DNA from: Campylobacteraceae bacterium
GTDB taxonomy: Bacteria > Campylobacterota > Campylobacteria > Campylobacterales > Sulfurovaceae
Length of the DNA: 60,674 bases
Assembly (NCBI GenBank): GCA_027081355.1
Contig: JALWKP010000057.1
Location: 1-60,674, forward strand
Direction of reading: 5' to 3'
Position 1 is the stretch's first letter. The number at the start of each line of letters is the position of its first letter. Under the pieces are notes generated by a model. That model was not told the DNA's origin. It ran no database searches and was given only the letters and a program-made list of their open reading frames with translations. The position numbers and the translations under genes are program-made. Positions 1 to 60,674 of the stretch are shown one piece after another.

Positions 1-1115
1 TGCCCTAAAATATATCCATGTTCTCTACTTAAATCATCTTTAATTTTAACTGTTGCAACAGATACGTTAGAACGCTCGCCAAAAGATGTTATAGCCCAAG
101 CTTGATTTATAAGCTCTTTTTTTCTGGCACCAGCTCCAATTAATGCAATATAACTTAAATCTATGCTGCTTTTAGCACCAAGTTTAGCTACTGTATAACT
201 TAATGTTCTTCCATCTGCCGATATTTTAGCAGGTGCTTTTAATCCATTTATCTTTAAACTGCCTTTAACAAATTTTTCTCCAATTGGCAGCAAATCTTTT
301 ACATTTATATTATTTATATCTATTTTGCTTATATTTTCCACATTAATTGTATATTTAACATACTCGCCAATAGAAGCATAATTTTTGGAACTTGTTTTGG
401 TAGTTATAAGTCTTGAACTTACAGCAGCAACAACTGCATTTGCTTTTATTTTTTTTACAGTTTCATTATCACTATACAAAGCGGTTATTTTATCATTTGT
501 TCCAAGGGTTAAAATACCATCGTCTTGAGTTGTTTTTCCTGGTCTTCCTTGAATAAAACCTATAAATTTTCCGCTATTTTTACCAGACTCCCTTAAAATG
601 AGGTTCTCTTTATCACCGGTATTTGGATTAATTAATTCAATTTTTATGCTCTCTTGAGTGTCTTTATTTGTATTTTGGTCTAAATCGGTAACTTTTATAA
701 TAATTAAATCATTTTGCAAATATGTCTGAGTAGGCTGCATAGGCAAAGCAACAGGCGTATCAATAAAAGTTCCATTTGGCAATTTAGCTTTTTTCAGCAA
801 TATTGGCACATTGTTTTTGTTTATATAATATGTAGGCTCTAAAATTTCATTTGTATCTTTTTCTAAATTTGAAGCTATATCTTTTTTATTTTTATCTGGG
901 CTGTAAATATCATTTGGACTGTAACTGTAAAATTCAATTTTAGCAGGAGTTTTACTAATAACTGCTGTAACTTTATTCGTAGTTTGATTTTTATCAACTC
1001 CATCTATATTATAACTTACAAATGCTGTATTTTTAATATTTTGACCAATATATGCCCCATAAATAAAAAAAGAAAGAAGAACATACAATATTAAAATAAA
1101 TTTGATTTTACCCAC
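1..1115 (-). CDS. Secreted DUF11-like repeat protein, C-terminus outside window
   Basis: This reading frame enters from the left edge and starts at a GTG at 1113-1115, chosen because a strong AAGGAG ribosome site lies just upstream; there is no equally placed ATG. The first residues form a hydrophobic signal segment ending near GAYIGQ. The first ~80 residues resemble the N-terminal module of the two larger upstream neighbours (N-A-x-V-S-Y pattern followed by a Thr/Asn-rich stretch). Further in, the pattern GEYVKYTINVENISK...INVKDLLPIGEKFVKGSL is a DUF11-like, Ig-fold conserved-repeat domain common in bacterial surface proteins. It is the last gene of a four-gene minus-strand set and lies 40 bp after its neighbour. 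Role inferred: cell-surface or matrix protein. The true length is unknown. Confidence 0.75.
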   Translation of the reverse strand, partial: MGKIKFILILYVLLSFFIYGAYIGQNIKNTAFVSYNIDGVDKNQTTNKVTAVISKTPAKIEFYSYSPNDIYSPDKNKKDIASNLEKDTNEILEPTYYINKNNVPILLKKAKLPNGTFIDTPVALPMQPTQTYLQNDLIIIKVTDLDQNTNKDTQESIKIELINPNTGDKENLILRESGKNSGKFIGFIQGRPGKTTQDDGILTLGTNDKITALYSDNETVKKIKANAVVAAVSSRLITTKTSSKNYASIGEYVKYTINVENISKIDINNINVKDLLPIGEKFVKGSLKINGLKAPAKISADGRTLSYTVAKLGAKSSIDLSYIALIGAGARKKELINQAWAITSFGERSNVSVATVKIKDDLSREHGYILG

Positions 1116-1154
1116 AATTCTCCTTTCTTTTTACTTAATCGAGAAAAACCCGGT

Positions 1155-2243
1155 TTATTTAATTTCTGTCTCTATAGAGACACAGGTGTGTTTGCCTCCG
1201 TTTGCTACATTAATATGCTCAATAGTTACATCTTGACCATTTACAGTAGTATCATCTGAAATAGAAGAAGAAGGTTCTGCAGAACAGTTGCAAGAATCAA
1301 CATTTTCTTCTTTTTTAGCACTTGATTTTGTATTATCAGTTAGCAAATTAGAATCAATAGTATCAGTAATATTCAAATCGCTAACATTACCGGTTCCTGT
1401 ATTTTTGATATCAAACATATATCTAATAATCGCACCTGGAATTCTTTTGGGATTATTTGTGTCATTTACCGGGTCGCTAACAACACAAGATGTTTTAGTT
1501 ACACTCAAAACTGGTGTTACAATCTTGTAACCGCTTCGTGCAACCTCTTTGCCATCTTTAGGAGTATCACCTTTGCCGCTGCTGCTTGAACCTAAAGTAT
1601 CACCGCTTACGCCATCGGCTAAAACTACATCAACTTTATCTTGAGTATCGCTTGAACTCTCTTTTTCAGCAGTATTGCCGCTGCTGTCTGTTACTGCTGT
1701 TGCTGTTAATTCGACATTCATCACATCTGTGTCTTTACCGCCTTCAGCATCTGTTTTAATATCTGCTCTAACTTGACAAGTTGCATTAGTATCCTGTTTT
1801 ACCTGAATTGTAAATTCATTAGCCCATCCAGCAGTTTTTTTATTACCGTCTGCATCGGTATATTGACACTTAATTTCTAAATTCTTTACATCATCGTTAT
1901 CTTTATTGCTATTATAATCTGCTTCTTTTCCATTAGCTAAATTATCCACTGTAAATTTAAAATACTGATTTTCATTTCCTTCATTTTTAAATTCGTAATT
2001 AGTAATTCTATCCTGCTGTCCTGGCGTTACATCTACTTGATTAGAGTCGTTGGTTACCAAAACCATATCTATTTTTTTATCCACTTTAAAACTGTCCGTA
2101 TTAGATGTAACGTCTGGCTGAGCAACTCCGCCCGCACTATAACTTAAAGTTGCACTGTTTGTTATGTCAGTTCCTGCCTGTGTTCCTGATGCGAACAGAC
2201 TTACAGAAGCTGTTAATATAGATATAAATATTGCTTTTTTCAT
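1155..2243 (-). CDS. Secreted Ig-like/DUF11-related surface protein, 362 aa
   Basis: There is a clear Sec signal peptide (residues 1-23, ending ASGTQA). A module then begins with T-D-I-T-N-S-A-T-L-S-Y and SNTDSFKVDKKIDMVLV, matching the upstream paralogue at 2838 (SNTDSFVVDQIIDIKL). The middle is rich in Asp, Asn, Ser and Thr. The C-terminus has a DUF11-like pattern (YMFDIKNTGTGNVSDLNITDTID). There are several cysteines (KCQY, ATCQV, TSCVV, SCNC, HTCV), unusual for this kind of protein and possibly disulphide-bonded. It sits 10 bp after the 162-aa gene and is probably co-transcribed. The function is unknown; an exported surface or extracellular structural role is inferred. Confidence 0.75.
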   Translation of the reverse strand: MKKAIFISILTASVSLFASGTQAGTDITNSATLSYSAGGVAQPDVTSNTDSFKVDKKIDMVLVTNDSNQVDVTPGQQDRITNYEFKNEGNENQYFKFTVDNLANGKEADYNSNKDNDDVKNLEIKCQYTDADGNKKTAGWANEFTIQVKQDTNATCQVRADIKTDAEGGKDTDVMNVELTATAVTDSSGNTAEKESSSDTQDKVDVVLADGVSGDTLGSSSSGKGDTPKDGKEVARSGYKIVTPVLSVTKTSCVVSDPVNDTNNPKRIPGAIIRYMFDIKNTGTGNVSDLNITDTIDSNLLTDNTKSSAKKEENVDSCNCSAEPSSSISDDTTVNGQDVTIEHINVANGGKHTCVSIETEIK

Positions 2244-2252
2244 CTGCTATCC

Positions 2253-2741
2253 TTATTTAATTTTTACTTGATATTCAATATTCACTTTTGAATGTGCAGG
2301 AATTTTATTTATTGTAAATTCCAAAGCGTTATACTCTTTAACATTAGCTAAATGTTTTTTGCCTTTTTTATTTTTTATAAAAAGTTTATTAGAGGGTGCA
2401 AAAGTTTTACCTCCGTTAATTGAGTATAAAACAGTAAATTTCATATTAGATTTTTCACTATTTTTAATTAAAAATGTATTTTTATTAATTGGATTTCTTA
2501 TCTTTATATTATCTATTGTTTTATTAGTATTATTTGTAATAGTATCTATATATTTAACTGTATCTTTTGGCACTACTTTTGCAACTTTAACCCATTTTAC
2601 AGATTTTTTACCATTTTTATGGACAATAGTTTTTTTCTGCAAAGAATGCACAGTAATAGAAACAGGTGTAATCTCTTTGGCATAAACACCTAAAACAAAA
2701 AACAAACTTAAAACTGTTGCAACAGAAACTATTTTTCTCAT
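2253..2741 (-). CDS. Small secreted protein, DUF11-like single domain
   Basis: A 162-residue exported protein. The signal peptide covers about residues 1-21 (hydrophobic core LSLFFVLG, cleavage near VYA-KE). The mature part is lysine-rich and has the conserved-repeat pattern VKYIDTITNNTNKTIDNIKIRNPINKNTFL, followed by a SINGGKTF motif and a closing strand KVNIEYQVKIK. That corresponds to about one DUF11-type Ig-like fold. It lies between two larger paralogue-like secreted proteins in the same direction. It may be a minor subunit or partner of these; no enzymatic motif is visible. Confidence 0.7.
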   Translation of the reverse strand: MRKIVSVATVLSLFFVLGVYAKEITPVSITVHSLQKKTIVHKNGKKSVKWVKVAKVVPKDTVKYIDTITNNTNKTIDNIKIRNPINKNTFLIKNSEKSNMKFTVLYSINGGKTFAPSNKLFIKNKKGKKHLANVKEYNALEFTINKIPAHSKVNIEYQVKIK

Positions 2742-2837
2742 TTTTTTATTCTCCTTAACTTTAATAATTCATATAAAATATCTGCATTTAATGTGCCTTT
2801 ATATACAAATAAATTCACTTAAATAATTAAGCGCCAA

Positions 2838-3776
2838 TCACTTAACAACAGCATCAAAACTAACAACAGCTTTCTCATTATCTTTTAATTTCCCGATATG
2901 AGCAAAAACTGTTCCATCTTTTACATACCCTTCATCATTATCATTTTCATCACTTAACAGCCTGCCGTTTAATTTTAAAGAGCCGTTTAAATACTCAAGA
3001 GCAGCATCAAGTTTATCTTTTACATTTATGTTTTGTATGCTTTTATTTTTGGTATCACCTCCTAAAAATAGTTCGATAGAGTATCGGATAACCGTTCCTG
3101 TATGAACTTTACCGTCATTACTTATTATTGTTTGCTTCTTTTTAGAAATCAAATAATAATTTCTAATTTTATAAATTCCTGTATCTTTATCAGTGCTTTT
3201 CCTAATAACAATATCTATTTTATTTTTTCTATCGGTGCCTTTATTAATTGTTTTTTGAGATTTTGCTATTATAGAATCAAAAGATTCTTCATTCGCAGTA
3301 TAATTTCCATCAGGAATATCTGCAACAATAAATAGTGTTACACTTTTATCTGCTTCTAAATTTACGGCACTAACTTCAGAATCCGCAGCTGAATCAAATA
3401 CTCCATCACCATCGCTGTCTGCGTAAATTTTTGCATTTGCCGGCACAAAATTAGAACTGCTGTTGTGCTCATAACTTAAATTAATGCTATCTTCTCCATT
3501 TCCTTCGTTTACAAGCAAAAAGGTTAAAACCCTGTGCCTCTCTCCTGAAGAAACATTAACAGGTTTGGTATTTTGCCATTTAAGCTTAATATCAATAATT
3601 TGATCAACAACGAAACTGTCAGTATTAGAACTTTCAGAATAAGATATACCATTTAGTGTAAATTCTATTTTTGCACCATTTTGTATCTCTTTACCGGCAA
3701 TTACACCTTTTGCAAACAATGATAATGTCATATAAATTATAACAATTGCTAATTTTTTTATATCTATTATTTGCAT
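2838..3776 (-). CDS. Secreted surface protein with DUF11-like C-terminus
   Basis: The frame is open up to 3869, but I place the start at the ATG ending at 3776. The residues after it (MQIIDIKKLAIVIIYMTL) form a normal signal peptide, while the 31 residues before it look like non-coding AT-rich sequence. Neither start has a convincing ribosome site, so this is uncertain. The N-terminal module (I-Q-N-G-A-K-I-E-F then SNTDSFVVDQIIDIKL) is shared with the 362-aa neighbour. A segment like DSDGDGVFDSAADSEV resembles a calcium-binding Asp-rich loop, and the C-terminal half has the pattern GTVIRYSIELFLGG...INVKDKLDAALEYLNGSL. It is probably the first gene of the secreted-protein set. Confidence 0.7.
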   Translation of the reverse strand: MQIIDIKKLAIVIIYMTLSLFAKGVIAGKEIQNGAKIEFTLNGISYSESSNTDSFVVDQIIDIKLKWQNTKPVNVSSGERHRVLTFLLVNEGNGEDSINLSYEHNSSSNFVPANAKIYADSDGDGVFDSAADSEVSAVNLEADKSVTLFIVADIPDGNYTANEESFDSIIAKSQKTINKGTDRKNKIDIVIRKSTDKDTGIYKIRNYYLISKKKQTIISNDGKVHTGTVIRYSIELFLGGDTKNKSIQNINVKDKLDAALEYLNGSLKLNGRLLSDENDNDEGYVKDGTVFAHIGKLKDNEKAVVSFDAVVK

Positions 3777-3916
3777 ATTAATACTTGTTTTTGTGAAATA
3801 ATAACATAAACACATTATAAAAAAATTAATTTTATGTCTTTTTTTAACACAAAAGCAATAATATTCCATTGATACACAACGATATCATCGAATTAAAATA
3901 TCGATGAATTATAATA

Positions 3917-3953
3917 TAAAAGTGTAATCTTTATGTATTTAATTACACTTTTA
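3917..3953. promoter_or_regulatory. Perfect 12-bp inverted repeat, possible operator
   Basis: TAAAAGTGTAAT at 3917-3928 is exactly complementary to ATTACACTTTTA at 3942-3953, with a 13-base spacer. It lies between two divergent genes, so it cannot simply be a terminator of either. A similar motif, AAAGTGTGTAA/TTACACACTTT, occurs in the divergent control region at 30600-30691. It is a candidate regulator-binding site; the binding protein is unknown. Confidence 0.4.
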
Positions 3954-4065
3954 TTGTAAATTAAATTTAAATTTGTATAACCTATTTTCATATGCTTAAA
4001 ACAATAATTTATTTTAAACTTTTATACTAAATTCTATTTTTGCCAACTGCTAATAAAATCTTGGC

Positions 4066-4071
4066 TATAAT
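4066..4071 (+). promoter_or_regulatory. -10 box upstream of the NlpC/P60 gene
   Basis: A perfect TATAAT preceded by GGC lies 30 bases before the start codon. A TTGCCA at 4040-4045 is 20 bases upstream, somewhat far for a -35 box. A poorly conserved -35 would fit the housekeeping promoters described for Campylobacterota. Confidence 0.5.
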
Positions 4072-4101
4072 ACGCGCCAGATACCTAAAAAAGGGATTTT
4101 A

Positions 4102-5430
4102 ATGCGATATTTCCTTATTATATTTACACTGTTTATTTCTATTTTAGAAGCCAAATATACGATAAAACCTGGAGTTCGCCCTCATACTGCAATTGATAAA
4201 ATGCTGCATTTCCATAATATTGCCGATATGCGAAATATTCCTCAAAATACAAGTTATTATGCAAAACAGATTGAGCCAATTAGTTACAAACAGCAGTTAA
4301 AAGATGCAAAACACTATATTTATAGATTTTTTGCACCGTGGTATTACCATAGTATGAAAGCGGGCTATGGTGTTTTAACTTGGCAGATAAAATTAGCGCG
4401 AAGCCGCCGGCGAACAGTTTATGGATTTAACAGACGCCCTATTCCTAAAAAGACTCTTTTATATTGGGCAAAAAATTCCAATTTTAAAGCATTAAACAGT
4501 GTTAAGGGGCGTGCGATTTCTGTTAAACATACAAATTTGCACGCTTTCCCGACAACACGCGATATTTATTTAAATACACACAAAAATACAACATATTACC
4601 CATTTGATTATAATCAAAACAGTGAGCTTCATCCGGGTGTCCCGCTTTATCTTTCCCATTATTCTCTTGATAAAAAGTGGGCATTTGTGCGTGCCGGACA
4701 CGCTTTTGGCTGGGTTAAACTGCGCGATATTGCACTTGTAGATAGCAATTTCATAAACCGGTATAAAACAGGCAGTTATGCAATAAGCGTAAAGGATAAT
4801 TTGTATGTTAATAAAGATTCGCACTTTTACACTTTAATAAAACTAGGCAGCCTTTTTCCGCTAAAAGGCAACAGTGTGCTCTTTCCAATCCGGGGAAAAG
4901 ACGGAATGGCTAAAATTGTGGAAATAGCAAAGCCAAGCGATAAATTAATTGCAAAATTTCCAATTAAATTTAATGCCCAAAATGCCGCATATATTTCTCA
5001 GCAATTTAAAGATGAACCTTACGGCTGGGGCGGCAAAGCGTTTTGCAGAGATTGTTCGGCAACTACAAGAGATTTTTTTGCGCCGTTTGGCGTATATTTA
5101 GACAGAAATTCCGCTTCTCAATCAAGAGAAGGCAAAAGAGTAATTAGAATAAAAGGGATACCAAAAGCAGTAAAAAAAGCAATGATTATAAGATACGCCA
5201 AACCTTTCCGAACCCTGCTTTATGTGCCCGGACACATTACAATTTATTTGGGGCACTATAAAAATGAACCCGTAGTTATGCATACATATTGGGGAATCCG
5301 GCTTAATAATTGGAGCAAATACACCCTTTCGCGCACAATAATAACCACAACCGAACCGGGCAAAGAACACCCAAATATTAGAGAGAAAAGCAAGCTTATA
5401 AATACTTTGCAAAAAATTATAATTTATTAA
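4102..5430 (+). CDS. SH3 / NlpC-P60 family cell-wall peptidase
   Basis: A 442-residue exported protein with an N-terminal signal peptide (to about residue 17). The order is an N-terminal stabilising region (about 20-130), two SH3-like segments (about 130-290; for example ISVKHTNLHAFPT and WAFVRAGHAFGWVKLRDIAL), and a C-terminal NlpC/P60 domain. The presumed nucleophile is Cys318 in RDCSATTRDFF, and the general base is His378 in YVPGHITIYLG. This four-part order is the one known for bacterial gamma-D-glutamyl-diaminopimelate-type endopeptidases. The predicted job is cleavage of peptidoglycan stem peptides in the periplasm. A ribosome site (AAGGGAT) precedes the ATG, and the gene has its own TATAAT box. 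Confidence 0.85.
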   Translation: MRYFLIIFTLFISILEAKYTIKPGVRPHTAIDKMLHFHNIADMRNIPQNTSYYAKQIEPISYKQQLKDAKHYIYRFFAPWYYHSMKAGYGVLTWQIKLARSRRRTVYGFNRRPIPKKTLLYWAKNSNFKALNSVKGRAISVKHTNLHAFPTTRDIYLNTHKNTTYYPFDYNQNSELHPGVPLYLSHYSLDKKWAFVRAGHAFGWVKLRDIALVDSNFINRYKTGSYAISVKDNLYVNKDSHFYTLIKLGSLFPLKGNSVLFPIRGKDGMAKIVEIAKPSDKLIAKFPIKFNAQNAAYISQQFKDEPYGWGGKAFCRDCSATTRDFFAPFGVYLDRNSASQSREGKRVIRIKGIPKAVKKAMIIRYAKPFRTLLYVPGHITIYLGHYKNEPVVMHTYWGIRLNNWSKYTLSRTIITTTEPGKEHPNIREKSKLINTLQKIIIY

Positions 5431-5501
5431 AATATCCGCCAGGGGTTGCATTTTTTACTTAAAAATAATATAATATAATATTCCAATGCGCAAGGCAATT
5501 T

Positions 5502-6155
5502 ATGGGGCATACTTTAATTTCCAAGCTAAAACCTAATTACTTAGACAGAAGCGAATTAAAATATGATATTTTAATTATAAAAAGGCGAAAATGCTCTATA
5601 AATAAAAATTTTTCTCCTCCTTTTAGTTTTATTAAAAAAATTGTAAACAGCAGCTCGCTCTCTAGGGCAAGAAGAAAACTTTTAGAAAATTTAACTTGGA
5701 AAAACGGTTTGTCTGTTTTAATAGTAGCTATTGATAATGGTGACAATTTGCTTTATATACCCAAAAATATTGAACAATCAAGCTTAAGTATAACCGGAGT
5801 TGATGCCTCTTTTTCTAAATTAAAAAAGACTCAAAATTTATACGCCAACAGATTTAATTTATCTTTAATACAGTGCTGCGCGCAAGAGTTGCCTTTTTTA
5901 GATAATCAATTTGATATTGTCTTGCAGATGGGTAATTTTAATAAAATTAAAAATAAAATTAAAGCAGTAAAAGAGATGCTGCGGGTTGCAAAACCTAAAA
6001 CCAAATTGATAATTTCTGACAGATATATTGGCTACCGCACTCAAGAACAGATTGACGCAATAGAGCGCGAAATTTTAAAACACTCTTACAGCTGCGATAT
6101 TTCTTTTTTAGAAAATAATAAATTTTACGCCATCGAATTTATTAAAGATGAATAA
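5502..6155 (+). CDS. Class I SAM-dependent methyltransferase, small
   Basis: A 217-residue protein. The C-terminal two thirds show a degenerate Rossmann methyltransferase fold: SLSITGVDASFSKLKKTQNL corresponds to motif I-II (acidic residue in GVD), followed by LIQCCAQELPFLDNQFDIVLQM (motif III-IV) and AVKEMLRVAKPKTKLIISDR (motif V-VI). The glycine-rich motif I is weak (AIDNGDNLLYI), so SAM binding should be checked. The substrate is unknown. The gene lies 70 bp after the peptidase in the same direction and ends 12 bp from the convergent end of the polysaccharide cluster. Confidence 0.65.
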   Translation: MGHTLISKLKPNYLDRSELKYDILIIKRRKCSINKNFSPPFSFIKKIVNSSSLSRARRKLLENLTWKNGLSVLIVAIDNGDNLLYIPKNIEQSSLSITGVDASFSKLKKTQNLYANRFNLSLIQCCAQELPFLDNQFDIVLQMGNFNKIKNKIKAVKEMLRVAKPKTKLIISDRYIGYRTQEQIDAIEREILKHSYSCDISFLENNKFYAIEFIKDE

Positions 6156-6166
6156 AATTACATTTT

Positions 6167-8200
6167 TTATTGCCTATAAATGGCGGTAATTTTATGCCAA
6201 ACTTCTTTTGCTAAGGTATTTGGAATTTCAATATCATCAAAAGTGACAATTTCTCCTTTTGATACATTTTTTATAAATACTGCATTTGCTAAAAGCCCTA
6301 TTGGAACATGGTTTGGGTGATTTTTAATAAATACCGCTTTGCCTCTGACATCAAAGCTGCCTATTCCTTTTTTAATTTTATCACCGGCGTTAATATCGTG
6401 TTTCGCAATTGCTGCTACACTAATTTTAGGATTTGTGCCATTATTAAGTAAAATACCGTCCCCTCTTAATACTCTTTTTATAGTTTTTACAATTTCTAAG
6501 TGGCAAAGATGGTAAGGTTTTTCTATAATATAGTAAGGTCCATCACCCATTTTATAATATTTTAAAGCATCTGATTGTTCATTTTCGTGTTCTGCTACTA
6601 TAAAAACACCTGCGGGCAATTTAGAAGAGAGAACATAATCGCTAACAGGCATTCCCAGCTCTTTAGCCTTTTTAGCCAAAATTTCACCCGCTTCTTGCAT
6701 ACTGTCGCTTTTTATTTTTAAAAGCCCCTCTTTTGCAATTGTGGCTCCTAATCCGTTAGCTACAAACGCCTGCTCTATTTCAACTTTTGTTCCGTCTGTA
6801 AAAGAGGTTACCATCTCCAGCGACAAATTGGATTTTGCCCCCCAATACTCCATCTCTTCTCTTATGGGGTTTTCATTTAAAAAGCCTTTTATATTTACAT
6901 AGGCAAGCGGTTTAAACCCCATATCCAAAACCTCTTCTTTCAAAATAGCTTCAACTCCGGGTTGGTCGCCTTCGGCTTCGGTTAAAATACCCTTATTTAC
7001 AAAATATGACCCCGTTGTTATATGAAATTCTGAATTCATAGTAACCACCGGAATATTAGCTTTGAATATTTCACTAATACAATCGGTTGCATAAATTGCA
7101 TCGCCGCTGCACTCTACTATTAAGTCGCAACTTTTTATCAAATCATTCAAATTGTTGGTTAAAAGTTCCGGGCGGAAGAAATCACTTCTTTTAGAAATAT
7201 CGCTTCTTGTTAAAACATATTGCAATTTAAAATCGGAGCGTTTATCTAAAAGTTTAGCCAAACCGCTTGCTATAAACCCTGAACCTATAATACCGATGTT
7301 ATGAGTTTTTCCTCTTTTAGCTTCCATTTGCAAAAGGCATTTTTTTAAAGAGTCGTGCCAATGGGGTATTGCCAAGTTAAAATCTTTTTTTATTTTATTT
7401 TTATTTAAAACAGTGTAAAGCGGGCGTTTGGCTAAAGTTGAATGTTCCATTGTGCTTATTGGAGCCACATTGCAATCTATATTGCATATTTCAAAAATTG
7501 CTTTTGCAAAATCATACCAAGAGCAGCTGCCTTCATTGCTGTAATGGTAAATTTCTGCGCCATCACTCCCCTCGCCTCTATTTTTTGCAATTAATATTTT
7601 AAATATAGTTTCTGCCAAATCCCTTGCGTAAGTAGGCGTGCCTATCTGGTCGCTTACCACTTTGATAGTTTTATGTTTTTTGCTCAATTCAAGCATAATT
7701 TTTACAAAATTACTGCCCAAACTAGAATATATCCAAGAGGTTCTAATTATAATTGCATCTTTTGGGTTTATTTCTAAAATCTTTTTCTCTGCTTCGTCTT
7801 TTGATTTTCCGTAAACCCCTAGCGGATTTGTTGTATTTTCTTCTCTTAAAGGGGCATAACTTTGCCCGTCAAAAACATAATCAGTAGAAATGTGGATAAA
7901 TACAATTGAATATTTATTAGCAAGCTTTGCCAGCCCTTCTACTGCGTAAGTATTAATTTTATATGCATCTTTTGGATTTTCTTCGGCTTTATCTACATTT
8001 GTATATGCCGCACAGTTTATAATTGTATCTATTTTATTCTCTTTTATAAAAGCTTCAAGCGCATTAAAATCGGTAATATCCAGACTGTTTTTATCGGTAA
8101 AAAAGAGATTAAAATCTTTATAATCTTTGTTTTTGGCTACATATTTGATTTCTCTTCCTAACTGTCCGTTTGCACCTGTTACTAAAATATTTTTAACCAT
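6167..8200 (-). CDS. Fusion: RmlD (dTDP-4-dehydrorhamnose reductase) + DRL/SAF-domain oxidoreductase
   Basis: Residue numbers here count from the TTG codon at 8206. I place the actual start at the ATG ending at 8200, two codons later, preceded by AGAGG and overlapping the previous stop. Residues ~5-292 are a complete RmlD short-chain reductase: VTGANGQLG dinucleotide motif, STDYVFDG, catalytic Tyr132-x3-Lys136, and the late cSWYDFA element. It would reduce dTDP-4-keto-L-rhamnose to dTDP-L-rhamnose, completing rmlA-B-C in this cluster. After a short linker, a second Rossmann motif (IGIIGSGFIASG, about 304-315) opens a homoserine-dehydrogenase-like region. This resembles the DRL family (the Brucella DXR-like enzyme family), ending in a SAF domain (about 590-665). 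The second half's substrate is unknown. It is the last gene of the cluster. I know no standard fusion of this kind. Confidence 0.85.
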   Translation of the reverse strand: MVKNILVTGANGQLGREIKYVAKNKDYKDFNLFFTDKNSLDITDFNALEAFIKENKIDTIINCAAYTNVDKAEENPKDAYKINTYAVEGLAKLANKYSIVFIHISTDYVFDGQSYAPLREENTTNPLGVYGKSKDEAEKKILEINPKDAIIIRTSWIYSSLGSNFVKIMLELSKKHKTIKVVSDQIGTPTYARDLAETIFKILIAKNRGEGSDGAEIYHYSNEGSCSWYDFAKAIFEICNIDCNVAPISTMEHSTLAKRPLYTVLNKNKIKKDFNLAIPHWHDSLKKCLLQMEAKRGKTHNIGIIGSGFIASGLAKLLDKRSDFKLQYVLTRSDISKRSDFFRPELLTNNLNDLIKSCDLIVECSGDAIYATDCISEIFKANIPVVTMNSEFHITTGSYFVNKGILTEAEGDQPGVEAILKEEVLDMGFKPLAYVNIKGFLNENPIREEMEYWGAKSNLSLEMVTSFTDGTKVEIEQAFVANGLGATIAKEGLLKIKSDSMQEAGEILAKKAKELGMPVSDYVLSSKLPAGVFIVAEHENEQSDALKYYKMGDGPYYIIEKPYHLCHLEIVKTIKRVLRGDGILLNNGTNPKISVAAIAKHDINAGDKIKKGIGSFDVRGKAVFIKNHPNHVPIGLLANAVFIKNVSKGEIVTFDDIEIPNTLAKEVWHKITAIYRQ

Positions 8201-9305
8201 TTTCAACCTCTTTAACTGCTTGTATATATTTATTTATAACTATCGATTCATCGAACTCTTTAACAATTTTTTCCCTGCCTCTTTTGCCCATCTCTTCTCT
8301 TTGTTTAGCGCTTAAATTCAGCATCCGCTCCATCTGCTTAGCAAGGCTTTTGGCATTTTTAACTTCGCATAAAAAGCCGCTGGTTTCATTATCGATTACA
8401 TCTTTGCATCCGGGCGTATCGGTTGTGATTATCGGTTTTTCCATACTTGCAGCCTCCAGCAAAACTCTTGAGAGCCCCTCTCTGTAAGAAGGCAGCACCA
8501 CGCAGTCGCTCTCTTTTATAATTTGGCTAACCCTGTCGCTTGTGCCAAGGTAATTGACAATTCCTTCATCCTGCCACTTTTGCATCTGCTCTTTTGTAAT
8601 TGCGGTAGGATTTCCGGGATAGAAGGCTCCTAAAATTTGAAACTGTGCATTTTTATATTTTTGCAAAATCTCTTTAGCCGCTTCGACATATTCTATTATG
8701 CCTTTATCCCTAACCAGCCGCGCAATAAACAGAAATTTAAATTTACCGCTGCTCTCTTTTAAAAGAGGCTTAAACTTTTGTGTATCTATCCCCGAGCCCG
8801 GAAGCAAATCGGTTTTGCCTTTATCAACAAGCCTGTTTTCAATAAACAACTCCCTATCATACGGATTTTGAAAAAACACTTTATTGGAAAATTTCAAAGC
8901 TATTTTATAAAGGTTTCTGCCTATTTTAGAAGAGATAGAATTATTTAAAAAGACCGTTCCAAGCCCAGAAATATTGTTAATTACTTTTACACCCGCCAGC
9001 TTAGCCCCTATTGTTCCGTAAATATTTGGCTTAATTGTGTAGTGCAGGGCGATACCTGGCTTAATCTCTTTATAAATTTTATAATACTCCCATATAGTCT
9101 TAATATCTTCTATCGGATTTGTCCCCTTGTTATTCATAAAAATATCAAAACACTCCACCCCTTTTTCTTGCAGCTTCTTAACATACTCATCTTTTGGCGC
9201 CACTGCATAAATTTTATACCCCTCTTCCTGCAAAGCCTTTATAAGCCCCATCCGAAAATTATAAATATTCCAAGAAGTATTAATGCTTATCACAATCTTT
9301 TTCAT
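8193..9305 (-). CDS. GT4 glycosyltransferase, PglA/WcaI-like
   Basis: A 370-residue GT-B fold enzyme of glycosyltransferase family 4. Its N-terminal acceptor domain begins MKKIVISINTSWNIYNFR, typical of the subgroup that includes PglA. The C-terminal donor domain has FLFIARLVRDKGIIEYVEAA and the E-x7-E motif in PSYREGLSRVLLEAASMEKPI. It would add one sugar from a nucleotide donor to an undecaprenyl-linked oligosaccharide at the inner membrane face. Its stop overlaps the start of the RmlD fusion, so translation is probably coupled. The exact linkage cannot be read from sequence. Confidence 0.85.
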   Translation of the reverse strand: MKKIVISINTSWNIYNFRMGLIKALQEEGYKIYAVAPKDEYVKKLQEKGVECFDIFMNNKGTNPIEDIKTIWEYYKIYKEIKPGIALHYTIKPNIYGTIGAKLAGVKVINNISGLGTVFLNNSISSKIGRNLYKIALKFSNKVFFQNPYDRELFIENRLVDKGKTDLLPGSGIDTQKFKPLLKESSGKFKFLFIARLVRDKGIIEYVEAAKEILQKYKNAQFQILGAFYPGNPTAITKEQMQKWQDEGIVNYLGTSDRVSQIIKESDCVVLPSYREGLSRVLLEAASMEKPIITTDTPGCKDVIDNETSGFLCEVKNAKSLAKQMERMLNLSAKQREEMGKRGREKIVKEFDESIVINKYIQAVKEVENG

Positions 9306-9319
9306 AAACCATTCCCAAA

Positions 9320-9354
9320 ATTATCCATTATCCATTCTCAATTATCAATTAATC
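9320..9354. repeat. Heptanucleotide tandem repeat, five units (array 1)
   Basis: Five consecutive 7-base units: ATTATCC, ATTATCC, ATTCTCA, ATTATCA, ATTAATC. The array fills the gap between asnB and the GT4 gene and runs into the asnB stop codon. Twenty-four consecutive bases (9327-9350) are identical to part of the array at 29495-29529, 20 kb away. Confidence 0.8.
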
Positions 9355-11254
9355 AAACCCATTTCTCTTTCCACATCTGAAAACTCAAAATAAACCAAAT
9401 AGCGTTAAAATAGGAGCTGTCACCGGCAAAAAACGCTTCTTTTATCCTTTGCACCTCATCAACATTAAAAATTTCACTCTGCAATTTGGCAGGGCTTAAA
9501 TACTCTTCTGCCAACGGTTTTAACTCCCCTTTTAACCACTCGTTAAGCGGAATTTGAAAGCCGCTTTTTGGTTTATCGATAATTTCTTGCGGAATATATT
9601 TATACAAAATCTGCCTTGCTAAATATTTGCCTTGATTGTTTTTATATTTCAAGCTCTCAGGCACTCTTGCCATAAATTCTATGATTCTGTGGTCAATAAG
9701 AGGTTCGCGCCCTTCTAAACTTACACTCATAGCCGCCCTATCAACTTTTGTCAAGACATCATCAACCATAAAAGTTTTATAATCGATTCTCATCATATTG
9801 TCCAAAAACCCAAGATTATTATCCATTTCAAATTTGCCGTATAAAATACTTTGCGGTTTCTCTTTTAAAATTTTACCTACATCTTTTGGGCTTACATATG
9901 AAGAAGCATTGATAAACATCTCTTTGTAACTGCCGGTATTTAGCGCACGTTTAAATTTATTAAATTTATCGGCGATATTTGTCTGTTTATACTTTTTAGG
10001 CAAAATAGAATTTAACGATTTTACACTTTGAGCGCTGAAAATATTTACTGCTGTTTTTAAAAAAGCTTTTTTTAAACGGCTTGAAAAAACAGAGCTTATT
10101 TTATTTAAAAAGAAATATTTGCTATACCCGCAAAATGCTTCGTCCCCGCCGTCTGCGCTTAAGGCTACCGTCACATCTTTTTTAGCCAGTTTTGAGACAA
10201 TCATAGTGGGAATTGCCGAACTGTCCCCAAAGGGCTCATCGTAAAAATATGGCAAATTTGCAACAATGCCAAGCATCTCTTTTTCGCTGACATAATATTC
10301 GGTATGTTTTGTGCCAAAATACTCAGCAACCATCTTAGCGTGTTTGGCTTCGTTATACTTTTTGTCGTCAAATCCGATTGTAAATGTGCGCAGGTTTTTT
10401 TGGCTTTTAGAAAGAATTGCAGTAACCAAAGAAGAGTCGTAACCTCCGCTTAAGAACACTCCCACGGGCACATCTGCTACCATTCGCAAATTTACTGCAT
10501 CGTTTAAAATAAGCTCTAGGCGTTTTAAAATTTCACTCTCGCTAAAATCGAACTTCTCTTTGGCATAACAGTTATCGACACTCCAATATCCGTAAATGTT
10601 AAACTCCAAAGTTTCAATATCAAGTTCCAAATAAGCGCCGGGCTCCAGCTTGTAGCATTTTTCAAAAACAGAATATGGCGCAGGAATATAACCAAATTGA
10701 AAATAGTAAGGCAAAATCTCGATATTTAACTCTTTTTTAAAGCCTGAATATTCATAAAAAGATTTCAATTCCGAAGCAAAAAGAAATTCGTTATCGTTAA
10801 AGTAGTAATAGAGCGGTTTAACCCCTGCCCTGTCGCGGATTAGAGTAAGTTTGCCGTTAGCTTTATCTAAAATCGCAATAGCAAACATCCCGATAAACTT
10901 CTCTACACAATCAACACCCCACTGCCTAAAAGCGTAAAGAATCACTTCGGTATCGCTGCTTGATTTAAACTTAACCCCAAGTTCTTGCAGCTCTTTTTTT
11001 ATACTCTTAAAATTATAAACCTCTCCGTTAAAGACAATTATAAAATTCCCGCAATCGCTAAGCATAGGCTGATGCCCAAGAGGGGAAAGGTCTAATATAG
11101 AAAGCCTGTTGTGCCCCAAATGGATAAATTTGTCTTTAACTTTCCCAATCCAAACACCCCTGTCGTCCGGACCGCGGTATGCTTGAATTTCTAGCATTTT
11201 TTCTAAAGTTTTTTCCTGCTTTATCGCAGAAACTGCACCAACAATTCCGCACAT
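9353..11254 (-). CDS. asnB: Asparagine synthase (glutamine-hydrolysing)
   Basis: A 633-residue class II amidotransferase. The N-terminal nucleophile is Cys2 (MCGIVGAV) in the glutaminase domain (~1-215). The synthetase domain follows with the PP-loop GVFLSGGYDSSLVTAIL and later SADGGDEAFCGYSKYF. In polysaccharide clusters such enzymes often transfer glutamine-derived ammonia to a sugar carboxyl or similar acceptor rather than making free asparagine, so amidation of a uronic-acid-like residue is a reasonable alternative. It sits between the EpsG-like polymerase and a GT4. The extreme C-terminus and stop merge with heptad array 1. Confidence 0.88.
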   Translation of the reverse strand: MCGIVGAVSAIKQEKTLEKMLEIQAYRGPDDRGVWIGKVKDKFIHLGHNRLSILDLSPLGHQPMLSDCGNFIIVFNGEVYNFKSIKKELQELGVKFKSSSDTEVILYAFRQWGVDCVEKFIGMFAIAILDKANGKLTLIRDRAGVKPLYYYFNDNEFLFASELKSFYEYSGFKKELNIEILPYYFQFGYIPAPYSVFEKCYKLEPGAYLELDIETLEFNIYGYWSVDNCYAKEKFDFSESEILKRLELILNDAVNLRMVADVPVGVFLSGGYDSSLVTAILSKSQKNLRTFTIGFDDKKYNEAKHAKMVAEYFGTKHTEYYVSEKEMLGIVANLPYFYDEPFGDSSAIPTMIVSKLAKKDVTVALSADGGDEAFCGYSKYFFLNKISSVFSSRLKKAFLKTAVNIFSAQSVKSLNSILPKKYKQTNIADKFNKFKRALNTGSYKEMFINASSYVSPKDVGKILKEKPQSILYGKFEMDNNLGFLDNMMRIDYKTFMVDDVLTKVDRAAMSVSLEGREPLIDHRIIEFMARVPESLKYKNNQGKYLARQILYKYIPQEIIDKPKSGFQIPLNEWLKGELKPLAEEYLSPAKLQSEIFNVDEVQRIKEAFFAGDSSYFNAIWFILSFQMWKEKWV

Positions 11255-11256
11255 AT

Positions 11257-12303
11257 TTAAAACAGTCCTTTAAAGAGAATATTTTGATAAGGTATCCAAT
11301 AAAAAGAGTTTACAGCAAAATTAAGCCATGCCGATAAAATAACAAAATAGACAAATACCACAAAATAAGTAACAGTTGATGGCGAAAATTGCTCTCTGGC
11401 TAAAACAGGCAAACGGGCATAAACTACAATTTGCAAAGGAATGAAATACAAAGACATTCTATCTACTGCCGTAGCTGCAAATTTAACCAAGAATATCGAT
11501 ATAAAAGAGGCTATTGCAATCATTTTCCAAAAGGTGTAATCTTTAAAGTATCTTTTCCACTGCTTTCTGTAATAAAAAAGAAAAACCGATGGTATAGTAT
11601 TTAAAGTGGTTCTTATCAATGCCCCGTGCGATTGCATATGAGTTTCTACATAATTTTGCCATAAAGCATCAGCTTCATTCCCCATAAAAGAGATCCATAT
11701 GCCATACATAGCTGCTAAAAGACCGATAAGTTTTAATAATTTTCCTCTCTCGCCTGCAAAAATACCAAATGTTATCATAATAACAGCAGTTTTGTGAAAA
11801 GCACTGGCAATTGCTACCAAAAATACAAAGCGCCAAAATTTACCTCTGTTCAATTCAGAAATCGCCCACATAATAAATCCAAGCGCTACCCCCTGGCGCA
11901 TATATCCCATATAAACAACTATAATCAAATAGGGAACAGTAGCAACCAACCCCAGCCAAGGGTTAGGCTGTTTGCGAACAAAAATTATTAATCCAGTCAT
12001 AGACAGTGCAGCGCAAATAGCAGTTAAAGTTTCAAATCCCCAGCCTTGATGGTAAACAAAATAACTCAAAAGCCGATAACCTTTATCCCCTGCTTCTAAT
12101 ACTTGATTTAAACTTAAATGCGCTAAGTGGCGAAATCTATGCAAATAGTTATACCAGTCACCGCCGCAAGCTCTAAAACCTATAATAAAAACATAAAATA
12201 TTCCAAGCAGCCACCATGTAAAAGTTAGTGACCTTCTTTTTTTATTAATTCTAAGAATTGCCCCGGCAGCAGCAACAAAATACATTAAATAGTAAACCCA
12301 CAT
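11257..12303 (-). CDS. EpsG family polysaccharide polymerase-like membrane protein
   Basis: A 348-residue integral membrane protein with about 9-10 hydrophobic segments. The conserved core Y-M-G-Y-M-R-Q-G-V-A-L-G-F followed by SAFHKTAVIM matches the EpsG/Wzy-like pattern, in which an Arg-Gln and a His-Lys-Thr lie in consecutive loops. The cysteine/aspartate loop FRACGGDWYNYLHRF is also typical. Probable role: polymerisation of lipid-linked repeat units on the periplasmic side. It is the only obvious polymerase in the cluster, sits 3 bp from asnB, and is followed upstream by glycosyltransferases. Confidence 0.8.
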   Translation of the reverse strand: MWVYYLMYFVAAAGAILRINKKRRSLTFTWWLLGIFYVFIIGFRACGGDWYNYLHRFRHLAHLSLNQVLEAGDKGYRLLSYFVYHQGWGFETLTAICAALSMTGLIIFVRKQPNPWLGLVATVPYLIIVVYMGYMRQGVALGFIMWAISELNRGKFWRFVFLVAIASAFHKTAVIMITFGIFAGERGKLLKLIGLLAAMYGIWISFMGNEADALWQNYVETHMQSHGALIRTTLNTIPSVFLFYYRKQWKRYFKDYTFWKMIAIASFISIFLVKFAATAVDRMSLYFIPLQIVVYARLPVLAREQFSPSTVTYFVVFVYFVILSAWLNFAVNSFYWIPYQNILFKGLF

Positions 12304-12322
12304 TTAACTGTTACTCCTATAT

Positions 12323-13426
12323 TTACTGTGTAATTATTAGCTCTTTTATTATTTTAATATAACTTTTGCAATTTTTGTTATTATTAAACAGATTGAGGAT
12401 TTTTTTAAAGTTCCTATTTGACATTTTTACCCTAAGTTCTTTATTTAAATATAACTTTTCCAAAGCTTCCAGCCACTCTTTATTATTAGAGACCAAAAAA
12501 CCGTTATCCTCTTGCACAATTTCGCAGTTTATACCAACTGGAGAAGCAATTATAGGCTTTTTGCACGACATATACTGTATTAGTTTAAATCCGCACTTCC
12601 CTTGGCTCCAAGGGTCGTTGTGCAAAGGCATAATACCTACATCAAACTCTAAAATATTTTCGATTTCGCTCTCTTCACTCCAGGGGATAATATTAATGCC
12701 GTATTCTTTCGCCTTTTCTTCGCTTAAAAGCGATTTATCAAAACCTATTAAATTAAATTGAACATTTTGAAATTTATTTTTAAACTCTTTAAAGACATCC
12801 AAAATTTCTAAAATATAAACACTTGTGCTTTTAGAGCCTATCCACCCGACGATAAAATTTTTACTCTCTTTTTTTTGATAATTTACACATTTTTGTATAT
12901 ATCTGTCTATCAATACAACCGTCGGCAATCTGTATATTTTTTTATTATATTTAGCCGCATAATTCTCCAAATAACTGTTACAGGCTATTACAGCGGAGGC
13001 ATTTTTTATAACATTTGCTATTTTTTTAGATAGAAATTTTTTTATAAACAAATTGCTGCTCATATCATAACGGTGAAAAATAGCATCATCATAATCAACA
13101 ATATATTTGATGCCTCTTAACTTCAACAGTTTTTCAAATATTGCAGGAAAATATGGAAGCAGTTCATACTCTATTAAAATTAAATCATAACTGTTAAAAA
13201 ACAGAATTTTAAATAAAATAATAACCCTTTTTATATACGCCTTTGCCGCTGCCGCTGTTTTGTCAAAGCTATTTTTGGCAGTAAAATAGTCTTTGTTAAA
13301 AAGAGGATAAATATCCATATCTATACCGTTTTTTTCAAAACATTGCTTATAATTGTAAAAGCGGTATCTGCTGCTAGGTCCTTCATAAGAGTATTTACTT
13401 AAAGCTAATATCTTTATCTTTTCCAT
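12323..13426 (-). CDS. Glycosyltransferase family 4
   Basis: A 367-residue protein with a GT4-like C-terminal domain: FIVGWIGSKSTSVYILEIL, then IIPWSEESEIENILEFDVGIMPLHNDPWSQGKCGFKLIQYMSCKKPIIASPVG. The final part carries the E/D-x-G-K-x-x-K-L nucleotide-sugar binding region. The N-terminal domain starts ILALSKYSYEGPSSRYR, common in polysaccharide-cluster GT4 proteins. The gene is more AT-rich than asnB or the 413-aa GT. It overlaps the deacetylase fragment upstream by 13 bases. Donor and acceptor are unknown. Confidence 0.8.
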   Translation of the reverse strand: MEKIKILALSKYSYEGPSSRYRFYNYKQCFEKNGIDMDIYPLFNKDYFTAKNSFDKTAAAAKAYIKRVIILFKILFFNSYDLILIEYELLPYFPAIFEKLLKLRGIKYIVDYDDAIFHRYDMSSNLFIKKFLSKKIANVIKNASAVIACNSYLENYAAKYNKKIYRLPTVVLIDRYIQKCVNYQKKESKNFIVGWIGSKSTSVYILEILDVFKEFKNKFQNVQFNLIGFDKSLLSEEKAKEYGINIIPWSEESEIENILEFDVGIMPLHNDPWSQGKCGFKLIQYMSCKKPIIASPVGINCEIVQEDNGFLVSNNKEWLEALEKLYLNKELRVKMSNRNFKKILNLFNNNKNCKSYIKIIKELIITQ

Positions 13427-13734
13427 CCCAATGCCCTCATCTTGATTTCTGATATAGAATTCCCGTAAAATGTAAATCTTTTATGAATATTTGTATCGTA
13501 ACTGCTATAATTTTCATCTACAAGAAGAATATTTTTAACCCCGTTATTTTGCAAATACTCAAGCTGGCTCTTTTTATAGCTGCCGCTAGGAAAGGCGTAA
13601 ATTTCTAAAGGCAATTGTAATTTCTCCGTAAAAATTAAATAGTAATATTTTGTAAGCCTGAAAATATCTGTATAAAATATAAGCAGTGCAAAAAAATTTT
13701 CTCTAAAAAAAACATAGAATGATACAAGTATCAT
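13414..13734 (-). pseudogene. Truncated polysaccharide deacetylase (C-terminal remnant)
   Basis: A 106-codon frame whose second half reads as the end of a NodB-type polysaccharide deacetylase: LPLEIYAFPSGSYKKSQLEY, then NNGVKNILLVDEN, and a closing RFTFYGNSISEIKMRALGW. The TFDDG metal site and the HSxxH motif that such enzymes need should lie upstream, but the next gene ends only 14 bases away. The amino end (MILVSFYVFFREN) is hydrophobic filler. I read it as a remnant left after recombination inside the cluster. It could still be expressed as a small protein. Confidence 0.6.
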
Positions 13735-13748
13735 TTTTTCTCTCCTTT

Positions 13749-14579
13749 TTACGCCTCAAGCAATAAGCGATAAGCACTTCTTAATGCTTTAGTAATTTTC
13801 TTTTGATTTAACCAAATTAATGTCATTGTTTTTGCTATTTTTATTTTAAACTTCAAATAACTAATTTTTGAAACATTTTCTAGTTTTTGAACCTCCTTTA
13901 TTAATTTAAAATATCCATTATCCAATCCATCCAGGTTTGACATAGCCGAAATATGACCTACTCTATGCCAATAAATATCTTCATTAACATGTCCGTAATT
14001 TATATTTTCTTTACTGGCTAATTCTATACAAAAAAGTAAATCTTCTGCGTGCGTCATTCCCTCTTTAAAGCGAACTTTATTAAGAGCTTTGCTTCTAATC
14101 ATATAGCAGACATGACAAAAAACCCTGGAATCTAAATCTATTATTCTTGGCAACAATTTCCCTTTATAGTAAGGGGTATAAATTTTTACATTATCTTTCA
14201 ATTCACTGTCTTTAAGAAAAATTTTGCCGTCAAGCAAATCTGTATCTTTATTATCTTCAAGATATTTCACTCTTACTTCCAAGCTGTGAGGAGGCAAGAC
14301 ATCATCTGCATCTAAAAAAGTAATATATTTGCCTCCGGCTTTATCTATTCCCCTGTTCCGGGCACTGCTTACGCCCCTATTGTCTTGCTTAATCAATATA
14401 ATTTTATCATCCGAGAAACTTTGGACAATTTCTGCCGTTTCGTCTGTGCTTCCGTCATCCACAACTATAAGCTCCCAATTTTTATAAGTTTGGTTTAAAA
14501 CCGACTCTATTGTTTCCTTAATATACTTTTTTGCATTAAATGCCGGCACAATTATAGAAACCAAGGGTGTATCACTCAT
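13749..14579 (-). CDS. Glycosyltransferase family 2
   Basis: A 276-residue GT-A enzyme. It has the classic start VSIIVPAFNAKKYIKETIESVLNQTYKNWELIVVDDGSTDET, and a DxD-type metal motif in ITFLDADDVLPPHSLE. The C-terminal acceptor part is short and carries an HAEDLLFCIELA element with the catalytic-base Asp/Glu pair. It transfers one sugar in repeat-unit assembly at the inner leaflet. Its start overlaps the end of the PseB-like gene by 4 bases (ATGA type), so it is translationally coupled. Confidence 0.85.
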   Translation of the reverse strand: MSDTPLVSIIVPAFNAKKYIKETIESVLNQTYKNWELIVVDDGSTDETAEIVQSFSDDKIILIKQDNRGVSSARNRGIDKAGGKYITFLDADDVLPPHSLEVRVKYLEDNKDTDLLDGKIFLKDSELKDNVKIYTPYYKGKLLPRIIDLDSRVFCHVCYMIRSKALNKVRFKEGMTHAEDLLFCIELASKENINYGHVNEDIYWHRVGHISAMSNLDGLDNGYFKLIKEVQKLENVSKISYLKFKIKIAKTMTLIWLNQKKITKALRSAYRLLLEA

Positions 14580-15571
14580 TGCATTATCTCCTCTTGCTCA
14601 ATTAATTTTTTAATATCTTCAACACTCAGCCAGTCGCTATTTTTTCCGGAGTGATACTCAAAACCATTTTCCATTTTAGTTGCACCTGTTTTTTGGCAAT
14701 ACTCTTTATAATTCCACTTATCTTCCAAAGGGGTAATTATGTAATAATTTCCCCGTTTAACGGTCGTATAAGATTCATATTCGCTCACCATAACTTCATG
14801 CAGCTTTTCCCCCTGGCGTATCCCGACTTCTCTATATTCAATATCGGGCGCAACAGCTTTTGCTACGTCGGTTATTCTGTAAGATGGAGCAATAGGAACA
14901 ATAATTTCGCCGCCCCAGCCGTTATTAATACCCTCCATAACCAAATTTATGCTCTCTTGCAAAGTTATGCTAAAACGGGTCATTTCCTTATCGGTTATCG
15001 GCAAAAAGCCCTGCTCTTTTACTTTCATAAAAAACGGAACTACGGAGCCTTTGCTTCCGAAAATATTGCCGTATCTAACAATTGAAAATTTTGTTGTTTC
15101 ATTATTGTCATCTCTGTTTGCATAAATAAAAAGCTTTTCCAAAAGCAGTTTGCTAGCCCCGTAAGTATTAATCGGAGATGCCGCTTTATCTGTAGAGAGC
15201 GCCACAACTTTAGGTATTTCATTTGCAAAAGCAGCATCTATAATATTTTGAGAACCCAAAATATTTGTCTTAACACACTCCATAGGGTTCTGCTCTGCGG
15301 CAGGAACATGCTTTATTGCAGCGGAGTGAACCAAAATATCGACATTTCTGCTAATTTGCATTACCCTCTCTTTATCGCGCACATCGCCCAGATAATACCT
15401 TATCGGGTAATCTTTAGGGGGAAATTCACTAGCCATTGCGTGCTGTTTTTGCTCATCTCTTGAAAAAATTATTACTTTTTTAACTTTTGGGTAATTTTTA
15501 AATATATACTCTGTAAAAGCTTTTCCAAACGATCCTGTTCCTCCTGTAATTAAAACTGTTTTATTATTCAT
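14576..15571 (-). CDS. pseB: PseB-like UDP-GlcNAc 4,6-dehydratase (inverting)
   Basis: A 331-residue extended SDR. It has the nucleotide motif ITGGTGSFGKAF, the conserved VDILVHSAAIKHVPAAEQNPMEC and the active-site region STDKAASPINTYGASKLLLEKL, with Lys in the place of the usual Tyr-proximal residue, as in PseB/CapD-type enzymes. The C-terminal VGIRQGEKLHEVMVSEYE is diagnostic of this family. It would convert UDP-GlcNAc to a UDP-4-keto-6-deoxy-sugar (L-arabino configuration for PseB). No pseC, pseH, pseG, pseI or pseF is nearby, so the product may enter another 6-deoxyamino-sugar route here, or the other pse genes are elsewhere. Confidence 0.82.
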   Translation of the reverse strand: MNNKTVLITGGTGSFGKAFTEYIFKNYPKVKKVIIFSRDEQKQHAMASEFPPKDYPIRYYLGDVRDKERVMQISRNVDILVHSAAIKHVPAAEQNPMECVKTNILGSQNIIDAAFANEIPKVVALSTDKAASPINTYGASKLLLEKLFIYANRDDNNETTKFSIVRYGNIFGSKGSVVPFFMKVKEQGFLPITDKEMTRFSITLQESINLVMEGINNGWGGEIIVPIAPSYRITDVAKAVAPDIEYREVGIRQGEKLHEVMVSEYESYTTVKRGNYYIITPLEDKWNYKEYCQKTGATKMENGFEYHSGKNSDWLSVEDIKKLIEQEEIMQ

Positions 15572-15633
15572 TTAACATCCTTTTTACATAAATTCATTTC
15601 AAGTTTTAATAAATTATTCATTATTTATAGTTT

Positions 15634-16623
15634 CTAATCCGGAATTTCATTTATTTTTAAACAATTTGGCAAAGTTCCATAACCCTTGGGATAAGCTAAT
15701 ATTTTTTTTACATATTTTAAAGATTTAAAAAAATTTAATGCTTCATTTCTATCATCTCTTTTTTTTATTATAGAGTGAGCTAATAATAAAGAATATTTAA
15801 TACTTGATAGAAAAATATACGTAAAAAGATAATAATTTCCAACTTTTCTTAAATATAACAAATATGAAACCTGCGCCTGCTTTTCCATCAATCCATACTT
15901 ATCTGTCTGTCCAGACGAATGAGTAAGCTCTGCAAATGGATAAACCATACATTTATATCTTTTAGAAAAGCGGTTTCTAAAAAGATCAACATCCTCTACA
16001 TACATGAAAAAATCCGGGTCAAACCCTCCTACATCTAAAAAGGCTTTTTTCTTCATCATAACAAATGGACAATAAAACCCGCCTACCTCAAAAGGTTTAC
16101 TAAAATTATGTTCTTCTTCACTTTTTTTATTTACTTTTTTCTCTCTAAAAAGAAATTTTTTAATTCTATTTGGAAATAGATTTTTAAAATATAATATAGT
16201 AAAACTCTTTTTTGACAACTTTTTATTCATAAAATAAGTATTTTGCTGTGTGCCGTCACGATTTTTAATCAAGCAGCTAATGGCACCTATATCACTATCT
16301 ACCGTCTGAAAAAAATCAAACATCTCTTTAAAAACATTTTTATTAATTATTATATCGGGGTTTACCATACAGAAAAAGTTATATTTAGAATATTTTACTC
16401 CCTTGTTAATAGCTCTTCCAAAACCTTCATTGCTGTTTTGGATGATAAAAATATTATTATCTACTAAATAATTTTCTTTCCATCTAAATTCAGAAGGGCT
16501 GTTGCTAACAATAATTATTTCATAATTTTTCATCTGTATCGTTGAAACTATTTTTTCAACTAAAGGAATAATATATTTTTCGCTATAATAATTTACAATT
16601 ATTATTGACAATCCATGTTCCAT
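15634..16623 (-). CDS. GT2 glycosyltransferase, rhamnosyltransferase-like
   Basis: A 329-residue GT2 protein of the WbbL/RfbN type. It begins LSIIIVNYYSEKYIIPLVEKI, carries NEGFGRAINKGV and the DxD equivalent NPDIIINK, and later GGFDPDFFMYVEDVDLFRNR. This subgroup often uses dTDP-L-rhamnose, which would fit the rml genes in the cluster; that assignment is an inference. The C-terminal region has a hydrophobic patch (YYLFTYIFLSSIKYSLLLAH) that may associate with the membrane. The gene is AT-rich compared with the 413-aa GT that precedes it in transcription. Confidence 0.8.
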   Translation of the reverse strand: MEHGLSIIIVNYYSEKYIIPLVEKIVSTIQMKNYEIIIVSNSPSEFRWKENYLVDNNIFIIQNSNEGFGRAINKGVKYSKYNFFCMVNPDIIINKNVFKEMFDFFQTVDSDIGAISCLIKNRDGTQQNTYFMNKKLSKKSFTILYFKNLFPNRIKKFLFREKKVNKKSEEEHNFSKPFEVGGFYCPFVMMKKKAFLDVGGFDPDFFMYVEDVDLFRNRFSKRYKCMVYPFAELTHSSGQTDKYGLMEKQAQVSYLLYLRKVGNYYLFTYIFLSSIKYSLLLAHSIIKKRDDRNEALNFFKSLKYVKKILAYPKGYGTLPNCLKINEIPD

Positions 16624-16637
16624 GCTGCTATCTCCTC

Positions 16638-17879
16638 TTATTCTCTTTCATTATTAGAGGTCAAACTAAGCATCGCTTCCTTAAACTTTTTATTCAACAC
16701 TTCAAACCCCCTATACTCCAGTCCCACTTCTCTGCAATGTTTGCGCAGGGCATCTCTGTCTTGTTCGAGATAAGCCCTGATTTTTGAAGCTGCTTTTCTT
16801 ATCTCATCTTCTGTAAAACCGTCCACAACAACGCCGACATTTTTTTCCGTAGCATAAATGTAATCCTCCGAAACCCCTTTATTGATTAAAAACGGCAGAC
16901 CCGCACAGAGATACTCGCCTACTTTAATGTTTGAAATAAACTTTTTAGAAGGACCCTGCGGAACCGAAATAATTGCAAAATCCGCCGCAAAATGGTATTT
17001 GTGTATATTGTCGTAATCACTGTGTTCTATAATATAATCTTCTCTTGGCACGCCGGCTTTTTCAAAAAGCTCTATAACCTCTTCATCTTTGTGCGGAGTG
17101 ACTATTAGCATATGAAATCTCGGCTCCTCCTCTTTTAACCACTTATACATATATGCAAACTCCTCTCTGTAATAGAGGTCGCCGAATTTTCCCGGATAGT
17201 AAAGCACCCACTGATCGTCTCTAATACCTAGTCTTTTGCGCGTTTCTTCCCTCTCCTTCTCGTTAAAAATAAACTTTTTATCATTTGCAACAGTCGGAAT
17301 GCGGATAAAGTCGGCTTTTGATTTCCAAATATCTTTTACCCTCTCTTGCATAAAAATAGTTCCCGAAGCTACCGTTTTGGCATAGAGTGCTGCTTTCTCT
17401 TCTAAAAAATGCGAAATTTTATACTGCAGCCCATCTTCACTCCACATTTTATTATCTATCGCATACTCGCTGTGAGGCTCATACTGGTAAAGATAAAGCT
17501 TCAATCTCAAAGGCAGGGCAAACATATAAGCAAAAGTTCCCGCAACAGAACCTAATGTCACAACATGGTTATACCCTTTTAAGCGCAGTTTCGCGACGGT
17601 TCTAAAGCCGTCGAGCAAATCGTAAATCTTATTTTTCAACTCTTTCCCCGGATGCCAAGTCAAAGGAGTCCACTCCAGCCCCTGCTTTTTCCACTGCTCC
17701 ACCAATTCATTCTGCCCGACAGTTAAAGGAAATTCCGGATTTTCATAAGTGATTAAATGAAACTGGTAAGGGTTATTCTCATCCTCTAAAAAATCCTTTA
17801 TATAAAGCCAAAAATTTGATTGAATCAGCGGGTCAAACAGGCGGTTGTATAGATAAATAATAACTTTTTTCTTTTTCAT
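16638..17879 (-). CDS. Glycosyltransferase, GT4-like, 413 aa
   Basis: A GT-B type protein of 413 residues. N-terminal elements include VIIYLYNRLFDPLIQSNFW and VVTLGSVAGTFAYMFALPLRLKLYLYQYEPHSEY. C-terminal elements include WVLYYPGKFGDLYYREEFAYMYKWL, the donor-site strand FAIISVPQGPSKKFISNIKVGEYLCAGLPFLINKGVSEDYI, and an Arg/Lys-rich end. Base composition is more GC-rich than its flanking genes, which hints at a different origin inside the cluster. Donor and acceptor are not predictable. It lies between the ORF6N remnant and the rhamnosyltransferase-like gene. Confidence 0.75.
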   Translation of the reverse strand: MKKKKVIIYLYNRLFDPLIQSNFWLYIKDFLEDENNPYQFHLITYENPEFPLTVGQNELVEQWKKQGLEWTPLTWHPGKELKNKIYDLLDGFRTVAKLRLKGYNHVVTLGSVAGTFAYMFALPLRLKLYLYQYEPHSEYAIDNKMWSEDGLQYKISHFLEEKAALYAKTVASGTIFMQERVKDIWKSKADFIRIPTVANDKKFIFNEKEREETRKRLGIRDDQWVLYYPGKFGDLYYREEFAYMYKWLKEEEPRFHMLIVTPHKDEEVIELFEKAGVPREDYIIEHSDYDNIHKYHFAADFAIISVPQGPSKKFISNIKVGEYLCAGLPFLINKGVSEDYIYATEKNVGVVVDGFTEDEIRKAASKIRAYLEQDRDALRKHCREVGLEYRGFEVLNKKFKEAMLSLTSNNERE

Positions 17880-17880
17880 T

Positions 17881-18617
17881 TTATAACTCCTTTATTAACA
17901 TACTCAGTATCAATTCAGTATCGATTTTGTTAAAAGCAAACACTTTTTTGCCCAAATCTTTTAAACTAGCCCCTATATGATAAGCCTCTTTGCTGTCAAT
18001 CAGTAAAAACCTGTCATGAAATTTATTTGAACTCTTAACTACTAAGTTGTTATATTGTGCATTATACTTTTCAATATCCAACTTTAAATGTTTCGAAATT
18101 TTCTGAGTAACTATTTTAAATTGCAAATTGGGATATTTAGAAAACAGAGTTAAAACAGTATCATCAATATACCCATCTATTAAAACAATCTCTTTTTTTG
18201 CACTTTTTAATAAATCGTTTATAAAATTATAAGCGTCATATATTTGTCCATTGCAAAAAACTCCCTGAATAAATGTTCGCATAATTGACAGTGTAACTTC
18301 TGTTGCAACCTTGCTTTTTAAAACTGTTGCTAACATATAAACACCTTGTTCTGTAAAACTTTAGGTGCATATTTTCTATTGTTTAAGCTTTTTTTTAAGG
18401 TCGCATTTTGCGGCCTTAAAAAAGTTACCTCATCTTTTGTCATTTTAAACATTAAATCATCTGGAAATTTATCTTTATTTCTCCTAACTGCCTCATTAAT
18501 TCTTTTCGTTTCAACTTGATAAAGTTTAGCTAAATCACTATCAAGTATTACCTGCATATTACGGATATTATATATCTTATTTTGAATATTCTCTTCATTA
18601 ATTATTAACTTATTCAT
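17881..18617 (-). pseudogene. Frameshifted ORF6N-domain protein with PLD-like C-terminus
   Basis: Two overlapping frames together make one normal ORF6N-family protein. The 95-codon first part has the ORF6N DNA-binding-like pattern (NMQVILDSDLAKLYQVETKRINEAVRRNKDKFPDDLMF). It then ends out of frame just after YAPKV. The second frame (from 18336) continues MLATVLKSKVATEVTLSIMRTF and then a C-terminal region KKEIVLIDGYIDDTVLTLFS...FHDRFLLIDSKEAYHIGASLKD. That region looks like a phospholipase-D-type fold with an H-x-D element. Restoring one base in the A4 run at 18355-18358 (four T on the coding strand) gives KVFTEQGVYMLA, the expected junction. Such genes are common in phages and mobile regions. 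It could be a true mutation, phase variation or a sequencing error. Confidence 0.75.
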
Positions 18618-18659
18618 TTTTACACCCTAATGTATTCATTTTGATTATTTTTCAAATTC

Positions 18660-19757
18660 TTATCCTCTTACTTGAAATTGCTTAATTAAATTAAAAATTT
18701 TTTCTATCTGTTTCTCATAACTGTGCTCTTTGGCAAAAGCCTTTCTTAACTCCTGCTTCTCTTTTGAATTGTAAAATTCAAGATTTTCAATAACCTCTTT
18801 GAATTTTTGAAGATAATTTTTCGAATCATCCACCATTACAAGCAAATCTCTTTTATCTTTATACTCATCGGTATAAGTTGCCACTGTTACTTTTCCGCTG
18901 TAAAGATATTCTAATATTTTATGAGAATTTGATAACTGTTCAAAATAATCTTCTACTTTGTAACATAATAAAGTAATATCGGCTTTTTCTAAAATAGCTG
19001 GTATTAAACTGCTTTCAACCCTCCCCCACCATATGCTGTTTTTGTAATTTTTACATGCTTTAAATAATTCTCCATTTGCAGAATAACTTCCAATAAAATG
19101 AAAAGATATATCAGGATGGTTTGCGACAAGTTTGCTGAAAATATCCGTATTGATATATTTCATATCTAAATTGCCTATATAAACTGCATTTATGCTTGAA
19201 AAATTAAACCTTTCTATCTGTTCTTTTGAAAGTTTCTGTTTTTCTAAATGCAAACTTAAACCGTGAGGAATTTTAAAAACTCTTTTGCTGTATTGCTCAA
19301 GCTCTTTTTTAATAAAATCCGTTACGCAAAAGCATATATCTGCACTGCTTGCCGCCTCTTTTACATGAAAATTTTGATTTGAATCCACCTGATGGTAAAT
19401 TTTTAATCTATCTTCGGCAAATTCCATATTGTAAAACCTCGAATTTTCAAAAAGCCAAACGGCGAAAGTCTTTTCATTAATTAAATTCTCTAGCTTTTTT
19501 AGCCACTTTTTTTCTATCCAGACGCGCAAAAATCTAGGCATAAACCTCATCCCTTTTGCGGCTTGCGGAGCATTTATTTCATATAAATTTTTATACTTTG
19601 TCTTTTTAACTTCTATCTTTTCTAAACTATTATCCGGCGGATTTAAAAAGTAAACTTTGTGCCCTTTTTGAGCCAATGCAATAGCATAATGGTGTTTGCT
19701 TACATACTGCCACTGCCAACGCTCGGGGGAAATTATTAAAAATGTTTTTTTATGCAT
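18660..19757 (-). CDS. Glycosyltransferase (GT4-like), 365 aa
   Basis: A 365-residue protein typical of polysaccharide glycosyltransferases that begin FLIISPERWQWQYVSKHHYAIALAQKGHKVYFLNPP. The C-terminal half has AVYIGNLDMKYINTDIFSKL, HFIGSYSANGELF and the donor-binding stretch ADITLLCYKVEDYFEQLSNSHKILEYLYSGKVTVAT. The start overlaps the end of the deacetylase-like gene by 8 bases. Substrates are unknown. Confidence 0.78.
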   Translation of the reverse strand: MHKKTFLIISPERWQWQYVSKHHYAIALAQKGHKVYFLNPPDNSLEKIEVKKTKYKNLYEINAPQAAKGMRFMPRFLRVWIEKKWLKKLENLINEKTFAVWLFENSRFYNMEFAEDRLKIYHQVDSNQNFHVKEAASSADICFCVTDFIKKELEQYSKRVFKIPHGLSLHLEKQKLSKEQIERFNFSSINAVYIGNLDMKYINTDIFSKLVANHPDISFHFIGSYSANGELFKACKNYKNSIWWGRVESSLIPAILEKADITLLCYKVEDYFEQLSNSHKILEYLYSGKVTVATYTDEYKDKRDLLVMVDDSKNYLQKFKEVIENLEFYNSKEKQELRKAFAKEHSYEKQIEKIFNLIKQFQVRG

Positions 19758-21105
19758 ATTTTCTCACTATATTTTCATAAATTTTTCTATCTTTACTGTT
19801 TAGCAGACAACTGTTGTGCCAAAGAAACACAAACTCTCCATTATACTTCTTTACAGTTGCTGCCAATTTTTTTATCTTTTCAAGCATCTCTTCGGGCTTA
19901 ATATCGGGCTGATAAGTAGTAAAACTCCCCTCCATTACAATTAAAGGCTTCTCTTTCAGTTTCAGTTTTTTTCTGCTTAAAATATTAAACACACTGTATT
20001 CATAACAGACACCGCATCTAAACCCCTCTTTATCGGCATAACTGAGCGTTGAATCCCACTCCATGCCGTTATCTTCCCATATCTGCCAAGTATTTGGAAT
20101 GGCAAATCTAAGATAGTGCTGCCTTCCACAAGAAATCTTTAAACCTGTCGCCTTCTCTATATTCTCTTTTTCCCTTCTCATCTGCTCTTTATTATTAAAA
20201 GTGAAATATGAAGGGTGAATTCCTATCTTATGTCCGTTTTTTATAATTTTTTTAACAAGGTTTTGAATTTGAGGGTCATTCATACTGTAACCGTCATCAT
20301 AAATCGGGCTTGTGCCTGCCCCCATAAAGAAGAAATAAGCCTCCAAGCCTGCCTCTTTTTCTAAATTGATCATATAATCAAAGGTGTCGTAAGGATCGTT
20401 TTTTATGCCCAGTTTTATAAAAGAATACTCTTTTGCTTTTTTAAAAGCATCAAAATATTTCTTATTTATAAGTAAATCCCGCCCGATCTCTTTTGCAGTT
20501 TTTGCCGCCGAATAGTAACGCAGAGGAAAATCGACATCATGCGTAGGAACAAGCTTAAATTCTCTTTTTTTTCTCTCTTGATTAATGCCTAAAAATTTAA
20601 GCATATTCCAAAGCATCTCTAAATACTCATTAACAACCAGACGGTGTAAAAAGTTAAATTTATACGCCAGGCTTGCTGCTGCAGGAAACCTTTCATGCTT
20701 ATCCCTGATTTTGTTTGTATACTCTTCCCATCTAGTCAGCATAAAAAATATGGAGGCAAAAATATCTAAACCGCAGGTTAAGTTGGAAGTTTCAAATTGG
20801 AAGTTGGAATTTCCGTAAATTATCGGAATGTCCGCTTCCGGACAAAAATCATTTTTGGCAAATTCTACTTTCTCAGGAATATTCTCTTCTTTTAAATACT
20901 CTAAATCGTTTTGATATTTACTGAAAAAATGGTCTTTTATAATAAGTTTGTTTCCATTCTCCAATTCAATAACCCAATCATTAATTTTCAATTCTCCATT
21001 ATCAATTATCAATTGATAAACTAATCCCAAAAACTCCCCAAAAACGGTATCTATTACATATTTTCTCTCTGCAATATTGTTATTTGGCACAAAAATTTTT
21101 ACCAT
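19750..21105 (-). CDS. Polysaccharide deacetylase family protein with two heptad-repeat insertions
   Basis: A 451-residue protein. The N-terminal ~180 residues form the extra domain seen in exopolysaccharide-cluster deacetylases. The NodB-like domain follows: metal-site Asp in KLVPTHDVDFPLRY, IGIHPSYFTFNNKEQM (the H-x3-H type element is reduced to H-P-S-Y), GRQHYLRF, and a final FLWHNSCLLN. It probably deacetylates amino sugars or trims the polymer. Two stretches are encoded by 7-base tandem repeats: residues ~30-50 (20956-21018) and ~97-108 (20781-20815). They keep the frame and probably form surface loops. It overlaps both neighbours by 7-8 bases. Confidence 0.8.
   Translation of the reverse strand: MVKIFVPNNNIAERKYVIDTVFGEFLGLVYQLIIDNGELKINDWVIELENGNKLIIKDHFFSKYQNDLEYLKEENIPEKVEFAKNDFCPEADIPIIYGNSNFQFETSNLTCGLDIFASIFFMLTRWEEYTNKIRDKHERFPAAASLAYKFNFLHRLVVNEYLEMLWNMLKFLGINQERKKREFKLVPTHDVDFPLRYYSAAKTAKEIGRDLLINKKYFDAFKKAKEYSFIKLGIKNDPYDTFDYMINLEKEAGLEAYFFFMGAGTSPIYDDGYSMNDPQIQNLVKKIIKNGHKIGIHPSYFTFNNKEQMRREKENIEKATGLKISCGRQHYLRFAIPNTWQIWEDNGMEWDSTLSYADKEGFRCGVCYEYSVFNILSRKKLKLKEKPLIVMEGSFTTYQPDIKPEEMLEKIKKLAATVKKYNGEFVFLWHNSCLLNSKDRKIYENIVRKYA
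20781..20815. repeat. In-gene heptad array (array 2)
   Basis: Five 7-base units: AGTTGGA, AGTTTCA, AATTGGA, AGTTGGA, ATTTCCG. The array lies inside the deacetylase reading frame and encodes a short segment reading GNSNFQFETSNL. Its unit differs from arrays 1 and 3 but has the same period. Confidence 0.75.
20956..21018. repeat. In-gene heptad array, nine units (array 3)
   Basis: Nine 7-base units from ATTCTCC to ATTGATA, including ATTATCA twice in a row. The array is 63 bases (21 codons), so it preserves the reading frame near the N-terminus of the deacetylase. The core closely matches the intergenic arrays at 9320 and 29495. Confidence 0.75.
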
Positions 21106-22055
21106 TTTAAAACCTTATCGATATAGTTATTTATTTTCCAAAGTTTAGAGTTGGTTTTATAAACTTGGAAATAGGGCTTTTGGACTGCGCCGAAACTTCT
21201 GAAATATTTCTCAATGCTCTCTATCATACTCCCTTCAAAATCGAAACTTTTTCCATTTTCTGCTGCAAATTTAATACTTTCATAAAGAATCAAATCCATT
21301 CCTCCCAAATCTTTTTTTTCCGGATCTATTCCTCCCATAATGTAATAGACACTATTCTTATCAAAAACCAAAAAGTTTGCAGCTATAACTTTCCCTTTCA
21401 AATCTTTGGTAAAAAAGATTTTGCAAGCGCCCTTCTTTTTGCATTTTTTATATAAATTTTTAACAAATTCCAAACTGTAGGATATTTCCATTCCTTTGCG
21501 GGAATAGGTTTTTTTGTTTAATTCGTAAAATTTTTCAATATCTTCTCCCACAAAAACCTCTATCCCCGCTTTTTGGGCTTTTTTCTTTCTTCTTCTTATA
21601 TCGGTATCAAATTTTTTTTCTATATTTTCAAAACTTTCCCACTCTATAACATATGTGTAGCGCGTAGATTGGTTAAAACCTTTCCAATAAAACGGAAGCC
21701 AATTGGTAATAGTATGGTGAAAGCTTTGATTAAACACATCATATTTAGGAAGCTGCTCTATTAAACTGCTCATTAACTCTTTTTCCCAAGAGAGTTTTTT
21801 AGAATTTTTCTGTCCTTTTGGATATTTGATATACGGTCCTAATGTCTGCGTCAGCGGCGGCATTTCAATAATATTAAAAATTCCATCTTTTTTTAAACAG
21901 TAAGGCATAGAGGCAACAATCTGTCCCCCCTTTTCAACCAGACAGATATCCCAGCCGTTTTCTCCACAGACAGCATCAAGCCACCAATCTTTAGAAAAAA
22001 TAGGAATATCTTTTTCTGTTTTACAAAACTCTCTATACTTTTCTTTATTTGTCAT
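21099..22055 (-). CDS. FemAB-like / GNAT-fold acyl or aminoacyl transferase
   Basis: About 318 residues. I start at the ATG ending at 22055, because a GGAG site lies 8 bases before it; a longer frame from 22085 lacks this. The protein has tandem GNAT-fold features of the FemAB/Acetyltransf_6 group: WWLDAVCGENGWDICLVEKGGQIVASMPYCLKK, then RRRKKKAQKAGIEVFVGEDIEKFYELNKKTYSRKGMEI, and AANFLVFDKNSVYYIMGG. Relatives occur in exopolysaccharide clusters beside deacetylases, where they probably acylate a sugar or add an amino acid. The start overlaps the preceding GT4 by 11 bases. Confidence 0.72.
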   Translation of the reverse strand: MTNKEKYREFCKTEKDIPIFSKDWWLDAVCGENGWDICLVEKGGQIVASMPYCLKKDGIFNIIEMPPLTQTLGPYIKYPKGQKNSKKLSWEKELMSSLIEQLPKYDVFNQSFHHTITNWLPFYWKGFNQSTRYTYVIEWESFENIEKKFDTDIRRRKKKAQKAGIEVFVGEDIEKFYELNKKTYSRKGMEISYSLEFVKNLYKKCKKKGACKIFFTKDLKGKVIAANFLVFDKNSVYYIMGGIDPEKKDLGGMDLILYESIKFAAENGKSFDFEGSMIESIEKYFRSFGAVQKPYFQVYKTNSKLWKINNYIDKVLKW

Positions 22056-23202
22056 TTTTGCTCCATTTTCCAATAATAGTATCAAATGTTTTTTGCATAT
22101 TTTCCGCTATAGCTTTAGGGCTAAATCGATTTCTTGCATCTTCTCCTATATTTTTATTTAAATACTTATCTTGGTTTTCAATGTAATAAATCAGTGCTTT
22201 TGTCCACTCTTCTACACTATTATCTACCAATAATCCATTGTTCTCATTAACAAAAGCAGCGATTGCAGGAATTTTAGAAGCAATTACTGCTGTTTCACAA
22301 AAAAGAGCTTCTGCACACACTAAAGAAAATGTTTCCATTTTGGAAGGATGCAAAAAAACATCCGCTTTTCGCATCTCATCACCTACATTTTTATAATCAA
22401 GCAGCCCTAAAAATTCAACTTTTGCATAAATTTCAGGATATTGACTTAAAAACCTTTTTGCCTCCCCCAGCTGCTCGCCGTCTCCTCCTATACATAACTT
22501 TAAATTATTATATTTTTTGCAAACATTATAAAAAGCTTTTACCCCTAACATTAACTGTTTATACGGAGAAGACCAATTTGCAAGCATAAAAAAAACAATA
22601 TCCTCTTTTTTTGAATATTTTTTAGGATAAAAAATATTATCAAAAACAATATTCGGAATTATATATTTATCGAATTTATCATATTCCGCAAATTTCACAA
22701 TATCATCCCTAAGAGGTTCAGAAACGGTAATAAGAGGTATGTTATGCCGAAATATATTTGCTATTCTTCGCTTTGCTAAAGAGTTGGGAGGCAAGTAAAA
22801 ATTTTGACTATAAGCCGACCAATGCTCTTGTATTGCAATTGGTTTTTTTAATATTTTTTTAATTAATTTAGTATGTATCAATAAAGGATATGCAATATGA
22901 AACAGATATAAATCATATGATTTTTTTTGTAATTTCAGCCTAAAAAACAGATAAAGCAAAAGAGATGTCGTTAAAAATTCTTTAACTCTGTGTGAATTAA
23001 CAGGAACAAATAAAAGCAATCTTTTTTCTGAACTATTTTTGTCCAATTGATGAACAAATTTAAATTTTCCAGACAATACTTGAACATGCACAATTTCAGA
23101 TAAGCTTATCTGCTTGGCACATTTATAATGTCTTTCTATAAAATCGCCTTCTTGACTTTTACCATAAGGATACCAGTTTGTTATATGCAATATTTTTCTC
23201 AT
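22045..23202 (-). CDS. Glycosyltransferase family 4
   Basis: A 385-residue GT4 protein. The N-terminal start KILHITNWYPYGKSQEGDFIERHYKCAK is typical. The donor domain has VFFMLANWSSPYKQLMLGVKAF, LCIGGDGEQLGEAKRFL and the E-x7-E motif in HPSKMETFSLVCAEALFCETAVIASKIPAI. It is AT-rich. Its end overlaps the FemAB-like start, and its start overlaps the pyruvyltransferase end by 4 bases, so four consecutive genes here are coupled. Confidence 0.83.
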   Translation of the reverse strand: MRKILHITNWYPYGKSQEGDFIERHYKCAKQISLSEIVHVQVLSGKFKFVHQLDKNSSEKRLLLFVPVNSHRVKEFLTTSLLLYLFFRLKLQKKSYDLYLFHIAYPLLIHTKLIKKILKKPIAIQEHWSAYSQNFYLPPNSLAKRRIANIFRHNIPLITVSEPLRDDIVKFAEYDKFDKYIIPNIVFDNIFYPKKYSKKEDIVFFMLANWSSPYKQLMLGVKAFYNVCKKYNNLKLCIGGDGEQLGEAKRFLSQYPEIYAKVEFLGLLDYKNVGDEMRKADVFLHPSKMETFSLVCAEALFCETAVIASKIPAIAAFVNENNGLLVDNSVEEWTKALIYYIENQDKYLNKNIGEDARNRFSPKAIAENMQKTFDTIIGKWSKNDK

Positions 23203-24365
23203 CCTATAGCTTCTTTTAAAATATTATCTATCTTTTTTTGTATTGATTGCAAATCAACCCTTTTTTCAGTATTAATACTATTTTTAATTATTTCTTGATA
23301 GTTAAAAAAGCTCAAAGTTATAATATTTGAAGTTATTTGATTTTCCTGTAATACATGCTCGACTTTTGGCTGATATGCAATAGCTATAACTTTACTCCCT
23401 CCCAAAAAAGCCATAATTCCTGCATGTAATCTTGTAACTAATGTTATTTTTGCCTTTTGTGCTAAATTTATTATTTCATATACTTTTAAAGAAGTATCAA
23501 TCTCTTTTATTTTTACATTCAAATTTTCAAGTTTTTTGATTAATTTTTTCCCTCCTTCTTTATCCAAAGGATAATTGGAATAAAATATTTCTATTTTTTT
23601 CAAATCATACAACTTTATAATACTTTTTATCACTTTATAAACATTATTAATATATGTATTAAATTTCTTATAGTCCGTTATAGGCCATTCTTTTCCGTAA
23701 ACAGAAGCAACATTAACCAATAAGATGTCTTTATTGATTGGCTCTTTTACTTTTACATTCATTCCCAAAGCTAAATCAGGCATAACATTACATTTTATAT
23801 GAGGATATAATTTGTTTAATATTTTCAAGCTATTACGATCTCTTAAATATATTTTTTTTGCACCCATTAAGCATTTTCTAAACTTTATAATCCCGTTTTC
23901 GGTATTTATCGGACCGGCTCCTACTCCCACAAAAGAATATGAAACCTTGCATTTATTAGCAAGTTCGCAAATATATTCCATAATATCTGGACTATTTCTA
24001 TATAAATCCATAATTAAGTTCCCGCCTCCTATAAGCAAATGATCTACATCTTGAAAAGATTTTAAAATAGTCTCTTTTTTAAACACTTTTTTAAATACTT
24101 TATTCAAAACTTTTTTATAAACTAAATTAATTTGCCCAAATAAAAAGTCGGCTTTAGGATATTCTGTAATAACATAAATATTTACTTTTAATGTTATATT
24201 TAATTTTTCCATTTCCTCTAATATATTTATATGATTTTTAAGTAAAATATTTACAATAAGTTCATTTCCATATATCCTTTGCAAACTACTTAAAATTCCA
24301 AGTAATATTGCTGTATCGCCTATTGAAGTTTTGTTATAACTGCCATATATTGCTATTTTTTTCAT
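23199..24365 (-). CDS. Polysaccharide pyruvyl transferase family protein (CsaB/WcaK-like)
   Basis: A 388-residue protein of the PF04230 type. Diagnostic stretches are YGSYNKTSIGDTAILLGI at the N-terminus, HLLIGGGNLIMDLYRNSPDI, FVGVGAGPINTENG, YLRDRNSLKIL, and near the end VTRLHAGIMAFLGGSKVIAIAYQPKVEHVL with the conserved Arg-Leu-His. These enzymes move a pyruvyl group from phosphoenolpyruvate onto a sugar, giving an acidic ketal. The start codon overlaps the stop of a 31-codon frame upstream (ATGA arrangement). Confidence 0.82.
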   Translation of the reverse strand: MKKIAIYGSYNKTSIGDTAILLGILSSLQRIYGNELIVNILLKNHINILEEMEKLNITLKVNIYVITEYPKADFLFGQINLVYKKVLNKVFKKVFKKETILKSFQDVDHLLIGGGNLIMDLYRNSPDIMEYICELANKCKVSYSFVGVGAGPINTENGIIKFRKCLMGAKKIYLRDRNSLKILNKLYPHIKCNVMPDLALGMNVKVKEPINKDILLVNVASVYGKEWPITDYKKFNTYINNVYKVIKSIIKLYDLKKIEIFYSNYPLDKEGGKKLIKKLENLNVKIKEIDTSLKVYEIINLAQKAKITLVTRLHAGIMAFLGGSKVIAIAYQPKVEHVLQENQITSNIITLSFFNYQEIIKNSINTEKRVDLQSIQKKIDNILKEAIG

Positions 24366-24457
24366 ATTTTACTTATTTCTTTTATTTTATTTTTAACAAT
24401 AATAAACTTCTGAAGCAATCTATCCGGTAAGTTATTTATATAAGAATCAGCTAACAT
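24362..24457 (-). CDS. Small 31-aa frame coupled to the pyruvyl transferase
   Basis: A short frame (MLADSYINNLPDRLLQKF and on) with a strong AAAGGAG ribosome site at the right distance. Its stop overlaps the next ATG. I do not recognise it. It may be a leader peptide that couples translation, or the N-terminal remnant of a lost gene; the second seems as likely as the first. The 104 bases between it and the ABC transporter gene look empty. Confidence 0.35.
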   Translation of the reverse strand: MLADSYINNLPDRLLQKFIIVKNKIKEISKI

Positions 24458-24561
24458 TGCACACTCCTTTCTAAATTCCAAATATAATAGATATTAAATA
24501 TTGATGATTCACATATTTTTTATAATTGGAGTATAGTGTCCATTTTTCTTTTTTCAAGCTA

Positions 24562-26358
24562 TTAATGTATATCATCAATTGTATCTATCATTTTTTTATT
24601 TTTTGGCTTCTCTAAACACATCTCTTCATAACTTCCGCAGTCTATAATCTTTCCATGAGAGAGTTTATAAACCACATCGCAGCTTTTTAAAGTGCTTAAG
24701 CGGTGAGCTACCATAAATACGGTTAAATTTCTATCAAGAGAATTAACAGCTTCCATCACAGCCTCTTCTGTTTTATTATCAAGAGCGCTGGTTGCTTCAT
24801 CCAGCACTATTACGCTGGTTTGCTTATATAAAGCGCGGGCAATTCCAATACGCTGACGCTGACCTCCTGAGAGCTGAACACCGCGCTCGCCTACAAATGT
24901 ATTATATCCTTGCGGAAGCTCTTCTATAAACTGATGAAGCTGCGCCTGTTTTGCCGCTTCTATCACTCTTTTTTCATCAATCTCTTCCCTTGGAACACCA
25001 AAAGCGATATTTTCAAGTATTGAGGCGTCGGAAAGATATATACTTTGCGGAACATGCGCAATATGTTTTCTCCAGCTTTGTATATTTGTATCGTTTATCT
25101 CTTTGCCGTCTATTAGCATTTTGCCCTTAGTAGGAATAAGCAGCCCCATAATAATATCAAGCAGTGTGCTCTTGCCGCTCCCTGTAGAACCCATTAAACC
25201 AATACGTGCTCCTTTAGGTATCATTAAAGATATATCTTTAATAATATAAGTTCTGGTGCCCATATATTTAAAATAGATATTTTCTAATACTATATCCTTT
25301 TCAAAATTTATATCATCAGAAATATTTTTATTATAATCAGAATCTATACATAAATAATAAACCACGTCAGAAATAGATGCTTGCGCTCCCATAATTACTG
25401 CCCAAGAGAAATAAGCTTGCTGCAATGAAGGCAGCAAACGCTGAGAACCCATTGCCATTGCACCAAGAATCGGCAATGCGCTTTGACCTTGAGAATTTAG
25501 GTAATATGCTAAAGAAGCTATTAAAACTATTCCAATTAATTCTAATATAGATTTTGGAAGTTGTGAAATAAAGGCATTATTACTAGATGCAATATGAACT
25601 TTTTGTGCATATTTTATATAATTTTTCAAAAATTTTTTTTGGGTATTATCCAATATAACATCTCTTATACCGCCAATGCCTTCTTGAAGATGTTTTATAG
25701 AACGGGGCTGATTTTCTGCAGCAATTACACTATTTTTTTGCAAAACTTTTCTTGAGAAATAACCTATTATAAGATATCCTCCTCCCAAAATACAAAAAGT
25801 CGCTATTGCAACAATAGGATTTATAAACATCATTGTCATAATAATTGCCATACTTGTAAATATCGCAATTACAAACATTAATAAATGGAGGATAGCAGCA
25901 CTAGCTGAAGTAATTTTTTCAGTTATTATGCTTATAAGTTCACTGCTGTTGTTAGTTAAATGAAATTCATAAGATTTATACAATGCACGTTTATAAATTT
26001 CACTTCTAAGCTGTATTGCCATACTTGCAGATAAGCGGGTATTAACCCATAAAAGCAAAATCCTTAAACCCGCAGAGAAAACAGCTGCTAAAATAAATGC
26101 TATTGTCAAAGGCAATAAAATTTCATCGGCAGATTTAATTCCTAAAATAGAAACAACAGGTTGAAACCAGGATTGTTTCATTAACATTTGAGGATTAGTC
26201 AATGCACCTAAAAAAGGAACTACCGCTCCTAAACTTAACATCTCTGAAAAAACAGATAATAACATTAAAAAAAATAATAAAGTAAGTTGCCAAATATATT
26301 TTCTACCTAAAAAATTCCATAGAAAAATAACATTCGATATCATTTTAGAATTTTTCAT
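24562..26358 (-). CDS. ABC transporter, fused permease/ATPase, PglK/MsbA-like flippase
   Basis: A 598-residue half-transporter. Six predicted membrane spans lie in residues ~20-320, and an ATPase domain in ~350-580. The ATPase has Walker A (GSTGSGKSTLLD), the signature LSGGQRQRIGIARAL, Walker B with VIVLDEATSALD and the switch His in MVAHRLSTL. Family relatives flip lipid-linked oligosaccharides (PglK) or lipid A. No Wzx-type flippase is seen in the cluster, so this is the likely exporter of the undecaprenyl-linked unit. It overlaps rmlB by 14 bases. Confidence 0.85.
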   Translation of the reverse strand: MKNSKMISNVIFLWNFLGRKYIWQLTLLFFLMLLSVFSEMLSLGAVVPFLGALTNPQMLMKQSWFQPVVSILGIKSADEILLPLTIAFILAAVFSAGLRILLLWVNTRLSASMAIQLRSEIYKRALYKSYEFHLTNNSSELISIITEKITSASAAILHLLMFVIAIFTSMAIIMTMMFINPIVAIATFCILGGGYLIIGYFSRKVLQKNSVIAAENQPRSIKHLQEGIGGIRDVILDNTQKKFLKNYIKYAQKVHIASSNNAFISQLPKSILELIGIVLIASLAYYLNSQGQSALPILGAMAMGSQRLLPSLQQAYFSWAVIMGAQASISDVVYYLCIDSDYNKNISDDINFEKDIVLENIYFKYMGTRTYIIKDISLMIPKGARIGLMGSTGSGKSTLLDIIMGLLIPTKGKMLIDGKEINDTNIQSWRKHIAHVPQSIYLSDASILENIAFGVPREEIDEKRVIEAAKQAQLHQFIEELPQGYNTFVGERGVQLSGGQRQRIGIARALYKQTSVIVLDEATSALDNKTEEAVMEAVNSLDRNLTVFMVAHRLSTLKSCDVVYKLSHGKIIDCGSYEEMCLEKPKNKKMIDTIDDIH

Positions 26359-27460
26359 TTATACCTTTCCCAATAATTTTATATTTTTTTAAATACTCCT
26401 TTACAGTTTTTACAATCCCGCTTTCAAATGTCTCGTTCGCCCTCCAGCCAAGCTCATTCTCTATTTTGCTGGCATCTATTGCATAGCGTCTGTCGTGGCC
26501 TGCTCTGTCTTTTACAAAAGTTATCAAGCTTTTGTAGCTGGTTAATTGGTTATTGGTTATTTGCGTATTGGTTTTAAGCGGATAAATTTCATCCAGCATT
26601 TCACATATTTTATTTACAATTTGTAAATTTGTTCTCTCGTTTCTGCCGCCTATATTGTAAGTTTCGCCCGCTTTTCCTTTGTGGTAAACCAAATCGATTC
26701 CTTTGCAGTGGTCAAGCACATAGAGCCAGTCTCTTATGTTTTTGCCGTCGCCGTAAATCGGTATCGGGTTGCCCTCTAGGGCATTTCTGATGATTGTGGG
26801 AATCAGTTTCTCATCATGCTGTTTTGGACCGTAATTGTTTGAACAGTTTGTAATTGTTGTATTCATTCCGTAAGTGTGGCGATAGCTTCTGACAATCATA
26901 TCGCTGGCTGCTTTGCTTGCACTGTATGGCGAATTTGGAGCATATGGGGTTTCTTCGGTAAAAAGCACACTTGGGTCTTCTGGCAGTGTGCCGTAAACCT
27001 CATCGGTTGAGATGTGGTGAAATCTTGGATATTGGTTGATTGTTGATTGTTGATTGTTGATAGTATATTTTTCCTTGTATTTAAACGGGGCTTCCATCCA
27101 GTGCTTATATGCAACATCTATAAGCGTATATGTTCCGTTTACATTTGTCTCTATAAACACTCCCGGATTTTCAATAGAGTTATCCACATGGCTCTCGGCT
27201 GCAAAATGGATAACCCCTTCAATATCGAACTCTTTAAAAATCGACTCCACCAAATCTCTGTCGCAAATATCCCCTTTTATAAATTCATATCTTGGGTTAT
27301 TTTCTACCTCTTTTAAATTTTCCAAATTACCGGCATATGTTAAGGCATCTAAATTAATAATTCTGTAATTTGGATACTTTTCTAAAAAATAGGAAACAAA
27401 GTTGCTCCCAATAAACCCCGCCCCGCCTGTTACAAGGATTGATTTTAAATTATTTTGCAT
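26345..27460 (-). CDS. rmlB: dTDP-glucose 4,6-dehydratase
   Basis: A 371-residue extended SDR: VTGGAGFIGSNFVSYFLEKYP, GVIHFAAESHVDNSIENP, HHISTDEVYGTL, YSASKAASDMIVRSY with catalytic Tyr and Lys, and FVKDRAGHDRRYAID at the C-terminus. It converts dTDP-glucose to dTDP-4-keto-6-deoxyglucose. It is longer than the usual 340-355 residues because two low-complexity insertions are encoded by 7-base tandem repeats. The first (about residues 134-146, TINNQQSTINQ) lies just before RFHHISTDEVYG; the second (about 295-309, TNTQITNNQLT) lies before SLITFVKDR. Both keep the frame and spare all catalytic motifs. Confidence 0.93.
   Translation of the reverse strand: MQNNLKSILVTGGAGFIGSNFVSYFLEKYPNYRIINLDALTYAGNLENLKEVENNPRYEFIKGDICDRDLVESIFKEFDIEGVIHFAAESHVDNSIENPGVFIETNVNGTYTLIDVAYKHWMEAPFKYKEKYTINNQQSTINQYPRFHHISTDEVYGTLPEDPSVLFTEETPYAPNSPYSASKAASDMIVRSYRHTYGMNTTITNCSNNYGPKQHDEKLIPTIIRNALEGNPIPIYGDGKNIRDWLYVLDHCKGIDLVYHKGKAGETYNIGGRNERTNLQIVNKICEMLDEIYPLKTNTQITNNQLTSYKSLITFVKDRAGHDRRYAIDASKIENELGWRANETFESGIVKTVKEYLKKYKIIGKGINEKF
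26535..26576. repeat. In-gene heptad array in rmlB (array 4)
   Basis: Six units of 7 bases: TAGCTGG, TTAATTG, GTTATTG, GTTATTT, GCGTATT, GGTTTTA. This 42-base, in-frame stretch encodes an Asn/Gln/Thr-rich insertion near residue 300 of RmlB. The unit resembles that of the hairpin before purT (TTGGTTA type). Confidence 0.72.
27034..27061. repeat. In-gene heptad array in rmlB (array 5)
   Basis: Four units: GGTTGAT, TGTTGAT, TGTTGAT, TGTTGAT. The array encodes an Asn/Gln/Ser/Thr-rich insertion just before the conserved HHISTDEVYG of RmlB. It is the least degenerate array in the window and so perhaps the youngest. Confidence 0.8.
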
Positions 27461-27492
27461 AATTCATCCTATGTTTAAAGTTTAAAATATTA

Positions 27493-27594
27493 TTTAGCAA
27501 TTTTACTTTTTTGTCTTTTTTTAGTATAATACGATTACAAATCGCCTTAGTGCACTCCCCCTCTTGGAGTGGGCTAAAAAGTAAAATTGCTAAA
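27493..27594. repeat. 102-bp element with 19-bp terminal inverted repeats between rmlC and rmlB
   Basis: TTTAGCAATTTTACTTTTT at the left end (27493-27511) is the exact reverse complement of the right end (27576-27594). Inside is a small hairpin (CACTCC 27553-27558 with GGAGTG 27566-27571) and an outward-facing TATAAT (27525-27530). It fills most of the gap between two genes that usually sit close together. It may be a small non-autonomous inserted element or an RNA hairpin regulating rmlB. Confidence 0.6.
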
Positions 27595-27609
27595 CTTTTA
27601 TCATAATCT

Positions 27610-28182
27610 CTATGCATAATAATCCGCTCCGTATTCAAAAATCTCTGCTTCGCTTAGCATTGGCGCATTTTTATCTTTGTCAGAAACCAAAATTTCAATC
27701 AGAGGCAAAATCCAGTCTATATTTATATCCATATCGTCAAAACGGATGCCTCTGTCAAAATCGGGCGCATAGTAGTTATCTACTTTATATGCAAAAATTG
27801 TCTCATCTTCCAATACCAAAAAACCGTGGGCAAAACCTCTTGGGATAAGAAGCTGCTTTTTATTCTCGCCGCTTAACTCAACCACTGCATATTTTCCAAA
27901 GGTCGGGCTCCCTTTTCTAATATCCACAGCAACATCCAAAGCACGCCCCTTTATTACACGCACAAGTTTTGTCTGTGCAAAGGGCGGCAATTGGTAATGC
28001 AATCCTCTTAAAACCCCTCTTTTGCTTTTGCTCTCATTATCTTGGCAAAAATTGAGGCTAAACCCCAAAAACTCTTCCAGTTTATCTTTTCTGAAAGTCT
28101 CTGCAAAATAGCCCCTCTCATCGCCGTGCACTTTTGGCTCGATTATTACAACATCTTCAAGCGCGGTTCTTGTAAATTTCAT
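27610..28182 (-). CDS. rmlC: dTDP-4-dehydrorhamnose 3,5-epimerase
   Basis: A 190-residue cupin enzyme. The landmarks are EPKVHGDERGYFAETFRKDKL, the core FCQDNESKSKRGVLRGLHYQLPPFAQTKLVRVIKGRALDVAVDIRKGSPTFG with the catalytic His in GLHYQ, and PRGFAHGFLVLEDETIFAYKVDNYYAPDFDRGIRFDD. It epimerises dTDP-4-keto-6-deoxyglucose at C3 and C5. It follows rmlA by 9 bases and carries an AAAGGTG ribosome site. Confidence 0.93.
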   Translation of the reverse strand: MKFTRTALEDVVIIEPKVHGDERGYFAETFRKDKLEEFLGFSLNFCQDNESKSKRGVLRGLHYQLPPFAQTKLVRVIKGRALDVAVDIRKGSPTFGKYAVVELSGENKKQLLIPRGFAHGFLVLEDETIFAYKVDNYYAPDFDRGIRFDDMDINIDWILPLIEILVSDKDKNAPMLSEAEIFEYGADYYA

Positions 28183-28191
28183 TTTGCACCT

Positions 28192-29070
28192 TTACTTTTC
28201 ATTTGCAATTTTTAAAAGATATTGACCGTATTGATTCTTTTTTAACGGCTGAGCCAGTTCAATCAGCTTATCTTTCCCTATCCAGCCCATATCGTAGGCA
28301 ATCTCTTCTACACAAGCCACCTTTAACCCCTGGCGGTTTTCGATTGTCTGAATAAACATACTCGCTTCAAGAAGGCTCTCATGCGTTCCGGTATCAAGCC
28401 ACGCATACCCTCTGCCCATAAGCTCTACTTTTAATCTGCCCTCATCCAGATACAGCTTGTTTAAATCTGTAATTTCAAGCTCTCCCCTAGCGCTGGGTTT
28501 AATTGTTTTAGCCTTTTTAACCACATCGTTTGGGTAAAAATATAGCCCCGTAACGGCGTAATTACTCTTTGGCTGCTGAGGTTTCTCTTCTATCGAAATC
28601 ACATTTCCGTTCTCGTCAAATTCTGCAACTCCGTATCTTTGCGGGTCTTTTACATAGTATCCGAAAACTGTTGCTTTATTCTCTTCTTTGGCATTTACAA
28701 CCGATTCGGCAAGCAGTTCGGTCAATCCGTGTCCGTAAAAAATATTATCCCCCAAAACCAGGCAAGCGTTATCGCCGTCTAAAAACTCTTCTCCCAAAAT
28801 AAACGCCTGTGCTAACCCGTCGGGAGAGGGCTGCTCTACATAACTAAACTTCATCCCCAAATCGCTGCCGTCACCCAAAAGCTTTTTGAAATTGGGCAAA
28901 TCGCTCGGAGTAGATATAATAAGCACCTCTTTAATCCCCGCCAACATTAGGACAGAGAGCGGATAATAAACCATAGGCTTGTCGTAAATCGGCACCAACT
29001 GCTTAGAAACCCCTTTAGTAATAGGATACAACCTAGTCCCGCTTCCGCCTGCTAAAATTATTCCTTTCAT
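28192..29070 (-). CDS. rmlA: Glucose-1-phosphate thymidylyltransferase
   Basis: About 292 residues starting [33 protein letters not shown], the signature of the nucleotidyltransferase. [41 protein letters not shown] and [16 protein letters not shown] follow. I start at the ATG ending at 29070 because GGAGAG lies 8 bases upstream; the frame is open 10 codons further, but those lie next to the heptad array and look non-coding. It makes dTDP-glucose from glucose-1-phosphate and dTTP, the first step towards dTDP-rhamnose. Confidence 0.93.
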
Positions 29071-29091
29071 TTCAACTCTCCAGGCAGAGTT

Positions 29092-29126
29092 AATTGACAA
29101 TTGATAATTGATAATGGATAATTATT
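29092..29126. repeat. Heptad array, left border of the four-helix-bundle gene (array 6)
   Basis: Five units: AATTGAC, AATTGAT, AATTGAT, AATGGAT, AATTATT. It runs into the stop codon of the four-helix-bundle gene. Read on the other strand it matches arrays 1 and 7, so arrays 6 and 7 form imperfect inverted repeats around that gene. Confidence 0.78.
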
Positions 29127-29484
29127 TTTTTGCATTGTTTTCCTTTGCTGATTTTATTATTGAAATTAGCAGTTTTGTAATTTCTGCCAAATCTTTTAAC
29201 AAGCTTCCTGCCTCTTTTACCGTCAAAAAGTTTGTCTTTTTTAACAGCTCTATCCAATACCTTGTTTCTCTAGTCTCTTTTAGTGAAATAGAGAGTTTTG
29301 AAATAAAATCATTCCTGCTCTGAGCATCTTGCGCTTCATTAACATTGGCACCGATTGATGTTCCGCACCTTAAGAGTTGCTTAGATAATACATACTCTTT
29401 TTTCTCAGCACATAAATACTTATAAAGATTCACAATTCTAATTGCAAAAGCAAACGATTTATCAAGCAAAACATTCTCCCTCAT
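29122..29484 (-). CDS. Four-helix-bundle protein (23S rRNA intervening-sequence protein family)
   Basis: About 120 residues, all helical. The hallmark patterns are LLDKSFAFAIRIVNLYKYL, KKEYVLSKQLLRCGTSIGANVNEAQDAQSRNDFISKLSISLKETRETRYWIELLKK, and a C-terminal helix ending in Lys/Asn. This is the four-helix-bundle family also found inside intervening sequences of bacterial 23S rRNA genes and related to Avd proteins of diversity-generating retroelements. I start at the ATG ending at 29484, which has GGAGGGG 6 bases upstream. It separates rmlA from the epimerase gene, has no obvious sugar function, and heptad arrays lie on both sides. Its role is unknown. Confidence 0.85.
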   Translation of the reverse strand: MRENVLLDKSFAFAIRIVNLYKYLCAEKKEYVLSKQLLRCGTSIGANVNEAQDAQSRNDFISKLSISLKETRETRYWIELLKKTNFLTVKEAGSLLKDLAEITKLLISIIKSAKENNAKK

Positions 29485-29494
29485 AAGCCCCTCC

Positions 29495-29529
29495 AATTAT
29501 CCATTCTCAATTATCAATTCTCAATTCTT
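29495..29529. repeat. Heptad array, right border of the four-helix-bundle gene (array 7)
   Basis: Five units: AATTATC, CATTCTC, AATTATC, AATTCTC, AATTCTT. The last codons and the stop of the upstream epimerase gene (...ELRIDN, stop) are read from these repeats. Twenty-four bases are identical to array 1 at 9327-9350. Confidence 0.8.
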
Positions 29530-30541
29530 TAACATACCAGTCCAGCGACTCTTCTAGCCCCTTTTCTAAAGTATGTGTAGGCGAATAGCCCAAATATTTT
29601 TTTGCCAATTCAATGCTTGCATTAGAGTGGCGAATATCTCCGGGGCGAAAATCTCTATAAATGGGTTCTTTTGTTTTAATCCCGGGCACTCTTGCTTCTA
29701 TGCCGCTTTTTATGGCTTTAAACAGGTTATTCAAAGTTTCTCTGCCTCCGGCTGCTGCATTATAAATTCTGTTTAGCGCTTCTTTATTTTCCGTAACCCC
29801 TGCTAAAATATTTGCCTGAATAACATTTTCTATATATGTAAAATCACGGCTTGTTTCGCCGTCGCCGTTAATGTAAACATCTTCTTCTTTCAGCATTTGC
29901 GATACCCACTTAGGAATAACCGCCGCATACGCCCCGTTTGGGTCTTGCCGTTTGCCAAATACGTTAAAATACCTAAGCCCGATTGTTTCAAAACCGTAGC
30001 ATTTATTAAATACTCCTGCATAAAGTTCATTTGAGTATTTAGTAACTGCATAAGGCGAAAGCAGGTTTCCGGTTCTACTCTCAACTTTTGGCAACTCTTT
30101 GGAATCTCCGTAAACCGAAGACGAGGAAGCAAAAACAAAGCGTTTAACACCATTGTCTTTAGCTGCTGTAATCATATTTAAAAAGCCTGTTACATTTGAA
30201 CGGTTTGTGTTTATGGGGTTATTAATAGACCTTGGCACAGAACCGAGCGCTGCTTGATGCAAAACAATATCCACATCTTTGGTTATCTCGTTGCAAGTTT
30301 CAAAATCTGCAATATCCCCTTCTATAAAAATAAAATTTCCCCACTGCTTATTGGTAATACAATTTTTGATTTTTTCCAAATTATAACGGTGCCCGGTAGA
30401 AAAATTATCGATAGATACAACTTTCTGATTCAACTTAAGCAGCGCTTCTGCCAAATTAGAGCCGATAAATCCGGCAACCCCGGTTACCAGCCATACTTTT
30501 GGATTCGCTTTTAACTGCTCTTTTATTTCTTTATAATACAT
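29507..30541 (-). CDS. UDP-sugar 4-epimerase, WbpP/TviC-like SDR
   Basis: A 344-residue extended SDR: WLVTGVAGFIGSNLAEALLKLNQKVVSIDNFSTGHRYNLE, VLHQAALGSVPRSINNP, FASSSSVYGDS and SPYAVTKYSNELYAGVF with the Tyr/Lys pair. The long N-terminal extension (MYYKEIKEQLKANPKVW) and the residues following SIDNFSTG are typical of WbpP-type enzymes that epimerise UDP-GlcNAc or UDP-GlcNAcA. It is the first gene of the polysaccharide cluster and starts next to the divergent control region. Its C-terminal tail ELRIDN is encoded by heptad array 7, so the natural end may have been altered. Confidence 0.83.
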   Translation of the reverse strand: MYYKEIKEQLKANPKVWLVTGVAGFIGSNLAEALLKLNQKVVSIDNFSTGHRYNLEKIKNCITNKQWGNFIFIEGDIADFETCNEITKDVDIVLHQAALGSVPRSINNPINTNRSNVTGFLNMITAAKDNGVKRFVFASSSSVYGDSKELPKVESRTGNLLSPYAVTKYSNELYAGVFNKCYGFETIGLRYFNVFGKRQDPNGAYAAVIPKWVSQMLKEEDVYINGDGETSRDFTYIENVIQANILAGVTENKEALNRIYNAAAGGRETLNNLFKAIKSGIEARVPGIKTKEPIYRDFRPGDIRHSNASIELAKKYLGYSPTHTLEKGLEESLDWYVKELRIDN

Positions 30542-30844
30542 CTCTTCCTCGTTAAAGATTTTCTTTGCTCTAGGCAGAATTATAGCCGAAAGTTATTGCA
30601 AAGTGTGTAATTTGTTACAAATTTTTATCTTTTAAAATATTTCATTTCATTAATCCCAAAGCAAGGAAGTATTAATTTTTTTACACACTTTTTTAAAATT
30701 AAATATTTATTCAAATCCCATATATAAGTGTATTTTCGTAATTAATTACATGATAAATTAGTTAATTTTGTAATTTTTTGCCATATAGTTACAGCTTGCT
30801 ACACTTTTTGGATAATATAGCAAAATGAAAGGAAAGGAGCGGAA
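30542..30844. promoter_or_regulatory. Divergent control region of the polysaccharide cluster
   Basis: These 303 AT-rich bases between the leftward epimerase gene and the rightward sugar transferase contain no gene. There is an 11-bp inverted repeat, AAAGTGTGTAA (30600-30610) with TTACACACTTT (30681-30691), 70 bases apart. It resembles the palindrome at 3917-3953. A GATAAT box (30811-30816) may serve the rightward gene. The long separation would allow DNA looping or a long RNA stem; neither is proven. Confidence 0.45.
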
Positions 30845-31744
30845 TTGATTATAATTGGCAATGAGTATGAATTTAACAATATTGAACTTTCTGCAATAAA
30901 AAAAAGATATAATTTAATAAATATTCCATATAATAAGAGTAGTCAAGAAGTAATAAAAATAGTAAATAAATTTTTATCCCAAAACCGCTCTAAAATTATT
31001 GTTTTAAATGTAAAAAATGTAGAGCAAGAATTAATGGAGTATTTAATTGAATTGACAAAAAGAGGTTATAAATTGATAGAAATAGAAAATTTTTTGGAAA
31101 ATTATCTAAATAAACTTTATATTTCTCCTAATCATATAACCTGCATTAAGTCATATAATAAATGGCAGTATTTTCAAAAAAGAATAGTAGATTTGATTAT
31201 TGGACTTCCATTGGCTATTGTTACAACTCCAATAATGTTATTTTCTGTATATAAAATAAAAAAAGAGTCACCTTGTGCTCCTCCTATTTTTAAACAAATC
31301 AGAGTGGGCAAAGATGGAAAAACTTTTGTCTGTTATAAATTTAGAAGTATGCATGTAAATTGCGATTATGTTAATAAATATACACAAACAAATGACCCGC
31401 GTATTTTTAAATACGGGCGTTTTATGAGAAAAACAAGAATAGATGAATTGCCCCAACTGTTAAATGTGTTAAAAGGCGAAATGCACTTAATCGGACCTCG
31501 TGCAGAGTGGATAGATTTGGTGGAAAATTATGAAAAAGAGTTGCCAAATTACCATTTTCGGCATAAAGTTGCTCCAGGAATTACCGGCTGGGCTCAAGTA
31601 AATTATCCTTATGGACAAAATATGGAAGATACCCGCCAAAAATTAATGTATGATTTATATTACATAAAACACTGGAATTTATGGTTAGAGATAAAAACTG
31701 TATTTAAAACTGTCTCTGTAATATTAAGCCGTAAAGGTTTATAA
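30845..31744 (+). CDS. Undecaprenyl-phosphate sugar-1-phosphate transferase
   Basis: About 299 residues. The start is a TTG at 30845, decided by the AAAGGAG just upstream; the nearby ATG inside that site leads to a quick stop. The N-terminal ~120 residues are a soluble region of unknown role. A membrane-associated helix follows (KRIVDLIIGLPLAIVTTPIML) and then the catalytic core: PIFKQIRVGKDGKTFVCYKFRSMH, RIDELPQLLNVLKGEMHLIGPRAEW with the Asp-Glu dyad, and FRHKVAPGITGWAQVNYPYG. It attaches the first sugar phosphate to undecaprenyl phosphate and so starts repeat-unit assembly. It lacks the five-span N-terminus of WbaP/WcaJ, so it is nearer to the PglC size class with an added domain. Confidence 0.87.
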   Translation: MIIIGNEYEFNNIELSAIKKRYNLINIPYNKSSQEVIKIVNKFLSQNRSKIIVLNVKNVEQELMEYLIELTKRGYKLIEIENFLENYLNKLYISPNHITCIKSYNKWQYFQKRIVDLIIGLPLAIVTTPIMLFSVYKIKKESPCAPPIFKQIRVGKDGKTFVCYKFRSMHVNCDYVNKYTQTNDPRIFKYGRFMRKTRIDELPQLLNVLKGEMHLIGPRAEWIDLVENYEKELPNYHFRHKVAPGITGWAQVNYPYGQNMEDTRQKLMYDLYYIKHWNLWLEIKTVFKTVSVILSRKGL

Positions 31745-32145
31745 ATCTTATACTGTTACACAAATAATAAGTCCACTTCACAATAGTAAGTTCAAATTAC
31801 GGCACTAAAAAATATCATAAATCAAAAAAATCTTATATGCTTAGCTTTGGCTAAACTTTTGAGTAATTTTATTTAATTTCTAATACTTTTTAGCACCATA
31901 CTTTGGAAGCAACCATTATACAGCAGTTTCATATTGCGAATGCAGTGTAGTTTGATATATTTAAATTCATACCGATAAATTGGGGTAAGCTGTGTTACTT
32001 TAAGTGTCTTTTTTCTTTGAATCAAAATAATTTTCTGTGTAATTAGTATATCTTATTAAAAATCTATCTTTGCTTTAATTGTCTTTATAGTAAGATTTAA
32101 AATCTAAATTTATATCAGTTTAATGGGTTTATCGGGGGAGTGTTT
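31745..32145. other. 400-bp intergenic region with repeat R2 (copy 1)
   Basis: There is no gene. The first part carries a repeat shared with 43764-43880 (see next entry). The second part (from ~31930) is AT-rich and probably holds the promoter of the TAXI operon, though I find no clear -10/-35 pair. Confidence 0.6.
31780..31925 (+). repeat. Dispersed repeat R2, copy 1
   Basis: This copy aligns by eye with 43764-43880 in the same orientation. Shared stretches include ACAATAGT, AAATTAC, ATCATAAATCAAAAAAA, TGCTTAGCTTTRGCTA and CATACYTTGGA. Copy 1 has about 28 extra bases in the middle. It lies directly after the sugar transferase gene. No coding capacity. Confidence 0.7.
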
Positions 32146-33087
32146 GTGTTTAGGTTTTTTGGGTTGTATTTTTTCTTTGTCTGGGCGCTTTATAGCAGGC
32201 AGATTATTATTGGAACCGGCGGGGTTGGCGGGATTTATTATCCGACAGGGCAGAATATTTGCAAAATTTTAAATGAAAAAGCAAGCGGTATTGAGTGCAA
32301 TGCTGTCTCTACCAAAGGTTCTGTTTATAATATAAACGGTATTAAGCAGGGGCTTTTTGAATTTGCGATTGCTCAAAGCGATACGATTTTTTCGGCATAT
32401 AACGGTATTGGAACATTTAAGGGCAAGCCGTTTAAAAAAATCCGCACTGTTATGACTATCTATCCCGAACTTTTTACATTTATTGTAAGAAAAGCGGCAA
32501 ATATCAAAATGATTCATGATATTAAGGGCAAGATTATAAGCATCGGCGTTAAAGGAAGCGGCACGCGAGATACGGCAGAGATGCTTTTTAGGGCTGCCAA
32601 ACCGCTTAGTAAAGATATTATCAAAAGCGTAAAAGAGTTAGATGCCCAGCAGAGCCAAGAGGCGCTAAAAGAAGGCAAAATAGACGGCTACTTTACAGTT
32701 ACGGGGCATCCTAGCAGCCAAATTAAAGAGTTAGCCCAAAGCACCGATATAGATATTATAAGCATTTCGCCGCAAAGCTGTTTGGCGCTAAAGGGCATTT
32801 TGATTAAAAATCCGTTTTTTACTCTTAGCAAAATTCCTGCCAATACTTACAGAGGCGTAAATAAAGATGTGGAGAGTTTTGGGGTTAAAGCAACTTTGAT
32901 AACAAGTGCCGATACCGATTATAAAACTGTTTATACACTTATAAAAACCGTTATGACAAATTTTGAAGAGTTTAAAAAAATGCATCCTGCATACTCCAAT
33001 ATTACAAAAAAAGATGTAATAAAAGGCTTAGGCGCGCCGCTTCATCCGGCTGCTAGAGACTATTTTAAAAAGATGGGGATTTTTTAA
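32146..33087 (+). CDS. TAXI family periplasmic solute-binding protein
   Basis: About 313 residues with an N-terminal signal peptide (FRFFGLYFFFVWALYS). Two GTG codons are possible; I choose 32146 because the GGGGGA site (32133-32138) is then 7 bases away and not abutting. The TAXI fold is clear: IIIGTGGVGGIYYPTGQNICKIL at the start, SVYNINGIKQGLFEFAIAQSD, RTVMTIYPELFTFIVRKAA and SIGVKGSGTRDTAEMLF. Such proteins bind small organic acids or glutamate-like ligands for TRAP transporters, but no TRAP permease gene is present. The stop codon directly abuts the start of the sensor cyclase, so it probably works as a ligand-sensing partner. Confidence 0.85.
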   Translation: MFRFFGLYFFFVWALYSRQIIIGTGGVGGIYYPTGQNICKILNEKASGIECNAVSTKGSVYNINGIKQGLFEFAIAQSDTIFSAYNGIGTFKGKPFKKIRTVMTIYPELFTFIVRKAANIKMIHDIKGKIISIGVKGSGTRDTAEMLFRAAKPLSKDIIKSVKELDAQQSQEALKEGKIDGYFTVTGHPSSQIKELAQSTDIDIISISPQSCLALKGILIKNPFFTLSKIPANTYRGVNKDVESFGVKATLITSADTDYKTVYTLIKTVMTNFEEFKKMHPAYSNITKKDVIKGLGAPLHPAARDYFKKMGIF

Positions 33088-35190
33088 ATGAATATTTTGA
33101 AGAAAATGAGCATACGTTCCAAATTTATCATTTTAATGTTAATTGTAAGCATCTCCAGCATTATTGCTATCGGGGTTATTGGCAACAGAAGCGGAGAGAG
33201 GATTTTGAAGTGTTCAGTTTCGCAAAAGCTTGATTTACTAAAAGATATGAAAGCGCGCCAAATCAAAAACTACCTAAACACAATTAAGAGCAATTTAAAA
33301 ATGCTATCATCCGATAAAATGGTAGCAGATGCAATGAGAGAATTTATTGTATCTTACAATTTGGCAAAATACAACGCCCTAAGCCCTAAAGAAGAGAAAG
33401 AGTTAAAAGAGTATTACAGAAAAAATGTTTTGCCGTTTGTAAAAAAGGGCTCGGAAGCAAAAGTTTCGCTTGAGAATATCTTGCCAAAAACCGTAGCGGC
33501 TAACTATTTGCAGTATCACTACATTGTAAAAAACAGTTTCGCAAAAAGCAAAGATAAATTAATTAAAGCGGACGACAATAGCAGTTACAGTAAAATACAC
33601 GCAAAATTTCACGCTAGTTTAAAAGATATTTGCGACCATTTGGGTTTTAAAGATTTATACTTTATCGAAGCCGAAAGCGGCGAAATTGTTTACAGCGTAA
33701 AAAAAGAGATAGATTTTGCAAGCAGTTTAAAAGTGGGCGATTACAGAAAAAGCAATTTTGCTGCGCTGGTAAAAAAGTTAAACCGCTCGGTGGCAAAAGG
33801 CTCGCTGTTTATGTCGGATTTTGAAAGTTACATTCCATCTTGCGGAAAACCTGCTGCATTTGTCGGGATAACTGTTTATGACGGCGATGAATTTTTGGGA
33901 ATTTTAGCTGTTAGGATAGGAAGCGGCAAGATAGATGAAATTCTTAGCGAAAAGGGCAAATATAAAGCAATAGGGCTTGGCAAAAGCGGTGAAATTTATA
34001 TACTAGGCAGCGATTACAAAATGCGCTCTCAAAGCCGCTTTATGCAGGAAAACCCAAAAAAATTTTTAAAACAGTTAGAAAAAATCAATATACCTGCAAA
34101 AGAGATAGAAGAGATTAAGCGCTATCACAGCACAATTTTGCATTTAAAAGTGACAACAAAAAGCGCAAAAAAAGCGCTTGAGGGCAAGGATGGCATAGCT
34201 TATGCCAAAAATTACCTTGGGCAAAAGGTTTTAAGCTCTTATGCGCCGCTGCATCTTGACTTTTTAAACTGGGCGATAATTGTCGAGCAAGGTGCAAAAG
34301 AGGCAGGCAGTGAAATTGTCGATTTTAGAGAGAAATTTGCAGTTTCGACAATTGTTATAATCTTTTTGGTAACGCTTTTTGCAATGCTCTCTGCCAGAGC
34401 CTTTACAAAACCGGTAAATGCGCTTATTAAGGGGGTTAGAGGCAACAAAGGCAAAGTTTGCGTTGATAGCAGCGACGAGTTTGGGGAGCTTGCAGATTCG
34501 TATAACTCTATGATGCAAAAAATCAAAACCCAAAAAGAGGAGATAGAGCAAAAAGATAACGAAATTAACCATCTTCTTCTTGATATTATGCCAGAGACCA
34601 TTGTTAAAAGATATTTGGCAAAAGAAGAAGATATTATAGAAAAACACTCTAATGTTACGGTGCTATTTACTTCGCTGACCGGACTTTCTGAACTTTACGA
34701 GCGCTATTCGCACGATGTTGCGTTTAAGCGCCATAACGACCTTTTTGAATCATTCGACAATGCAGCAATAGAACTTGGGGTAGAGAAAATTAAAACCATA
34801 GGCGACGATTATATGGCAGCAAGCGGCTTAATAAATCCGCGCTTTAACCATGCGCAAAAAGCGGTTGATTTTGCCATTAAAATGTTAGATATTATAGAGG
34901 CTTTCAACAGAGAAAACGGCACAGAAATCGGCATTAGAATAGGTTTAGACTCAGGCGATGTTTATGCCGGGCTTGTGGGGAATATTAAAATCGAATACAA
35001 TGTGTGGGGGAATACAGTTGATATTGCCAGTGCATTGCGATACTATACCTGCAATAATTCGATAAGAATAACCAAAATCGTATATGAATTGCTAACAAAC
35101 AAAGAGCAGTTTGCAAAATGCAAAAGCGTAGAGATAGAAGAGTTTGGAGTAGTTGAAAGCTATCAATACGGCGGCTGCAAAGAGGATTAA
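33088..35190 (+). CDS. dCache-HAMP sensor with degenerate class III nucleotide cyclase domain
   Basis: 700 residues. A transmembrane helix lies near 10-30, then a large periplasmic dCache-like sensor (~35-400) and a second transmembrane helix (~415-435, FAVSTIVIIFLVTLFAMLSA). A HAMP segment (~437-485) and a coiled coil follow, then a class III cyclase domain (~515-690). The fold is clear, for example VEKIKTIGDDYMAASGL and IGIRIGLDSGDVYAGLVG. Against the known active site, Lys569 and Asp573 are kept. The first metal Asp is Ser529 (LFTSLTG). The substrate-selecting Asp is Asn638 (YNVWG), and the transition-state Asn and Arg are Asp645 and Ala649. It may be a pseudo-cyclase or have new chemistry. 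It is coupled to the channel gene 2 bases downstream. Confidence 0.85.
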   Translation: MNILKKMSIRSKFIILMLIVSISSIIAIGVIGNRSGERILKCSVSQKLDLLKDMKARQIKNYLNTIKSNLKMLSSDKMVADAMREFIVSYNLAKYNALSPKEEKELKEYYRKNVLPFVKKGSEAKVSLENILPKTVAANYLQYHYIVKNSFAKSKDKLIKADDNSSYSKIHAKFHASLKDICDHLGFKDLYFIEAESGEIVYSVKKEIDFASSLKVGDYRKSNFAALVKKLNRSVAKGSLFMSDFESYIPSCGKPAAFVGITVYDGDEFLGILAVRIGSGKIDEILSEKGKYKAIGLGKSGEIYILGSDYKMRSQSRFMQENPKKFLKQLEKINIPAKEIEEIKRYHSTILHLKVTTKSAKKALEGKDGIAYAKNYLGQKVLSSYAPLHLDFLNWAIIVEQGAKEAGSEIVDFREKFAVSTIVIIFLVTLFAMLSARAFTKPVNALIKGVRGNKGKVCVDSSDEFGELADSYNSMMQKIKTQKEEIEQKDNEINHLLLDIMPETIVKRYLAKEEDIIEKHSNVTVLFTSLTGLSELYERYSHDVAFKRHNDLFESFDNAAIELGVEKIKTIGDDYMAASGLINPRFNHAQKAVDFAIKMLDIIEAFNRENGTEIGIRIGLDSGDVYAGLVGNIKIEYNVWGNTVDIASALRYYTCNNSIRITKIVYELLTNKEQFAKCKSVEIEEFGVVESYQYGGCKED

Positions 35191-35192
35191 AA

Positions 35193-36632
35193 ATGATAGA
35201 TTATATTATTCAAAACGGGTGGATGCCTTGGCTTATTAGCATTACGCTGCTCTATCCGCTCTCTATTGTTTTAATTGGCGAAATTATTTTTAGAATACGG
35301 CATAAATACCCGCAATTTACATCTATTTTAAGGATTATGCAGTTTGTTATTATTCCTTCGTTTATTATAATGAAGATGATGACAACAATAATCGGGCTTA
35401 GCAGCTCTAATGTTTTTGTAAAGATATTTAGCACCATTTTTTGGATTTCTGTAATTATTTCGACTGTGGCGGCATTTAACGCCCTGATGCTTTTAAAAAA
35501 TTCTAAAACTGCAAAAGTACCAAAATTACTAATAGATTTAGCACGGTTATTTCTTATTATTTTGGGCATTGCATTTGTAGTATCGCACATTTGGGGCGTT
35601 GATTTAACTAAACTTTTAACTGCGCTTGGCGTTGGCTCGGTGGTTTTGGGATTGGCTTTGCAAGATACGCTAAGCGGCGTATTTTCGGGCTTTGCACTGC
35701 TTTCTGGGAATCAGTTTAATATTGGAGATTGGCTAAAAGTCGGAGATACAGAGGGGCAGATTGAGGGTATGGATTGGCGCTCGGTTACCCTGCTTACGCG
35801 CGAAAACGATTATGTCGTAATTCCAAATACGATGCTTGCAAAAGACAGATTTATAAACTTTAGCCGCCCAAATCCGATACATATGGAAAGGGTAACATTT
35901 GATATATCTTTTGACGATGCGCCCCATAAAGTTAAAGATATTTTGCTCTCTGTGGCAAATCAGACCGACGGCATTTTAAAAGAACCGGCACCCATTGTGG
36001 CTCTGCTTTCTTACGATGAGTTTTCGGTTAAATATGAAATTCAGTATTTTATAAACGATTACAGCCGCCAGCCGGTAATTAGAGATAAATTTATATCGGC
36101 AGTATGGTATGCAGCAAGCAGAGACGGCTTTGTCTTCCCTACGCGCTCGCACGAAGTTTACCATTTTGAGGGCAATAAACCGGGTGAAAACGGCGATATT
36201 GGCGCAATTTTAGAAAAATTAAGAACCCTGCCTTTAAAATTAAGCGAAGAAGAGTATAAAAATGTCGCAAAAAATGCAAAACTTTACAATTACGGAAAGG
36301 GCGAAGAGATACTGCGCCAAGGAGAATATACCAAACTTTTATACTTTATTACAAAAGGGAGCGTAGAAGAGGTTTTTATAGATAATAAAGAGAAAAAACA
36401 CCCAATTGCCGCCCTTGAAGAGGGGCAATTTTTTGGAATGCGCACCCTTACTGGAACCCAGCCAAACAAAACATCATTCTACGCCAAAAGCGATACAGAG
36501 GTAATTACCCTGAATTTAAACGCAATAAAAATAATCCTTCAAGCCTATCCGCATTTTGCCCAAACAATAGAAACCGTCTTTGAAAACCGGGATGAAATGC
36601 TGGAAAAAGTAAAAAAACTGGTGCACAATTAG
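35193..36632 (+). CDS. MscS-type channel with C-terminal cyclic-nucleotide-binding domain (bCNG-like)
   Basis: 479 residues. There are four predicted membrane helices. The pore helix reads LLTALGVGSVVLGLALQDTLSGVFSGFALL, followed by the MscS beta-domain (FNIGDWLKVGDTEGQIEGMDWRSVTLLTRENDYVVIPNTML) and the C-terminal alpha/beta part. Residues ~365-470 form a CRP-like domain (YGKGEEILRQGEYTKLLYFITKGSVE). This pairing defines the bacterial cyclic-nucleotide-gated branch of the MscS superfamily. In the phosphate-binding cassette the usual FGE is FGM (Met416), and the usual Arg ten residues later is Lys426. Ligand binding may therefore differ from cAMP/cGMP. It is the last gene of the TAXI-cyclase-channel operon. 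Confidence 0.87.
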   Translation: MIDYIIQNGWMPWLISITLLYPLSIVLIGEIIFRIRHKYPQFTSILRIMQFVIIPSFIIMKMMTTIIGLSSSNVFVKIFSTIFWISVIISTVAAFNALMLLKNSKTAKVPKLLIDLARLFLIILGIAFVVSHIWGVDLTKLLTALGVGSVVLGLALQDTLSGVFSGFALLSGNQFNIGDWLKVGDTEGQIEGMDWRSVTLLTRENDYVVIPNTMLAKDRFINFSRPNPIHMERVTFDISFDDAPHKVKDILLSVANQTDGILKEPAPIVALLSYDEFSVKYEIQYFINDYSRQPVIRDKFISAVWYAASRDGFVFPTRSHEVYHFEGNKPGENGDIGAILEKLRTLPLKLSEEEYKNVAKNAKLYNYGKGEEILRQGEYTKLLYFITKGSVEEVFIDNKEKKHPIAALEEGQFFGMRTLTGTQPNKTSFYAKSDTEVITLNLNAIKIILQAYPHFAQTIETVFENRDEMLEKVKKLVHN

Positions 36633-36658
36633 GGAGAATCTTGGCTTTATTGGCTATC

Positions 36659-36701
36659 GGTTTTAATTATATTTTATGTTAAAAAAGTGTTAATTAAAAC
36701 C
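36659..36701. terminator. AT-rich inverted repeat after the channel gene
   Basis: GGTTTTAATTA (36659-36669) pairs with TAATTAAAACC (36691-36701), an 11-bp perfect stem with a 21-base loop. It may act as a terminator or attenuator between the sensor/channel operon and the giant lipoprotein gene. The stem is weak because it is AT-rich. Confidence 0.4.
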
Positions 36702-36722
36702 AATATATTACTATTATTTAGG

Positions 36723-36728
36723 TATAAT
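36723..36728 (+). promoter_or_regulatory. -10 box of the giant lipoprotein gene
   Basis: A TATAAT lies 18 bases before the ATG, within GGTATAATTACC. An AAAGGA ribosome site follows at 36734-36739. No clear -35 box is visible. Confidence 0.45.
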
Positions 36729-36745
36729 TACCTAAAGGATTATGT

Positions 36746-39700
36746 ATGAAAAATATAATTATTTTAATTTTAACAATATTTGTGCTAATTGGATGCGGCG
36801 GCGGAAGTTCTAAAAGTTACTATAACAATACATCCCAAAAAAGCGGTTTTGAAAAAATATATACCCTAACTCAATACAGTAAAAAATTAAATTTCAACTC
36901 TAGCGGAAAATATGTTTTGCAAAATGCTCCAAAAGGTATGGCAGTTTATCCAAACGGCACTCTTGTCTGGACGCCAGCAAATGAGCAGGCGGGAAATTAT
37001 GCTGTTGAGGTAAATCTTGTAAAAGACGGCAGTGTCATTGAAAGCAAGAAGCTGAATTTAAAAGTAATAGATTCGGGTAAAAGTTATGATGGGGTTTTTA
37101 TTGATTTAAGCGGAAAAAATGGAGGAGACGGAAGTCCTCAGAATCCATATGGCACCTTTAAAGAGGCTTGTGAAAATTTAAACGGTCTGCACAATATTTA
37201 CATTCGGGGCGGAGTTTATAAAAACCCGGGTTATCATAAAGATTATGGCAAAAGCGGCAGATTTCCGGCAATAGAAGCCAATTGCCAAGGAACAAAGAGC
37301 AATCCTATTGTTATCCGTCCATGGGGCAATGAGTATGTGAAATTAAAAACAGATGCGCTTTATGGCATTAAAATTAAGCCGGGAGCAAAATATATAACCG
37401 TGCAGAATTTAGAAATTGAAGGTGAAGCAGAAGATATTACGCTTGATACTGCACTAAAGTATTGGTGGCAGGACAATAACGATACAATGCAAAGCACCGG
37501 CATATCTGCAAGCGGAGACAATATTGTTATAAAAGACAACGTAATCCACGCAATGAGCGGAAGCGGAATAAGTGTTAGCGCAGGCAAATATGCAACAATA
37601 GAGGGCAATATTGTTTATGATTGCGATTGGTGGACAATTGCCGGCAGCAAAGGAATCGGCATAACTTCTGCCAGGGGAAGCGATGCAAACGGCGGGTATA
37701 AAAATAAAATTATTAACAATTTGGTTTTTAATGTAGAGCAAAGAGTTATGTCGCATGTTTGGAAAAAGGGGTTTGCAACTCTTACAATTGATGAAGGCGA
37801 AGCGCTTTTGATTCAAGAGGGCAAACAGACTGACGGCACACAAAGCAGCAGTTATAACGGAAAATATTTAGTTAAAGATAACATTTTATTATATAACGGT
37901 AAAACGGCAGTATCTAATTTGGCAAAAGATGTAAATTTTATAAATAATACCCTTTATAATAATGGCGGCGCTACAAAGCAAGCAGGGTTTAGAGTGGGGC
38001 ATTCTAAGAATATAAATATTGAAAATAACGCGATAGAATCAAATATTTCGCAAACTGTTTTATACTCTTGCGACAATTCAAGCAGCAATATCAATTTAAT
38101 TAATAATTATGCAAAAGGGGTTATTGCAAATAGCAGTATAGATGGTATTAAAAGTGTCAATAAACTGTTTAACGACCCTAAAAACTTTGATTTTTCGATA
38201 GTTTCTAATTTGCCTCAAAATATTGGCGCCGGCAAAGATGCCATTATCAATATAAAGAAAAAATTGAAACTTTATAATATAAAGGTGCAAAGAAAACATT
38301 TAAAAGTTAATCAAGCCAATGAGACTAAATATATTGTAGAACACGCACCGGGTAAAATAGACTGCAGCCATTATAATGATGAAAAAGACCCATATATCCT
38401 AATTACCAATATAAATAGCAGTCATACGCTTGTTAAAGATTTAGGAATAACACAATTTAAATTATATATTAAGCATAAATTCGGCGAATGTATAGACAGA
38501 GCCGACTCTTTAAACGATGCAGACACTAAAGAGGCATCGTTTATAGACAGCAAAGTAATACATGCAAAATACAGCGATAATTGCGGACACAGCGGTTACA
38601 CAGACAGCAACGGAATCTTTAAGTATAAAAAAGGATGCGATGTCAGTTTTTGGGCAGGCAATGTCTATTTAGGCAAGGCCAAGCCTATTGAAGTTCCAAA
38701 AAATTTGCATTTAAAAACAAAAACATATGTAACTCCTCTGCTTTTGGCAGGCAAAAAAAGGATTGATGATTCTAAAGTAATTAAAATAGTTAAATTTTTA
38801 ATGGCAATAGATAAAGACAGCAATGCCAGCAACGGTATTGAAATACCTAAAGAGTCTATTTTATTAAAAAACAAACAGAGTGCCCAAGATTACAAATTTA
38901 GCGATGAAGATGAAGCGCCAAGCACTGTAGAGGCAAAAGAACATCTGTTTCATACGCTTCATAAAAACTTTACTGATACGCTCAATAAAGAGATAAATAA
39001 ATTTGAGACCTTTTTTTATAATCCAAAAATTAATGATTCCAATTTAAAATACTCAATTAAAAACAGACCAAGCTGGCTTAACTTTAATACAAAAAACGGG
39101 ATATTAAGAGGTGTTGCAAATATTGCCGGAGAGTATAAAGATATTGAAATTAGCGCAACTGACAATAAAAACAATAACTTTATAGTTGCTAAATTAAATA
39201 TTACTGTTAATCCCCCTTTGAATCTGGCTCATCTTTTTGGAAAGGCTTCGCAAGGAAGTGAATATGGCAACAGTTATCCGGCTGAGAATGTTTTGGATGA
39301 TAATAACGATACATTTAACCATACTTTAAACAATTCAAAAACAAATTGGCTGCAAATAAAATTGCCTGAGGGGGTTGAAATAAAAGAGATTGTAATTGTA
39401 AATAGAAACTCTTATATGTCCCGATTAAACGGAGCTAAAGTTTATTTAAGCAATAAAAGTTACAACGGAATATTAAATAAAGACAATTTAATTGGAACAC
39501 TGTCGGCAGATTTAGAACAAAAATTTAATTTTAAAATTCCTAAAAAGGGCAGTTATGTGCTGATTAAAGCTAAAGGAAACAATTATTTGCATATAGCACA
39601 AGTGCAAGTTTACGGAACTTTTGGAAATAAACCGTATATTATTCACAAAAATGAAACATTTGGTTTGGATTTTAATGCAACTGAGGGTGCTTATGTTGGC

Positions 39701-42700
39701 AAAATCGAAGCAAAAGCAAAAAGCAATAAAACATTGAGATATAAAATTTTAGATAATGTGCCGTTTAAAATCAACAGCAAAGGCGTAATTATATTAAATG
39801 GAAAACTAAATCATAATGTAACACCAAGTTACAGCTTTAAAGTTAAAGTAAGCAACGGTTCTTTGTGGGATACGGCAAATGTAAATGTTAAATTACTTTC
39901 AAAAAATGGTGTTAAAGCGTGGCGATGGAGTGGAATAGAAGGTAATTCGATAAACAGCTTTTTATCTTCTGCACATTATAAAAATGATTCGCCTGATAAA
40001 AGTTTTTACCTTGATAAAATCGATTTTAATGCAAATAAAGAAGATAACTTTGGGCAAAAAATGAGCACAGTTTTAAGAGTTCCCAAAAGCGGTTTTTATA
40101 CATTTGCAATTATAGGAGACAACAGTTGCCGGCTTGATTTTAACGGAATAAAAAATTTTGCTTATAAATCCAGCCGGGGGAATTATCAAGATTGGAAAAA
40201 TGCAGGAAAAAGCAAAAAAGTTTATTTGCAAAAAGGGGAAATTTATCCGCTTACAGCTTATCTTAAAGAGAGCAGCGGGCAAGAGAGCATAAGTGCAGGC
40301 TGGAAAATGCCTGGAAAAGACAGTTTTACTGTTATAGGAGCGAAATATTTATATAAAGAAGAGTTAAACATTACAAATATTAAACCTCATTTCCTAAACA
40401 ATATAAATAAATTTAATATTTTAGAAAGCGAAGACAGTATAGGCGATACAGTGCTAAATTTAAAAGCCAGCGATTCCCAAGATGAATTGACATACACAAT
40501 TATAGGCGATGTTCCATTTACTATTGATAATAATGGAAATATAATAATAAGCGGTTCTTTGGAAGTAAAAGATTACCAATTTGATGTAAAAGCCAGTGAC
40601 GGCACTAATGAGACAATCCGCCATATTGTAATTCACTCGCCAGTAAATACAAAAAGTTTAAACGAGGCAAAAGAGGAGTTTTACGAGAGAGCCAGAGTGT
40701 TTGACGGCAATAAAAGTGTAGATGAGTTGGTAGAGAGCTTTTTGGCTTATGCCCATAAAAAGGCTAAAAATGATTATAGTTTGTATATTAGCGAAGCTCT
40801 TAACCCTAAAGTGTGGCAATTTATAGAGGAGAATCCGTCTGTTAAAGAGGGGCTCTATGCTTCGAGATTTCCGGTAAATCCATACAGTATTAAAAATTTG
40901 GGGGATTTTTTAGATAAATGGAAAGAAGAGGGCAAAAGCGATGCTTTTATTCAAAAGTATAAGAATGTAGCTTTAGGGCTTGCAATAAATGCAAAAGAAC
41001 GCGGTATTTTTAAAGAAGCTCTTTTTGGAGATACCGGTGACCATAAAGTTGTAGATTATTTAGATATTCCCAAAATGGAAGCCAAAAAAAGGCGCTGGCT
41101 GGAACATTTTGATTTTAAAAACCTGGGTTACGGTATAAGCAAATCGAAATTTATTGATATGCTTTATATTTATTATAAACTTTCAAAAAGCGAAAGAGAA
41201 TCTATACGCACGGCAGGAGCCAAATTAAAAAAAGCATTTAATGACGGTTATTCGGTAAATGATATAACGCCTGATATTAGAAAAACTTATAATATTTCAT
41301 ATGATGAATTAAATGTTTATAGAATTTTAAGCGGGTTAAACAGGCTTGAATGCTATGCTCAGGGGAACCCTTGTGCCAAAATAGATACATTTATCGAAAA
41401 TGAAAACAATGATACTCTGACAAAAAGTTATATTTTGGCTAATTTCAAAAAGTATAAAAATAAAATCGGCTTAATTTCGGCAAGAGATGATATGAATTGG
41501 GAGTTGGCAGGAGAGATTGGAATTGTGCCAAAAAATCAAAAAGATTATCGTTTAATGCCATTTTATGATTTGGCAAATATGAAGATAGCAAATGATGAAA
41601 TTCCAGCAAAAGATTTTAATGACAGCGAGCCAAATTGGCCTTTGTTTAATTATCCGCTCTCTAAATTGCCTTGGCAGATTTTAGCTTTAGAACAGAGTGC
41701 TCAGAAAAAAGAGTGCAATTATGTTAAAAACCGTTTTTTTGAGACAGACAAAGCTAAATTACGAGAAAGTTATCCTCCTAATGCAGTTGATGGAGGTAAA
41801 AAAGCAGAAAAAAGATTTATTCAATATACTACCTATACTTGGGATTATGACAAGCCAGAAGTTTGGTTTAGAAAAAGCGATTGGTCTCCTCATAGAACTG
41901 TTTACAGAGTTTTGCAAGACGGCGGCGTGTGCGGACGGCAATCTACAATGGGACAGCATGTCAATGAATGCTTAAACCGCCCGAGTATCGGAACTGGACA
42001 GCCGGGACACAGAGCTTGGGTAGGAGTGTTTTTAAGCAAAGACAATCCTGAACAGTTTTATACAACAATAGGTTATAAAGTCGGTTCAAGAGAATCGGCA
42101 ACACCCCATAGCCGCACTATCTACAACCAATATACAAGTGAAATTAGAGAAAATGGCTTGGAACGCTTTACCGGAGTTGTAACCGGCGTAAGCCAAGCAA
42201 GTGCGGGAGAACACAAATACAACCAGTCTATGATACTTCAGCATATTTCTAAACTGATGGAAAAAGAGAATTCTGCAAGTGCTGAAGCTCTGCTTAAAAA
42301 GGCTATTGAGCTGGTTCCGCAAAATACAGATGCTTGGTATCAGCTGTCTTTATATTATGCAAAATTGGACGAGCCGGAAAAAATTATTGCACTTGCAAAC
42401 GAGTATATGCAAAAAAGAGACACTTTCTTTATGGAGCCAAATAATCGCAAAGGTGCGGATAATTTAGAAATAGTTACAGGAAAGAATATAGCTTTTTCCA
42501 TAAATTTAGCTCCTAGCATAAACTATGGCAAAGGCGAAAAAGCCGAGTGGGGGAAAGAGCAGCTTTGGAAATATTTAGACAAATATGAAAAAAATTACAG
42601 GTCTATAAGAAGTTACAGAAACCAAAACAGATATTTAGCAAATTATTACCTTGGCAAATTAAAAGATAAAGGCGCTTTTAAAGATGCTGTAAAAGAGCTT

Positions 42701-43750
42701 TTTAATAGATTTTTAAACAATAGCTCTACTGGTAATTACAATGACTATTTTAAAGGTGTAAATTTTGCTGATGTTAATAAAACAGAACTTTTTGACACTT
42801 TAGAGGAAATGACCGATTCGGCGCAAATAAGCGATAAAAAGCGCTCAGATATTTACAGTAAAATTCTGGAAAGAGATTTAACAAAACCTCTTGCCCAAGT
42901 AAATATGAATGATATCTGTTTGGATGAGAATTTAAGCAAGTGCCAAAGCAGGCAAGAGTTTACTCTAAATGCAAAAGCAATTTACATAACAGTAGATAAA
43001 CAGATAGGGGAAGATACAGAAGTAAACCCCACAGATAGAGGCAAAGAAGCTTACTCTATTTTAAGCGTGCCTTGTGTTGATGATTTGGGCAATGATAAAA
43101 ATATAATTGTAAGAGTTGCAAAAATTGGAAATAACGGAAAGCTTTTAAAAATAAACGACCCTAGCGAAGTTAAAGGCGACAGCACTAAAATAGTTGCGTG
43201 GATTAGCAGTGAAGATAATAATTTAGCTGAGGGAAGAAGTTATACATCACGCCAAAGAGTTATTTTGCATATAAAAAAGAGAGTCACTGACAATGAAGAA
43301 AAAATGGGTATAGCGGTATTAAATATTATAAATTTAATACAAGGAAAAACTCAAGTGATAAATAATGCTGATTATACAGGCGAAACAATAAAAGATAGCG
43401 AAAGCTCTGTATATTTTACAGCTTTGAAAAACAGCATAGGACCTACAAAGGGTGTTTGGTGGAAAAAAGGATATTCAACATTAAATGTGCCAGTTAAAGA
43501 TAAAGACGGCAATAAATTTATTATGCACTTAAGAGGATATAATAATAACGATTATAAAATGAATTCAGGGCTTTCTAAAAGCTGGGACAATACATTAAGC
43601 ATAAAATATTTCAGCGAAGACAATCCCGATTTAAAAAGCGGCGAAAGATATAAAAGTATTATGCCGTTTACAATTGATGCCAAAATGTGGCATAAAGAAG
43701 ATAAAATAAAAAAACGGTATTATTTTAGCATAGATTTAAAGACACCTTAA
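36746..43750 (+). CDS. Giant mosaic lipoprotein, 2334 aa, with beta-helix, discoidin-like, PA14-like and transglutaminase-like parts
   Basis: The signal peptide ends in a lipobox LIGC with Cys17, so the protein is lipid-anchored. The domains in order are as follows. A short Ig-like putative domain (~30-110) precedes a right-handed parallel beta-helix (~113-500; DLSGKNGGDGSPQNPYGTFKEA start, many I-x-N-N turns). Then come cadherin-like strands (~770-825), a discoidin/F5-8C-like domain (~825-958; AENVLDDNNDTF), a further cadherin-like repeat and a PA14-like domain (~1057-1203). A helical region (~1310-1640) follows. A transglutaminase-like core has Cys at ~1728 (DGGVCGRQST) and His at ~1754 (GQPGHRAW), TPR-like helices lie at ~1845-1890, and a beta-rich C-terminus ends the protein. 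The architecture suggests binding and processing of an extracellular polymer. I know no characterised homologue of this combination. Confidence 0.8.
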   Translation: MKNIIILILTIFVLIGCGGGSSKSYYNNTSQKSGFEKIYTLTQYSKKLNFNSSGKYVLQNAPKGMAVYPNGTLVWTPANEQAGNYAVEVNLVKDGSVIESKKLNLKVIDSGKSYDGVFIDLSGKNGGDGSPQNPYGTFKEACENLNGLHNIYIRGGVYKNPGYHKDYGKSGRFPAIEANCQGTKSNPIVIRPWGNEYVKLKTDALYGIKIKPGAKYITVQNLEIEGEAEDITLDTALKYWWQDNNDTMQSTGISASGDNIVIKDNVIHAMSGSGISVSAGKYATIEGNIVYDCDWWTIAGSKGIGITSARGSDANGGYKNKIINNLVFNVEQRVMSHVWKKGFATLTIDEGEALLIQEGKQTDGTQSSSYNGKYLVKDNILLYNGKTAVSNLAKDVNFINNTLYNNGGATKQAGFRVGHSKNINIENNAIESNISQTVLYSCDNSSSNINLINNYAKGVIANSSIDGIKSVNKLFNDPKNFDFSIVSNLPQNIGAGKDAIINIKKKLKLYNIKVQRKHLKVNQANETKYIVEHAPGKIDCSHYNDEKDPYILITNINSSHTLVKDLGITQFKLYIKHKFGECIDRADSLNDADTKEASFIDSKVIHAKYSDNCGHSGYTDSNGIFKYKKGCDVSFWAGNVYLGKAKPIEVPKNLHLKTKTYVTPLLLAGKKRIDDSKVIKIVKFLMAIDKDSNASNGIEIPKESILLKNKQSAQDYKFSDEDEAPSTVEAKEHLFHTLHKNFTDTLNKEINKFETFFYNPKINDSNLKYSIKNRPSWLNFNTKNGILRGVANIAGEYKDIEISATDNKNNNFIVAKLNITVNPPLNLAHLFGKASQGSEYGNSYPAENVLDDNNDTFNHTLNNSKTNWLQIKLPEGVEIKEIVIVNRNSYMSRLNGAKVYLSNKSYNGILNKDNLIGTLSADLEQKFNFKIPKKGSYVLIKAKGNNYLHIAQVQVYGTFGNKPYIIHKNETFGLDFNATEGAYVGKIEAKAKSNKTLRYKILDNVPFKINSKGVIILNGKLNHNVTPSYSFKVKVSNGSLWDTANVNVKLLSKNGVKAWRWSGIEGNSINSFLSSAHYKNDSPDKSFYLDKIDFNANKEDNFGQKMSTVLRVPKSGFYTFAIIGDNSCRLDFNGIKNFAYKSSRGNYQDWKNAGKSKKVYLQKGEIYPLTAYLKESSGQESISAGWKMPGKDSFTVIGAKYLYKEELNITNIKPHFLNNINKFNILESEDSIGDTVLNLKASDSQDELTYTIIGDVPFTIDNNGNIIISGSLEVKDYQFDVKASDGTNETIRHIVIHSPVNTKSLNEAKEEFYERARVFDGNKSVDELVESFLAYAHKKAKNDYSLYISEALNPKVWQFIEENPSVKEGLYASRFPVNPYSIKNLGDFLDKWKEEGKSDAFIQKYKNVALGLAINAKERGIFKEALFGDTGDHKVVDYLDIPKMEAKKRRWLEHFDFKNLGYGISKSKFIDMLYIYYKLSKSERESIRTAGAKLKKAFNDGYSVNDITPDIRKTYNISYDELNVYRILSGLNRLECYAQGNPCAKIDTFIENENNDTLTKSYILANFKKYKNKIGLISARDDMNWELAGEIGIVPKNQKDYRLMPFYDLANMKIANDEIPAKDFNDSEPNWPLFNYPLSKLPWQILALEQSAQKKECNYVKNRFFETDKAKLRESYPPNAVDGGKKAEKRFIQYTTYTWDYDKPEVWFRKSDWSPHRTVYRVLQDGGVCGRQSTMGQHVNECLNRPSIGTGQPGHRAWVGVFLSKDNPEQFYTTIGYKVGSRESATPHSRTIYNQYTSEIRENGLERFTGVVTGVSQASAGEHKYNQSMILQHISKLMEKENSASAEALLKKAIELVPQNTDAWYQLSLYYAKLDEPEKIIALANEYMQKRDTFFMEPNNRKGADNLEIVTGKNIAFSINLAPSINYGKGEKAEWGKEQLWKYLDKYEKNYRSIRSYRNQNRYLANYYLGKLKDKGAFKDAVKELFNRFLNNSSTGNYNDYFKGVNFADVNKTELFDTLEEMTDSAQISDKKRSDIYSKILERDLTKPLAQVNMNDICLDENLSKCQSRQEFTLNAKAIYITVDKQIGEDTEVNPTDRGKEAYSILSVPCVDDLGNDKNIIVRVAKIGNNGKLLKINDPSEVKGDSTKIVAWISSEDNNLAEGRSYTSRQRVILHIKKRVTDNEEKMGIAVLNIINLIQGKTQVINNADYTGETIKDSESSVYFTALKNSIGPTKGVWWKKGYSTLNVPVKDKDGNKFIMHLRGYNNNDYKMNSGLSKSWDNTLSIKYFSEDNPDLKSGERYKSIMPFTIDAKMWHKEDKIKKRYYFSIDLKTP

Positions 43751-43763
43751 ATATGAAATATTT

Positions 43764-43880
43764 ATACAATAGTGAGCCAAAATTACAGCACTGTAAAACA
43801 TCATAAATCAAAAAAAATCCTCTTTGCTTAGCTTTAGCTAGGCTTTCTGGCAGCATACCTTGGAGATAACTATCAGGTGT
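43764..43880 (+). repeat. Dispersed repeat R2, copy 2
   Basis: This copy is in the same direction as that at 31780-31925 and about 80% similar by eye, with one internal gap. The two copies bracket the TAXI/cyclase/channel operon and the giant lipoprotein gene. Confidence 0.7.
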
Positions 43881-43913
43881 TATTGCTAATGGACTTGTTG
43901 CAATATGATAAAC

Positions 43914-44118
43914 TCAATGCCATTAGGCTAAATTACCCATTTATTGGCATAAAGCTAAAAGTCCAAAGCCAGCCACTGTGTCATTCCGTGCAGAAAACAG
44001 CAATATCATTTTACAGTTTTTACAGATATTATAATCTCTCTTCTCTATTCTGCTTTTGGCTTTGAGCTTTAAGCTTTATGCATTTTATGGATATAAAATC
44101 CTTCACTTAATGGCGTTT
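43914..44118. mobile_element. MITE-like inverted-repeat element, copy A
   Basis: About 205 bases with ~60-base imperfect terminal inverted repeats. The left arm starts CAATGCCATTA and includes TTATTGGCATAAAGCTAAAAG. The right arm includes GGCTTTGAGCTTTAAGCTTT, TGCATTTTATGGATATAAAA and ends TTAATGGCGTT. Copies B and C share both arms and spacing. There is no transposase frame. The inner arms show 7-base periodicity. Confidence 0.7.
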
Positions 44119-44167
44119 AAGGATACGCCATATATCTTAACAAGTCTGTTAAAAAGTGTTTGCATAA

Positions 44168-44728
44168 TTAAACTTTCTTAGGCAGCAGTTTATAAAGTCT
44201 TAAAATATCCTGGTCATTTTCGTAAGCAGGAGCGTGCATTTCAAGGTAATCCAGCGCCACACTGTAATATCCGTTAGCGGTTAATTTTTTAATAAAATCA
44301 ACAAATTGCCATTTTTTTGAAATAATTACTTTAGTAGAAAAAATCGCATCTTCAAAAGCTTCTTTAAAATTCTCTTTCTCTTCTACAATATTTAAAAAAT
44401 CTTCATAATCTATTCCGTCATTCATTATTAAATCTGCATCTATCAATTCATAAATATCGCTTTTAGCAGAACTTGTTAAGCTTTTTATCAATTGATGTAT
44501 AGAATTTTTTATATTTTCATTTGTATCTTTAACACTTTGGTAATAGTAATACAAAACTTGAGCTTCATCTGGAAATTCACTTCCAAAATCCGAAAGTAAA
44601 ACACCAATATAAGCATCTAAATTCTCTCTATTTTCCGATAATACAATAGAGTATAAAGTAAGAGCATTGTTATAGTTTTTCTCAATAAAAAATTTCTCTG
44701 CTCTTTTTAGCTGCTGTTTTAACTTCAT
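44168..44728 (-). CDS. Hypothetical TPR-like helical protein
   Basis: About 186 residues, start at the ATG ending at 44728 with AAGGTGG upstream; a GTG three codons earlier lies inside that site and is unlikely. The N-terminal KQQLKRAEKFFIEKNYNNALTLYSIVLSENRENLDAYIGVLLSDFG is a TPR pair. The rest is helical and acidic (DGIDYEDFLNIVEEKENFKEAFEDAIF). It probably mediates protein contacts in the cytoplasm. No partner can be named. Confidence 0.7.
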   Translation of the reverse strand: MKLKQQLKRAEKFFIEKNYNNALTLYSIVLSENRENLDAYIGVLLSDFGSEFPDEAQVLYYYYQSVKDTNENIKNSIHQLIKSLTSSAKSDIYELIDADLIMNDGIDYEDFLNIVEEKENFKEAFEDAIFSTKVIISKKWQFVDFIKKLTANGYYSVALDYLEMHAPAYENDQDILRLYKLLPKKV

Positions 44729-44939
44729 CTTAACCACCTTATATTTTATTTTAATCCTCGCAAAATAATATTTATTAATAATAAATATATTATATCATAG
44801 CTTAAAAAATATATAAAAAATCTTAACAAATTGAAAAATATTTAATATGTGTTAATTATAGTGCAATTTAAATTAATTATGCTGTTAAAATAGTGTGTAT
44901 TTTGTTGCAATATATCTCTAAAACCATTCTATGGCATCT

Positions 44940-45827
44940 TTAAAAAGCATTGATTTTTAATTTTTTACCGCTTCTTAGTAATCTTAAAAAGATATCAACC
45001 CCCTTGGGTTCATTTTTATTTCCGTGCAGTAAAATTATGGAACCCTCTTTGATTTTTTCTCCTTTTGCCAGCCAGGCATTGGTTCCTATTGTTATTAATC
45101 CTAAGCTGCATACTTGCAAAACCCTTTTTTTGTCAGAAACCAGCCCCGGGAATCTAAAAAATACAGACGGCAGAGCGCCGTTTTGCAACAGGGCTGTTTC
45201 TAAATCTAAGACATCTTTTATAAAATGCTCATTTTTTAATAAAACAAAATTATGTTTTAAGTCTCTTTTGGGCAAATATCGGTGCAGTGCTGTATGGTTA
45301 CCCCAGGTAATGCTTAGTTTTTTCTCTTTATTCCAGCGCTTTAATTGCAAAAATGCTTTTTTATGCTTATTAATCCAGCGCTTTGTAATAAATACAGTAA
45401 CTGGCACAGGATTTGGAAAATATTTTATCAAAGCTTTATAGAGTCTGGCTTCAAAGCCCTTTTTATGCGAAGGGCAAAGGTCTGTTGTCAGTAAAACCCC
45501 GCTTTTTATCGAAGTAATTCCGCTGTTTTCTAACTTATTGGGCTGCGATTTTATCTCTTTTAGCAATCTTATATACCTGCTGTTGGCTATTTGAGCGGTG
45601 CAGCTGTTTTCAATCGCACTGTTTTGCAAGATTATGCCGGTTTTAAGAGATTGCGTATCTACAATTAAAAAAACCTTTTTTTTATTAAATTTAAAACTTC
45701 TAATTGCTATATGCTCTTTGGCATTAAATTCAACACATTTGTTAATTGCTTTGTAATTAGTAATACTGTTTTGGTATCCATAAAGAAAAAACGGAATTAA
45801 AATAAATAAATTTTTTAAGAGCAACAC
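44940..45827 (-). CDS. Exported polysaccharide-deacetylase-like protein
   Basis: A 295-residue protein with a signal peptide (MLLLKNLFILIPFFLYGYQ). The second half has NodB-like landmarks: GVLLTTDLCPSHKKGFEARLY (a variant of the TFDD metal site with only one Asp), VPVTVFITKRWINKHKK, ITWGNHTALHRYLP (H-x3-H), VFFRFPGLVSDKK and GSIILLHGNKNEPKG. It probably acts in the periplasm on peptidoglycan or another glycan. Its start overlaps the end of the OsmC gene by 13 bases. The single Asp in the first motif makes activity less certain. Confidence 0.75.
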   Translation of the reverse strand: MLLLKNLFILIPFFLYGYQNSITNYKAINKCVEFNAKEHIAIRSFKFNKKKVFLIVDTQSLKTGIILQNSAIENSCTAQIANSRYIRLLKEIKSQPNKLENSGITSIKSGVLLTTDLCPSHKKGFEARLYKALIKYFPNPVPVTVFITKRWINKHKKAFLQLKRWNKEKKLSITWGNHTALHRYLPKRDLKHNFVLLKNEHFIKDVLDLETALLQNGALPSVFFRFPGLVSDKKRVLQVCSLGLITIGTNAWLAKGEKIKEGSIILLHGNKNEPKGVDIFLRLLRSGKKLKINAF

Positions 45828-46285
45828 ACACCGCCAAAGCCGTCTTCTATCTCTATAATTTTTCCGTCGCCTGAAATTATGCTCTCTTTATCGGCAATTT
45901 TTTTACCGTTATATATAATAGTATATTCAATTTTAACCGAATCCCTTATGGAATTAACCGTTGTGCAGTAACTCTCTAGCGAAGATAAAATGTATCTTTT
46001 GGCTTTAAGCTCTTCAAAATCTCCTTCAAAACTGTAAGTAATATGAACAGAGCCAAATTTATAAGGCACTGCCAATTGGCGGACAATATCAGCTTTTAAA
46101 GTGTAATTTTTAACTTCGTATCCATCTTTTTGGGCAAGAACAACCAAATCTATACCCGTGCACCCGATAAGCCCGCTTGCAAAATACTCTACCGGCGTTA
46201 TCTCTTTTGCATCCATTTTAAAGCCGGATTTGCCGGTTTTAACATCAAATTCTTTATCGCCTAAATAATTTAAAACAATTTCCAT
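45815..46285 (-). CDS. OsmC family peroxiredoxin-like protein
   Basis: A 156-residue OsmC/YhfA-like protein. The two peroxidatic-type cysteines are Cys42 (LIGCTGIDLV) and Cys107 (ESYCTTVNSI). The domain ends at about residue 135, and a tail EDGFGGVCCS adds two vicinal cysteines (154-155), which is not usual. The predicted role is reduction of organic hydroperoxides in the cytoplasm. The tail could act as a resolving or metal-binding site. Confidence 0.85.
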   Translation of the reverse strand: MEIVLNYLGDKEFDVKTGKSGFKMDAKEITPVEYFASGLIGCTGIDLVVLAQKDGYEVKNYTLKADIVRQLAVPYKFGSVHITYSFEGDFEELKAKRYILSSLESYCTTVNSIRDSVKIEYTIIYNGKKIADKESIISGDGKIIEIEDGFGGVCCS

Positions 46286-46333
46286 TTAAAACCTTTTTTT
46301 TGCAAATTATCTCAAAAGAATATAATTATAAGT

Positions 46334-47731
46334 TTAAATTTCACTTAAGAGCTCGATTATATCATTTGGAATTAAATAATAATTTGGTTTATTAAATTTC
46401 TGCGAAGCAAGAGCAAGGGCAAGAGAGCCGTTTATTGCGGCATCAAGAGCGCTGTATCCTTGCGCAAGAAGCGCGGCGATTAAGCCGCTTAAGACATCTC
46501 CGCTGCCCCCTTTTGCCAAAACAGGCTTGCCAAGCGGATTTATGTAAATAGTTCCGGCTTTTGCAATTATCGGGTTTGCACCCTTTAGCAAAAGAGTGCA
46601 GTGTGGATATTTTAAACTAAACTCTCTGGCAAGTTTAAAACGGTTTTTTTGAATTTCGCTAACGCTTAAATTTATATTTTTAAGCAGCTTTAAAACCGAG
46701 CTAAACTCTTTTGGGTGCGGGGTTAGGACAACTTCTCTTTTTTGTTTTACAATTTCTAAAAGCTCTTTTTTATAAAGCGCATCGGCATCTAAAACTATCG
46801 GTATATCGGAATTAATTACCTCTTTTTGCAGCATCTCTTTTTCAAAAAACTCCCCAAGCCCCATGCCGATTGCAATTGCGGTAGCATTTTTTGGCGTTGT
46901 TGTAGAACTCATTAAAAAAGGCGGCACTGCAACCTTTTCGTGCACAACAAGCGTTGTAAGCCCTGCGCCAAATCTAGCCGCCGCCGTTGCGGCAATTATG
47001 GCTGCACCCTCTTTTTGCCCGCAAAATACGCTAACATGCCCAAAACTTCCTTTATGGCAATTTTTATCTTTGCGAAGCGGCGGATTAAAATCGCTCTGCT
47101 CCAGCAAAAAGCTTTCGCTCTCATCTTCATAAAGCTCTCTGCTAAGCCCTAAATTTGCAACTATCACCTCTCCGGTATAATCTTTTGCCAAATCGCTGTA
47201 AAGCGCCTCTTTAAGCGCACCCATCGTTACTGTTGCATCGGCTTTAAATGCAATCGGACCGGGGTTTCCTGCCGCATCAATCCCGCTTGGAATATCACAG
47301 GCTAATTTATATCCGTTTAATGCGTTTAATTTTTCTATAATTTCAATAGAAGCGCTGTTTAAATCCCTGTTTAAGCCGGCGCCAAAAAGCGCATCTACAA
47401 TAATATCGGCATCTTTTATTCCGTTGCAAAGATTAACGCCGGCATTTTTTGCACGCTCAAGCTGCAGTTTTGCCATTTCGCTCTTTGCGCCAAAAGGGGT
47501 AAAAAGCTTTACATTAAAATCAGGGTGCAAAAGCCTTGCCAGTGTAATGCCGTCTGCCCCGTTATTTCCACCGCCGCATACTATTAAAACCGAAGCGCCC
47601 CGCTCAAAACGCCCCCTGATAAAACGCTCCATCTCGCTTGCGGCATGCTCCATTAAAATATCTTCGGTCAAACCGTATTTTTGATAGCATTTTCTATCCA
47701 TTTCATAACAGTTATTAAAAAGTTTCTGCAT
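46334..47731 (-). CDS. nnr: Bifunctional NAD(P)H-hydrate epimerase / dehydratase
   Basis: About 465 residues. The N-terminal YjeF/NnrE epimerase domain (~1-210) has VLIVCGGGNNGADGITLARLL and ADIIVDALFGAGLNRDL. The C-terminal NnrD ADP-dependent dehydratase domain (~215-465) has the conserved HKGSFGHVSVFCGQKEGAAII, VLTPHPKEFSSVL and LAKGGSGDVLSGLIAALLAQG. It repairs damaged NADHX/NADPHX. The start is taken as the ATG ending at 47731 (MQKLFNNCYEMDRK), with GGGG about 6 bases before. Confidence 0.9.
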   Translation of the reverse strand: MQKLFNNCYEMDRKCYQKYGLTEDILMEHAASEMERFIRGRFERGASVLIVCGGGNNGADGITLARLLHPDFNVKLFTPFGAKSEMAKLQLERAKNAGVNLCNGIKDADIIVDALFGAGLNRDLNSASIEIIEKLNALNGYKLACDIPSGIDAAGNPGPIAFKADATVTMGALKEALYSDLAKDYTGEVIVANLGLSRELYEDESESFLLEQSDFNPPLRKDKNCHKGSFGHVSVFCGQKEGAAIIAATAAARFGAGLTTLVVHEKVAVPPFLMSSTTTPKNATAIAIGMGLGEFFEKEMLQKEVINSDIPIVLDADALYKKELLEIVKQKREVVLTPHPKEFSSVLKLLKNINLSVSEIQKNRFKLAREFSLKYPHCTLLLKGANPIIAKAGTIYINPLGKPVLAKGGSGDVLSGLIAALLAQGYSALDAAINGSLALALASQKFNKPNYYLIPNDIIELLSEI

Positions 47732-47779
47732 TTTAAGCCCCATTTTGTAAATTATTTTATTATTTTAATATAATTCTTG

Positions 47780-47785
47780 TATAAT
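47780..47785 (+). promoter_or_regulatory. -10 box for rpsU
   Basis: A TATAAT within GTATAATTGC lies upstream of rpsU. If used, it gives a 5' leader of about 170 bases, which contains the small hairpin AAACAC-TTC-GTGTTT (47800-47814) and a partial heptad-rich repeat (47880-47915). Confidence 0.45.
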
Positions 47786-47879
47786 TGCAACCGATTTCTG
47801 AAACACTTCGTGTTTAGCTAAGAGCCATTATAGTAAACAGTTTTGCAAACTATTTTATTAAAAGTGGCGTAGCCGCACA

Positions 47880-47925
47880 GTTAGCTTTCTGCTTTTAGCT
47901 TTAAGCTTACAGCTTATTAAACATA
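47880..47925. repeat. Partial heptad-rich arm in the rpsU leader (copy D)
   Basis: The stretch TTTCTGCTTTTAGCTTTAAG resembles the right arm of the MITE-like elements (GCTTTTGGCTTTGAGCTTTA). Only one arm is present, so this is either a decayed element or an independent heptad array. Confidence 0.45.
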
Positions 47926-47961
47926 AAGTGTTTAATTTAGAAATGGAAGGGGGTGATTTTT

Positions 47962-48174
47962 GTGCCAGGAATTTTAGTAGGAAGCAGAGAAAGCTTTGAC
48001 GAAGCTTACCGCAAATTCAAAAGACAGTGCGACAGAAACCTGATTGTAACAGAAGCCAGAGCAAGACAGCATTACGAAAAGCCGGCTGAAAGACGCAAAA
48101 AAGAGAAAATCGCTACTAGAAAGAAAATTCTTAAAAAGCTTTATATGCTTAGAAGATACGAAGCTAGACTGTAA
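47962..48174 (+). CDS. rpsU: Ribosomal protein bS21
   Basis: 70 residues. The frame is open from 47953, but the family begins Met-Pro-Gly-Ile, matching the GTG at 47962; GGAAGGGGG lies 8 bases upstream. [20 protein letters not shown] and the basic C-terminus [13 protein letters not shown] are typical. It is part of the 30S subunit and helps initiate translation. A heptad-built terminator follows directly. Confidence 0.93.
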
Positions 48175-48185
48175 TTTAAGCATAA

Positions 48186-48236
48186 AGCCAAAAGCTAAAA
48201 GCGTAAAGCTTTTGGCTGCTGCATTTTTCTTCTTTT
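48186..48236 (+). terminator. rpsU terminator built from heptad units
   Basis: AGCCAAAAGCT (48186-48196) pairs perfectly with AGCTTTTGGCT (48207-48217), followed by a T-rich run to 48236. The region reads as 7-base units (CAAAAGC, TAAAAGC, GTAAAGC), so the terminator stem seems to come from the heptad repeat family. Confidence 0.65.
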
Positions 48237-48275
48237 TAATCTATTATTAACTTTTTTCGGTAAAATTGCTTTTGT

Positions 48276-48345
48276 TAATTGGTATATTGGTTATTAGTGT
48301 ATTGTTTTTAGCCAACACCAATAACCAATATACCAATATACCGAC
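48276..48345. repeat. Long hairpin made of heptads upstream of purT
   Basis: The left arm around 48280-48301 (TTGGTATATTGGTTATTAGT) is nearly perfectly complementary to the right arm around 48314-48336 (ACACCAATAACCAATATACC), about 22 bp with one mismatch and a short loop. Both arms read as 7-base units. It lies 25 bases before the purT start. Confidence 0.7.
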
Positions 48346-48360
48346 AATTAAGGACTCCAA

Positions 48361-49527
48361 ATGACTTTTACAACCCCTTTAAAAGAAAACTCAATATCTA
48401 TTATGCTTTTAGGTTCGGGCGAGCTTGGCAAAGAGGTGGCTATTGAGGCGCAGCGTCTTGGTATCGAAGTAATTGCGGTAGATAAATACGCAAACGCCCC
48501 TGCTCAGCTTGTTGCAAACAGAGCCGAAGTTGTAAATATGCTAGATAGCGGGGCTCTTTTAGAAGTAATAAAAAAGCACAACCCCACATACATACTCCCA
48601 GAAGTCGAAGCTATCAGCATAGATGCGCTTTTTGAAGCCCAGAAGCTTGGCTTTCATGTTATTCCAAATGCCGAAGCGGTAAATAAAACCATGAACCGCA
48701 AGAATATCCGTAAATTCGCCGCAGAAGATTTGGGGCTTAAAACCAGCAAATACTTTTTTGTAAAAACTTTAGACGAATTAAAAGAGGCTGCTGGCAAACT
48801 TGGCTTCCCTTGCGTAATTAAGCCTGTTATGAGCAGCTCCGGGCACGGGCAGTCGATTGCAAAAAATCAAGCCGATTTGGAAAAATCGTTCGAAATAGCC
48901 AAAGAAGCCAGAGGCGATGCAAGCGAACTTATTGTAGAAGAGTTTATAAAATTTGATTACGAAATTACCCTGCTTACTGCCAGAACCGAAAAAGAGACAA
49001 TTTACTGCGAACCTATCGGGCATATTCAGCAAGACGGCGATTATGTGCAATCGTGGCAGCCTATGCCTATGAGCGAAACAGCGCTTAAAAAAGCTCAAAA
49101 TATTGCAAAAGCGGTAACCGACGGTTTAGGCGGCCGCGGGATTTTTGGAGTTGAGTTTTTTGTTAAAGGGGACGAAGTTTATTTTAGCGAATTAAGCCCG
49201 CGCCCGCACGATACGGGAATGGTTACTCTTATAACCCAAAGCCAGAGCGAATTTGCCCTGCATTTGCGGGCAGTGCTTGGCTTGCCGCTAAATTACACAT
49301 TTTTCAGCCCGGGTGCGAGCGCGGCATATAAAGCTAAAAGCGAATCGCATAACCCAATTTTAGAGGTGCCAGAGAGCGCATTTACCTCAAGCAGCTTTGT
49401 GCGCATTTTTGGCAAACCCGAAAGCCACAAAGGCAGACGCCTTGCAGTCGCTTTAGCAATTGATGAAGATATAGAGAGCGCAAAAGCCAAAGCAAAAGCT
49501 ATTGCAGATTCAATAACCGATAGATAA
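48361..49527 (+). CDS. purT: Formate-dependent GAR transformylase
   Basis: A 388-residue ATP-grasp enzyme, full length for the family. Landmarks: [79 protein letters not shown] and [36 protein letters not shown]. It makes formylglycinamide ribonucleotide in purine synthesis using formate and ATP. A long hairpin lies just upstream. AAGGA ribosome site at 48350-48354. Confidence 0.95.
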
Positions 49528-49536
49528 GGAGTGTAT

Positions 49537-50400
49537 ATGAGAAAAAAACTTAAAACCATTCTACCGTTACTATTGGCAATTTATATAATTATAGACACTG
49601 TTTTAAAAGCAAACAATATTGAGTTATGCTCAAGCACCGGCTGCGAAATGGCAGGGCAGCTGCTTAAGTTTGACAGCACTTACCTTAACTATTTAGGAAT
49701 TTTTGGCGCACTTGTTTTAGTGCTTTTATCGATTTTAAAAAGCAAAAGCGCCCAGACTTTATATGTAATTACAGCAGCAGCAATGGTTGTTTTTGAGAGC
49801 TTGCTTATTGCTTCTCAGCTTAACATTAACCCCGAAGTTTGCAAATTCTGCCTTGGGGTTTATACATTTTTGCTTTTGATTTTGCTAAATGCAAATTTCC
49901 GCGTATTTGCCTACACGGTGCCGGCAATTGCCTCTATTTTTGTGGCTTTTTCATTTTTGGCAATACCGAAAAACAAAGCTTTAGTATCAAAAGACGGGCT
50001 TTATTTAATCGCCTCTAAAACCTGCCCGCACTGTAAAAAAACCAAAGCGTTTTTAAATAAAAACCATATTAAATATAGTGTAATAGATGCGCAGGATACA
50101 AATGCATATTCGTTTGCCAAAACATTAAATATTTCAAAAATACCGATTGCTATAATTAAAAAAGGTGCAAAATATCAAATTATTGTGGGTGATGAAAATA
50201 TTATTTCCAAATACTCTAAAGCTAAACAGACTCCGCAGCAAAAAGAGCAAAGCCAAAAAAGCGCTGCTCCGAATACTCCTGCCCAAAACGAAACAAATTT
50301 ACAGCCAAAACTTAACTTGGGCGGCGATGAGGGGTGCAGCTACAACCCTTTAAAAGAGTCTAGCTGCGAGAGCGAAGATGGTAATACAACAGAGCATTAA
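49537..50400 (+). CDS. VKOR-like membrane protein fused to a thioredoxin-like domain
   Basis: About 287 residues, ATG at 49537 with AAGGAG 5 bases upstream. The first ~150 residues form four membrane helices with VKOR-type cysteines (CSSTGCEMAG loop and PEVCKFCLGVYTF, a C-x2-C). Next comes a thioredoxin/glutaredoxin-like domain with CPHC in LIASKTCPHCKKTKAFL and the cis-Pro region SKIPIAI. A low-complexity Gln/Ala/Pro tail ends in two more cysteines (GCSYNPLKESSCE). It probably oxidises or reduces periplasmic thiols, passing electrons to quinone. Its end overlaps the YjbQ gene by 23 bases. Confidence 0.8.
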   Translation: MRKKLKTILPLLLAIYIIIDTVLKANNIELCSSTGCEMAGQLLKFDSTYLNYLGIFGALVLVLLSILKSKSAQTLYVITAAAMVVFESLLIASQLNINPEVCKFCLGVYTFLLLILLNANFRVFAYTVPAIASIFVAFSFLAIPKNKALVSKDGLYLIASKTCPHCKKTKAFLNKNHIKYSVIDAQDTNAYSFAKTLNISKIPIAIIKKGAKYQIIVGDENIISKYSKAKQTPQQKEQSQKSAAPNTPAQNETNLQPKLNLGGDEGCSYNPLKESSCESEDGNTTEH

Positions 50401-50785
50401 AATCCCCTCTAAAACGCGGGGTGTGCATATCATTACAAAACTTGTGCAAGAACAGATAAAAATTAAAAACGGCATTGCCAACCTTTTTTTAAAGCATACT
50501 TCGGCATCTTTGGCGTTAAATGAAAACTGCGACCCGGATGTCCGGCTAGATACAGAAGATTTTCTAAACCACTTAATCCCTGATTGCTGGAGAGGTTTTC
50601 GCCATACTTTAGAGGGGTGCGATGATATGAGCGCACATATGAAAAATATCTTTATAGGCTCCAGCCTTACAATTCCTGTTGCTGGCGGTAAACTAAATTT
50701 AGGCACCTGGCAGGGGATTTATCTGCTAGAACACCGCGATTTCAGCGGCAGCAGAGAAGTTTTTATTACGCAAATTGGAGAGTAG
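50378..50785 (+). CDS. yjbQ: YjbQ family protein
   Basis: A 135-residue protein with the family hallmarks GVHIITKLVQEQI, NGIANLFLKHTSASLALNENCDPDVRLD (conserved His-Thr-Ser-Ala-Ser), GWRGFRHTLEGCDDMSAHMKNIFIGSSLTIPV-like segments, and LGTWQGIYLLEHRD near the end. Members show weak thiamine-phosphate-synthase activity, but the real role is not settled. Translation is coupled to the upstream VKOR-Trx gene. Confidence 0.88.
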   Translation: MVIQQSIKIPSKTRGVHIITKLVQEQIKIKNGIANLFLKHTSASLALNENCDPDVRLDTEDFLNHLIPDCWRGFRHTLEGCDDMSAHMKNIFIGSSLTIPVAGGKLNLGTWQGIYLLEHRDFSGSREVFITQIGE

Positions 50786-50794
50786 ATAAGTTTT

Positions 50795-50999
50795 TGCTAT
50801 CGTTAAATGTATCTATTAATTGGCAAAAAGCTAAAAGCGAAAAGCGAAAAAGTTGTCTGCCTTCCGTAATCCATTTGGAATACGGAATGCAGATTACAAA
50901 TATTCCAATCTCTAATCTCTCTTCTCTAATATGCTTTTAGCCTTGAGCTTTAAGCTTATTGCATTTTATGGATGTAAAATCTTTAATTTAATGACAATG
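50795..50999. mobile_element. MITE-like inverted-repeat element, copy B
   Basis: About 205 bases between two convergent genes. The right arm (CCTTGAGCTTTAAGCTTAT, then TGCATTTTATGGATGTAAAA and TTAATGACAATG) matches copies A and C. The left arm is more decayed but keeps ATTGGCAAAAAGCTAAAAGC. The centre carries TTCCGTA/TACGGAA inverted repeats. The arms show 7-base units (TAAAAGC, GAAAAGC). It may also work as a bidirectional terminator. Confidence 0.65.
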
Positions 51000-51019
51000 T
51001 TCCTTACCATTTCTCAAGT

Positions 51020-52039
51020 TTAAATCAAACTCCCCGGTTGAAGACGTTTTGTGGCGCCCACTTTTAAAGAGTCTTCTGAAAAATCTCCGTTTTTATATGC
51101 TTCTATTGCCCATCTGCCTATCATTGCGGCATTGTCAGAGGTGTATTTTAAATCCACTTCGAGCATATTTTTATTAAACTCTTTGCAAAGCTTTTTAAAG
51201 CCCTCTTTTATGTAACTGTTTGCACTAACCCCGCCTACAATTGCAAAATTTGGGATAATATTTTCTTTAAAAACCTTTTTGCTCTTTTGCAAAAGATGCT
51301 TTAGCACCGCTTTTTGAAAGCTTGCAGATAAATTGCAAATATCCTGCCTGCTCATATTTTTTGCTCCGCCAAGCGCTTCTATCTGCAGTCTGACGGCATT
51401 TTTTAAACCCGAAAGCGAAAAAGCGACAAGCGGAGAGTTTTGCATCGGCACGGGCAGGTTAAAACTGTTTTCGTCCCCTTCTAAAGCCAGTTTCTCAATA
51501 ATTGGACCGCCGGGATACCCAAGAGAGAGCATTTTGGCAACTTTATCGTAAGCTTCGCCCACGCTGTCGTCTATCGTTGTGGCAAGCAGTTTCATTTTAT
51601 CGTAACTCTCTACTTCGATAATTTGTGTATGTCCGCCCGAGACCAAAAGCACAAGAAGCGGAAGAGTCTGCTCTTTGCCAATAAAAAGCGAATAGATATG
51701 CCCCTTTAAATGATTAACTCCAATAATTGGCACATTTAAAAAAGCTGCAGCCCCTTTTGCCATTATTACGCCCTCGTGCAGCGAAACCGAAAGCCCCGGA
51801 TGTGTAGTAACCGCCACCGCTTTAATATCTGCAAAATACGGCTTTATTTTCTCTAGCAATTTAGGCAGGGCAACTGCGTGCAAACGGCTTGCAAGTTCTG
51901 GCACAACGCCGCCGTAGCTAGAGTGTTCCGCCTCTTGCGAAACTTTTAAATGCTCAATCAACTCCAAACTGTCAATATCTGTAAGCGCAACAGAGCTGTC
52001 ATCGCAGCTGCTCTCTATACTTAAAATCAAATTACCCAT
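51020..52039 (-). CDS. tsaD: tRNA N6-threonylcarbamoyladenosine transferase
   Basis: A 339-residue ASKHA-fold enzyme. The N-terminal [17 protein letters not shown] and the metal-binding His110 and His114 ([13 protein letters not shown]) are present. Also [51 protein letters not shown] and the final [17 protein letters not shown]. It completes the t6A37 modification of tRNAs with TsaB/TsaE. The start overlaps the hydrolase gene end by 8 bases. Confidence 0.95.
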
Positions 52040-52604
52040 TGCAGTCTCGCTTTAACCCAAAATTTGGGTTTATTTCAAATTCTCTCTCCATCCACTCCCA
52101 GTCGCCAAAACCGCTCTCGGCATTAATATGCCCCGCATTTTGCAGTATCTTAAGCTTAGCGCCGTAAATTTTTGCCAACTCTTCAACCTCATCCAGAGTG
52201 CACCATTTATCGTTGCTAGATGCTGCAATTGTTACCTCTTTTGCAAACAATCTTTTGGGCTTTGGCGCAGGAAAAAACGAGCCGATTGTATTCTCTTTGG
52301 TATTCAAACTAGGAATTGCCACAAGATACAGCTTATCGATTAAATCCGCTTTTAAATCCAAACTATCGGCATACCAAAACCAAAGCGTATTTGCCAAAGA
52401 GTGGCACACTACGATATTTGGCTTAAAACTCTCCATTAAATCTTTTAACTGCTTTAGCCAGCTGTTTTTATGCGGAAAGTGCGGATTTTTTAAAAGCGGA
52501 AAAGAGACCGTGCCGTAATTGCAGGCAATTTTGCCCGCCAGCTTCGCCTGCCAGTGCGGATAATCGCTCCCGCCCCATCCGTGCAGAATTAATACCCTAT
52601 TCAT
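52032..52604 (-). CDS. RBBP9/YdeN family alpha/beta hydrolase
   Basis: 190 residues. The oxyanion motif is [12 protein letters not shown], the nucleophile is Ser69 ([13 protein letters not shown]), and the catalytic His lies in [17 protein letters not shown]. These are small serine hydrolases of unknown bacterial substrate. Its start overlaps the end of hemH by 4 bases, giving a hemH-hydrolase-tsaD coupled set. Confidence 0.87.
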
Positions 52605-53527
52605 ATTAATCCTTGTATAAACTTCGCAAATTCATCGCTGTCATTTGGACATTTGGCTACTTTATAGTAATCGTAACCGATTTTTTCGGCTATTTCTCGG
52701 TGTTCAATATCCAGCTCGAAAACGGTTTCGGAATTATCGATTGTAAAGGCTATCGGGAAAATTAGCACGCTTAAACTGCTTGGGTTTCTTAGCACATCGC
52801 TTAAGTTTGGCTCCAGCCAAGTTCCGTTGCCTACTTTTGACTGATAGGCAAGCTGTGTCTCTTTAAAATTACAGCCGCGTCTATTTAACTCTTGTAAAAT
52901 AAGCTCATAATTTGCATTTATCTCTTTTTCGTAAGGGTCGCCTTTTTTAATAATATCCATAGGGAGTCCGTGGGCTGAGACAATCAGCTTTTTATCTTCG
53001 CAAGGCTCGCCCTCTAAAGCTTGCTCTATCAAATCGCACTGCAGTTTAATATAATTGGGGTTATCGAAGTATCTGTCTATAATTTTTAATTTTGGGCTCC
53101 AATTTAGCGCCTTTAAAGCCTCTTGCACATCTTCGATAGAAGATTTCACCGTAGTGCTTGAGTATTGCGGATACATAGAAAAGAGCACCAGTTCTTTAAT
53201 TCCCTGCTCTTTTAACTTTGGCAAAACATCTTTTGCAAAGGGCGGAACATATCGCATAACGGGATAAACAGGCACCCCTGTTATATCGGCAAGCTTATTG
53301 GCAAGCGAATTTGAAATCTCAAGCAGAGGGGACTTTCCGCCTAAAATTTTATAATTCTCCACCGCTTCATTTAAGCGCTTTTTAACGATAATATTGCCTA
53401 TGAATTTGCGCAGCAGGGCGTTGGTTTGGAGTATATACTTGTCGCTGAACATATTTCGCAAAAACAGCTCCACCTCGCCTAAATTGCTCGGTCCGCCCAT
53501 ATTTAAAAGCAAAATAGCCTGTTTCAT
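52601..53527 (-). CDS. hemH: Ferrochelatase
   Basis: A 308-residue protein. It starts AILLLNMGGPSNLGEVELFLRNMFSD. The metal-site His is in VSAHGLPMDIIKKGDPYEKE, and the conserved acidic pair is in IDNSETVFELDIEHREIA. It inserts Fe2+ into protoporphyrin IX (or works on coproporphyrin III in some lineages) as the last haem step. It is divergent from the FmdE-like gene over a 116-base gap. Confidence 0.93.
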   Translation of the reverse strand: MKQAILLLNMGGPSNLGEVELFLRNMFSDKYILQTNALLRKFIGNIIVKKRLNEAVENYKILGGKSPLLEISNSLANKLADITGVPVYPVMRYVPPFAKDVLPKLKEQGIKELVLFSMYPQYSSTTVKSSIEDVQEALKALNWSPKLKIIDRYFDNPNYIKLQCDLIEQALEGEPCEDKKLIVSAHGLPMDIIKKGDPYEKEINANYELILQELNRRGCNFKETQLAYQSKVGNGTWLEPNLSDVLRNPSSLSVLIFPIAFTIDNSETVFELDIEHREIAEKIGYDYYKVAKCPNDSDEFAKFIQGLI

Positions 53528-53643
53528 ATCTGCCTTTTTTAATGTTAATATTACTCAATTTTAGCTGTTAATAATAAATTTTTGATATAAATCATTAAAG
53601 AAAAATGCTTCTTTGGGTAAAATGGCTATAAAAAAAGGTTAAT

Positions 53644-54243
53644 ATGAAATATCCAAGTTTTTACGACAATGTTGAACCGTTTGTTTTACAAGATGCTTTA
53701 AGCGATTTTTTAGGTGCGACACAAGACGGCATAATAAAAATAAATTATCTTGATTGCGTTAAATTGGCAGGGCACTCTTGCCCGACAGTGGCGGGGGCTT
53801 ATATTTTGGCTAAAATTGCTCTTAAAAAGCTTTACGGGCAAGATATGGGGCAAAGAAGCCAAATTAAAATAGAGTTTAAAGAGGCGAAAGAACACCAGGT
53901 TACCGGTGTGATAGGTTCGGTTTTGGGCTTTATTTTAGGTGCTGGCGACAGCGGCGGATTTACGGGTATTGGCGGTAAATTTAACAGACGCGATTTATTA
54001 AAATACGGCGCAGAAGATGTAAAAGGAATGGTAAGATTCACCCGTTTAGACAATGGCGAATCGCTCACCCTGACACTTAATACTTCGGCTGTGCCTGGCA
54101 ACCCGAATATGAAAGTTTTAATGCAAAAAACCCTTACAGGACAAGCTAGCAGCGAAGAAGCCCAAGAGTTTAAAAAACTTTGGCAGTCAAGAGTTGAATA
54201 TATGCTGACTAACCCGCAAATATGGGAAGAGATTGCTTGTTAG
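53644..54243 (+). CDS. FmdE family protein
   Basis: 199 residues with the FmdE core LDCVKLAGHSCPTVAGAYILAKIALKKLYG, carrying the conserved Cys, His and Cys. A later segment VTGVIGSVLGFILGAGDSGGFTGIGGKFNRRDLL follows. The zinc-ribbon tail of archaeal FmdE is absent. FmdE-like proteins accompany molybdenum/tungsten enzymes, and the bacterial role is not established. AGGTT precedes the ATG weakly. Confidence 0.8.
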   Translation: MKYPSFYDNVEPFVLQDALSDFLGATQDGIIKINYLDCVKLAGHSCPTVAGAYILAKIALKKLYGQDMGQRSQIKIEFKEAKEHQVTGVIGSVLGFILGAGDSGGFTGIGGKFNRRDLLKYGAEDVKGMVRFTRLDNGESLTLTLNTSAVPGNPNMKVLMQKTLTGQASSEEAQEFKKLWQSRVEYMLTNPQIWEEIAC

Positions 54244-54324
54244 GGTTGAGGATTTAGTTTTAGAAACAGATTTATACGGAAGCTTCAATTTTCCGTTTTC
54301 TGCTTTCCGTATGTAGGGGCAGAC

Positions 54325-54594
54325 CAATGCTATTAAGTTAAGAGTAAAATATCCATTTATTGGCACAAAGCTTAAAGCTAAAAGCAGAAAGCAAAAAAAT
54401 TATCTGCCTCCTGTCATTCCCAACTTGATTGGGAATCCACGATTTAAATTGCTTAAAAGTAAAAATAGGACTTTTGTAGCAGTTCAAACTGTGGATTCCC
54501 GCTTTCGCGGGAATGACGAGGTGGTTGGCTTTTGGCTTTGAGCTTTAAGCTTTGTGCATTTTATGGATATAAAATCCTTAACTTAATGGCATTG
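54325..54594. mobile_element. MITE-like inverted-repeat element, copy C, with target duplication
   Basis: 270 bases with ~60-base terminal inverted repeats (ends CAATGCTATTAAGTTAAG and, on the other strand, CAATGCCATTAAGTTAAG). AGGGGCAGAC lies immediately before (54315-54324) and after (54595-54604), and the next base C also matches, giving a 10-11 bp direct repeat that looks like a target-site duplication. The centre carries two copies of a common palindromic repeat in opposite directions (54413-54440 and 54491-54517, of the GTCATTCCC...GGGAATCCAC kind). The inner arms read as 7-base units. Confidence 0.8.
54413..54517. repeat. Inverted pair of REP-like palindromes inside element C
   Basis: GTCATTCCC...GGGAATCCAC at 54413-54440 and GTGGATTCCC...GGGAATGAC at 54491-54517 are mutual inverted copies, each also a hairpin. 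This sequence type recurs between genes in many bacteria. Copies A and B do not carry this pair (A keeps only GTCATTCC), so it was probably gained in or lost from the centre. Confidence 0.7.
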
Positions 54595-54596
54595 AG

Positions 54597-54618
54597 GGGC
54601 AGACCTGCGTGTCTGCCC
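54597..54618. repeat. REP-like hairpin next to element C
   Basis: GGGCAGAC (54597-54604) pairs with GTCTGCCC (54611-54618) around a 6-base loop. The element C insertion duplicated its left half. It may act as a terminator for the FmdE-like gene. Confidence 0.6.
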
Positions 54619-54670
54619 GCGATATGCCGAACACATTATCCTTAAAATAAACTAACGAAAGGAAAAGTAT

Positions 54671-55111
54671 ATGCAAATATCACAATATTTAATAAATGAG
54701 CACAGAGAGTGCGACAATCTTTTTGCAAAAGCAGAAGCGGCAGCGGCAAAAGGGGATTTTGCCCTTACAAAAGAAGAGTTTTTAAAATTCGCCGATGAGA
54801 CGCTTTTGCATTTTAAAAAAGAAGAAGAGGAGTTTTTCCCTAAATTTGAAGAAATTACAGGTTCCAGCGATGGTCCGACAATGGTTATGAAATACGAGCA
54901 CGACCAGGTGCGCGGGCTTTTTGGCAAAATGGCGCAGGCAATCGAGAATGAAAACAAAGATACTTTTCTCTCACTGGCAGAATCGTTAATGATTTTGCTG
55001 CAGCAGCACAATATGAAAGAAGAGCAGATGCTTTATGCAATGGCAGACAGAGTTTTAAGCCCCGATGCGAAAGAAGAGTTAATCCAAAAAATGCAGGAGA
55101 CAAAACTTTGA
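54671..55111 (+). CDS. Hemerythrin-domain protein
   Basis: 146 residues, four-helix hemerythrin (HHE) fold: QYLINEHRECDNLFAKAEA (first His), LLHFKKEEEEFFPKFEEI (His and Glu), MKYEHDQVRGLFGKM, and LLQQHNMKEEQMLYAMAD. A di-iron site binding O2 or NO is expected. First gene of a three-gene set with DUF2249 and an NnrS-like protein, a combination linked to nitric oxide or oxygen stress in denitrifying and microaerophilic bacteria. Confidence 0.9.
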   Translation: MQISQYLINEHRECDNLFAKAEAAAAKGDFALTKEEFLKFADETLLHFKKEEEEFFPKFEEITGSSDGPTMVMKYEHDQVRGLFGKMAQAIENENKDTFLSLAESLMILLQQHNMKEEQMLYAMADRVLSPDAKEELIQKMQETKL

Positions 55112-55368
55112 AAGAAATCTTTTTAGATGCGCGCAATTTAGAGCACCCAGAGCCGCTTGAAAAGGCTATAAGCATTTTAAAACATTTAAATGACAAAAGT
55201 TACTTTTATATGCTTCACCGCAGAGAACCCACCCCTCTGCTGGCTCTTGCAAGCGAACACAACTTAAATTTTGTCAGCAAATTAGCCCAAGATAACAATT
55301 GGCATATTATAATTTCACCCAAAAAAGATATTAATTTAGAGCAGTTTATCAGGTTAAGCGATGTTTAA
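55108..55368 (+). CDS. DUF2249 domain protein
   Basis: 86 residues: EIFLDARNLEHPEPLEKAISILKHLN, YFYMLHRREPTPLLALASEHNLNF and a closing WHIIISPK. This TusA-like fold usually accompanies hemerythrin and nitric-oxide-related genes. It overlaps the previous gene by 4 bases and the next by 8, so the three proteins are probably made together. The biochemical role is unknown. Confidence 0.87.
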   Translation: MKEIFLDARNLEHPEPLEKAISILKHLNDKSYFYMLHRREPTPLLALASEHNLNFVSKLAQDNNWHIIISPKKDINLEQFIRLSDV

Positions 55369-56635
55369 TAACAGCGGTTTGTCAATGGAGCAAGCCCCTC
55401 CGATAAAGGTGGTTTTGCGCTTTTTTTTAACTGGTTCGGTCTTTGGCATAATAGCAGGAATTATGCTCTTTTTCTCAAATGATATAAACAATATTTATTC
55501 TGCTCAGACTTTAATTATAACGCACACTTTAACTTTAGGGGTTATGGCTTCTTTTATGTTTGGCGCGCTTTTTCAAATGCTGCCGGTGCTTGCCGGGGTG
55601 CATATTAAAGCGCCTGTAAAGCTTTCGATACGGATAAATTACGCCCTTATTTTTGGGACACTCTTTTTGCTTTTGGCTTTTTACAACGGCGCTGTTATCA
55701 ATTATATTTTTGCAATGGCGCTGCTTGGATTTGCACTTTTTGCAACCTCCTATATTATGGTTAGGCAGCTGCTTAAAATAAAACATTCCGCCTCTTCCAA
55801 AGGAATGCTGCTGTCTCTGCTTACTTTAAGTTTAGTTGCAATTTTTGGTATTATAATGTTACTAGAAAGACTTGGTATTCCTATTTGGTTAAACTATTTG
55901 CATTTAAAAGAAATCCATTTTAGCTTTGGGGTTTTTGGCTGGATTGCTATGCTTATTATTTCGGTTTCGTTTCAAGTTATAGAAATGTTTTACGTCACTC
56001 CGCCATATCCTAAAATTTATGCCAAATATATGCCTTTGGCACTCTTTTTGCTGCTTTTATTGAATATTTTAAGTGCATTTTTTGCACCTAAATTAATGCA
56101 TTTTATTCAAACTGCCGCAGTGCTTGCCGTTGCTGTGCACGCTGTGCTTACTTTAATGCGTTTAAAACAGAAAAAGCGAGCCGTTACCGATGCCACAATT
56201 TTATTTTGGGCTCTTGCAATGGTTTCGTATCTCATTTTTACGGCGACTTGTATTGCAAACCTCTTTATAACCGTTCCGCCGCTGCTTACAGCTTCGTTTT
56301 TTGCCCTATTTGCCCTTGGAACTGTTTTTGCAATGGTTTATAAAATAGTTCCGTTTTTAGTCTGGTTCCACTTAAATGCCCAGGGCTATTTTGATGCTCC
56401 GATGATGCACGAAATAGCTTCGGCAAAATATGCAAGAATCAATTTATATCTATTCTCTTCTTTATTGATACTTGTAATTTTTACTTCTTTTTCAAAATTT
56501 TTCTGTCAATTAGTATCTATAATTTTGATTATCTCTTTTTTTATGCTATTCTATATGATGTATAGAGGATGGCATAAATATCTTTATGTTTTAAAGAACG
56601 GCAAAAAATTTGAATTTAATATGCCTAATCTTTAA
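55361..56635 (+). CDS. NnrS-like / haem-copper-oxidase-like membrane protein
   Basis: 424 residues with about 12 membrane helices. Conserved His-containing helices (IITHTLTLGVMASFMFGALFQMLPVLAGVHI, IHFSFGVFGWIAMLIISVSFQVIEMF, FLVWFHLNAQGYF) suggest haem or copper binding, as in NnrS and cytochrome-oxidase subunit I relatives. A role in nitric oxide tolerance or respiration fits the hemerythrin and DUF2249 neighbours; it is not proven. A strong hairpin follows the stop codon. Confidence 0.75.
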   Translation: MFNNSGLSMEQAPPIKVVLRFFLTGSVFGIIAGIMLFFSNDINNIYSAQTLIITHTLTLGVMASFMFGALFQMLPVLAGVHIKAPVKLSIRINYALIFGTLFLLLAFYNGAVINYIFAMALLGFALFATSYIMVRQLLKIKHSASSKGMLLSLLTLSLVAIFGIIMLLERLGIPIWLNYLHLKEIHFSFGVFGWIAMLIISVSFQVIEMFYVTPPYPKIYAKYMPLALFLLLLLNILSAFFAPKLMHFIQTAAVLAVAVHAVLTLMRLKQKKRAVTDATILFWALAMVSYLIFTATCIANLFITVPPLLTASFFALFALGTVFAMVYKIVPFLVWFHLNAQGYFDAPMMHEIASAKYARINLYLFSSLLILVIFTSFSKFFCQLVSIILIISFFMLFYMMYRGWHKYLYVLKNGKKFEFNMPNL

Positions 56636-56653
56636 AACAGACTCTTTTATTAA

Positions 56654-56680
56654 ATTTAACAGCATTTTTTGCTGTTAAAT
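56654..56680 (+). terminator. Terminator of the hemerythrin/NnrS-like operon
   Basis: ATTTAACAGCA (56654-56664) pairs perfectly with TGCTGTTAAAT (56670-56680) around five T residues. It lies 19 bases after the stop codon and a short T-rich tail follows. Confidence 0.65.
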
Positions 56681-56831
56681 CTTATATTTTACAAAAAATT
56701 TATGTATAATCCTCTTCTGTTTTTCCTGCTCTTATTAAGCTGCAGGAAAAATGTTAAATATTTGTTATAAGTTAATCTTGTTATAGTAAATTTTTTTTAT
56801 TGTATCGTAATTTAAAAGGCTTAAGAAATCT

Positions 56832-56854
56832 ATATATCCATAATATGGATATAT
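56832..56854. promoter_or_regulatory. 10-bp palindrome, possible operator
   Basis: ATATATCCAT and ATGGATATAT are separated by three bases, upstream of the 316-residue hypothetical gene. Symmetry and position suggest a protein-binding site. The core TATATCCAT also occurs in the MITE-like arms, so an evolutionary link is possible. Confidence 0.35.
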
Positions 56855-56959
56855 TTATATTAGTTACTAAAAAGTTCATTTGAATATTTGCAAAAAGCAA
56901 ATATGTAAAAAATATGTCAATATTTATTAATTTTAAGCCACTTTTTTTAAATTATACGG

Positions 56960-56965
56960 TATAAT
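56960..56965 (+). promoter_or_regulatory. -10 box upstream of the hypothetical gene at 56997
   Basis: A TATAAT lies 31 bases before the chosen start codon, within a run of AT-rich sequence. No clear -35. Confidence 0.45.
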
Positions 56966-56996
56966 GGCATTATATAATAAATATAACGAGGAATAT

Positions 56997-57944
56997 ATGC
57001 AAAAATATATATTTAAAAATTATGACCATATATTAGAGAATTTAAGAAGCAAAGTAGTTGAACTGTTTCAGCGTGATAAAAAGGAACACAATACTTCTAT
57101 GCAATTGAGTCCTATTGAAATTATAGAATCTGAAATCAGATTGCAAGAAGAGAACTTAGAGCAAAAAGAGTCAATAGAACAAAAAGAAGAAACACGAAAA
57201 ATTCTTTTGCTTCTTTATATTGAAAAAAAAGCTCTTACAAGTTCATGCAAATATATAAAAAGAGCAAATGAAATTTTAAAAGATGGAACCGATGACAGCG
57301 CTTATGAAGCTTTAGATTACTTAGAGAGGGTTCCTGTTAAAACTGTAACAAGTGAAGATTTAAATAATATCCATATTTTTAAAGCTTTAATATATGAATT
57401 TTTAGAAGAGTTTGAAGAATCGTCTAAAGAGTATAAAAAAGCTTTAAAATATGACAAAACACCAAATACATTAATAATTTATAAAAAATTTGTAGAGCGC
57501 TCCCGCGAAGTAAAAAGCTGGTATAAAAAAGAAGAAAAATACGGCGGGGCTTATAATGTCTCTTTAATTCACAAAATTACCGATATTAAAGATATGCCAA
57601 AAGTTGTAGAAAGTTTAGAAAATATAGCAAAATATTATGCAAGAAGCCCCAAAAGCCGCCTGTTAGGCAAAAAATATTTTAGAGAAGTGTTAAAAATGTT
57701 AAAAATTTTATCAAACAAAGAGCCGGAAAAATATACATGCAAATATGTCGAAGCCCTTTTGGATGCAGTAGATATTTTTATGATGCCGCCTTTTATTCTA
57801 AAAGAAGCCAGCGAATTGCTAAAACCTATCGAAAACTGCAAAGAGTCCAGAACTTACTTAATTGAGCGGCTAAAAAATTTAAAAAAGAAAACTTTTATAA
57901 AAAGCACTATTAATATAAATACTGCATCTATAAAAGTTGCATAA
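56997..57944 (+). CDS. Hypothetical helical/TPR-like protein
   Basis: About 315 residues. I start at 56997 (MQKYIFKNYDHILENL) because CGAGGA lies 6 bases upstream; an earlier ATG at 56964 lies within the promoter box. Residues ~50-75 are a charged coiled coil (EEENLEQKE pattern). A TPR-like stretch follows (LNNIHIFKALIYEFLEEFEESSKEYKKALKYDKTPNTLIIY), and then helical repeats to the end. I see no enzymatic motif or signal peptide, so it is probably a cytoplasmic scaffold. Confidence 0.65.
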   Translation: MQKYIFKNYDHILENLRSKVVELFQRDKKEHNTSMQLSPIEIIESEIRLQEENLEQKESIEQKEETRKILLLLYIEKKALTSSCKYIKRANEILKDGTDDSAYEALDYLERVPVKTVTSEDLNNIHIFKALIYEFLEEFEESSKEYKKALKYDKTPNTLIIYKKFVERSREVKSWYKKEEKYGGAYNVSLIHKITDIKDMPKVVESLENIAKYYARSPKSRLLGKKYFREVLKMLKILSNKEPEKYTCKYVEALLDAVDIFMMPPFILKEASELLKPIENCKESRTYLIERLKNLKKKTFIKSTININTASIKVA

Positions 57945-57947
57945 AAC

Positions 57948-58490
57948 TTAGTGAGAATGAATTCTTTCATCTCCCTCCTGCCACTCTTTAAACTTATATT
58001 CCGGGTCGTCTTTTACTCTCCAAAACAGCAAATTTCCGCTGTTGCGCCAAGCATCTAAAATTATTCCGTCGTCAAAATTGTCATCTTTATCTCCTGTGAC
58101 TACAATTACATTATGTTCATTTAACTTATCAGCATTTGCCCTGCCCCATCTGAAATGAAAACTGTCAAAATTGTGTTTATTTATCTCTTTCATAATATCT
58201 TCTACAAACTGAAAGCACAGCCCCCGTTTTCTCTGTCCTATATTCACTAAAAAATTGTGATACAAAGGCGGACTTACCAAATGGTAGCGGTTTGCCAAAA
58301 CCTTTGGATAGGTAACTGCTAATACAGCCAACTCTTGCGCTTCTTGAGGGTTGTCAGAAACTGTCAAAAGTTCTTTTTTTAACTTTTCTATTTTAGTATC
58401 ATCTTTTGGGGTATGTATCTGTTTATAATAAACACTTCCGCATCCATTGAGAAAAAATGTAATTAAAATTAATAAAAAAAGTTTTTTCAT
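57948..58490 (-). CDS. Lipoprotein with papain-like Cys-His-Asp pattern
   Basis: 180 residues. Signal peptide with lipobox LNGC (Cys17). The mature part has QRKRGLCFQFVEDIM, LNEHNVIVVTGD and GIILDAWRNSG in that order, matching the spacing of Cys, His and Asp in papain/transglutaminase-like folds; the Asp-Ala-Trp after a hydrophobic strand is typical. It may be a peptidase or amidase acting in the envelope. The start is divergent from the Deg protease gene. Confidence 0.68.
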   Translation of the reverse strand: MKKLFLLILITFFLNGCGSVYYKQIHTPKDDTKIEKLKKELLTVSDNPQEAQELAVLAVTYPKVLANRYHLVSPPLYHNFLVNIGQRKRGLCFQFVEDIMKEINKHNFDSFHFRWGRANADKLNEHNVIVVTGDKDDNFDDGIILDAWRNSGNLLFWRVKDDPEYKFKEWQEGDERIHSH

Positions 58491-58541
58491 ACATTTCCTT
58501 GATGTTTTTTGTGTATAATTGTATCAAAAAAAGGATATTGT

Positions 58542-59990
58542 TTGAGATATATAGCCCTGGTTTTCATATTTACATTTTCGCTTTTTGCTCAATTGCAAGA
58601 TAAAGATATAAAAAAAGCGATTGTTAAAATTTATATGTCTGCTAAAGAGCCAAATTACAAAAAGCCGTGGATTAGCAATACAATTAGAGCAAGCGGAAGC
58701 GGAGCGGTAATTGGCAAAAATTTGATTCTTACAAATGCCCATGTAGTAGCAGACAGCACATTTTTAGAGGTTCAAAGATATGATATTACAAAACGCTATA
58801 TTGCAAAAGTTATAGCAGTTTCTCACGAATTGGATTTAGCATTAATTACAACAGAAGATAAAAGCTTTTTTAAAGGAATAAAACCTTTAAAAATAGGCAA
58901 ATTGCCGGATATTGAGCAAAAAGTCGTGGTTTTGGGCTATCCAATGGGAGGAAAAACTCTAAGTGTAACTTCGGGTGTAGTTTCAAGAATAGAGCACCAA
59001 AGATACGCTCACAGCGGAGAGAGTTTTTTGGCAATTCAAGTTGATGCAGCAATTAACCCGGGCAACAGCGGCGGACCGGCAATCAGCAATGGCAAAATTG
59101 TAGGTGTGGTAATGCAAGGCATTACTTTTAGCCAAAATATCGGCTATTTGGTGCCGACAGTTATGATTAAACATTTTTTAACCGATTGGAAAGACGGCAA
59201 AATAGACGGTGTTCCGCAATTGCATTTTTTTATGTCCAAAATGGAAAATCCGGCAATTAAACGCTATTATGGCTTAGACAAAAACCGAACCGGCATTTTG
59301 GTAGATAAAGTTATGCCTCTTGGAAACAGTGCAGGTATCTTAAAAAAAGGGGATATTGTTTTAAGTATAAATGGAAAAGATATTCATGATGATGGGACAA
59401 TAGAGTTTAGAGAAGGCGAATACACTTCTGCAAAATATGTGGTAGATTTGCTGCAAATGGGTGATAGCGTTAATTTAAAAATTTGGAGAGACCGCAAAAT
59501 TAAAAAAGTAACCATACCTTTGAAAAAGAGTAATGACAAAGTATGGCTTGTTAAAAGTTATCAATACGATAAAGACCCGACATACTTTATTTACGGCGGT
59601 TATCTTTTCTCTCCTCTTGTAGAAAATATAATATCTGGAAGCAAAAGAAAAGATTGCCAAATTTATAATCTTTTAGATAAAAGCGCAACAAAAAACAAGC
59701 AAGATCAGGTTATTTTACTAAGTGTTTTTGCTGACAGAAGCAACCGCGGCAATCAGGGGCTTTACAACTTTTTACCTCAAAAATTAAATGGTAAAAAAAT
59801 AAAAAGTTTTAAACAATTTTATAACGATATTATGAAGCAAAAAGACGGTTTTATAGTTTTAGAAGACGCATCAAACCATCAGGTTGTAATAGATGTAAAA
59901 GAGGCAAAGGCAAGACAGGAACATATTTTGCAAACTTATAATATTCAGTATGACCGCTCGAAAGATTTAAGAGAGGCAGACAAAAAGTGA
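58542..59990 (+). CDS. Deg/HtrA-like periplasmic serine protease
   Basis: About 482 residues. The start is a TTG at 58542, decided by AAGGA 6 bases before it and by the signal peptide that follows at once (RYIALVFIFTFSLFAQ). The trypsin-like triad is His67 (LTNAHVVAD), Asp98 (HELDLALIT) and Ser176 (NPGNSGGPAI). A PDZ-like domain follows at ~250-345 (GILVDKVMPLGNSAGILKKGDIVLSINGKDI), then a C-terminal region of ~140 residues with a second PDZ-like character, as in plant-type Deg and some bacterial Deg proteins. It degrades or refolds damaged envelope proteins. Confidence 0.88.
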   Translation: MRYIALVFIFTFSLFAQLQDKDIKKAIVKIYMSAKEPNYKKPWISNTIRASGSGAVIGKNLILTNAHVVADSTFLEVQRYDITKRYIAKVIAVSHELDLALITTEDKSFFKGIKPLKIGKLPDIEQKVVVLGYPMGGKTLSVTSGVVSRIEHQRYAHSGESFLAIQVDAAINPGNSGGPAISNGKIVGVVMQGITFSQNIGYLVPTVMIKHFLTDWKDGKIDGVPQLHFFMSKMENPAIKRYYGLDKNRTGILVDKVMPLGNSAGILKKGDIVLSINGKDIHDDGTIEFREGEYTSAKYVVDLLQMGDSVNLKIWRDRKIKKVTIPLKKSNDKVWLVKSYQYDKDPTYFIYGGYLFSPLVENIISGSKRKDCQIYNLLDKSATKNKQDQVILLSVFADRSNRGNQGLYNFLPQKLNGKKIKSFKQFYNDIMKQKDGFIVLEDASNHQVVIDVKEAKARQEHILQTYNIQYDRSKDLREADKK

Positions 59991-60674
59991 TTTTTGAAAA
60001 TTTAGAAAAAATCAAATCGCTTTCGCTAGAAGAAAAAACTGCCAATTTAAACCCAAATAACCGCTTTAAATTGGCTAAAACCCTACACCGCTCTAATATG
60101 ATGCTAAATCCTCTGAATTTAAAACATTTAAACCGAATAGACAATTTGCAAGCTGATGCAGTTACTTTAAATTTAGAAGATGCCATAGCTCCTGCGCGTA
60201 AAAGAGAGGCGCTTATAAATATAGCTTATTTTTTGAGTCATTTAAAAAGCAGCCATAGCGAAATTATAATAAGAATAAACCCATTAAATGAGGGTGGATT
60301 AGAAGAATTGGAATTTTTAAAAAATTACTGCTTTAATGCCGTGCGCATCTCTAAAGTTAAAAGCAAAGATGATATTTTGCAAGCGTTAAAACTGTTGCCC
60401 AATGACAAAGAGGCGCATATTTCGTTAGAAACAAAAGAGGCGTTTCGAGATTTAAGCTTTTGGGATATAAAAGATAAGCGCTTCACCCGCGCAAATTTGG
60501 GAATTTTAGATTTGCTTGCCAGTTTAAAATTACCGCAATCTCTTTTAAAACTTGGAAATACAACAGTAAATTACATATTAAGTAAATTTTTAATAGATTG
60601 CAAAACAGCCAATATTGAAGCTACATCTTTTATGTATCAAGATTACAAAGATTTACAAGGTTTTAAAGATTTTG
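59987..60674 (+). CDS. HpcH/HpaI aldolase / CitE-like lyase, C-terminus outside window
   Basis: A GTG at 59987 overlaps the Deg stop codon by 3 bases. The visible 229 residues include KTLHRSNMMLNPLNLKHL, then ADAVTLNLEDAIAPARKREAL (the acidic residues that bind Mg2+ in CitE-like lyases), EIIIRINPLN and ISLETKEAF. The family cleaves or condenses short acyl-CoA or keto-acid substrates. The right edge cuts it before the end. Confidence 0.75.
   Translation, partial: MIFENLEKIKSLSLEEKTANLNPNNRFKLAKTLHRSNMMLNPLNLKHLNRIDNLQADAVTLNLEDAIAPARKREALINIAYFLSHLKSSHSEIIIRINPLNEGGLEELEFLKNYCFNAVRISKVKSKDDILQALKLLPNDKEAHISLETKEAFRDLSFWDIKDKRFTRANLGILDLLASLKLPQSLLKLGNTTVNYILSKFLIDCKTANIEATSFMYQDYKDLQGFKDF

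Follow-up and report, generated by a model that had tools for sequence, protein, structure and literature searches.

A TAXI-family binding protein, a dCache receptor with a degenerate cyclase domain and an MscS-type channel encoded in one compact operon of a Campylobacteraceae bacterium

INTRODUCTION

MscS channels of bacteria are known to open when the membrane is under tension. In bCNG channels, which occur in cyanobacteria and other bacteria, an MscS channel is followed by a CNB-fold domain. Periplasmic binding proteins (SBPs) also act outside transport: their stimulation of receptors is an accepted mechanism, reported for 13 SBP families, and in such systems (the BctC-BctE kinase, chemoreceptors, and c-di-GMP enzymes) the SBP gene adjoins that of a receptor with a periplasmic ligand-binding domain (PMC9602780). 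TAXI proteins are one SBP family. VcGluP belongs to a TRAP transporter (PMC11574862), and BP0403 of Bordetella, in a TAXI-GltS arrangement, indicates that a TAXI protein without a TRAP gene can serve another carrier (PMC12344293).

Here, we describe three adjoining genes in a window of 60,674 nucleotides of a Campylobacteraceae genome (contig JALWKP010000057.1, positions 1 to 60,674) that resemble each of these systems and differ from each. The channel has the bCNG architecture, but its CNB domain lacks the canonical Glu and Arg, and its genetic partners are a dCache-cyclase receptor and a binding protein. As in SBP-activated receptors, an SBP gene adjoins the gene of a receptor with a periplasmic ligand-binding domain; however, the output domain has a class III cyclase fold, lacks catalytic residues, and is paired with an ion channel. 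The TAXI protein shares with VcGluP and BP0403 the fold and the contacts Y45, S75, Q93, and E125, but it has no permease partner and its domain-2 pocket is altered. Membrane class III cyclases of three Alphaproteobacteria (L046, L049, and L050) have the same N-terminal dCache, HAMP, and cyclase fold at 31 to 33% identity; those have all six catalytic residues and no MscS neighbor. In the open-licence literature, we found no report of such a trio, of a pseudocyclase-channel output, or of a TAXI protein in a receptor role, and we know of no description of this binding protein-receptor-channel module.

RESULTS

All three genes lie on the forward strand. The first, for the TAXI-family binding protein, was called as an open reading frame of 315 amino acids at 32140..33087. 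The second in-frame GTG, at 32146, is the better start because GGGGGAG stands at a normal distance upstream and the signal peptide then begins MFRFF, giving a preferred gene of 32146..33087. The second gene encodes the dCache-HAMP-cyclase receptor (33088..35190, 700 amino acids), and the third encodes the MscS-CNB channel (35193..36632, 479 amino acids). The gaps between them are 0 bp and 2 bp, with the TAA of the TAXI gene joined directly to the ATG of the receptor gene (TAAATG). The trio is real, and our open reading frame calls agree with a preliminary description of this DNA, which had reported three abutting genes 0 and 2 bases apart. Promoter and terminator scans gave hits at chance level (22 against 18.3 and 6 against 5.1), so the limits of the operon rest on spacing. 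Chance adjacency of the three genes was ruled out by a gene order kept across phyla.

A sugar transferase gene ends 395 bp before the operon, and the gene of a 2334-amino-acid beta-helix/PA14/TPR protein starts 113 bp after it; the flanking genes are not part of the unit. Upstream, the region 26345-31744 holds nucleotide-sugar epimerase/dehydratase and sugar transferase genes of a polysaccharide synthesis cluster. The downstream protein (36746-43750) has right-handed beta-helix, F5/8 type C, PA14, Ig/cadherin-like, and TPR segments. The host genome is 1.86 Mb and 96% complete. Because its relatives carry the labels Campylobacteraceae, Epsilonproteobacteria, or Nitratifractor in public records, we place it as a Campylobacterota metagenome-assembled genome (MAG) presumably near Nitratifractor and Sulfurovum.

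The first gene product matched NMT1_3 at 264.6 bits and TIGR02122 at 304.7 bits (cut-off 84), the latter placing it in the TAXI binding-protein family. The preliminary description had noted that no TRAP permease accompanies it, and this stands: none lies near the trio. The only two DctM TRAP large permeases found in the host genome each have their own binding protein. One, on contig C100, is fused and adjoins its own TAXI, which is 48% identical to the window TAXI; the other, on contig C105, is accompanied by DctQ and DctP genes. Judged by these gene neighborhoods, the window TAXI is an orphan, without a permease of its own. A search of the host genome for a GltS symporter found none, which speaks against a TAXI-GltS arrangement as in Bordetella.

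We mapped the TAXI pocket on the glutamate contacts of VcGluP (PMC11574862). The window TAXI keeps Y45, Y46, S75, Q93, E125, and G156, as well as G203, and carries H123Y, D157T, Y200T, and M201V. The changes H123Y, D157T, Y200T/S, and M201V are common to the window TAXI and its operon-encoded relative in L009; in the TRAP-linked TAXI of contig C100, H123, Y200, and M201 are unchanged and position 157 is N. Because the kept contacts include Y45 and Q93, the two with large effects in VcGluP (PMC11574862), the ligand is likely glutamate-like, with a changed specificity possible.

The receptor is predicted to comprise TM1, a periplasmic dCache domain (about residues 30 to 405), TM2, a HAMP region (about 430 to 500), and a cyclase-fold domain (about 517 to 694). 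Guanylate_cyc matched at 134 bits, and dCache_1 matched below threshold, at 35.9 (cut-off 45). In the AlphaFold model (mean pLDDT 87.9), a long TM1 helix leads into an elongated periplasmic part built from a pair of Cache-like alpha/beta units, and TM2, the HAMP helices, and a cyclase fold follow. The best PDB matches of this last domain are class III cyclases (Foldseek TMt 0.8 to 0.9), and it has the class III cyclase fold. The channel matched MS_channel_2nd, 3rd, and 1st, with 66 bits for the MscS beta domain and 49 bits for cNMP_binding, and its AlphaFold model (mean pLDDT 86.0) shows an MscS fold followed by a C-terminal CRP-like CNB domain. Profiles and models thus bear out both the membrane sensor with a cyclase-fold output and the MscS-type channel with a CRP-like domain that had been proposed for this DNA.

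We scored catalytic residues by alignment to mammalian AC5 C1 and C2 at metal Asp-1, Lys938, metal Asp-2, Asp1018, Asn1025, and Arg1029, for which the canonical set is D-K-D-D-N-R. The window domain reads S-K-D-N-D-A. Codon 529 (34672..34674, forward strand) gives Ser where metal Asp-1 is expected (AC5 C1 Asp396), and codons 638-649 (34999..35034, forward strand; YNVWGNTVDIASA) place Asn, Asp, and Ala at Asp1018, Asn1025, and Arg1029. Four of the six residues are missing, and the domain lacks the full catalytic set of an active class III cyclase; metal Asp-2 and the base-contacting Lys are retained. Relatives of the window read VTDDNR/H (L010 to L012), SADSSY (L031), and HPNNQR (L055) at these positions. 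All six catalytic residues were present in only 5 of 49 MscS-linked cyclases, all from Oscillatoriales-type cyanobacteria, and a group of Pseudanabaena/Moorena relatives has five of the six. Crocosphaera-type loci (L029, L034, L037, L038, and L039) have a wholly degenerate cyclase (NSTNKF), no MscS neighbor, and in its place an S41/PDZ protease gene after the receptor.

None of the 15 scorable binding-protein-linked receptors has metal Asp-1, against 24 of the 51 others, a contrast (Fisher p 0.0005) that is uncorrected for phylogeny and involves two clades only. The correlation may reflect these two clades rather than a cause, since many MscS-linked cyclases that have no SBP lack Asp-1 too.

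Is the degenerate domain decaying? In the relatives with a PstS-like binding protein, the pseudocyclase domain is conserved equally with the sensor, and pN is well below pS (0.198 against 0.668 for the cyclase domain of L010 and L011); these values come from those relatives rather than from the window because its TAXI-bearing relative, L009, ends before the cyclase. Since nonsynonymous change is far below synonymous change, the dead domain of the relatives is, by this measure, under purifying selection and retained for a purpose. Our genome searches covered class III and class I cyclases. The window cyclase was the only class III cyclase found in the host genome, the linked cyclase was likewise the only one found in three relatives, and the class I search was negative in all five genomes covered, the host among them. 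Rescue of the window domain in a heterodimer was rejected: the genome search gave no second class III cyclase as a partner, and the domain is incomplete both as the metal-side and as the substrate-side half.

The phosphate-binding cassette in the channel's CNB domain is degenerate as well. Its sequence (36423..36488, forward strand; GQFFGMRTLTGTQPNKTSFYAK) departs from the canonical type G-x-F-x-G-E-...-P-R-[AST]; the segment GQFFGMRTLTGTQPNKT has neither the phosphate-binding Arg nor the Glu of the bCNG cassette. The canonical P-R was found in 0 of 49 linked channels (the alignment of L073 is uncertain). Unlinked MscS-CNB paralogues read in the same genomes have it in four of six cases (GEISLLTGTPRTA, GELSLMLGVPRTA, GEMSLLMGIPRTA, and GELGLITGSPRSF), and the other two lack the Arg. 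Decay of the cyclase and loss of the CNB Glu did not strictly go together: the intact cyclases of L040, L051, and L052 adjoin channels with Val at the Glu position.

We then compared gene neighborhoods. A scan with the receptor alignment over one genome for each of 84,980 species gave 79 loci; it relied on two dCache peptide motifs and so sampled the family, and the counts are not population frequencies. Neighbors were identified by our own open reading frame calls and profiles, and most loci come from MAGs. Of the 63 loci with more than 1 kb downstream, 48 have an MscS-CNB gene no more than three genes away from the receptor, and in 43 the two are immediate neighbors. The pair occurs in at least seven phyla (Cyanobacteria, Planctomycetota including Kuenenia, Aquificota, Gammaproteobacteria, Bacteroidota, Actinomycetota, and Campylobacterota), and the receptor and channel trees have the same main groups. 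By gene order and phylogeny, receptor and channel are a conserved unit. Within the window's own family the module is rare, since the channel profile found the channel in only 5 of 175 genomes.

The pair varies in its copies and surroundings. In L028:3240-12200 and L062:2947-11800, one MscS-CNB gene comes after a tandem row of three dCache-cyclase genes, and MscS-CNB genes stand in tandem in Symploca (L061 and L069). Glutaminase and ammonium transporter genes lie next to cyanobacterial pairs (L030:4663-5706, L032, L057:4342-5808 and 9976-12012, L058, and L070), and their recurrence hints at a nitrogen or glutamate/glutamine theme. In three cyanobacterial loci (L042:3249-5985, L067:7276-10605, and L076:3106-5830), the receptor has as neighbors a di-haem cytochrome c peroxidase and a protein with a DAHL domain, which is another ligand-binding fold; a PBP_like_2 protein joins them in two of the three. 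In a Xenococcaceae MAG (L071:689-3409), a dCache-HAMP part is in frame with MscS-CNB in a 906-amino-acid protein that lacks the cyclase domain and the first 64 residues of the channel. This single MAG contig holds either a natural deletion-fusion or an assembly error; a real fusion would show that the cyclase can be skipped.

Of the three parts, the binding protein is the one that is exchanged. In the receptor clade of the window (10 rows, support 99), each of the nine members whose upstream sequence is available has an SBP gene directly upstream of the receptor, at spacings that range from a 7-bp overlap to 85 bp; this is the arrangement of SBP-activated receptors. The SBP is a TAXI protein in two (the window and L009, whose TAXI is 69% identical to that of the window) and a PstS-like PBP_like_2 protein in seven (L010, L011, L012, L020, where it is split into two open reading frames, L031, L055, and L075). 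The PstS-like proteins occur in other Campylobacterota, Aquificaceae, and Thiotrichales, and no cognate permease was found beside them in the flanks. The stretch of L009 ends inside the receptor, with its channel out of view, and L055 has no channel gene within its stretch. In a separate cyanobacterial group (L030, L032, L035, L042, L053, L066, and L067), a PBP_like_2 gene lies 3' of the channel or the receptor, and many members of the receptor-channel pair have no SBP nearby. TAXI as a conserved core was rejected, as it was present in two species only (175 family genomes by channel profile and 150 by receptor). The adjacency of TAXI, cyclase, and MscS-CNB genes is thus confined in its TAXI version to two species of one genus, while binding protein, receptor, and channel do recur across phyla. 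Because a PstS-like protein fills the same slot in the closest relatives, the three-part architecture is, on the evidence of gene order, conserved with the binding-protein family swapped.

DISCUSSION

The sequences themselves give the three domains, the tight operon, the conservation of the pair, the exchange of the SBP, and the loss of catalytic and cyclic-nucleotide-binding residues. Taken together with the single-chain structural models, they lead us to a tentative reading, to which we give somewhat less than an even chance: ligand-loaded TAXI acts on the dCache receptor, and the pseudocyclase gates the channel by contact. On the outer side of the inner membrane, the secreted TAXI would bind a small ligand, probably a glutamate-like amino acid, and its closed form would dock on the dCache domain. 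By way of TM2 and HAMP, the signal would travel from dCache to a dimer of the cyclase-fold domain, a putative pseudoenzyme that would make no cyclic nucleotide and perhaps still binds a nucleotide. This domain would contact the CNB domain of the MscS heptamer and shift the gating of its pore, so that an outside solute would set the ease with which ions and small osmolytes leave the cell. We infer the docking, the contact, the ligand, and the direction of gating from these data. Contact between pseudocyclase and CNB domain is the preferred relay because both production and sensing of a cyclic nucleotide appear undermined. dCache domains often bind ligands directly, and the SBP could instead be accessory to a receptor whose dCache domain binds the ligand.

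A circuit from ligand to channel had been proposed in the preliminary description. Its outline stands, as the unit is conserved, the TAXI is an orphan, and a chain from binding protein to receptor to channel is the best reading; its implied cyclic-nucleotide step is not supported, with four of six cyclase residues missing, including metal Asp-1, a CNB domain without Arg and Glu, and a genome search that gave neither a class I cyclase nor a second class III cyclase. That the sensor makes a cyclic nucleotide that the CNB domain binds to gate the channel is therefore unlikely for this locus. The pairing of cyclase and CNB domain in many phyla, the five Oscillatoriales-type loci with all six residues, and the Pseudanabaena and Moorena group with five are consistent with it; such a circuit was likely the ancestral state, and a nucleotide may still be in use in the Oscillatoriales versions whose cyclase is intact. 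However, the window also lacks Asp1018, Asn1025, and Arg1029, and no linked channel has the canonical Arg, even beside an intact cyclase.

Non-canonical class III cyclases and CNB domains without the Arg may be active or bind other ligands, and in known families CRP-like domains without the Arg do bind other ligands. The cyclase-fold domain might accordingly bind or convert a non-canonical nucleotide or other small molecule that the Arg-less CNB domain senses. The retained metal Asp-2 and base-contacting Lys and the purifying selection in relatives fit this idea, but the kept residues vary (SKDNDA in the window, VTDDNR in relatives, and HPNNQR in others), unlike one conserved chemistry, and we consider it improbable. 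We think it a poorer prospect that the TAXI protein serves transport, by sharing the C100 TRAP permease or by way of some other carrier, and that it is only co-expressed with an independent pair. The host does have a TAXI-TRAP pair, and TRAP-less TAXI proteins can serve other carriers, as in TAXI-GltS (PMC12344293); however, the C100 permease is accompanied by a TAXI of its own whose pocket differs, GltS was not found in the host, and the slot in relatives holds unrelated PstS-like proteins whose flanks have no cognate permease. A Pycsar-type defense, in which a cyclase signals to a cyclic-nucleotide-sensing membrane effector, is very improbable, since the weak PADLOC matches (PycC at 30.9 bits in the cyclase domain and PycTIR at 28.8 bits in the CNB domain only) reflect shared folds, the active-site residues of an active PycC are missing, a periplasmic sensor with a binding protein is unsuited to an intracellular phage trigger, and the neighbors are polysaccharide genes with no defense genes among them.

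Returning to gating by protein contact, the trio suggests an undescribed coupling of an outside ligand to an ion channel in bacteria. It is possible, though we hold it doubtful, that these loci form a phylum-spanning class of ligand-gated channels in which an exchangeable SBP and a non-catalytic cyclase relay control MscS by protein contact, and which shows a route away from adenylate-cyclase/bCNG signaling. An annotation of "cyclase plus CNB channel" need not imply cyclic-nucleotide signaling. Living relatives range from intact to wholly degenerate cyclases beside the same channel, which makes a change from second-messenger to direct coupling testable. If an MscS channel is controlled by a receptor and, through it, by a periplasmic binding protein, solute release would be under chemical control.
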